This document shows, piece after piece, positions 1 through 33,190 of a stretch of DNA of 33,190 nt. A model generated the notes under the pieces. It had not been told where the DNA came from and did not search any database. It saw only the letters and a list, made by a program, of their open reading frames with translations. Position 1 is the first letter of the stretch; each line of letters begins with the position of its first letter. Both the position numbers and the translations under genes were made by a program. Source of the DNA: Rubripirellula sp. (GTDB taxonomy: Bacteria > Planctomycetota > Planctomycetia > Pirellulales > Pirellulaceae); contig JAPKCI010000049.1 in assembly GCA_028823035.1 (NCBI GenBank), positions 1-33,190 of the forward strand, in the 5' to 3' direction.

Positions 1-1345
1 CGGCGACGCGTCCCACAACCGGATTGTGTTATCAGAACTTCCCGAGGCGATGCGCTTGCCATCCGGGCTGAAACTCACGCTGGTGACAATATCTGCATGT
101 CCCTTGAAGCTGCGGAGTTCCTCGCCCGTGGCCGCGTTCCACAACCGAATTGTCTCATCATAACTTCCCGAGGCAATGCGTGTTCCATCCGGGCTGAAAC
201 GCACGCTGCTGACATGTTCCATATGTCCCTTGAGGGTGTGGAGTTCCTCGCCCGTGGCCGCGTCCCACACCTTCACCGTTTTGTCCCAACTCGCTGAGGC
301 CAGCCGCATACCATCCGGGCTGAAACTCACGCTGTGGACATAACCCGTATGTCCCTTGAGGGTGTGAAGTTCCTCGCCCGTCGACCCGTCCCACAACCGG
401 ATTGTGTGATCAGTACCTCCCGAGGCGATGCGCGTGCCATCCGGGCTGAAGCTCACGCTGGTGACTTCACCCGTATGTCCCTTGAGGGTGTGGCGTTCCT
501 CGCCTATCGACCCGTCCCACAACCGGATTGTGGCATCATAACTTCCCGAGGCAATGCGCGTGCCATCCGGGCTGAAACTCACGCTGGTGACATATTTCGC
601 ATGTCCCCAGAGGGTGTGGAGTTCCTCGCCCGTGGCCGCGTCCCACAACCGGATTGTCCGATCCCCACTTCCCGAGGCGATACGCGTGCCATCCGGGCTG
701 AAACTCACGCTGATGACTTCACCCGTATGTCCCTTGAGGGTGTGGAGTTCCTCGCCCGTGGCCGCGTCCCACAACCGGATTGTCCCATCAGAACTTCCCG
801 AGGCGAAGCGCGTACCATCCGGGCTGAAACTCACACTTAAGACAGCATTCGCATGTCCCTTGAGGGTGTGGAGTACCTGACCCGTCGACGCGTCCCACAA
901 TCGGATTGTCCCATCAGTACATCCCGAGGCGATGCGCGTGCCATCCGGGCTGAAACTCACACTGAAGACAGCATTCATATGTCCCTTGAGGGTGTGGAGT
1001 TCCTCGCCCGTGGCCGCGTCCCACAACTTCACCGTGTTGTCGAAGCTCGCCGAGGCCAGACGCTTCCCGCTCGGGCTGAAGGCCACGCTCATAACCGCAT
1101 CAGTGTGTCCTTTCAGCGTGTGTGACTCCCGCCCGGTGGCCGCGTCCCACACCTTCACAGTGTTGTCAGCACTCGCCGAGGCCAGACGCTGCCCGTCCGG
1201 GCTGAAGGCCACGCTCCTGACATCCTTTGTGTGTCCCTTGAGGGTGTGAAGTTCCTCGCCCGTGGCCGCGTCCCACAACCGGATTAGATCCCCTCCCGAG
1301 GCGATACGCGTGCCATCCGGGCTGAAACTCACGCTGCTGACATAT
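1..1345 (-). repeat. Tandem 126-bp WD40-coding DNA repeats
   Basis: The conserved core atccgggctgaaactcacgc (plus-strand reading) recurs with cores at 61, 187, 313, 439, 565, 691, 817, 943, 1069 (degenerate), 1195 (degenerate) and about 1315. The spacing is exactly 126 bp (42 codons) except for one 120-bp step at the last interval. Repeats are near-identical on the distal side and more diverged nearer the membrane helix. This suggests recent unit duplication or gene conversion at the C-terminal end. The array continues beyond the window. Confidence 0.93.
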
Positions 1346-3150
1346 TCCATTTGTCCATGGAGGGTCAAAGTCGAGCCCTCAAATTGCCGACGTGCCAGAT
1401 ACCACTCGATATTCCGATGCTGTTGAGGCACTCTTTGCAATAGCTCGCGAGCGTCCGCCACACGGTTGTTTTCCCACCTCGTCTTGGCCAGGAAGTAGTT
1501 GGAACGAGCCAGCATCGCTTCCGTTTTTTTCCGGGCTGCGACTGCATCGGTCCGCAGTTGTGACTGCTCAATGGCATTCTCCCTCTCGCTCGCGGCATTC
1601 TGTCTCTCAGTCGTAGCAATCCGGCTTTGCTGCAGTGTCATGATCGGACTGACCGTCGCCAGTATTAACAGCGCCGTTACAGCGATCCCCACGGTCACCT
1701 GATGGCCACGCACCCAGCGGCGGGCCCGAACACTCAGCGGTTCCACCCACGCGGTCACCGGTTCGTCCGCCATCCACGCCTCCAGGTCTGAGACCAGCGC
1801 CCGGGCCGACGGATAACGGTCCTGTGGGTTCCGCGACATCGCTTTCAGGCAGATGGCTTCCAGACCTGCCGGCACGTCCGGATTCACACTGCGCGGACGC
1901 GGAAACTGCCCCTTCTGAGCGCGTTTGAGGATCTCCGGAACGGACAGACGTTCCGATTCACTGCCCGTCTTAGAGGCGCTGATCGGCTCGGTACCCGTCA
2001 GCATCTGATACAGCGTGGCACCCAGACTGTACACGTCCGTTCGGGGACCCAACTCGTCCATTCGACCGGACGCCTGTTCCGGACTCATGAACTGCGGGGT
2101 GCCCAACGCACTACCCATCTGAGTCTCGGTGGCTGAACCACCCGAACCGGGGACCAGTGGCGCTTCCTGATCCAGATTACCGCTGGACTTCACCGTGTCG
2201 CCTGTGCCCGTCGTCGCCTTGGCCAAGCCCCAGTCCACGACCAGTGTCTCACCATACTTCCCCAGCATGATGTTGCCGGGTTTCAAGTCACGATGCAGGA
2301 CACCGCGACTGTGCGCGTATTCCATCGCAAAACAGACGTCGATGAACCGGCTGATCAGTTCCCGGAACTGAACATCGTGCGCATAGGCCTGACGGGACAC
2401 ATTCGAGGCTCCCTCTGCCCGCTGCTGGTGAAAGGTGTCGATCGCCTCTTTCAGGCTGTCGCCCCGAATGAACCGCATCGCATAAAACGGACTCCCGTCC
2501 TGAAAATGCCCCAGTCCGTATACCGGCACGATCCCCGGATGTTCCAGACCGCCAGTGACCTGCGCTTCCAGCAGAAACCGCTGCCGTGCGTCCTGACTGG
2601 ACCGGTGCTGGGATTTGATCTCCTTGAACGCCACTTCACGGTTGAATTCCCGGTCCACAGCAATGGACACCCGGCCCAGTCCGCCTTCGGCATGCGGACG
2701 CAGAATCTGGAAACGCAGTTCCGACTGATCGGGATGCGGTGGCATCGCCAGGGTCCGGCCGTCTGCGTCAGGATCTGTAGCCGAGGAAGCTTGGGACAAC
2801 ATGCCGGCTTCCCCGTCCGCAGCGTTGGGGACATGCAGCAGGCTGGCCTGCACGTCCGGGTCGGCAAGACTCTGCAGCGCATCCGCTGTGATCCCCACAG
2901 AACTGAGTCCCTGCAGGCTCTGCTGAGCATCGCCCCCGTGCTGTGTGATATGCGCATCGACCAGTTGTTCCAGCACATCCCGCTGTGACTGCGGCATGAG
3001 TTCTCGGTCGACCAGGACTTCGCCCAGCGACTGTGTCTTTGCCAGTGTCCAGGCCTGCATGGCATCGATCAGGCCGTCCCGCGTGATAAAGTCCATCTGC
3101 AGAGCGAGTATGCCGAACAGTAAATTGCGGTCAGAGGTGGAGGATGTCAT
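1..3150 (-). CDS. Ser/Thr protein kinase with C-terminal WD40 propeller (partial, runs off left edge)
   Basis: Membrane-anchored eukaryotic-like kinase. The frame opens at ATG 3150-3148 and stays open for all 1050 codons to base 1, so the C-terminus is missing. An N-terminal helical module (about residues 8-65) precedes the kinase domain (about 145-430). Visible kinase motifs are the Gly loop EGGLGRVS (155-162), VAFKEI with the ATP lysine K176, HRDLKPGN (286-293), DWG in place of DFG (306-308) and GTPQFMSPEQA. A single hydrophobic helix follows near residue 480, then a charged coiled-coil-like stretch, then from about residue 600 eleven visible WD40 blades of the form SVSFSPDGTRIASGS...IRLWDAATGEELHTLKGH. 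DWG and WD40 fusions are common in planctomycete kinases (family knowledge). The kinase likely faces the cytoplasm and the propeller the other side (inference). Substrate unknown. Confidence 0.95.
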   Translation of the reverse strand, partial: MTSSTSDRNLLFGILALQMDFITRDGLIDAMQAWTLAKTQSLGEVLVDRELMPQSQRDVLEQLVDAHITQHGGDAQQSLQGLSSVGITADALQSLADPDVQASLLHVPNAADGEAGMLSQASSATDPDADGRTLAMPPHPDQSELRFQILRPHAEGGLGRVSIAVDREFNREVAFKEIKSQHRSSQDARQRFLLEAQVTGGLEHPGIVPVYGLGHFQDGSPFYAMRFIRGDSLKEAIDTFHQQRAEGASNVSRQAYAHDVQFRELISRFIDVCFAMEYAHSRGVLHRDLKPGNIMLGKYGETLVVDWGLAKATTGTGDTVKSSGNLDQEAPLVPGSGGSATETQMGSALGTPQFMSPEQASGRMDELGPRTDVYSLGATLYQMLTGTEPISASKTGSESERLSVPEILKRAQKGQFPRPRSVNPDVPAGLEAICLKAMSRNPQDRYPSARALVSDLEAWMADEPVTAWVEPLSVRARRWVRGHQVTVGIAVTALLILATVSPIMTLQQSRIATTERQNAASERENAIEQSQLRTDAVAARKKTEAMLARSNYFLAKTRWENNRVADARELLQRVPQQHRNIEWYLARRQFEGSTLTLHGQMEYVSSVSFSPDGTRIASGGDLIRLWDAATGEELHTLKGHTKDVRSVAFSPDGQRLASASADNTVKVWDAATGRESHTLKGHTDAVMSVAFSPSGKRLASASFDNTVKLWDAATGEELHTLKGHMNAVFSVSFSPDGTRIASGCTDGTIRLWDASTGQVLHTLKGHANAVLSVSFSPDGTRFASGSSDGTIRLWDAATGEELHTLKGHTGEVISVSFSPDGTRIASGSGDRTIRLWDAATGEELHTLWGHAKYVTSVSFSPDGTRIASGSYDATIRLWDGSIGEERHTLKGHTGEVTSVSFSPDGTRIASGGTDHTIRLWDGSTGEELHTLKGHTGYVHSVSFSPDGMRLASASWDKTVKVWDAATGEELHTLKGHMEHVSSVRFSPDGTRIASGSYDETIRLWNAATGEELRSFKGHADIVTSVSFSPDGKRIASGSSDNTIRLWDASP

Positions 3151-3401
3151 CAAAGTGGCCCTTGAACAAACACCAGCGGAAGCACTCCTCATTCTACACG
3201 ATCAGGGGAGGCCCGTTTCAGACCGGCCTCGGTGGGCGTTGATTGTCAGTTTTAGTTGTTTGTCTCTGCTGCGAACGGCCAAGGCCTGCCACTGCGTGTG
3301 CTGTGGCATCGAGTTCGAAAAAAACTCAAAAAGTGTGTCCGGTGTTTGCCGCCGTTTGCAATCTACTGGTGAAGGCGACACATGAGAAAGGGCCTCAAAC
3401 C

Positions 3402-3719
3402 ATGAATATGACGAAAACAATATCGAGTATCGAATACAGGATGCTCCGCGCGGTATTGCTGGGAACAACTCTGGTCGAAACCGCTCAGGCGGATCCCTTG
3501 GACCAATCGAGTCCGAAGATTCCCCACGGCATGTACAGTGACGTTCTGCGTTATGAAACCGAACTGGCGTTTGAGCGGGGTGATTTCGGGTTGGCTTTCG
3601 AGCTGCTCGATGAACTCGATCCACGGCTCGGCCGACCGCCCGTTCGCCGCAAACCGCACAGGCGACAACCGCCAATCCACAGGACTTCGGGAGCGATACC
3701 GAGGTCCTGTTGCGCGTAG
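3402..3719 (+). CDS. Possible small secreted protein, unknown; may be broken
   Basis: No family recognised. ATG 3402 opens a 105-residue frame with a signal-like start (hydrophobic stretch LRAVLLGTTLVETAQA, then ADPLDQSS). Plausible globular sequence follows to about residue 75 (YSDVLRYETELAFERGDFGLAFELLDEL). The rest is Arg/Pro-rich and unlike a folded domain. The other two plus frames stay open past this point, so a frameshift near 3640 is possible. It is divergent from the kinase. The stretch 3151-3401 should hold the kinase promoter, but I see no convincing -35/-10 pair. 3720-3930 shows nothing recognisable. Confidence 0.3.
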   Translation: MNMTKTISSIEYRMLRAVLLGTTLVETAQADPLDQSSPKIPHGMYSDVLRYETELAFERGDFGLAFELLDELDPRLGRPPVRRKPHRRQPPIHRTSGAIPRSCCA

Positions 3720-3930
3720 GGTCAAAAAACTCCGCCAACCGTTAAAGGCAGGAGAGTCTTGCACTTCAGAAATCTGAAACATCGTAATCTCAGCCGGTTG
3801 ATCCTTCGCCAAGTGGTGGGCGGTGGTTTTTACACTCAAGAGATGAGCCGCTCCCGTGGCGAGAGGTTCCGTGTGACATGTCTCATGCAAACATGACAGT
3901 AATGCACTCTTGTGTCACTCGAACCTCTAT

Positions 3931-5649
3931 TCAACTGATTTCGACATCGCACTCGGGTAAACGACGCTTGAGATCCTGAGTCGTTACGTCGTTGAACCGG
4001 GTAGCTCTCAAACCCAATTGTCGCAGGCTGGTAAATGAAGCCAGAGTGTCGGTGTCGAAATGACTAAGTTGACTGTTGCCAGAGAGATCCAGGAATGTCA
4101 AGGCGGAAGCAAGTGGCGTGAGCAATTTAAGCTTGTCACCGTCGATGTCACAGCAGCACAGCATGAGCATCTGCAGGTCGGAAAACCGAGAGATGGTCAA
4201 CAGCCATTCATCCGACAGCGAGACTTCTTGCAAAAGAAGACTTCCCAGTTTTCCTAAATCCAATTCATCTTTAACACAACGTTCGAGGAACTGGAGTTGC
4301 ATACTGGGTTCGCAAAACATCAAGTTCAGGTCGCAAAGACGTCCTTCGTCAATTTCCACCTCTCCGTTTTGATCTGCCACTGCATCGGCGAACTCCTTGA
4401 TTTTCCAATCGCCCTCTGGGGTGTCTTCCGTCTCGCCCGCCGCGTGCCCCGGTTTCGCTGTTTCGCCGTGGACAACCTCAATGTTGAGTGCACTCGCCAA
4501 ACGCTCCGCAAACGGAGCGAGTTGGCCACGAGCAGATTCCTCCGTATTCCGAGATTTCGTAGACGTCAACAACGTGTAGTCCTTGCCGTCAACTGACAGC
4601 GCGATTTCACTTCGGTAACCAGCGTCGTCTTGTTTGATTGCCGTCAAATACAAGGGCTGCAAGACGTCAAATGGAACAGTGAACTCGCTCTTTTTCTGAT
4701 AGCGATATGTTCCATCCTCCCTGGTGGCGCCCATTCTGACGGTCAGAACACGGCTTCTCCAGTCGAAAACGAAATCTCGCGATGGATGCGCTAACCGATA
4801 GCTGGAAGCGGCCCGCCAGGCAATTGCTCCAATAACAACTGCTGCGATACCCTCAACAAGCGACACGTTCAGCCTGTCACTGAAATAGTCGATGAACGCG
4901 AAAGTGAGCAGACTGAGCAACAGGAATGTGACCAGGCCGCAACCCATTGCACAACCGGAAGAGTCGTCAGAAACCGAGACGCGTTCGCCGGACGGCATGA
5001 ATGCAACGGTTTCTACATGCTCGATGTCCCTCAGTTCGGAGACGACAGCTTTCGCATTCTTCTGTCTTCCCGACAGCGCGTAGCCAACGAAATTGAGGAC
5101 CCACGTGATTGGCAGGAATGCCGCATCCCCAAGCCACGAAAACGGACGATATGTATTATTGATAATCCATGCAGGAAAGAGGAACAGCGAGCCCAGTGCA
5201 AACCAAAACGCGAACTCCAAAACGGGGACGCCAGTTTCCAATACCGCTTTATCAGGATCACTGGGATCGTAGTAAACAGAGACCTTTGCACCAACGGGAT
5301 ATGTCTCTGGAAGTCTCCGAAGTCTGATTTTGCTATTTGTCCCAAGTTGGGAACCGAGCAGTTCATCGACATTCAACGAGTTTCCTTGGAATCGCTGACC
5401 AGACACGGAATAGTCGAAGGCAATCTCGATGGTTGTGGTCGTGCTATCAGGTGTCCCTGGTTTAGTTGAATCTGTGCCGTGTATTTGCGCGTCGGCCTTT
5501 GTTATCGTGCCTTCCGTTGTTTCCCACGTATAACTACTTCGCAGCCCCACAGCCAGCAAGCAAAACAGGTGGAACGTCATCCAAGCACCGACAGCGAAGC
5601 AGACGACAAACAAGAGTCGTGGGACAAGTAGTCTGTTCTTTGCATTCAT
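3931..5649 (-). CDS. DUF3592 multi-pass membrane protein with LRR-like C-terminus
   Basis: A 572-residue integral membrane protein ending in TGA. Residues about 12-36 form a first membrane helix. About 40-140 read as a DUF3592 domain: TTEGTITKADAQ, IEIAFDYSVSGQRFQGN and YPVGAKVSVYYDPSDPDKAVLETG are the family's usual strings. Further helices lie near 143-163, 178-192, 232-257 and 262-280. The C-terminal third is soluble. Its last 90 residues look like degenerate leucine-rich repeats (LTPLASALTFLDLSGNSQLSHF, then SLRQLGLRATRFND, quoted separately), a pattern seen in planctomycete proteins that end in short LRR tails. DUF3592 has no assigned biochemical role. The gene stands alone on the minus strand, divergent from the sulfatase remnant. 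Confidence 0.8.
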   Translation of the reverse strand: MNAKNRLLVPRLLFVVCFAVGAWMTFHLFCLLAVGLRSSYTWETTEGTITKADAQIHGTDSTKPGTPDSTTTTIEIAFDYSVSGQRFQGNSLNVDELLGSQLGTNSKIRLRRLPETYPVGAKVSVYYDPSDPDKAVLETGVPVLEFAFWFALGSLFLFPAWIINNTYRPFSWLGDAAFLPITWVLNFVGYALSGRQKNAKAVVSELRDIEHVETVAFMPSGERVSVSDDSSGCAMGCGLVTFLLLSLLTFAFIDYFSDRLNVSLVEGIAAVVIGAIAWRAASSYRLAHPSRDFVFDWRSRVLTVRMGATREDGTYRYQKKSEFTVPFDVLQPLYLTAIKQDDAGYRSEIALSVDGKDYTLLTSTKSRNTEESARGQLAPFAERLASALNIEVVHGETAKPGHAAGETEDTPEGDWKIKEFADAVADQNGEVEIDEGRLCDLNLMFCEPSMQLQFLERCVKDELDLGKLGSLLLQEVSLSDEWLLTISRFSDLQMLMLCCCDIDGDKLKLLTPLASALTFLDLSGNSQLSHFDTDTLASFTSLRQLGLRATRFNDVTTQDLKRRLPECDVEIS

Positions 5650-6017
5650 CGTTTATGGATCCGCAAACTAGTGTCTGAGTTGTCAGTTGGAGGAGGGCAA
5701 AGGATATATTGGAGATCACGACCGCCGGCGGCTAGATTGGAATCCTTTGGGAAACCGAACGTATTCTGCGATGGACCATGGCGGCCATTTCCTCCGACCT
5801 CGGTTAGCGCGCATGACCTGCCTCGAAAGCTTTTCTTGATTTCACATAATACAGAATTGCCAAACTGAATTTCGCTCCATTGCGTGCTTGAATTCCGGGT
5901 GCGAGAATGAACGGTGACATTTCCCAAAAGGAACAGCTTGAGGACAAAAAGTTGTACTGACAGACCGGTCGGCATCGTCATCTCGACCGTTGAGTGCGAA
6001 TTTAGGACAATGGATTT
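5650..6017. other. Divergent intergenic region
   Basis: 368 bp between the divergent starts of the DUF3592 gene and the sulfatase remnant. Open frames on both strands here are low in quality and have no recognisable domain. Promoters for both sides should lie here, but I cannot pick a confident -35/-10 pair. Confidence 0.4.
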
Positions 6018-6371
6018 ATGACAAAACTAATCATATTACTTCTTCTGTATATGTTTCCGCTCCTCGCCTGGGGCGGCGACAAACCGAACATCATATTCAT
6101 TCTTTCAGACGATGTCGGCACAGGTGACATTAAATGTTACTACAAACCATCGCAGGTAGAGACGACCAATATCGACATACTGGCTGCACAGGGAATGCGT
6201 TTCACGCAGGCCTATGCTCTTGGTTCAGTTTGCTCACCTACTCGCTATCCATGGGTCGTCAGCCCCAGCAGACTGGCAAACGCACTGGGTTACCAATTCA
6301 AGTATTCGTGCCGTGAGACGTTGCAGCGGATCATCAACGGATCGAAACTTGGCGAGACGCGATCGACATGA
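6018..6371 (+). pseudogene. Sulfatase N-terminal fragment, frameshifted
   Basis: Starts with a clear signal peptide, then the sulfatase opening DKPNIIFILSDDVGTGD with the metal-binding Asp pair. It continues through NIDILAAQGMRFTQAYALGS to the formylglycine motif C-S-P-T-R (about residues 73-77), followed by Y. After that the frame fails. The family continuation (a ...MTGRYPxRTG type string) is found one frame over as MGRQPQQTGKRTG near 6250-6290, and that frame stops at about 6316. The original frame drifts to a TGA at 6369-6371. Only about 95 of the usual 430-550 residues remain, so it cannot be a working sulfatase. The terminal TGA overlaps the ATG of the acyltransferase gene, an accidental or inherited coupling. 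Confidence 0.8.
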
Positions 6372-7786
6372 CCCGTTCCTTCCCTCTTACCACGTTCGAA
6401 GAATTTCTGTATTGGCAAGACCGGCCCGCATATCCGTGTAGTTGCTTCATACGACTGCAGTTTTTTGGGCGACTGATGCGTCCCGCGTTGGAGAGCGCGT
6501 TACAGACAACTTTGGAACGTCACGTCCTGCTACGATCGCGCATCGAGCAACGGGGGCGACGGCTAAATTGGGTGCCTGACGAGGAGCCGCAACCGCGGAT
6601 CACATGGTCCACTGGCCCAACCGGCGGCCCCATGCCAACAGCAACCCATCTGGACCTCACGAAAGAAATCGGCTTGCGATTGGCGATCGTTGAATCGCCG
6701 GACGAAACGACATCCGCGTTGACGCTCCAGTTCCATCATGCCTGTTGCGATGGAGCTGGCATCTTCAACTTCATTAATGATCTACTTATCTCGTACGCAC
6801 TGGAGACAGGCGAGTCGTCGGAACGCGTTCGGCTACCGGACTTGGATCCGCAGCGACTGGCCCAGCGCGGCGACTATGGATTGTCCGCCACAGGGTTTAT
6901 CAAGATCTTTCGCAAACAACTGATCGGCCTGCAGGGCGCCTGGCAGTTTCTTCGGCGTGCGCCAACGCCGCTCCTTCCCCATGAGGTTCATTCCCACGAC
7001 GCTCCGCCGCCCGAGCAGTACCCAACGATCGTTTCTCACCGTTTTGATGCTGATGAAACGCGGGCGATGCGCGACGTCGCCAAACGGCAACAAGCGACGT
7101 TCAACGACCTCTTGGCGAGAGACATCTTCCTGGCCATGGCGGACTTACGGCGTGAAAGTCTAGTTTCAGATTCGGCGTCTTCCGCAAGCGGCTCGGAAAA
7201 CGACTGGCTGCGCATGATGGTGCCGATGAACTTGCGTAGCAAGGACGATCGCTTGTTACCCGCGGCGAATGTCGTCAGCTCCGTTTTCCTGGATCGTCGA
7301 GGAAAGCAATGCGACCGACCGCAGAAACTGTTACAAAGTATCCACGACGAAATGCAATTGATCCGTGACAATCAACTAGGATTGACATTCATTTTCGGTC
7401 TGAAGATTTCGAAGCTTCTTCCTGGCGGATTGCGTAAAGCTGCTCGCAAAAACAAATGCACCACCACATGCATTTTCACGAATCTTGGCAAGCCTTTGCT
7501 ACGTTGCCGATTACCCAAACAGGATCAACGTCTGGTGGCCGGCAACGTCGTCCTGGACGACATGAAATTACTCGCCCCAATCTGCCCCTACAATTGCGTG
7601 ACGTTTGCTGCAAACCATTACGCGGATCGACTTTCGATCACCCTTCACTACGATCCGCGAGCCATCTCTGCAGCGGTCGCGCAAATGCTGCTGGACAAAT
7701 TCGTGCAGCATTGCAAAAAATCCGTCGGCGGCGCTGCGCCCATTCCAGTGCTTAATGGAACCGCAGTAGCCAATGTGCCGCGTTGA
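6368..7786 (+). CDS. Condensation-domain acyltransferase-like protein
   Basis: A stand-alone 472-residue protein of the NRPS-condensation / PapA / wax-ester-synthase superfold. The active-site motif HHxxxDG is intact as HHACCDG (residues 123-129), preceded by the usual ALTLQF strand. The N-terminus (FPLTTFEEFLYWQDRP) matches the first helix of such domains, and LERHVLLRSRI is the normal companion segment. No carrier-protein or adenylation domain is attached. Known relatives transfer acyl groups from CoA or carrier thioesters to alcohols or amines; the substrate here is unknown. Its ATG lies in an ATGA overlap with the dead sulfatase. With the MMPL exporter and reductase downstream it recalls acyltransferase-plus-MmpL lipid loci (inference). 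Confidence 0.82.
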   Translation: MTRSFPLTTFEEFLYWQDRPAYPCSCFIRLQFFGRLMRPALESALQTTLERHVLLRSRIEQRGRRLNWVPDEEPQPRITWSTGPTGGPMPTATHLDLTKEIGLRLAIVESPDETTSALTLQFHHACCDGAGIFNFINDLLISYALETGESSERVRLPDLDPQRLAQRGDYGLSATGFIKIFRKQLIGLQGAWQFLRRAPTPLLPHEVHSHDAPPPEQYPTIVSHRFDADETRAMRDVAKRQQATFNDLLARDIFLAMADLRRESLVSDSASSASGSENDWLRMMVPMNLRSKDDRLLPAANVVSSVFLDRRGKQCDRPQKLLQSIHDEMQLIRDNQLGLTFIFGLKISKLLPGGLRKAARKNKCTTTCIFTNLGKPLLRCRLPKQDQRLVAGNVVLDDMKLLAPICPYNCVTFAANHYADRLSITLHYDPRAISAAVAQMLLDKFVQHCKKSVGGAAPIPVLNGTAVANVPR

Positions 7787-7830
7787 GCGACAAGGAAAAG
7801 GTCCGTTCATCGTTGGGACCGGGCCGCGCG

Positions 7831-7842
7831 TTGGGCGCCCAA
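7831..7842. promoter_or_regulatory. 12-bp perfect palindrome (possible operator)
   Basis: ttgggcgcccaa is a perfect palindrome, extendable to 18 bp with one mismatched pair. It lies 45 bp after the acyltransferase stop in the gap between convergent genes. No regulator is known. Chance is a real alternative. Confidence 0.2.
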
Positions 7843-7876
7843 TGCGTTTGCCCACTGGCCCTCATTCAAGCCAGAG

Positions 7877-7893
7877 GGAACTCGAGAAGTTCC
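7877..7893. terminator. Hairpin between convergent genes
   Basis: Inverted repeat ggaact / agttcc (6-bp stem, 5-base loop cgaga). It sits between the acyltransferase (plus) and the glycosyltransferase (minus). It has no T-tract on either side, so it is a weak candidate for a shared terminator. Confidence 0.2.
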
Positions 7894-7991
7894 GACGTGG
7901 GCCACCGCTCCTGCACCAACGGTGTTGAATGACGGATTACGCCCCAACAGCGAACTTACTGACGCGTGACATCGTGCAGAGTAAGAGGCTA

Positions 7992-9266
7992 TCAGATGAC
8001 GGATTCAGTAGGGTCTGTACCGCTGGGCGAAACATAGGGGTGGTAGGCAACCATCTCGACGTCGCGGTCACCATGGATCCGATATTCAATCCCGCGCCAC
8101 GAGACCGTCCGTTTGCAGAGAGCTGTGGCGAGAGCAAAGGGATACAACACTTGGGTCAGCAGCATCGCCGCGGATACCCGCAACAAGTCGCCCCATCCTT
8201 GCCAACGGATCGGTTCCCCGTGGAGAGCCACCGTTCGACGAATCGCAAGCTCAATTATCAAAATCGCAAGCAGAGAGCTTCCCCAATAGGTCGCAATCCC
8301 GCTGCCCGCGATGACGGCCACTGGCACGTTGCCAGCGATCACTCCCGTGGCAACCATCGCGATAGAAAGTCCTTGCGTGACGGCCAGATTCAAGGCGTGT
8401 AGGCCAACAAATCGCCAACCGGAACCACACGACTTCGCGGCAAGTAATTGTCGCTGTACCCAGCGCACGAAGCTTCCTGTAGTAATCTCCTCCCGATTCA
8501 CCATCATCACAGTTGGTACGAAGTGAACGCGCAATCCGTGTTCGTGCATTTTTCGGTGAACGGTAGCATCATCCACAAAAGCTCGCTGCCAGGCCGCTAG
8601 CAACTCCACTTTGTGAATCGTCGATATCCGCATCGCCATACTGCCCGCCCAAGTGATCCTGTTCAGCCAGACTTGGACAACGGCCCCCGCATTCCAGCAA
8701 TAGCGGATCCAGGATCCCCACCGACGGCCGCTGGGCACGTACCATCGGTTTCCGGTCGCGACACCCACGGATTCGTCTGCGAGCGGACTCACCAACTCCG
8801 CCAGCCAAGTAGCATGTGGCAGCACATCTCCATCCAGAAAGGCAGCTACCTCATACGTCTCGTCGATTTGTTCCAGCGCCTTGATCAACGAACTGCATTT
8901 CAGACTGCAGGTGGTGTGTGGGGACTCCAGTACACAGATATTCAAGCGTTCAGATGCATCGTTTGCACGCAACGCTTCCACATCGCGTAGGACGGGATCT
9001 TTGGCATGATCGACAACGACAAAGATCGAGTAGTCTTCGTAGTCTTGCTTGAGCAAACGACTTAAACAATCCGACAAATAGGGATCCGGTCCACGCAGCG
9101 CCAAAATGACGGCAGCACGCGGCCTTGTCTGCGGCGCACTGTCCGTTGGCCTAGCGGAACCAAACCTTCGCACAAACGCTAGCACAACGCCGATTTGACT
9201 AACGGACAGAATGAAACAGAGTCCGAGCGCGACGCAAGCCGTGATGACCATGGAATGCTCTACCAA
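7992..9266 (-). CDS. Membrane glycosyltransferase, GT2 family (paralog A)
   Basis: A 424-residue membrane GT2-type enzyme. It has an N-terminal helix (about 7-32), a GT-A catalytic domain starting AAVILALRGPDPYLSDCL (51-68), the DxD metal/nucleotide-sugar site as FLDGDVLPHATW (D145, D147), and an RWVQRQLLAAK segment in the usual QxxRW position. Several helices follow at about 300-385. Likely reaction: transfer of a sugar from a nucleotide donor to a membrane lipid, on the cytoplasmic face (family knowledge plus inference). It shares with paralog B (16003-17349) the strings CSLKCSSL, ATGNRWY, RGIEY and YHPYV, so the two are clear duplicates. Its start overlaps the stop of the upstream methyltransferase by 7 bp, which indicates a two-gene operon. 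Confidence 0.85.
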   Translation of the reverse strand: MVEHSMVITACVALGLCFILSVSQIGVVLAFVRRFGSARPTDSAPQTRPRAAVILALRGPDPYLSDCLSRLLKQDYEDYSIFVVVDHAKDPVLRDVEALRANDASERLNICVLESPHTTCSLKCSSLIKALEQIDETYEVAAFLDGDVLPHATWLAELVSPLADESVGVATGNRWYVPSGRRWGSWIRYCWNAGAVVQVWLNRITWAGSMAMRISTIHKVELLAAWQRAFVDDATVHRKMHEHGLRVHFVPTVMMVNREEITTGSFVRWVQRQLLAAKSCGSGWRFVGLHALNLAVTQGLSIAMVATGVIAGNVPVAVIAGSGIATYWGSSLLAILIIELAIRRTVALHGEPIRWQGWGDLLRVSAAMLLTQVLYPFALATALCKRTVSWRGIEYRIHGDRDVEMVAYHPYVSPSGTDPTESVI

Positions 9267-10141
9267 CTAACATGAACGACTTTGAACAGATGACGCGAAG
9301 GTGAAAACAGTCTCCGCCCCCACCTACGGAATAGCGACAACCGTGGCATTCCATCGTCATAAGACGGGGAATCCCCGAATCCAACATACTGCTTCACGTG
9401 GAAGCGAGAATCACAGCGTTCGACCCGACGCACGTTTGCCAAGCTGAATCGAAGCTTCGAATCAGGCAGCCGGTGGCGAAGATTCGAAACCATCAGGAAC
9501 CACGGAGACTGCGCAGTGAAGACAACGTCACAGCGCGGAAAACGATCGGCCATTTTGGTAAAACGATCGGCCATTTTGGTAAAACGATCGGCCATTTTGG
9601 TAAAACGATCGGCCATTTTGGTAAACAGTGTACGAATTTCGGTTTCAGCGAAAAAGCGCAAGACTCCTTCGAGCGTAAATAGCACGTAGTCGCCGCAATG
9701 CTGTCGCACTTCGTCAAACCAGTCTGGATCCAGCAACGACTTGCCGATCGTTCGACGCCGATCCCCGTCTGGGATGAATTGGTTAGGCAACCGAATGACC
9801 TCGGGCAAATCCAGTCCGATCCGATGCGCTTGTCCATTGCAAATACGATCACTGCGGGTGTCCAGACCCACACCGAGTTCCACGATCCTGTCATCCGGGA
9901 GGTTAACCGGGTATTCGGCGACCAGCCGGTCGAACACGGACGCTCGCAGGCAATCGTCCACCGCCCGCACCGATTTTGCTTCGAATCGATGAAATGGAAA
10001 ATCCAAATCCGCCACTGTCGACACGGCTTTTTCATCATGCAGCAACGCGGCCGGATGATGACTTTCCTGCGCACGCGCCCACAGTGGCATGAGCAGCGTT
10101 GCCTGAGCTTCGGTGAGCGCCGTAACGTCGATTTTAGGCAT
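9260..10141 (-). CDS. PPM/LCMT-like SAM methyltransferase with internal tandem repeat
   Basis: A 293-residue O-methyltransferase of the leucine-carboxyl-methyltransferase / polyketide-associated family. The SAM motif ELGVGLDTRSDR (88-99) matches the family's GxGLDTR signature. IGLDLPEVIRLP (108-119) is the usual acidic second motif, and YVLFTLEGVLRFFAETEIR (152-170) the usual next helix. That helix then contains TKMADRF four times (174-201), where relatives have one copy, so 21 residues are inserted in a helix near the catalytic core. The frame stays open, so the protein may still fold. It is the first gene of the minus operon with glycosyltransferase A. Substrate unknown; an acid or hydroxyl of the locus product is a guess. 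Confidence 0.8.
   Translation of the reverse strand: MPKIDVTALTEAQATLLMPLWARAQESHHPAALLHDEKAVSTVADLDFPFHRFEAKSVRAVDDCLRASVFDRLVAEYPVNLPDDRIVELGVGLDTRSDRICNGQAHRIGLDLPEVIRLPNQFIPDGDRRRTIGKSLLDPDWFDEVRQHCGDYVLFTLEGVLRFFAETEIRTLFTKMADRFTKMADRFTKMADRFTKMADRFPRCDVVFTAQSPWFLMVSNLRHRLPDSKLRFSLANVRRVERCDSRFHVKQYVGFGDSPSYDDGMPRLSLFRRWGRRLFSPSRHLFKVVHVSW
9539..9622 (-). repeat. Four exact copies of a 21-bp tandem repeat inside a methyltransferase gene
   Basis: Units at 9539-9559, 9560-9580, 9581-9601 and 9602-9622 are identical. Each encodes TKMADRF in the gene direction. The unit length is divisible by three, so copy changes keep the frame. Exact identity suggests recent slippage expansion, or possibly an assembly artefact. 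Confidence 0.96.
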
Positions 10142-10314
10142 CGGTGCATTTGGTTGGAATCGTCAAACAGTAGCTGTCCATCGTAGCCGCCGAGCCCCTG
10201 GATTCAATGCGCAAACCTGAGAACTCGTCGCAAAATGCCCGCAAGGGCCGCCAGTTTGCACGTCGACTGCGGCCAACTATCATGGTAAGGATCGACCGAC
10301 ATTGAGAACCTGTC

Positions 10315-11286
10315 ATGCCAACTTCCCAATCCGCCCCTATCACTGTGCCCGATCCATTGACGGAGCCGCTTCGTGATACGCGGTATCTGGTCAAATTGAT
10401 CTCGACCATTTCCGGCGTTGCAGAAGAGGATGTGGCAGAACAACTTTGGCGTGAACATCAAGACATTGGTTGTTCCGTCGCGGCGGAGTTGAAACGCAAA
10501 AGCATACGGCCGTACGAATGGTCCGCGGAACTCCTTGATTTCTATCGCGAAACGAATTCCTTTCTATACGAGACGACGGTTTGGAATCGGTCACCCGAAA
10601 AGAACGAAATGCGACGCTGGATTGCGAACTATTTGGCAGCAAAGGACGGGAAACCTCAACGCATCTTGACATTCGGCGATGGGCTGGGCTTCGACAGCTT
10701 GTATCTCACGCAAGCAGGGCATCAGGTGGACTATCATGATGTCTCGGCCGATGGAGGAAGTTTCGCCGCCCGCTTATTTCGTGATTTCAATGCGGATGTT
10801 CGCATCCTGAACAACGCGGAAGATGTCGTTGACGACACCTACGACGCGGTCGTCTGCCTGGACGTCCTGGAACATGTCCCATCGCCCCCGGAACTTGTCA
10901 ACAAACTGGCTCGAGCTATCCGTCCAGGTGGAAACTTCATCGTGCACGCTCCGTTTTGGTACGTCGCGCCGGCAGTCGCCACTCACTTGCGCAGTAACAA
11001 GAAATACAGTGGTGATATCGCGAAACTGTACGCCCCCTGCGGATTGGTCCCCGTCGATGGACAGCTTTTCCTCAATCCATTGGTGCTTAGAAAATCAGGC
11101 CAGCGATCTGCCCCGGAAACTGCGCCGGTCACAACGTGCGGTGGCGTGCCGACAGCCATTCGCATTGGAAGTATTCTTTTGAAGACGGCTCGAATCTGCG
11201 ACTGGCCCCATCGGTTGTACTTGCGATGGGGATATGGCAAGCGTTGGAAACCGTGGCCAGAGCTTAACGAATTACGTCGCACTTAG
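10315..11286 (+). CDS. Class I SAM-dependent methyltransferase
   Basis: A 323-residue Rossmann-type methyltransferase. Motif I is ILTFGDGLGFDSLYL (117-131). The acidic end of strand 2 is VDYHDVS (138-144). Motif IV is YDAVVCLDVLEHVPSPPEL (176-194), and AIRPGGNFIVHAPFW (201-215) is the post-motif strand. The N-terminal 110 residues are a separate helical region. The C-terminus is basic (RWGYGKRWKPW). The substrate cannot be read from sequence. The gene is divergent from the PPM-like methyltransferase (173-bp gap, a likely shared promoter region) and lies next to the broken methyltransferase and the exporter, so a tailoring role in the same pathway is inferred. The start at ATG 10315 is the first in frame after the gap. 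Confidence 0.85.
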   Translation: MPTSQSAPITVPDPLTEPLRDTRYLVKLISTISGVAEEDVAEQLWREHQDIGCSVAAELKRKSIRPYEWSAELLDFYRETNSFLYETTVWNRSPEKNEMRRWIANYLAAKDGKPQRILTFGDGLGFDSLYLTQAGHQVDYHDVSADGGSFAARLFRDFNADVRILNNAEDVVDDTYDAVVCLDVLEHVPSPPELVNKLARAIRPGGNFIVHAPFWYVAPAVATHLRSNKKYSGDIAKLYAPCGLVPVDGQLFLNPLVLRKSGQRSAPETAPVTTCGGVPTAIRIGSILLKTARICDWPHRLYLRWGYGKRWKPWPELNELRRT

Positions 11287-11289
11287 CGG

Positions 11290-11637
11290 TTGCGTGATGT
11301 CGACGGGCGAAAACTCCGGCTGCATTCGTTCACCCTATTCAGCACCAATCCGCTGAAAGATCTCGTCGTTGGGCGCAACGTCTGTGGGGACCAGCGTCAT
11401 CCCGCGCGTACGCTCGTCCTTTGCCATGTGCGACGTGATCGGAGCTCGCCCGGCACCCAGTTCAACAATCTTGTCCAAGTCGTGTCGCACGGCCAATTCC
11501 AACACGACATCAGCAACTTACGCATTGAAGGACCGCAAGCCGGAGTTACAAGCGTCCATGGCCTCGAACAGGCATTCGCGTGCCCCGCTGGGAATCCAAG
11601 CCTGATCACAGAATTCGAATAAATATAACGGTTTCAT
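11290..11637 (-). pseudogene. Methyltransferase remnant with two in-frame stops
   Basis: Reading from ATG 11637 on the minus strand gives MKPLYLFEFCDQAWIPSGAR, then ...LRSFNA, TAA (11520-11518), and in the same frame VADVVLELAVRHDLDKIVELGAGRAPITSHM (quoted over two segments: residues 41-58 and 59-71), then TLVPTDVAPNDEIFQRIGAE, TAG (11337-11335), GERMQPEFSPVDITQP. The GAGRAP segment is a SAM-binding motif I, and LVPTDV is the strand 2 acidic motif. FNA-stop-VADVV suggests a lost Tyr or similar residue. The sequence ends against the neighbouring methyltransferase stop at 11286, so the C-terminal half is missing. It was a third methyltransferase of this locus, now dead. No long ORF exists here because of the stops. 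Confidence 0.75.
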
Positions 11638-11839
11638 CTCACAGCTTGATTTTGGCCACCCGACCAGAAGCAGATGGCTAATATGGTACGAGTTTGGCGA
11701 GCAAGAGACACACGTTTGCCACGATATTGTGAGCAAGAATGGCATATTGCAGGTTGAAGCAATTCTCCAGTTGCGTACAGGGAGTCAGCGTCATACGCCC
11801 CCCTCCTATCCCCTCCCGTCCCCTCTCACACTTCGTTCC

Positions 11840-14182
11840 ATGGCCCAATCGCCTTACTTTCGATTTCGCCTGATCGTCTTCGCTTGCTTTGTGCTGGCGG
11901 CGCCGTGGGTGGTCTTCGGTGCGCGAGAAGCACTGCGCAACGCGGGTACGAGCGTGGAGGAATGGCTGCCGGAGTCTTTCGAGGAAACGCAGAAACTGCA
12001 ATGGTTTGCCGAGCATTTTGTCTCGGATGATCTGCTGCTACTCAGCTGGGAAGGATGCACTTTAGAGGACAAACGACTGCAACGGCTGCAGGCGGAATTA
12101 TCCCGGCCGATCCAGCTCCCCAGCGGCGGTGAAACAACCGTCTTCCGCAAGCTCATCAGTGGCCGTGATGCGCTGGATCAACTGATGGCGGAACCACTGA
12201 ATATGCCAGAGGCTGCCGCCAAAACGCGTTTGCAAGGCTGGCTACTGGGACCAGAGAACGACCAAACATGCCTGCTTGCCTTGATGTCTCCGGATGGCTT
12301 GAAGAACCGCTCCCTGTGGTTTGCTCATATCTACGACAGTGCTGATCGCGTCCCCGGTTTAGAACGTGATCAGATCCGCTTTGCCGGCACAACTCGCGAT
12401 TCCGAAGAAATCGACCGCGCCAGCAGCCACCTTCTGATGGAAATGAGCGTTGCATCGCAGGCGCTCTGTTTCGTGCTGATGCTGGTTCTGTTCCGCGATG
12501 TCATCCTTGCTGCTTGTCTATTTATTAATGCGTTGTTCTGTCAACAGCTTAGTTTAGCTCTGGTGACTTACAGCGGATTCCAGATGGACAGCGTCATGCT
12601 AATGGTGCCGTCGTTGGTGTACGTGCTCACTGTATCGGCAGGTGTCCATATCATAAATTACTATCGTGACACCAGCCATGAGTTGGGCTCGGACGGAGCG
12701 CCCCTTCGAGCCGTCAAGGATGCATTGGCGCCCTGCGTTCTGGCGGCCTCGACAACCGCCGTGGGACTCAGTTCGCTGGCAATCAGCTTTTTGACGCCGG
12801 TAAGAAAGTTCGGGATTTGCGCCAGCGCCAGCTTGCTGATCGCCAACGTCGTCTTGTTTACCTTGCTACCGTGTCAACTGGAACAGATCGCTCTTTGGAA
12901 GCGGAAGCGGAAGGCTACCGCAGCGAGCAACCCGCAAAAAACTTCTTGGCGGTGGCTACTGAGCATCGTTGGTAAGGGCAAGTATGTCATTCACGTGTTG
13001 GCTATCGCCGTACTCATTTTCAGTGGATGGGGTATTACGAGAATTCGTTCGTCCGCAGGCGTCCATAGCCTATTGCCCGCCGATGCCGCGATCCTGCAGG
13101 ACTATGAGTGGGTCGAAGATCGCATCGGTCCACTGATCCCAGTGGAAATCGTCTTGCGGGTGCCCCTCACGCCACAGCCCGCGACGGGCAGCCGTGGGAA
13201 GTTCATTGATCGCTTGCGACTGGTTGCACAAGTTCACGGCAAGGTCGCTCAATTGGATGACGTGGGCGTTGTGGTTTCCCCACTGAACTTTTTGCCGCGT
13301 ATTCCCCCCTCCGGCGAGACGATGCGACAGATAGCCAAACAAGTTGTGTTGAATAGGAAGCTGGAAGCAAATGCTGACGCACTGGTGGAAGCAGCCATGC
13401 TCCGTCACAACGGTACCGAAGAACTTTGGCGGATTAGCGTGCGAGCTTACGCTGGGAAACGCCACAACTATGTAAATTTGCTGAACGAGATCGAAACGGC
13501 CGTCGGCCCCGTTGTGAAGGGCGCGGATGCGTTGGGGCTAAATGACGTATCAGCCGTCTTCTGTGGAGGCGTTCCGTTGGTCCAAAAAGTTCAGGACCAA
13601 ATGCTAATCGACCTGATCAACAGCTTTGTCACCGCCTTTGGGATCATCACCGTCATGATGATCCTATTGATGATTGGCTTTGCTCGCGGTCACCTGCGGC
13701 AAGCCTCCCGTCGCTCGGATCGGATGCGCATCGTGTTGGCCAGAACTTTCGCTGGCGTGGTCAGTATGATCCCCAACCTGATTCCGTGTGTTCTGGTCTT
13801 AGGTGGCATGGGCCTCGCTGGCATTCCACTCGATATCGGGTCGATCATGACGGCCGGCGTGGCATTAGGAATCGCGGTGGACGACACGCTTCACTTCATC
13901 ACTTGGTTTTGCCGCGGGCTGCAGGACGGACGTAGCCGATCAGAGGCCGTCGAATACGCGTATTCGCGCTGCGCCTCCGCGATGACACAGACCTCCCTGA
14001 TCTGTGGACTGGGGCTACTTGTCTACAGCTTCAGCGATTTCGTGCCCATAGCGCGCTTTGCGTGGTTGATGTTTGCCATGCTTTTCGCAGCCGTTTTGGC
14101 AGACCTGATCATCCTCCCAGCAGTGCTCCTGGGCCCACTAGGCAAGCTCTTCCATTATCCCCAAAACTGCGAATCCCGATAA
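11840..14182 (+). CDS. MMPL/RND-superfamily lipid exporter
   Basis: About 780 residues with the two-fold RND/MMPL layout: helix 1 (LIVFACFVLAAPWVVFG), a periplasmic loop, five helices (about residues 205-350), helix 7 (VIHVLAIAVLIFSGWGI), a second loop, then five helices to the end. The second helix bundle carries GIAVDDTLHF (about 676-685), the paired-Asp motif of MMPL-like exporters, implying proton-driven transport. Family members export lipids, hopanoids or siderophore-like molecules. A GTG at 11729 would add 37 residues of low-quality sequence. ATG 11840, just before the first helix, is preferred, though neither has a good ribosome binding site. It is followed 213 bp later by the reductase on the same strand. 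Likely exporter of the locus product (inference). Confidence 0.88.
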   Translation: MAQSPYFRFRLIVFACFVLAAPWVVFGAREALRNAGTSVEEWLPESFEETQKLQWFAEHFVSDDLLLLSWEGCTLEDKRLQRLQAELSRPIQLPSGGETTVFRKLISGRDALDQLMAEPLNMPEAAAKTRLQGWLLGPENDQTCLLALMSPDGLKNRSLWFAHIYDSADRVPGLERDQIRFAGTTRDSEEIDRASSHLLMEMSVASQALCFVLMLVLFRDVILAACLFINALFCQQLSLALVTYSGFQMDSVMLMVPSLVYVLTVSAGVHIINYYRDTSHELGSDGAPLRAVKDALAPCVLAASTTAVGLSSLAISFLTPVRKFGICASASLLIANVVLFTLLPCQLEQIALWKRKRKATAASNPQKTSWRWLLSIVGKGKYVIHVLAIAVLIFSGWGITRIRSSAGVHSLLPADAAILQDYEWVEDRIGPLIPVEIVLRVPLTPQPATGSRGKFIDRLRLVAQVHGKVAQLDDVGVVVSPLNFLPRIPPSGETMRQIAKQVVLNRKLEANADALVEAAMLRHNGTEELWRISVRAYAGKRHNYVNLLNEIETAVGPVVKGADALGLNDVSAVFCGGVPLVQKVQDQMLIDLINSFVTAFGIITVMMILLMIGFARGHLRQASRRSDRMRIVLARTFAGVVSMIPNLIPCVLVLGGMGLAGIPLDIGSIMTAGVALGIAVDDTLHFITWFCRGLQDGRSRSEAVEYAYSRCASAMTQTSLICGLGLLVYSFSDFVPIARFAWLMFAMLFAAVLADLIILPAVLLGPLGKLFHYPQNCESR

Positions 14183-14395
14183 AATCACGATGTCTTTGGC
14201 GGGAAGACGACCGAAGACGCCCCATGCTGCCTATACTGCCAAAGTTGCCTGCGACTCCACGGCAGGTTAAGCTGATTATGCAAGAGGGGCCCGTTAGCGG
14301 CGCACCCACCGGCCCCGCAAGGTGTCCTTTCGCTCCGCTGGAAAATCCGCGCGGGGCGACATGTGCAACGTGAGTCATCAACCTGAGTCCTTATC

Positions 14396-15925
14396 GTGAA
14401 AGACTACATCCTACTAACTGGAGCCACAGGGCTTCTTGGTCGTTACCTGCTGCGTGACCTGCTAGCCAGAGGCCGCAAGGTTGTCGTGGTCGTTCGGCCA
14501 ACCAAACACCTCAACGTGCGTGAACGGATCGAACAGATCTTGCAGCAATGGGAGTCGGAGTCCAATTCATTGTTTCCTCGCCCCGTGGTGTTCGAAGGCG
14601 ATATCTGTGCCGAGTTTCTGGGGCTGAACGACACACAGCGTCAGTGGATCGCCGACAATTGCTCGAGCGTTCTCCATAGTGCGGCGACGTTGACTTTCCA
14701 TAGCCAGAAGAATGGCGAACCATGGCGTACGAATGTCGGCGGCACGGAGCACATGCTGCAGTTGTGCGAAGTCGCTGACATCCGCGAACTTCACTACGTT
14801 TCCACGGCCTACGTGTGCGGCCTGCGCGCGGGGACCATTCAGGAAGATGAGCTTGATTGTGGTCAGGACTTTCGCAACGATTACGAACAGAGCAAACTGC
14901 AGTCGGAGACACTGGTCCGGTCGGCCAAGCACATTGATTGCTTGACGGTTTACCGGCCCGCAGTCATTGCCGGCGATTCGGTCACAGGTTTCACGAATAC
15001 CTATCATGGGCTCTACATGTATTTGCACATGATGTCGGTCGTGAACCGCAATACGACACCGGACGCGGACGGTCGACGACACACGCCGGTTCGGTTGAAA
15101 ATGACGGGCGACGAACCGCGCAATATTATACCGGCGGATTGGACAAGTGCCGCGATTGTCGAATTGCTCCTTAACGATCAGGCTCATGGACACACGTTCC
15201 ATCTGGCTCCTGAAAAGCCATTAACTCCCAGGGAAATCATGGAAGCGGGGTACGAATACTTTAATTCGTATGGAGTCGAATTCTACGGTCAGCCAATCAG
15301 CAGTGATGGTGCGGGGGATCTGCTGACACGTAACGCTCATGACAGCATGAAAATGTACAAGCAGTACGAACAGAACGATCCCTGCTTCGATACTACCAAT
15401 CTGAAACGATTCGCAGGACATCTGTCCTGCCCCGCCATCGACAAGCCCATGCTGCATCGCTTCTGGGCTTACGGCGAAGAAGATCGCTGGGGAAGACGCC
15501 GTTTGCCGAAACCAACGATTCCATTCGACGCGAGTGAGCTCATGGCGATGGCCCGGCAACATTTCGCGGCAACCGAGGCAACGAGTGATCCGTTGACGAC
15601 AGTCGGCTTGAATGTCAGCGGCCCTGGTGGCGGCCAATGGTCGATCGATCACAACGCGACACGGATCATCAAAGTTCGCCCAGGCATCGCCGCCAACGTG
15701 AGCAAAGTGGTAACACTGACGAGCGAACAACTTGCATCCCGCTTGTCGCACGGCCAATCCAAGACGGAGATTGAAAAGCTGTTGGCGATCGCATTTGAAC
15801 GCGCGACATCACCGGCCCCAAATACACCGTTGGAATCCAAAAACAATGGCGACGCCGGCGGTGAACGAACGGAATTCGCATCCGCCGTGGCTCTCGCTTT
15901 GAATCCGGATCCGCAACAGGAGTAA
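14396..15925 (+). CDS. Thioester-reductase-like SDR (NAD-binding_4) with possible SCP2-like tail
   Basis: A 509-residue extended short-chain dehydrogenase of the Lys2/CAR thioester-reductase and fatty acyl-CoA reductase type. The NAD(P) motif TGATGLLG is at 8-15, the arginine-containing VVVRPTKH at 31-38, the catalytic Ser/Thr within YVSTAYVCG (134-142), and YxxxK as YEQSK (163-167). Such enzymes reduce acyl thioesters to aldehydes or alcohols. From about residue 403 an extra domain begins SGPGGGQWSIDHN and continues with KVRPG, VVTLTSEQLASRLSHGQ and a closing helix. This reads like an SCP2-like lipid-binding fold (tentative). Translation starts at GTG 14396; no nearer ATG fits the Rossmann start. 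It would fit release or reduction of a carrier-bound or CoA-bound acyl chain in the lipid pathway. Confidence 0.82.
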   Translation: MKDYILLTGATGLLGRYLLRDLLARGRKVVVVVRPTKHLNVRERIEQILQQWESESNSLFPRPVVFEGDICAEFLGLNDTQRQWIADNCSSVLHSAATLTFHSQKNGEPWRTNVGGTEHMLQLCEVADIRELHYVSTAYVCGLRAGTIQEDELDCGQDFRNDYEQSKLQSETLVRSAKHIDCLTVYRPAVIAGDSVTGFTNTYHGLYMYLHMMSVVNRNTTPDADGRRHTPVRLKMTGDEPRNIIPADWTSAAIVELLLNDQAHGHTFHLAPEKPLTPREIMEAGYEYFNSYGVEFYGQPISSDGAGDLLTRNAHDSMKMYKQYEQNDPCFDTTNLKRFAGHLSCPAIDKPMLHRFWAYGEEDRWGRRRLPKPTIPFDASELMAMARQHFAATEATSDPLTTVGLNVSGPGGGQWSIDHNATRIIKVRPGIAANVSKVVTLTSEQLASRLSHGQSKTEIEKLLAIAFERATSPAPNTPLESKNNGDAGGERTEFASAVALALNPDPQQE

Positions 15926-16002
15926 TGACTGGGATCCAGGATGATTGTCTGCTGTCGTTGATTCGCTTACGCTTCTGATCAGGCTGGGTTACACCTTTAC
16001 CG

Positions 16003-17349
16003 GTGGTAGGCACGACTGACGCCGGCCCGATTCACCTCCACCGCAATCGCTGGATTTGCCCGTTGGATACTGCTTCCTTGATAACTTTGTATGTTTTGGC
16101 CGGACTGGTGATCGGCCAGGGCGTGCTGGTCGTTTGGTTTACCTGCGCGCTTTGGCGCTGGAAACGACCCCTGCTCGCTGACGCGGCGGCCCCACCGGCT
16201 GCCATCATCCTCTGTTTACGCGGCTCGGATCCTTTCCTGTCCGACTGCCTGGCCGGACTGTCGCGGCAAGATTATCCAAACTTTCAACTGCATGTCATCA
16301 TTGACCATCCGGAAGATGAAGCACGCGACACATTGGATGCGTTTGTGCAGCGTTGTGCCGGAGCGAGTGACGAAGCGGTGCGCAGGTTCGCCGAGCGTTT
16401 GGTGGTACACTTTCTGGCGACTCCTCTGGAAACGTGCAGTTTGAAGTGCAGTAGCTTGCTACAGGTGGTAGAAACTCTGGATCCTGGGATTCAGTTTATC
16501 GCACAATTGGACGCCGATGCCGTCCCTCATCCCACCTGGTTGCGGGAACTGGCGACCGCCTTGCAGGACGACCAAGTGGGAGCTGCCACAGGCAATCGTT
16601 GGTACATGCCTGCCACTCCTTCCCTGGCGGCATCGATTCGTTATGCCTGGAATGCCGCCGCAGTTGTCCAGATGTTTTCGTATCGCATTCCCTGGGGCGG
16701 AACCCTGGCGGTGAAAACAAGGTTATTGCGTGATGATGATTTGCTGAACAAGTGGCAACATTCCTTCTGCGAAGACACCCCACTCTTTTCCTATCTGAAA
16801 TCAAGGCGATTGCGGGTCGCCTTTGTACCTTCCCTGCTGATGACCAATCGTGAAGACTGTACGCTCGGCGGGTTCTTTCACTGGGTGAAGCGTCAATTAC
16901 TGACAGCTCGCCTACACCATCCAGCGTGGCCGGCGGTCGTTGGGCACGGCGTTGTTACCACCGTCGTGCCCTTGTTCGCGATCGGATTGTTCGTCGCAGC
17001 CGTCTGGCAACGTGACGCAGCGGTGCAATTCTATGCCTCCGCAGGCGTGATCGGATATGGCATTGGAATTCTGGGGCTGCTGATTCCCATGGAAGTCGCG
17101 GCACGACGAATCGTCCGTGGCCGTGGACAGGATGCATCCTGGACATCGATGTTCGATCTAGCCAAAATCGCTGTCGCTGTACCGCTGACGACCCTGGTGT
17201 ACGCAGTGGCACTCACCTCGGCCTGCACGATGAAACGAACGGTATGGCGCGGGATTGAATACGAGATTCAATCCGGCAAACGAGTGCGGATGTTGGGTTA
17301 TCACCCGTACGTTCCGCCCGCGCAAATCGAACAGCCGGTATCGCTATAA
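16003..17349 (+). CDS. Membrane glycosyltransferase, GT2 family (paralog B)
   Basis: Up to 448 residues; paralog of the gene at 7992-9266. The N-terminal helix is ITLYVLAGLVIGQGVLVVWF. The GT-A domain starts AAIILCLRGSDPFLSDCLAG, the DxD site is QLDADAVPHPTW, the shared CSLKCSSL precedes it, and HWVKRQLLTAR replaces the QxxRW region. C-terminal helices follow, ending RGIEYEI and YHPYVPP. The start is uncertain: GTG 16003 gives an N-terminus about 20 residues longer than paralog A, while an in-frame TTG near 16061 would match A better. Follows the reductase by 77 bp on the same strand. Two GTs suggest either two sugars added in turn or two related acceptors (inference). Confidence 0.84.
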   Translation: MVGTTDAGPIHLHRNRWICPLDTASLITLYVLAGLVIGQGVLVVWFTCALWRWKRPLLADAAAPPAAIILCLRGSDPFLSDCLAGLSRQDYPNFQLHVIIDHPEDEARDTLDAFVQRCAGASDEAVRRFAERLVVHFLATPLETCSLKCSSLLQVVETLDPGIQFIAQLDADAVPHPTWLRELATALQDDQVGAATGNRWYMPATPSLAASIRYAWNAAAVVQMFSYRIPWGGTLAVKTRLLRDDDLLNKWQHSFCEDTPLFSYLKSRRLRVAFVPSLLMTNREDCTLGGFFHWVKRQLLTARLHHPAWPAVVGHGVVTTVVPLFAIGLFVAAVWQRDAAVQFYASAGVIGYGIGILGLLIPMEVAARRIVRGRGQDASWTSMFDLAKIAVAVPLTTLVYAVALTSACTMKRTVWRGIEYEIQSGKRVRMLGYHPYVPPAQIEQPVSL

Positions 17350-17831
17350 CCCGACTGTGCCACTTTGTTACGGTGTCAATGGTCGTGCGCTTACACACTA
17401 CGGGCGGAAAGCACACCTGCCCGCGACCATGTTTGTCTAAAACACTGCAAACAAAAGGGTTTCGAACATTCGGTCATTTGCAAGTCATTCTGTTTTGGAC
17501 AACGAATCAGACCAAGAACAGACCCGAGGATTACCACAACGCGACAAATCAGCTCGCAAGCAATCATCAAAGGCCACTGTCGAATATGCCTGTAGTGCTG
17601 GCGTTTTCGTCTGTCGACTGGGGCTACGTTTGGGACAGGATTAAACGGAAGCGGGTTCCGTCTCGATGGACCGTTGGCGTGCCACACAAAGTTGTCACGA
17701 TGCTCGCCTGTTCTTCTGAAGTAAACCGTCGTCGAATGCGTGTCATTCTCAAATCCTCCCAAAAAGGCTGTAGAATAATACGATCAGCACCTCATTCCAT
17801 TTCCAACTGAAGCAAAACAGGAGCAACTGAC
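17350..17831. other. Intergenic region, no supported gene
   Basis: 482 bp between glycosyltransferase B and the sialidase remnant. A frame near 17586 reads MPVVLAFSSVDWGYVWDR, which faintly resembles the start of some glycosyltransferases, but it becomes basic and unstructured within 30 residues. The GGAG at about 17820 upstream of ATG 17832 is a good ribosome binding site for the dead sialidase. Confidence 0.4.
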
Positions 17832-18962
17832 ATGAGACCTCATTTGCTTTTGATGATTTTCACTGTAGTTTTTCTGGTCAGTCCTGTTCTTGGTGAGGGG
17901 GATGCCGACTACGAGATCTTCCTTCGCTACGCCGATTCTCCGGTGGTGGAATCGGACTGGAAGCTGACCCGGGCGCGGGTCGTCTACAAGGGATCACCGG
18001 CAACGCACGAGGAAAGGTACCGGGTGATTCCCTGCGTGGCCCGGATGCCCGATGGGACGATTGTGGTAGCCGTGGAACCGGGAGGCCACAAGCCGATCTT
18101 CATTCGTTCCAGCGATGGTGCTCGGACTTGGTCCAGGCCTTACCATGGCGTGCTGGGAGAAGAAGTTCGCACGATAAGCACGATCGGTGTGCGGCGAGAT
18201 GGCCGGCTAATGGCTGTCTCGGAGAAGCCGCTGCGACTGGCGTACAGTGAGGACCAGGGCAGGACCTGGACCAGTGGGAAACTGATCGACACCGGCCCGC
18301 TCAAGGGGAGCTGGGTCTGGACCGGCGGCCGCCCCATGGAACTTGAGGATGGGACGCTGGTGATCCCGGTGGCAGGCTACCTCCAGCCAGGCTGGCTAAG
18401 CGCCGGCGTGGCTCGCAGCACGGATGACGGTGATAACTGAGAATTTGTCGTGACGGGCCACGGGAATCCCGACAACCAGATGATCTTCAGTGAACCGACG
18501 ATGGCTGTTCTCTCGGACGGATCGCTGGTGGCGCTGATGCGTACCGAGGATCGTGTGAATGAAATCATCCCGGGTGATCCGCGTGGGGAACGAACAGGGC
18601 TCTGCCGCGTCAACAGCATCGATGGAGGAAAGACATGGACAAGCCCGATCGAGACCCTCACCGGGTCTCATCGCTCCGTGGTGGAACTGCCCGGCGGTGT
18701 CCTCTTGTGTGGGTATCACCGTGCGCCGCGACTGGCGTTTAGTAGCGATGCGGGACGAAGCTGGTATGCCAACAAGCTCTGAGTGACCGACAAGCCTCGC
18801 AGCGACTGGGGCTAGTACACGGTTGTCGAGATGGTCGACAAGACGACGGCCGTGGCCTTGATCAAGGAGATGATGACTCCCAACACGATCCAGGCCTGCC
18901 GGCTTCACCGGCGGTTGCCGCTCTGCGAACGCCCAATAGTCCAAGGGCGAGAGGAGCGATGA
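17832..18962 (+). pseudogene. Exo-sialidase (BNR/Asp-box) pseudogene with three in-frame stops
   Basis: A secreted sialidase-like beta-propeller. The signal peptide starts at ATG 17832 behind a GGAG. RVIPCVARMPDGTIVVA is the RIP-like entry motif. Asp-boxes (SxDxGxxW) occur as SSDGARTW (degenerate), SEDQGRTW, STDDGDN-stop, SIDGGKTW and SSDAGRSW. The third box has TGA (18438-18440) exactly where Trp belongs. The frame then continues unchanged through two more boxes to TGA 18780-18782, continues with VTDKPRSDWG to TAG 18813-18815, and on with YTVVEMVDKTTAVALIKE and NTIQACRLHRR to TGA 18960-18962. Same frame throughout, so these are point nonsense changes and not frameshifts. A full-length product would be about 376 residues. 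Sequencing error or readthrough is less likely given three stops. Confidence 0.85.
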
Positions 18963-18984
18963 ACATAACAGTGATGAGCAATAG

Positions 18985-19152
18985 TGGATCACGCTGCGTC
19001 GAGCCTACGTTGCGCGATGCGGCATTTCGGGTCTGCTGAAACGCAAGCCCCTGATCATTCCCAGCATGCGGTACAAGTGCCTGAATCTCCTGATACGTTT
19101 CCTGCCGCGGACTGTCGCGACGGGGCTCGCAGATATCGCCGGGAAGTGGTAG
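18985..19152 (+). pseudogene. SDR C-terminal fragment
   Basis: A frame between TAG 18982 and TAG 19150 reads RRAYVARCGISGLLKRKP, then LIIPSMRYKCLNLLIRFLPRTV. This matches by eye the C-terminal tail of DltE-type short-chain dehydrogenases (VARxxLxGLxRGKxxVxPG...LxxLxRLLPRxL). The Rossmann core and active site are absent upstream, so this is a relic. The rest of 18963-19342 shows nothing else recognisable. Confidence 0.45.
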
Positions 19153-19342
19153 CTTTGGAAAGCCGTCGCCGGAGTCTGTGCCGTCGCACATTACGCAACA
19201 GGTTTCGTGCAGGATCTGACCTAACACCTGTCTCGTTCTACAAGCGACTAACGCTACGGCAAGTTTGCATTCCGCATTCCTGGATGCGAAGATGAAGTCT
19301 GGTCACCACGAGCGCGGCGATGCCCAAGAAAGGATAGGTTCG

Positions 19343-20482
19343 ATGAGAGTCTTCACAGTTGCGATTCTGGCATTGATTATCTCCCTTGTAATTTCCACTC
19401 GTTCTCAGGCCAGATTCGTTCCGCCAGAGATCGAATCGGTTCCTGTGGCACGCCTGGTCAAAAACATCGAGGCCAAGGTTGAGCAGGACCCCAGGAATCC
19501 GGATCTTCTTTTCCAGCTCGCCCGGATCCACTCGATGGCGTACGCGGTAAAATCGAGCCAAGTCAAAGTGCAAAAGGGCAAGGACAGTCCCTGGTTTGGT
19601 TACGTCCCCCGGGGGATCCCTTACCGGGTGGAGCAGACAGAGGATGAGAAGGCCCTTGCCGCCGCCAAAGCCGATCTGCGAAAGGCAATTGACCTCCACA
19701 AGGCCGTCATTGCTCTCAAGGCGGAGCACTACCTGGCGCGACTCGGCTTAGCATGGTGTACGGAACAGGCCGGGCAAAAGAATCAGGCCATCAAGCTCTA
19801 TCGCGATCTGGTCAAGGACTCGCTCCCGGTCGACCGTAAAATGCAAAGCCGTTACCACGGTTTGCCGACAATCTCTACCGAGGCAAGTACCTATCTAATC
19901 AAGCTCCTCGATCCCAAGACGGACGCCGACGAGATTGCCGCCCTGACGGAGCAGTCCGAGACGACCGAAACAGCAATTCCGCGTATGATCACGCCGGTCG
20001 CCATTGCTTTGAATCGTAACCTGACGCCGGATGAGTTCCTCGACCGCGATGCCGCCGTGCGTTTCGACCTTGACGGTTCCGGCATCCGCCGCAACTGGCA
20101 GTGGATCCAACACGACACGGCTTGGCTTGTCTATGACTTCGAGGGGAAGGGCGAGGTCACGTCGGCGCTGCAGATGTTCGGCAACGTGACATTCTGGGTG
20201 TTCTGGAACAATGGCTACGATGCCATGGCCTCACTGGATGACAACGGCGACGGCAAGCTCAAAGGAAATGAACTCCGCCACTTGGCCCTCTGGCATGATC
20301 GCAACCAGAACGGAATCAGCGAATCGGGCGAAGTCCGCCCCTTGGTCGACCATGGAATCGTCGCACTCGACTGCACCTCCACCACCAGCCCGTCACAACT
20401 GCAACACAACCCCCGTGGCGTCACGTACAGCGACGGCCACACCCGCCCAAGCTGCGACGTGATTCTGCAACAGACACGTTAG
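19343..20482 (+). CDS. Secreted protein with TPR-like N-terminus and EF-hand-like calcium loops
   Basis: A 379-residue exported protein that looks intact between decayed neighbours. ATG 19343 sits behind aaggat and starts a signal peptide (MRVFTVAILALIISLVIS, cut near SQA). Residues about 35-175 are helical with TPR-like spacing (NPDLLFQLARIHSMAY; HYLARLGLAWCTEQAGQKNQAIKLY). The C-terminal half has SLDDNGDGKLKGNEL and WHDRNQNGISESGEV, two DxDxDG-type calcium loops, after RFDLDGSGIRRNW, a third weaker one. Planctomycetes carry many secreted EF-hand/dockerin-like proteins (family knowledge). Function unknown. An upstream alternative start at 19265 adds 26 residues without a better ribosome binding site. 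Confidence 0.78.
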   Translation: MRVFTVAILALIISLVISTRSQARFVPPEIESVPVARLVKNIEAKVEQDPRNPDLLFQLARIHSMAYAVKSSQVKVQKGKDSPWFGYVPRGIPYRVEQTEDEKALAAAKADLRKAIDLHKAVIALKAEHYLARLGLAWCTEQAGQKNQAIKLYRDLVKDSLPVDRKMQSRYHGLPTISTEASTYLIKLLDPKTDADEIAALTEQSETTETAIPRMITPVAIALNRNLTPDEFLDRDAAVRFDLDGSGIRRNWQWIQHDTAWLVYDFEGKGEVTSALQMFGNVTFWVFWNNGYDAMASLDDNGDGKLKGNELRHLALWHDRNQNGISESGEVRPLVDHGIVALDCTSTTSPSQLQHNPRGVTYSDGHTRPSCDVILQQTR

Positions 20483-20602
20483 TGATGCAGAATGATAGCC
20501 ATTGCGGTTCCGGGTTGCAGCTGGCGGCTTCGACCGGTAACGATCCGCGTCTGTGCGACGTGCTGGTGGCGTTTCTTTTTTCAGCCGTCACCAACAATCA
20601 CA

Positions 20603-21181
20603 TTACGGTGTCTTCGCCAGCAGAGTTCGAGTTTCCTTGACTACCTGTGCGATTGCCTTTTCGTTCAGCATCCCCTGTGGAAATTGCCATACGGCCTTGA
20701 TCTCCTTACGATCTTGCACGAACACGATTATGGAGTACTGTTCATCGGGATCGGCCCGACTGAACAATCTTTGAACCGAGCTGCGCGGCGAACAGACGAA
20801 GAAATTATTCAATGCGAATTTCTCAGACTTCTTGGCAACCGAGTCGGGCGCTGGCTTATCAAACACGAGCAGGAAGCCGTTGGGTCGCTTGCCGGTGGGA
20901 AGGACATCTTGCAACTTGGCCGCCAGTTCAAACGCGGAGTCATCCAGCGAACGCGATCAGATTTCGACGCCCATTTTCCTTGAATTGCTAATCATTACTG
21001 ACGGGCAGCCACCACCGCGTGGCCCCTTCCCGATAAAGTCAACGACGTGAAATGCCATTGACTTGTTGACCTCGAAACCAGACTCGGGATTCGGTTCAGC
21101 GGTAGATGCCGATGGGTTGTCAGAGTTGAATGACAAGCCCAGCAGCACGCAGCAACCTACGATCAACCGACATGTCCTCAT
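20603..21181 (-). pseudogene. Secreted thioredoxin-like protein gene with one in-frame TGA
   Basis: ATG 21181 follows GGAGGTTGCG, a strong ribosome binding site, and starts a lipoprotein- or Sec-like signal (MRTCRLIVGCCVLLGLSF). The mature part reads FHVVDFIGKGPRGGGCPSV, then MISNSRKMGVEI, then TGA at 20959-20957. In the same frame it continues SRSLDDSAFELAAKLQDVLP, FLLVFDKPAPDSVAKKSEKF, ALNNFFV and YSIIVFVQDRKEIKAVWQFP to TAA 20605-20603. The layout (Cys, a PVVMIF-like strand, a long helix, a second strand, ALNN, a third strand) resembles thioredoxin-fold secreted proteins common in planctomycetes (tentative). One TGG-to-TGA change would explain the stop. Full length would be 192 residues. 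Readthrough or a sequencing error cannot be excluded with a single stop. Confidence 0.65.
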
Positions 21182-21211
21182 CGCAACCTCCAAGCAAAGC
21201 AGCAAGAGTGA

Positions 21212-22132
21212 TTGGGTGTGCCGTTCAATCAAATGTCGAGCGAGAGGTATCCCAAGGATCGCAAAGGTGAGTCGTTTGACTGGTCGGCGTTCGACTTACC
21301 CGACGAGGCATTCGGCGACGGCAAGATAACCGATTGGTCGATCGACAAGATCAAGTCGCAGGCTGCGGACAAACCGTTTTTTTTGGCCGTCGGGTTCTAC
21401 CGTCCGCACATCCCGCTGTATGCACCAAAGAAATACTTCGACTTGCATCCACTCGAGACCATCCGGTTACCCGACACGATCGATGATGATTTTGCAGACG
21501 TGCCAACCGCTGGAAAGGAACGAGCGCCAAATGCCGTCGGTGCGGGAACTCATGCGCACGTGATCAAGCACAAGCAATGGAAACATGCGGTCCAGGCATA
21601 TTTAGCAAGTCTCTCTTTTGTCGATCATCAAGTGGGTCGCCTGCTGGATTGTCTGGACAACAGCCAACATACGGACAATACCATCGTTGTTCTGTTTAGC
21701 GATCACGGCTGGCACCTTGGAGAGAAACAAGCGTGGGGCAAGAGTTCAGGTTGGGTTCATTCGACACAAGTTCCGTTGATCATTAGTGGCCCAAAAGCGA
21801 AAGCTGATGAACTGTGCGACGAGCCTGTGAGTTTGCTGGATCTCTACCCAACACTATCCGAAATGGCTGGTCTCCCATCACCCGATCTGGGTGGCGTTTC
21901 GTTGTCGGAGCTGTTGAAGAATCCCTCGGCCGACACCAATCGTGTCGTGAAGACTTACGTGAATTCGGACGACTATGTGCTAAGTGGTAAACGGTGGCGA
22001 TACGTTCGATACGGCGACGGCGGCGAAGAGCTTTATGATGCCCTGAATGACCCGAGGGAATACGAGAATCTAGCCGGAAGCAAGTCGCATCAACGAACGA
22101 TCAAAGAGTTCCACGACCGGGTGCACGAGTAA
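21212..22132 (+). pseudogene. Iduronate-2-sulfatase-like gene lacking its N-terminus
   Basis: An open frame of 306 residues matching the middle and C-terminal parts of iduronate-2-sulfatase-like enzymes: FDWSAFDLPDEAFGDGKITD, PFFLAVGFYRPHIPLYAPKK, YLASLSFVDHQVGRLLDCLD, the metal-site SDHGWHLGEKQAWGK, THVPL-like STQVPLIISGP, and a normal C-terminal ELYDALNDPREYENLAG. The first 130-150 residues are missing. There is no signal peptide, no DD metal pair and no CxPxR formylglycine site, so catalysis is impossible. The upstream DNA belongs to the divergent thioredoxin-like gene, which places a deletion junction near 21200-21240. The nominal start is TTG 21212. Confidence 0.82.
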
Positions 22133-22146
22133 GAGAGCTGGTCGGC

Positions 22147-23271
22147 TTGGCCAATGCCGCAACTGCAGAGAAGCCTAACTTAATCGTTGTTCTCACTGAC
22201 GATCAAAGCTGGGTGGGGTCGTCTGTTCAAATCAAACCGGATGATCCGCGAACGCGCAGTGACTATTACCTGACACCAAATATGGAACGAATGGCACGCA
22301 TGGGCATGCGGTTCACACAGGGGTATTCGCCGGCTGCGTCTTGCTGCCCGATTCGCCATGCCCTGCAGACCGGACAGTTCCCTACCAGGCACGAATACAA
22401 TGCGGATCGAAAGGACTGGACGGATACCTACGCCGAGCAGCCGAACATTCCGCGGATGCGCAAGGCGACGGACGATCGTTACGTTACTGCTCACTTCGGC
22501 AAGTGGGATTATCGCTACGACGAAATTTCACCAGCGGAGCAAGGCTACGATTTTTCGGATGGCGATACCGGCAACAAGACAGGTGGCGGCAAGGGCAGCG
22601 GCGGGCCGACATCCACGCCGGATCCAAAACGCATTGATACGATCACGGACCAGGCGTTGCATTTCATCAATCGAAATCACCACCGAAACAAGCCGTTCTA
22701 CTTGCAAATTTCTCACTACGCTGTGCATTTGGACATTTTCTATAACCAGCGCACTCTAGAGGAGGTCCGGAAACGGTCTCCCGTACAAAAGCACACCATG
22801 CCAGAGTTTGCAGCGATGACGAGCGATATGGATGCTGGCATTGGACACATCTTGGACAAGCTTGAAGAGCTAAAACTACAGGAAAACACTTGGTTGATAT
22901 TCATGTCTGACAACGGCGGGCGAACCAGTATTCCGAAAGCACCCGATGGCAGCGAAGATCTCAACTCGCCGCTTCGTGACGGGAAACACTCGTTTTACGA
23001 AGGTGGTATACGGGTGCCATTTTTCGTGATTGGACCTGGCGTCCAGCCGGGATCCGTAAGCGACGTGCCAGTGAGTGGCGTTGATATTCTTCCCACGCTA
23101 GCCGACCTGGCGGGATACTCGAAACGTTTGCCGAGCAATATCGACGGCGGTTCCCTGCGAGAGGTTGCACAAAGCAAGGGGGTTGGCAACGTTCGGAGCT
23201 GCGCGATCAACTTCCGAATTCGAGCACGAAGACACAGGACTTCCTGTTGCAGTCGGATGACGTCGACATGA
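22147..23271 (+). pseudogene. Sulfatase missing its signal-peptide start and C-terminus
   Basis: The core sulfatase is well kept: EKPNLIVVLTDDQSW with the metal Asp pair, the formylglycine motif C-C-P-I-R (66-70), a GKWDYRYDE segment, and LIFMSDNGGRTS with the second metal site. GGIRVPFFVIGPG and VSGVDILPTLADLAGYSK follow. The nominal start is TTG 22147, in LVGLANAATA, which looks like the end of a signal peptide whose front half is lost. The frame upstream runs into the preceding sulfatase end (stop 22130-22132). After about 23190 (SKGVGNV) the homology ends and the last 25 residues are junk, just where a minus-strand transposase remnant begins. About 100 C-terminal residues are therefore missing. 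A residual cytoplasmic product might be made but would be neither exported nor complete. Confidence 0.75.
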
Positions 23272-23435
23272 ACGACATCGACGATAACAACCTCGGTGGT
23301 CGGCGGCTTCAACCAGCCACGAGCGGTGGATGGTGGGACGCCGTGCCGAACGGCGCAGGTAATGTCTTGTATCGAACGAACGAGTTTATTAAGACGGTGA
23401 TCGTAGCGATTCTGCATTTTGGTAGTGGTAGCCAT
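23190..23435 (-). mobile_element. Transposase/integrase N-terminal remnant
   Basis: On the minus strand from ATG 23435 (or 23417) the frame reads MQNRYDHRLNKLVRSIQDIT, then CAVRHGVPPSTARGWLKP, then LQQEVLCLRARIRKLIAQLR. This is the helix-turn-helix opening and following coiled coil of a family of DDE integrase-type transposases (YDHRLRxLVRxTGD...GVPRSTARGWL...LRQEVLxLRRRxxxLxALLRL, recalled from memory). The frame then passes into sulfatase DNA near 23190, so the catalytic DDE domain is absent. Its edge coincides with the loss of sulfatase homology on the plus strand, so an insertion followed by deletion is the likely cause of the truncation. Terminal inverted repeats were not found. Confidence 0.65.
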
Positions 23436-23505
23436 GCTCCGATCATGATTCCAGTTTCACACAGATCGCATGACCCGAAGGAATTGGGCGTCTCACCGCC
23501 CATGC

Positions 23506-23523
23506 TACGCGAAAAATCGCGTA
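23506..23523. repeat. Perfect 7-bp hairpin next to transposase remnant
   Basis: tacgcga - aaaa - tcgcgta forms a perfect 7-bp stem with a 4-base loop. It lies between the transposase start and the sulfatase tail fragment. It might be a relic of the element's end or a terminator. No T-tract of length follows. Confidence 0.4.
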
Positions 23524-23531
23524 CCAGAGTG

Positions 23532-23537
23532 TATAAT
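23532..23537 (+). promoter_or_regulatory. Consensus TATAAT upstream of the DUF1552 operon
   Basis: A perfect TATAAT -10 hexamer lies about 214 bp before the DUF1552 start, on the correct strand, beside the transposase remnant. The hexamer at -35 spacing (gcgaaa) is poor. A mobile-element-derived promoter is possible but unproven. Confidence 0.2.
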
Positions 23538-23544
23538 TTTGTGA

Positions 23545-23754
23545 CAGACAGCACGGCTGTATCGCGAGGACCGATGGTCTCTGTTGGAATATGGAAAAAT
23601 CGGCGAGTTGTACGACACGGAGAACGACTCGACGCAGTACACAAATCTTTTCAGCAAACCCGAATACGCAGAGATCGTAGCCGGACTAAAACAGAAGCTG
23701 AAGGCGAAGCTGGTCGAAGTCAGCAAGAATGACCTGAGGAAAGAGAAACCATGA
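23545..23754 (+). pseudogene. Sulfatase C-terminal fragment
   Basis: Directly after an in-frame TGA (23542-23544) come 69 codons: YREDRWSLLEYGKIGELYD, then TENDSTQYTNLFSKPEYAEI and a basic helix to TGA 23752-23754. R-W-x-L-x-E-Y followed by ELYDxxxDxxxxxNL is the standard last strand and helix of iduronate-2-sulfatase-like enzymes. It is not the tail of the 21212 gene, which has its own. It could be the lost end of the 22147 sulfatase or of another. Its stop overlaps the DUF1552 start as ATGA, so an intact sulfatase once headed the operon. Confidence 0.7.
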
Positions 23755-25025
23755 TAAAACTTGACCGTCGCAATCTTCTTCGTGGACTCGGTGTTTCGAT
23801 TGCATTGCCGGCGTTTGATTCATTGCATGCTGCAAACGACAATAAATCGAACGCAAACGCGAAACGCTTTGTCTGTGTGTCTCCGAACTACGGAATGAAC
23901 CCCGGTGGCTTCTTTCCGGAGCAGACCGGCGCTGATTACGCAATGCCGCTGCTGCTGAAACCACTGGAACCGCATCGTCGAGACCTGAGCGTTTTCACGA
24001 ACCTTGATCACCCGGGTGTTGGTGGTGGGCACGGATGTTCTCAAACGCTGCTCAACGGTTTCGAATTGAAGGACACGAAGGATCGTCCTCAACGATTGGA
24101 GTCGCTGGACCAGTTCTTGGCGGGGCACCTTGGCCAGGCGACAAGGTTTTCGTCATTGTTGCTCGGTGGTGGTGTTTCGTGGTCACGGGCGGGAATCAAA
24201 TTGCCGACCGACGGTGATCCGGCGCGAGTCTTTACGAAGCTGTTCGTCAATGACAACCCGAAGCTGAAGCAGCAAACTCAACAATTCATTGACGAAGACA
24301 CAAGCATCCTCGATGTCGTTCGGCAAGATGCAAAACGTCTCAATGAGAGGCTCGCGAAGGCCGACAAAGACAAGCTCGACCAGTTCCTTACCGCGATCCG
24401 CGAAGTAGAACGCAAGTTAAAACGCCAAGCGGACTGGCTCGACATTGCCAAACCGAAGGCCAGCGACGAAGTGATTCGAGGCGGCGATGCTGACGACACA
24501 ATCGTTGATCTTGAATATCCCTACAACACTTCCGTCATGTACGACCTGATGCTGCTCGCGCTGCAAACGAATTCTACAAATGTCATTTGTTACGGACATC
24601 CTGGTGGAAACCGACTGTTTCCTTTTGAGGGAATCACGTTGGGTTATCACTCACTGACGCATCACGGGAAACGGCCAGACCTGCTCAAGGAACTTACGAT
24701 CATTGAGACTTTCTATACGGCCCAGTTTTCCCGGTTTCTGGAAAAACTGAAGGAGACTCCTGACTCGAATGGACAGTCGTTACTGGAATCGACGGTCGTA
24801 CTGTTTGGCAGCGGGATGGGGAACGCCAGTTCGCATTCCAGCCGGAACTTGCCGATCATGGTTGCCGGTGGCGGGTTGCGCAGCGGTAGCCATCATCGCT
24901 TCGAACGGCATGGTCGTGATGGTCGACCGCTGTCGGATCTGTTCGTCACGATTCTCCAGCAACTGGGAATCGAACAGGATGCGTTTTCCACTAGCACTTC
25001 GAACCTGAATCATTTACTCACATGA
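23751..25025 (+). CDS. DUF1552 secreted protein (Tat signal)
   Basis: A 424-residue DUF1552 family protein. The start MIKLDRRNLLRGLGVSIALP carries an RR-containing, Tat-like leader (residues 1-27, cut near LHAAN). The family strings GGFFPEQTGADYAMPLLLKP, FTNLDHPGVGGGHGCSQTLL, LDQFLAGHLG and FGSGMGNASSHSSRNLPIMV are all present. Length is normal. Family knowledge: DUF1552 genes in planctomycetes and related phyla nearly always sit beside a DUF1592/cytochrome c gene, as here. The fold resembles the DUF1501/alkaline-phosphatase-like group (tentative). Biochemical role unknown. It is coupled by ATGA overlaps to the sulfatase fragment upstream and the cytochrome gene downstream. Confidence 0.92.
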   Translation: MIKLDRRNLLRGLGVSIALPAFDSLHAANDNKSNANAKRFVCVSPNYGMNPGGFFPEQTGADYAMPLLLKPLEPHRRDLSVFTNLDHPGVGGGHGCSQTLLNGFELKDTKDRPQRLESLDQFLAGHLGQATRFSSLLLGGGVSWSRAGIKLPTDGDPARVFTKLFVNDNPKLKQQTQQFIDEDTSILDVVRQDAKRLNERLAKADKDKLDQFLTAIREVERKLKRQADWLDIAKPKASDEVIRGGDADDTIVDLEYPYNTSVMYDLMLLALQTNSTNVICYGHPGGNRLFPFEGITLGYHSLTHHGKRPDLLKELTIIETFYTAQFSRFLEKLKETPDSNGQSLLESTVVLFGSGMGNASSHSSRNLPIMVAGGGLRSGSHHRFERHGRDGRPLSDLFVTILQQLGIEQDAFSTSTSNLNHLLT

Positions 25026-27454
25026 TCCGACTTTCCTTACTATTACTGATCTGTGTCGGTACGAACTCAGTGCAAGCTCAAGGCTCTGGACGCGAGGTGC
25101 TTCAGCCGTTTCTGAAGTCCTATTGCATCAAGTGCCACGGACCTGACAAACAAAAGGGGGATCGTCGTTTTGATCGATTGTCTGCCGTCGAAAGCAGTGT
25201 TGAAGATGCAGAATTGCTTCAAGAGATTCTTGATCAATTGAATCTGGTGGAGATGCCGCCGGAAGACGAGACACAGCCGTCCGAGGCGGAACTGAAGCGA
25301 GTCGTTTCGCTGCTGACGAGTTCTCTTGCCAAGGCACGCGAAGAGGCACGCGAGAACGTCGGCAAAGTCGTGATGCGTCGTCTGAATCGCGTTGAATACC
25401 GCAATACGATTCGCGATCTTTTTCAATTAACAATGGTCGACTTCGATCCCACAACTACGTTTCCTGCAGACGACTCGACGGAAGGTTTCGACAACGTTGG
25501 CGAAGGCCTGGTTACATCGGATTATCTGCTCCGCAACTATCTTGAAGCAGCTCGCAAGGTGGCGGACAAAGCCATTCTTCCCGGGCCTCGGCCACAAATG
25601 ATCGATTACCAGAGTGGAGGCAAAACTGGTGTTGATTCGTCGCAGGAAGTTCTTAGCGGCGTAACGGTCGATAAGGAATGGCGCAAAGAAGCCGGGCGTT
25701 TGTTCATCAAGTTTCGTCAACCATTGGGACAGCCTTTGCTCGACAAGAAGCGAGGCGTCCCCGCCGACGGCGAGTATGTCATTCGATTCACGGCGAAGGC
25801 AGTGCGACGAAAGTCTCGCTACAAGGATGAAGACCTGCGATACAATTCGAGTGAACCGATGCGGTTGTCCATTTCCATCGATTCACGAGAGCTCGGCGCA
25901 ACTGCCCATCGGATCATCGGCGAATACGAAATCCCCGACGACAAGGTGATCGAAATCGAGCATCGCGTCTGGCTTGAAAAGGGGTTTACCTTTCATGTGC
26001 ACTGGGCCAATGGCCCGAATGGCTCGTTCAAACGCATCCTGCGGAAAGTTTTGCCCAAGTACAACAAGGATGCTCTTTATCCCATCCGCAATCCGCCGGA
26101 GATGTACGTGGGATCAGGGCCTGAACTCCATGTTCATACTTTGGGGATCGAAGGGCCTTTTTACGATCAATGGCCACCCGCAGGATTCGCTCGGTTCTTT
26201 CCCGACCCTCCGAAGAAACCTGGAGCCAGCTACCTGGATGAGTCGTTGCTGCGTGTCGCTACTGCAGCATTTCGACGGCCCGTCAGCCGCGAAGAATTGG
26301 AGCCTTACCTCAGTTTGGCACGGAAGTATCACGTGAAGCACGGTGATTTCTGGTTGGCCGCAAAGTATGGCGTCCGAGCGATTCTGACTTCGCCGAACTT
26401 CCTGTATCTTGCTGAGACCAGACCCTCGGATTCTAAGAACCGTAAGGTGAGCGACCATGAGCTGTCGACGCGACTCTCCTACTTCCTCTGGAGTTCGATG
26501 CCCGACGACGAACTCCGCGCTGCCGCCGACCGGGGAGCCTTAAGTGATCCAAAGGTCTTGAGAAGACAAGTCGAGCGAATGCTCTTGGATCCCAAATCGT
26601 CCGCTCTCACCGAGAACTTTACAGGCCAATGGCTCGGCTTGCGAAAGCTAGGCGAAATGCCGCCCGACCCGGAAAAGAATCAAGCTTACTACGCCGACAA
26701 CCTCGAAGACGCGATGCGCGACGAGACACGGCTGTTCTTTGCCCATGTGCTGGAGGAGAACAGCAGTATCCTTGAGTTTATCGATTCGAATTACACGTTT
26801 CTCAATGCCGCGCTGGCACGCCATTACGGCATTCCCGGTGTTGACCACGAAGAATTCCAGAAAGTATCGCTCAAGCCAGAGTCTCATCGAGGTGGTTTAC
26901 TTGGACACGCCAGTATTCTCACCGCGACTTCGAACGGAGTCGAAACACAGCCCGTTGTCCGCGGGATCTGGGTGCTCAAGAATCTGTTGGGCACGCCACC
27001 CAATCCACCGCCACCCGACGTTGATCCAATCGAACCTGACACGCGTGGGGTCACGACGATCCGTCAGTTAATGGAGAAGCACCGCAACAATCCAACCTGC
27101 TACGAATGTCACCGCAAGATCGATCCCATCGGACTGTCGATGGAAAACTACGATTACGTTGGTGCCTGGCGAGATCGTTACAGCAAGCAACTGCCGATTG
27201 ATTCATTGGGTGAACTGCCAGACGGAACCACAATCCCTGGACCGGGCGGCATCAAGACATTCCTTCTCGATCGGCCGGGGCAGTTCACACAGTGCCTGAC
27301 CGAAAAGCTCTTTGTTTACGCGCTCGGGCGACGCCTAAGCTTCGCTGATCGCGACGACATCGACCAGATCGTCTCGGACATGCCGAAGCACAACTACGGC
27401 TTCCGGGATCTCGTTCAGAAAATCGTCGCGAGTGAGGCATTCCACATCAAATGA
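25022..27454 (+). CDS. Planctomycete cytochrome c / DUF1587-DUF1592-DUF1588-DUF1585 protein
   Basis: 810 residues, exported. The signal peptide MIRLSLLLLICVGTNSVQA is followed by a heme-binding CIKCH (35-39) with HGPDKQKGDRRFDRL, typical of planctomycete cytochrome C domains. Then DUF1587 (RLNRVEYRNTIRDLF, about 119-133, and TTFPADDSTEGFDNVGEGL), a beta-rich middle domain (about 200-390), DUF1592 (AAFRRPVSREELEPYLSLAR to FTGQWLGLRKLG), DUF1588 (HRGGLLGHASILTATSNG, TQPVVRGIWVLKNLLG) and DUF1585 at the end (EKLFVYALGRRLSFADRD). A second CxxCH, CYECH (693-697), lies in DUF1588, so two c-type hemes are possible. Probable periplasmic or surface redox partner of the DUF1552 protein; substrate unknown. 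Confidence 0.93.
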   Translation: MIRLSLLLLICVGTNSVQAQGSGREVLQPFLKSYCIKCHGPDKQKGDRRFDRLSAVESSVEDAELLQEILDQLNLVEMPPEDETQPSEAELKRVVSLLTSSLAKAREEARENVGKVVMRRLNRVEYRNTIRDLFQLTMVDFDPTTTFPADDSTEGFDNVGEGLVTSDYLLRNYLEAARKVADKAILPGPRPQMIDYQSGGKTGVDSSQEVLSGVTVDKEWRKEAGRLFIKFRQPLGQPLLDKKRGVPADGEYVIRFTAKAVRRKSRYKDEDLRYNSSEPMRLSISIDSRELGATAHRIIGEYEIPDDKVIEIEHRVWLEKGFTFHVHWANGPNGSFKRILRKVLPKYNKDALYPIRNPPEMYVGSGPELHVHTLGIEGPFYDQWPPAGFARFFPDPPKKPGASYLDESLLRVATAAFRRPVSREELEPYLSLARKYHVKHGDFWLAAKYGVRAILTSPNFLYLAETRPSDSKNRKVSDHELSTRLSYFLWSSMPDDELRAAADRGALSDPKVLRRQVERMLLDPKSSALTENFTGQWLGLRKLGEMPPDPEKNQAYYADNLEDAMRDETRLFFAHVLEENSSILEFIDSNYTFLNAALARHYGIPGVDHEEFQKVSLKPESHRGGLLGHASILTATSNGVETQPVVRGIWVLKNLLGTPPNPPPPDVDPIEPDTRGVTTIRQLMEKHRNNPTCYECHRKIDPIGLSMENYDYVGAWRDRYSKQLPIDSLGELPDGTTIPGPGGIKTFLLDRPGQFTQCLTEKLFVYALGRRLSFADRDDIDQIVSDMPKHNYGFRDLVQKIVASEAFHIK

Positions 27455-28749
27455 AATCGACTCTCATAGCTTTGTTGCTTTGTCTGTTCACAGCGACCGC
27501 AAGATCAGATGATCGACCCAACATTATTCTCATCATGGTCGACGATATGGGACGCGACTGGGTGAGCTGTTACGGTGCGCATCATCAGACTCCAAATGTA
27601 GACCGACTCGCGAAGCAGGGTGTGCGTTACGAAACAGCGTGGTGCACTCCCATCTGTACACCAACACGAGTGACGTTGCTGACCGGACAGTACCCGTTTC
27701 GGCATGGATGGACTCAGCACTACGACGTTCCCCGCTGGGGCGGTGAAGGTTTGAACTGGACGAAGTTCACAACGTTTGCACGCATCCTGCGCGATTCCGG
27801 CTACGTGACGGCCATCGGCGGCAAGTGGCAGATCAATCATCTGGGAAAACAGCCAGACGCTCTGAAACACCACGGATTCGATGAGCACTGTGTTTGGACT
27901 GGCGTTGAAGCCGGGCGTGCGGAAACGGAAGCTCGCTATTGGGACGGTCACATCATGACCAACGGTCGTCGTGCAACTGCGCCCTATGGCCCAGACACAA
28001 TCAATTCCTTTCTGATCGATTTCATCAGACGCAAGCGAGAGAAACCATTTCTCGTCTACTACCCAATGCTGCTCACTCACGGGCCACCTATGACAACACC
28101 ACAAAACAAGGATCATGCCCCGGAAGGCAAAGACGCTCTCTACGCCGGCAACGTCACTTACATGGATCAACTCGTCGGCAAACTGATTGAGGCCGTCGAC
28201 AAGGCGGGACTCGGACACAACACGCTGATTGTTTTCACGGGCGACAATGGATCGTCGGCCGCAGGTAAACTGAACGGAAAACCATTCGAAAAGGGAAAAG
28301 GCCGTGAAGCTGACCGAGGAGCCCATGTTCCGTTTGTCGTTCGTGCCCCCTTTCTGACATCGGGAGGTCGTGTGTCGCGAGACCTGATCGACTTTACCGA
28401 TCTGTCCCCGACATTCCTCGAATTGGCGAAGACCGCTCCACCAAAAGGTGTGACACTGGATGGACGGTCATTCGTGCCCAGCCTGCGAGGTAGCGAAGAT
28501 CCATTTGAAAAGCGCAACTGGATATTCTCGCAACTCGGCGACTTCCGAATGATTCGCGATTGGCAGCACATCCTGGACAGCAGTGGGAATTTCCACGATC
28601 TGACGAAAGACCCGCTCCAGCAGACCAAAGTCAGTCCCCTCGACAAGATCGCGCCCGGCCGTCGACAGCGACTTGAGATGATACTGAAACGCTTTCCCGA
28701 AAACGCTGCAGCGCCATTTCCAGAATATAGAGTGAGACACCGACAATGA
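27451..28749 (+). CDS. Secreted sulfatase (formylglycine-dependent)
   Basis: A 432-residue intact type I sulfatase. Signal peptide 1-19, then RPNIILIMVDDMGRDW with metal Asp residues 31-32. The formylglycine motif is C-T-P-T-R (69-73), followed by VTLLTGQYPFRHG. GKWQINHLG supplies the active-site Lys, LLTHGPP a conserved His, and IVFTGDNGSSAAG the second metal site. The C-terminus is short but complete in appearance. Sulfatases of this type need the formylglycine-generating enzyme, which is not in this window. Last gene of the operon, coupled by ATGA to the cytochrome gene. Likely periplasmic hydrolysis of sulfate esters on algal or other polysaccharides; the substrate cannot be read from sequence. 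Confidence 0.92.
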   Translation: MKSTLIALLLCLFTATARSDDRPNIILIMVDDMGRDWVSCYGAHHQTPNVDRLAKQGVRYETAWCTPICTPTRVTLLTGQYPFRHGWTQHYDVPRWGGEGLNWTKFTTFARILRDSGYVTAIGGKWQINHLGKQPDALKHHGFDEHCVWTGVEAGRAETEARYWDGHIMTNGRRATAPYGPDTINSFLIDFIRRKREKPFLVYYPMLLTHGPPMTTPQNKDHAPEGKDALYAGNVTYMDQLVGKLIEAVDKAGLGHNTLIVFTGDNGSSAAGKLNGKPFEKGKGREADRGAHVPFVVRAPFLTSGGRVSRDLIDFTDLSPTFLELAKTAPPKGVTLDGRSFVPSLRGSEDPFEKRNWIFSQLGDFRMIRDWQHILDSSGNFHDLTKDPLQQTKVSPLDKIAPGRRQRLEMILKRFPENAAAPFPEYRVRHRQ

Positions 28750-29005
28750 CAGTCCGCACGCCTAAGGCCGCGATAGATAAACGAAGACGGGCGTCATCGC
28801 CAAACCCGATAAATGCAATGCGGCGGACTGCAGGACGTCTTCAGGAAATGGCCTTCACCGGTCGCCGACTCCATACGCTGGTTTAGTCAGAACATGTGTG
28901 GAAACGCCATATCCAACACGAAATTGAGGTGATCTCGAAACTCACCTGATCGCGTGACGGTCACCTCGACCGTCATCAATTCGAGAAGCTCCGAACCGCG
29001 CGAAG
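28750..29005. other. Gap after the operon; short minus-strand scrap
   Basis: A minus frame from about 29000 to TGA 28889-28887 reads ELLELMTVEVTVTRSGEFRD, then HLNFVLDMAFPHMF. It looks more coding-like than its surroundings but matches nothing I know. No clear T-tailed terminator for the operon is seen. Confidence 0.3.
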
Positions 29006-29020
29006 TTAAAAAAAAACTTC
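29002..29020. repeat. Short hairpin with A7 loop
   Basis: gaagtt / aacttc around seven A's. It lies at the 3' end of the doubtful minus ORF and might act as a weak terminator. Confidence 0.25.
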
Positions 29021-29359
29021 AGCGTCCAAGCACAGCCTCCAACTCGCGTCGGCATCCACGACCGAGGTCGCGAACGCAAGATTGCCGGTCCGGTCGTAAG
29101 CGTAGTTTGCCAACACTTCGTTTCTCCTCACCTTGTGAGTTCGTATCGCGGGCAAATCGCGGCAGGTGAAGACTCCGTTTTCGGAACAGCCTGATTTCAG
29201 AGATCGATTCTCTTTCTTCAGTTCAGCAATTTCCGCCTTGATTTCATCATATTCGGCTGCTCGATTGATACGTGCTGTACCGAGATCTTTGACCCTCCAC
29301 CGGAAAAAACCGACACCCACAAATAATAAAATTCGCGACAGTCCCAAATGGTCAACCAT
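29006..29359 (-). CDS. Possible small membrane/coiled-coil protein
   Basis: No family recognised. From ATG 29359 (TTG 29395 is an alternative) the frame gives a hydrophobic segment (LGLSRILLFVGVGFF), a basic flank, and a short coiled coil (YDEIKAEIAELKKENRSLKS). This combination is common in small envelope proteins. The remaining 55 residues (CRDLPAIRTHKVRRNEVLAN onward) have no recognisable pattern. It is encoded alone on the minus strand between the operon and the next sulfatase. 29360-29707 shows no further gene. Confidence 0.35.
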   Translation of the reverse strand: MVDHLGLSRILLFVGVGFFRWRVKDLGTARINRAAEYDEIKAEIAELKKENRSLKSGCSENGVFTCRDLPAIRTHKVRRNEVLANYAYDRTGNLAFATSVVDADASWRLCLDAEVFF

Positions 29360-29707
29360 TAATCGTCCCGAAACACCCGCTCCGGCACCCCACAAAAGTA
29401 CACCATCAGCTGGTATTCATTTTACTTGGTTCCGGCATGCTTTTGACTCTTTGAGATTGAAATTGGATGTCACGTCAGTGTCACCGTGTCCACTCAGATT
29501 CCTACTGATCTGATGCAGATTTCCCCTCCGCCTGAGTTTCACAAACACAGCGGACACGGCTGATCAGTATCGACTGTTATTCCAGAACAACTCCGTAGGT
29601 TCAACTGGCAGGGCTTCTGCACAAATGAATTCGAGCCAGTCGATGGCTGGCCAATGTGCGTAAAGCAACACTGGTTCTGCAACGCTTTAAAACCTGCATT
29701 CCACCTA

Positions 29708-31168
29708 CTAAAAATTCCGAAACGGTGTGCGGGAAGGAGCAGCCTCCATTTCGTCAATCCATTCCTGATAGCGGATCTTTACCATTTTGAGCACCTCTGG
29801 TTTTTCCTCCGACAAGTCTCGGGTTTCCGCTGCATCGGCCTCTAAATCAAACAGCCCGCCAGCGTCACCCATCTGCACCCACTTCCATTTTCCAACACGT
29901 GCACCAACGTTGTCTTTGCGTTTCCAGAACATTTCGGTCCGCGGTGAATCAGTTTTTCTACGCAGCGTGTCCCACCAGTCAAAACCATCTTGAGCGACGT
30001 CGCTACGTGTGAGCGATCCAGTCGCAGCAGCCAAACTGGGAAACAGTTCCAGACTACTGAGGAAGGCATCGTTAACCGCACCGGCAGGAATGTCACCGTT
30101 GGGCCAGCGGACAATGCAGGGGACTCGAATTCCTCCCTCCCACATTTGTCCCTTATGTCCTTTCAAAGGCGTGTTGTCAGCACCACCGCTTCCACCATTG
30201 TCCGAAAAGAAAATGATGATCGTATTATCAAGTTGCTTCTTCTCTTCCAGCAGCGCAACGATCTTTCCGATCGCAGCATCCATGCAGGTGACTGCAGCTC
30301 GGTAATCGCGCCGCCTAGCCTCGGCAGTTGCGACTCGCGCCGCGCCTCCATATCGGTACTTATCCGACATTCTGAACTCCGGTTCTACCGGAGGATACAT
30401 GCTCTTGAATCGAGCGGGAGCCTGGACCGTCGAGCGAATTTCCGGCTCCAAAGCTGACGAATTATGTGGTGCGTTAAATGGCACATACAAAAAGAATGGG
30501 GCCTTGCCCGCATAAGAGTTGAGAAATCGAATGGCTTCACGCTCAAACAGATCAGTGCAGTAAACGCCCTTATCTTCGATCGTTGGACTGAAATTCCGGT
30601 ACATACTTGGAACGCCGTAACGTTCATGCGTGTAGTAGTCGATTCCGGTATTTACAAAGCCATAAAACTGGTCAAACCCGCGGGCATTGGGGAGAAACCT
30701 GCGTAGCGATCCCAAGTCCCACTTGCCAAACATGCCACTGTTGTAACCAGCTGTTTTCAGCATTCGCGGCAGAATAATCTCGCGAAGATCCATCCCCCCC
30801 AGACGCTCAAACGTGACAGCGTATTCTGCAGGTGTGTAACGATGTCCGTAATCAGGGGCCTCGTTACGGATCATATCGTAGATCCCGTTTCGCTGCGGGT
30901 AACGCCCTGTCAAAAAGGCTGCCCGCGATGGAGTGCAGGCAGGCCAAGCCACATAGAAATTAGTGAGCCGAGTGCCTTCCTTCGCCAAACGATCAAGTGT
31001 TGGAGTGATGATTCCATTACCGAGCAAACCCAGATCATTGTAACCCTGATCGTCCGAGACAATGAGAACAATGTTCGGACTCTTTGCAACGACGACCCCA
31101 AACAAGTTGACACCAAGTACAAATAGCACAGCGGGTATCATGCGAAGAAACCAGAACTGATTGTGCAT
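29708..31168 (-). CDS. Secreted sulfatase (formylglycine-dependent)
   Basis: An intact type I sulfatase of about 486 residues. The open frame extends to 31378, but the first 70 residues are unlikely. ATG 31168 starts a proper signal peptide (MHNQFWFLRMIPAVLFVLGV, cut near VVA); ATG 31180 or 31141 are alternatives. SPNIVLIVSDDQGYNDLG holds the metal Asp pair (39-40). The formylglycine motif is C-T-P-S-R (78-82), followed by AAFLTGRYPQRNG. MFGKWDLG supplies the active-site Lys, NAPHNSS the conserved His, and IIFFSDNGGSGG the second metal site. HKGQMWEGGIRVPCIVRWP and a normal C-terminal GLFDLEADAAETRDL follow. Divergent from the porin with about 450 bp between, so a shared control region for enzyme and porin is possible. 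Confidence 0.9.
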   Translation of the reverse strand: MHNQFWFLRMIPAVLFVLGVNLFGVVVAKSPNIVLIVSDDQGYNDLGLLGNGIITPTLDRLAKEGTRLTNFYVAWPACTPSRAAFLTGRYPQRNGIYDMIRNEAPDYGHRYTPAEYAVTFERLGGMDLREIILPRMLKTAGYNSGMFGKWDLGSLRRFLPNARGFDQFYGFVNTGIDYYTHERYGVPSMYRNFSPTIEDKGVYCTDLFEREAIRFLNSYAGKAPFFLYVPFNAPHNSSALEPEIRSTVQAPARFKSMYPPVEPEFRMSDKYRYGGAARVATAEARRRDYRAAVTCMDAAIGKIVALLEEKKQLDNTIIIFFSDNGGSGGADNTPLKGHKGQMWEGGIRVPCIVRWPNGDIPAGAVNDAFLSSLELFPSLAAATGSLTRSDVAQDGFDWWDTLRRKTDSPRTEMFWKRKDNVGARVGKWKWVQMGDAGGLFDLEADAAETRDLSEEKPEVLKMVKIRYQEWIDEMEAAPSRTPFRNF

Positions 31169-31180
31169 CGGGCAGACCAT

Positions 31181-31623
31181 GGAAAGCGTAACTCGGACGA
31201 ATGACCTTGAATCAGCGAAGCCAGCATTAACGCGTTTCCACGTCGCAAGAATCCCCTGACGATCATGAATCGAAAAGTGATCCAGATCCAACAAAAACCT
31301 GTACAGGAATAAAAACAGCCAAACCGGGCTACTCGCGTAAAATGCAATGGCGGCGGTAAACGGTAACGTTTGTACCACTTATTCCAACAGGGGATCATGA
31401 CAAATATACGGTCAAAAAGGGTCCTAACGAATACGCTAGTCCCTTTATTAAGATTCATCGGGACAGTGGCCAATACCCGCTTCATCCGTTTTCTTGATTG
31501 CCGATGTGATAAGAAGAGCAACCGAAGGGTTGACACCGATCGCTTCAGTTTGCTGGCTCGGATTGCCTGTAGGCATCTCTGATTCTCAGCGATCTAATGA
31601 TTAGAAGTCACGGAAGGTTTCGA
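31181..31623. other. Divergent intergenic region, sulfatase / porin
   Basis: About 440 bp between divergent starts. A TTGACA hexamer lies at 31530-31535 on the plus strand, about 90 bp before the porin, but no matching TATAAT-like hexamer stands 16-18 bp after it. Nothing else recognised. Confidence 0.4.
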
Positions 31624-33168
31624 ATGAAATACATAGGGAGCAGGATACGTCATGTCGTGACGGCCCTCATTGCGGGAACCTCCATTGGTACAGCAATTTC
31701 GCAAACAATGGCCGAGGAATCCGGAACTCTCTTTCAAGCCCTTGCACTGCCTTCTGTTTCCGTAACAACGGACAGCCTTCACAGCCCGCTTAGCATTTCA
31801 CAAGTAACCCACAACTCAGCAATCTTGGCAGAGGAGGCCGTTGTCGAGGCAGAAGTCTCCATCGAAGATCAGTTTGCAGTCATGCAAAAAAGGCTGGCCA
31901 AACTGGAAGAAGGTCTCGATGCGGCTGCTGTGAAAGCTGGCGACAAGAAAGGTGTCCACAGTGGATCGAGCAAGTCGACTATGAAAATAGGTGGTCGTGT
32001 CCATGTCGACGCGTGGGGATTCAACCCGACCGGTGGTCAAGTCTCGTTACTGAACAGTAAAGGCGGATTTACCGAGGACCCGCAAAACAGAATTGGGTTT
32101 CGTCGTGTGCGGTTCGGTGTCAAGGGAACCATCCGCGACAACATGAACTACAAAATTGAAATGGAGCTTGCCGGCGGAAACAAGACGGAGTTTCGGGATG
32201 TCTACATGGGCTGGACCGATCTTCCGTTTCTGCAAACGCTGCTACTGGGCAACCAAAAGCGCCCCTACGGTTTGGACCACCTGAACAGTTCGAGATACAA
32301 CGTCTTCCTCGAGCGTCCGTTTGTGATTGAAGCAAACAATCAGGACGCACGTCGCTTGGGTCTGGCATCCTATGGTTACTCGGACAATTTGCGATGGAAC
32401 TGGCGCTACGGGGTCTGGAATCAGCAAAACATTCAAAGCCTCGGCAACTACGTCGGTGATCACCTGCAACTCGAAGTCGCTGGTCGACTCGCAAGCACCG
32501 TCTGGTATGACGAGGTTAGTGGTGGCCGTGGGTACATGCACATGGCTATTTCTGGCGCCCATGCTGACACAGCCCAAAACGACACAAACGAAGCAGAGTT
32601 TCGAACCAGACCAGAAGCTCGCTCCGCCAATCGCTGGATCAATACAGAGCAGATTGAGGGGGCCGATTATTACAATCTGATGGGACTCGAGAGCGTCATC
32701 AACATTGGTGCATTGCAACTCGTTGGTGAGTACCAGAGTGTCTGGGTCGACCGTGACCTTGGCAACACCGACACGAACTTCAACGGAGGCTATTTCTACG
32801 CCAGCTACTTCCTGACCGGTGAGCACATGCCATGGGACCGAAAAGCTGGCACCTTAGCTCGGATCGTTCCGCTCCAGAACTTCTGGATAGTCGACCGTTG
32901 CGATGGATGCCGCGAGTCTGGCTGGGGAGCGTGGCAAATCGCCGCCCGCTACTCAAAAGCGGACTATAACGACCAGGATATTTTTGGTGGCGTCGGTGAG
33001 TCGTTTACCTTTGGTCTAAATTGGTACTGGAACTCCCATGCCAGAATGCAATTCAATTACATCAATGGCAAGATCAACGACCGCACCGTCAACACTGAGC
33101 CTATCTCTACACCTGGCGTGTCCGGCGACTATGACATTTATGGCGTTCGCTGGATGGTTGACTTCTAA
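31624..33168 (+). CDS. OprO/OprP-type outer-membrane porin
   Basis: 514 residues from ATG 31624, preferred over ATG 31597 because ggaagg stands 6 bp before it and a signal peptide begins at once (MKYIGSRIRHVVTALIAG, cut near TMA). After a linker comes a short coiled coil (IEDQFAVMQKRLAKLEEGLD), typical of trimerising planctomycete and OprO-like porins. The barrel starts TMKIGGRVHVDAWGF, with FRRVRFGVKGTIRDNMNYKI, GNQKRPYGLDHLNSSRYNVF and LERPFVIEANNQDARRLGL, all standard for phosphate-selective porin O/P. It ends in a strand with C-terminal aromatic F (GVRWMVDF), the outer-membrane assembly signal. Likely anion or polyanion channel. The divergent sulfatase suggests uptake of sulfated or phosphorylated products (inference). 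Confidence 0.92.
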   Translation: MKYIGSRIRHVVTALIAGTSIGTAISQTMAEESGTLFQALALPSVSVTTDSLHSPLSISQVTHNSAILAEEAVVEAEVSIEDQFAVMQKRLAKLEEGLDAAAVKAGDKKGVHSGSSKSTMKIGGRVHVDAWGFNPTGGQVSLLNSKGGFTEDPQNRIGFRRVRFGVKGTIRDNMNYKIEMELAGGNKTEFRDVYMGWTDLPFLQTLLLGNQKRPYGLDHLNSSRYNVFLERPFVIEANNQDARRLGLASYGYSDNLRWNWRYGVWNQQNIQSLGNYVGDHLQLEVAGRLASTVWYDEVSGGRGYMHMAISGAHADTAQNDTNEAEFRTRPEARSANRWINTEQIEGADYYNLMGLESVINIGALQLVGEYQSVWVDRDLGNTDTNFNGGYFYASYFLTGEHMPWDRKAGTLARIVPLQNFWIVDRCDGCRESGWGAWQIAARYSKADYNDQDIFGGVGESFTFGLNWYWNSHARMQFNYINGKINDRTVNTEPISTPGVSGDYDIYGVRWMVDF

Positions 33169-33190
33169 ACCACGAAGGAACGGATTACAT

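Follow-up and report, generated by a model that had tools for sequence, protein, structure and literature searches.

An 11 kb locus in a planctomycete of the genus Rubripirellula carries genes for a condensation-fold acyltransferase (COND), two glycosyltransferases (GT2a, GT2b), an MMPL exporter, an SDR thioester reductase and two methyltransferases, along with a third methyltransferase gene that is dead. A first-pass annotation of the window (the whole stretch of 33,190 nucleotides analysed) had read the locus as a lipid pathway, and Pfam and NCBIfam scans together with translations find every gene it named in the place it gave, the family matches being far above chance level. Sequences that resemble sigma-70 or terminator sites occur in this region no more often than chance would give. 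Predicted from families, conserved residues and neighbourhoods, the product would be an acylated, O-methylated glycolipid with a long-chain alcohol as its lipid part, which the locus would both make and export; we put the probability of this reading at roughly 0.5.

COND (6368-7786, forward strand, 472 residues) is a PapA/WS-DGAT-like O-acyltransferase that passes the Pfam Condensation cut-off (30.9 versus 30.6 bits) and carries the HHxxxDG active-site motif as HHACCDG, with H124 and D128 invariant in an alignment of 24 rows. A profile of these 24 rows matches the solved structures of the PDIM acyltransferase (8s6l, 9e-14) and WSD (7nxg, 2.5e-7), and a single-sequence search returns 8s6l as its sole match (0.011). 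Since COND stays under both curated NCBIfam cut-offs (PapA5, 42.6 versus 396 bits; WS/DGAT, 47.2 versus 309.95 bits), we regard it as PapA-like, yet as a member of neither model. No second COND was found in its own genome at E below 0.02 (next best 0.287). Overlapping its frame by 4 bp is a chimeric remnant (6018-6371, forward strand) of a sulfatase N-terminus piece (residues about 23-77 match Pfam Sulfatase, 2.6e-8) and an epimerase tail, the last 40 or so residues resembling the C-terminus of an NAD-dependent epimerase/dehydratase. This tail is 60% identical over 30 residues to an Epimerase-family frame of another genome (G027, L111:8147-9217), which also precedes COND with a 4-bp overlap. 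The chimera, like an extra C-terminal domain of the SDR, had been missed in the first-pass annotation.

Both glycosyltransferases, GT2a (7992-9266, reverse strand; Glyco_tranf_2_3, 5.2e-16) and its paralogue GT2b (16003-17349, forward strand; Glyco_tranf_2_3, 2e-13; model pLDDT 92.4), are membrane proteins that share 40% identity over 370 aligned positions as well as the motif CSLKCSSL. GT2a is HpnI/ceramide-glucosyltransferase-like and HpnI (TIGR03472) is the best NCBIfam model for both, with scores (83.9 bits for GT2a, 65.0 for GT2b) that miss the cut-off of 310. While GT2b as a single sequence matches no solved structure, its profile of 35 rows finds ceramide glucosyltransferase 26qf at 1.1e-19, and the DxD and third catalytic aspartate (D170, D172, D258) are invariant in these rows. 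GT21-like ceramide glucosyltransferases are expected to be marked by a (Q/R)xxRW motif; it is missing in both GT2s, which read RQLLT (GT2b) and RQLLA (GT2a) at the site that the profile aligns with RMIRW of 26qf.

As for the methyltransferases, two had been called intact and one dead. The dead one (11284-11655, reverse strand) is indeed truncated with at least two in-frame stops, and is 47% identical to an uninterrupted frame of 270 residues in another genome (G061, L043:5348-6160). The LCM-type gene (9260-10141, reverse strand) has an open frame but is weak to its family (17.3 bits, below the Pfam cut-off of 22.3), and it contains a perfect 21-bp tandem repeat of 4.1 copies (9539-9625) that corresponds to 21 residues extra to three aligned relatives. 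The class I methyltransferase (10315-11286, forward strand) matches Methyltransf_23 with 49.1 bits. GT2a and the LCM-type gene are neighbours in G008, too (L044; 48% and 53%), where a Methyltransf_23 relative adjoins both; other such relatives adjoin the SDR in G016 (L104), GT2a in G060 (L053) and a GT2 in G204 (L127).

The SDR (14396-15925, forward strand) matches NAD_binding_4 with 164.4 bits (3.7e-48; cut-off 20.1), stays below the NCBIfam model TIGR01746 (140.2 versus 213.35 bits) and keeps YxxxK, Y163 and K167 being the same in all 30 aligned rows. Its profile matches the reductase domain of MxaA among solved structures (1.9e-43), the predicted model (pLDDT 85.5) has 4u7w as best fold match (1.1e-23), and the single sequence retrieves reductases and dehydratases. 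No second SDR was found in its genome at E below 0.02 (next best 0.0226). The extra C-terminal domain spans about residues 400-471 and shows no SCP2 match of its own; of 12 tails compared, six reach an SCP2 match with E<=1 (1.9e-5 for the best), and a 12-row profile of such tails matches SCP2 domains weakly (0.012-0.084), so that the relatives hint, faintly, at an SCP2-like domain. Between the SDR and the dead methyltransferase lies the MMPL/RND exporter (11729-14182, forward strand), which has the motif GIAVDDTLHF and passes the Pfam MMPL gathering score of 20.5 with 57.2 bits (1.8e-15). Because most long matches to relatives begin at about residue 30-56 (a few at 12-26), the ATG at 11840 is the likelier start.

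Where, then, could the chain come from? The view that the locus lacks a chain-building enzyme stands for the window, in which a PKS can be ruled out for want of any KS or AT match, but it fails for two relatives (G013, G072), where a reducing PKS with a fused terminal reductase domain adjoins COND and GT2b, and no stand-alone SDR is found at E<=1e-30. In the genome studied here all PF00109 and PF00698 matches lie on other contigs than the locus. Five relatives (G026, G059, G024, G016, G040) have GT2, SDR and COND, yet each shows a single acyltransferase match, of FabD size, which points to FAS II and supports the first-pass suggestion that chains come from primary metabolism. A single type I PKS was detected in the genome, a KS-AT-C-A-T-TE hybrid with NRPS domains on contig C163, and might be thought to supply the chain instead; it ends in a thioesterase domain, however, the surrounding genes examined include none of the set and no such PKS acyltransferase was detected in the five relatives, so that we consider this source very improbable.

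To see how far the genes keep company, neighbourhoods in relatives were mapped by tblastn and linkage of four gene families (GT2, SDR, COND, MMPL) within 20 kb was scored across 99 further Pirellulaceae genomes. Thirty of these have two or more of the gene families linked, and for every one of the six possible pairs there are 3 to 17 genomes with a link, where chance would give 0.27-0.51 pairs; MMPL relatives, for instance, adjoin SDR, COND or GT2. Together with the closest solved structures by profile (PDIM acyltransferase, ceramide glucosyltransferase, polyketide reductase domain), this linkage speaks for the lipid reading. All four families come together in just two genomes (G026, G059), and G060 packs SDR, GT2b, COND, a methyltransferase and GT2a into one run of 6.5 kb, albeit with an SDR that falls outside the window's SDR group. 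Sugar supply lies inside the set in G024, where COND and MMPL are surrounded by an EryCIII-like glycosyltransferase, an NDP-hexose 2,3-dehydratase, a GDP_Man_Dehyd/Epimerase-family gene and a nucleotidyl transferase; the Pfam scan of ORFs from the window brought up no intact sugar-nucleotide gene.

Homologs scattered singly in relatives, which by the first-pass annotation would speak against its reading, are seen to some extent. Many genomes of the family carry the four families apart: G016 has SDR, COND plus GT2, and MMPL on three contigs, G040 keeps its SDR away from COND and GT2, and in G068 the SDR stands without the other three. Since 72 of the 100 family genomes lack GT2 and 65 of the 100 have MMPL relatives, part of the links could be loose. 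GT2, SDR and COND are all missing from two congeners, and in the 20 kb examined of congener G046 the window's right flank (23751-28749) is kept at 72, 69 and 49% identity while the locus is absent and the left flank unmatched. Phylum-wide, a GT2 search at E<=1e-30 hits six of 199 genomes, our own included; among the families queried, four of the five others (L125-L128; G168 left out) show GT2 alone in three cases and GT2 with a methyltransferase in G204.

In the glycolipid route we favour, the SDR would reduce an acyl thioester, which FAS II most likely supplies, to the aldehyde and then the alcohol, with the extra domain perhaps holding the chain. At the membrane the two GT2s could attach a first and perhaps a second sugar, hydroxyl or carboxyl groups may be methylated by either methyltransferase or by both, and COND would move a second acyl group onto a sugar or chain hydroxyl, PapA fashion, before MMPL carries the product out of the cell. 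Part of the locus has eroded, one methyltransferase being dead and the epimerase down to its tail, and these marks of decay mean that the pathway may no longer be active here.

Such decay also fits a different account in which pieces of separate small pathways (GT2 with methyltransferase, COND with epimerase, SDR with MMPL), some of them decaying, came together by chance. Broken genes in and beside the set, the mere two of 99 genomes with all four families in 20 kb, and sub-pairs that stand apart in relatives (GT2a-LCM-methyltransferase in G008, methyltransferase-GT2 in G204, SDR plus methyltransferase in G016, epimerase-COND in G027) are in its favour; but all six family pairs are linked above chance and linked pairs share genomes, such as G026, G059 and G060, which is why we think it unlikely, if still the strongest competitor. 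A hopanoid or sphingolipid as target of the GT2s, with the other genes serving that lipid, would suit HpnI as their best NCBIfam model, the profile match to ceramide glucosyltransferase and the weak HpnN similarity of MMPL (38 bits, NCBIfam). GT2 scores far under 310 argue against it, as do squalene-hopene-cyclase C-terminal matches, which exceed 320 bits in just three of 12 genomes searched (G016, G040, G061) and reach 77.7 bits in our own, above the Pfam cut-off but weak; we judge it improbable. To a like degree we doubt an amino- or amido-lipid, for which the SDR would stop at the aldehyde, followed by transamination and N-acylation by COND. Related SDRs do occur with a class III aminotransferase, an AMP-ligase, COND, MMPL and a large PKS in six genomes (G018, G080, G043, G090, G019, G037), and three SDRs of the window's own group adjoin an AMP-ligase-like gene (L118, L119, L120; 25-28% identity). 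Yet the window ORFs scanned hold neither aminotransferase nor ligase, the window carries GT2s instead, and the aminotransferase-linked SDRs fall outside its 24-row SDR group (98/100).

So to our minds the first-pass interpretation is partly borne out, and a fatty-alcohol acyl glycoside, methylated and fed by FAS II, is a concrete prediction that the comparison adds. More tentatively, Pirellulaceae may harbour an as yet undescribed class of glycolipids for export that is modular in make-up and based on fatty alcohols freed by reduction. The release step would be exchangeable between a FAS-fed reductase that stands alone and has an extra domain, probably for lipid binding, in some genomes and a PKS-fused reductase domain in others, the sugar, acyl and export modules being the same. 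Naming genomes that have the set with or without a built-in PKS makes the origin of the chain testable. Planctomycete envelope lipids have, to our knowledge, been little studied, and lipid export by PapA-like proteins with MMPL, as far as we know, mostly in mycobacteria. In line with the first-pass annotation, which recognised no described pathway in this gene set, we found neither the set nor a matching characterised cluster among the papers listed in our literature searches, which covered few subscription journals.

Several known systems resemble parts of the locus. HpnI and ceramide glucosyltransferase, whose acceptors are lipid alcohols, share GT2 fold, DxD, third aspartate and membrane helices with GT2a and GT2b and differ by the HpnI scores and the altered (Q/R)xxRW site. 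Mycobacterial PDIM is made by a PapA-MmpL pathway, and its acyltransferase is the best solved relative of COND; the window instead combines its PapA-kind enzyme, whose PapA scores are far under curated cut-offs, and its MMPL with a thioester reductase and ceramide-glucosyltransferase-like GT2s, and the ten ORFs scanned (6018-17349) include neither a FadD-type ligase nor a PKS. For diacyltrehalose, too, a PapA-kind acyltransferase works with an MmpL transporter (PMC4183827). Pfa-like secondary lipid synthases make lipids by iterative PKS-type synthesis, with planctomycete examples in Gemmata obscuriglobus and Planctomyces limnophilus (PMC3098273); large PKSs beside related SDRs, such as that of G018 with KS, AT, three carrier domains and KR, may be akin to these synthases, of which the window has none. 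The swf cluster of sponge symbionts includes a monomodular synthase (KS-AT-DH-ER-KR-ACP) and, in the same set, a thioester reductase domain (PMC3908369), much like the PKS of G013 and G072, yet has a sulphotransferase and a radical SAM gene where the window set has GT2, COND and MMPL. Finally, the heterocyst glycolipid pathway of cyanobacteria names a thioester reductase in a figure legend and the glycosyltransferase hglT as last step (PMC10569477); likened here by pathway description rather than by HglT sequence, it has KS/AT-type genes of its own, unlike the window, to which in turn an acyltransferase, methyltransferases and an MMPL exporter are added.

The locus (6368-17349) comprises, in order, a condensation-fold acyltransferase (COND, +), a membrane glycosyltransferase (GT2a, -), an LCM-type (-) and a Methyltransf_23 (+) methyltransferase, a dead methyltransferase (-), an MMPL exporter (+), a thioester-reductase-like SDR (+) and the paralogous glycosyltransferase GT2b (+); the kinds of gene agree with the first-pass annotation. 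Its gene list is extended here by an SDR C-terminal extension and a chimeric ORF before COND (6018-6371), which combines a sulfatase N-terminal piece with ~40 residues resembling an epimerase/dehydratase-family end; in a family relative, G027, an epimerase/dehydratase-family frame precedes COND with the identical 4-bp overlap. The window is the entire contig C370 of a 7.4 Mb assembly in 523 contigs.

Among 100 family genomes including our own, searched at differing E limits, GT2 (0.001) occurs in 28, SDR (1e-30) in 47, COND (1e-10) in 57 and MMPL (1e-60) in 65, counts that for the latter three also take in a PKS-linked arrangement. Linkage (within 20 kb on one contig) was seen in 11 of the 22 genomes holding both GT2 and SDR, 8/24 for GT2-COND, 3/15 for GT2-MMPL, 17/39 for SDR-COND, 12/31 for SDR-MMPL and 6/40 for COND-MMPL, while random placement in 7 Mb predicts 0.27-0.51 pairs per family pair. 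Orders include COND-SDR-MMPL-GT2b (G026), SDR-MMPL-COND-GT2-GT2 (G059), SDR-GT2b-COND-MT-GT2a (G060; MT, methyltransferase), GT2a-LCM-MT (G008) and, in a named record (L002), MMPL-SDR-GT2b; related SDRs occur in named assemblies labelled Pirellulales, Pirellulaceae, Planctomycetales and Planctomycetaceae. So the earlier proposal to seek this gene set in other planctomycetes meets with a divided answer: above-chance links (at least one in 30 of 99 other family genomes), but also scatter, with the families on three contigs in G016, the SDR apart from COND and GT2 in G040 and a single member standing alone in many genomes. GT2, SDR and COND are missing from both sampled congeners; in the 20 kb read of one of them, G046, the right flank is kept without the locus.

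With the window's epimerase cut down to a stub and one of its methyltransferases dead, loss of pathway components may be under way in this genome. The LCM methyltransferase carries a perfect, in-frame 21-bp tandem repeat (9539-9625; 4.1 copies, FTKMADR), giving 21 extra residues over three aligned relatives, either a true expansion or an assembly artefact. Elsewhere in the window lie a 126-bp tandem repeat at the contig start (7-1365; 10.8 copies, 79% matches), a sialidase-like (BNR-repeat) gene broken by in-frame stops (17832-19100), a sulfatase missing its N-terminal part (21212-22132; match from profile position 149 of 301) and further sulfatases at 22147, 27451 and 29708.

Where the acyl chain comes from was approached by an acyltransferase-domain search of 14 chosen genomes (E<=1e-10). 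Six (G026, G059, G024, G016, G040, G061) gave one match only, a frame of 304-316 aa, and all but G061 hold GT2, SDR and COND (G040 without an MMPL match at 1e-60). This single FabD-sized acyltransferase makes ordinary fatty acid synthesis (FAS II) the likeliest chain source, judged from gene content. Given completeness of 92% (G026), 99% (G059), 78% (G024), 89% (G016) and 99% (G040), a PKS may possibly have been overlooked in these five, G024 and G016 above all. The remaining genomes searched hold additional, longer acyltransferase frames, and our own has one FabD-sized frame and a KS-AT-C-A-T-TE hybrid (contig C163). The earlier view that chains derive from primary metabolism or from genes elsewhere gains support for its first option in so far as FAS II is likeliest, but in G013 and G072 a PKS (2626 and 2994 aa; KS-AT-DH-ER-KR-ACP-reductase, with MT after DH in G072 only) adjoins COND and GT2b. 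Neither has a stand-alone SDR (E<=1e-30), and as a very long, fully supported branch separates the PKS-fused reductase domains from all SDRs, the SDR looks to have been replaced there by a different reductase. A third arrangement (G018, G080, G043, G090, G019, G037) joins a more distant SDR, COND and MMPL with an aminotransferase, an AMP-ligase and a large PKS, which in G018 comprises two KS stretches, an AT, three carrier domains and a KR. The window SDR falls into a 24-row group (98/100), without a firm position inside it, apart from PKS-linked SDRs and from that of G060; three members of the group have an AMP-ligase-like neighbour.

A conserved cluster in G018, G080, G043 and G090 (L085-L092: MMPL, metallo-beta-lactamase-fold gene, large PKS, PPTase, Rieske oxygenase, SDR, thioester reductase, class III aminotransferase, AMP-ligase, COND) resembles a pathway to an amino-lipid or an amide. 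Our own short contig C505 (L074) carries a ketosynthase, a 3beta-HSD-like SDR and a 98-aa frame that by eye looks like an ACP (no Pfam match at 1e-5), possibly further lipid genes. As for sugars, epimerase-family genes adjoin set members in G027 and G016, and beside the set in G024 are an NDP-hexose 2,3-dehydratase, a GDP_Man_Dehyd/Epimerase-family gene, a nucleotidyl transferase and an EryCIII-like glycosyltransferase. Locus L101 of G024 brings together two COND genes, MMPL, deoxysugar-type genes and a polysaccharide pyruvyl transferase-family gene.

The SDR extends ~70 residues beyond its reductase fold; the structure model gives this extension four strands and two helices (401-471; pLDDT ~86-94 for strands, ~61 for the last helix), and it has a conserved GPGGGQW. 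Scanned singly (E<=1), six of 12 tails match SCP2 (best 1.9e-5) and six the alkyl sulfatase C-terminal family (best 2.9e-4). A 12-tail profile matches the C-terminus of a Lactamase_B-domain chain (7tl5, 3.7e-6), SCP2-type chains (0.012-0.084), alkyl sulfatase (0.021) and a seemingly unrelated Roundabout chain (0.048). With SCP2 matches for some relatives' tails and none for the window's own scanned alone, the tail is probably SCP2-like in the family but just a candidate in the window copy.

Among the papers listed by the literature searches none describes this gene set, and a 2026 Pirellulaceae description gives predicted cluster classes (PMC13190842). None of the proteins reached the cut-off of NCBIfam PapA, WS/DGAT, HpnI or thioester-reductase models. 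The set would work similarly to PapA-MmpL and to reductive-release glycolipid pathways, yet by the tests applied it belongs to neither.
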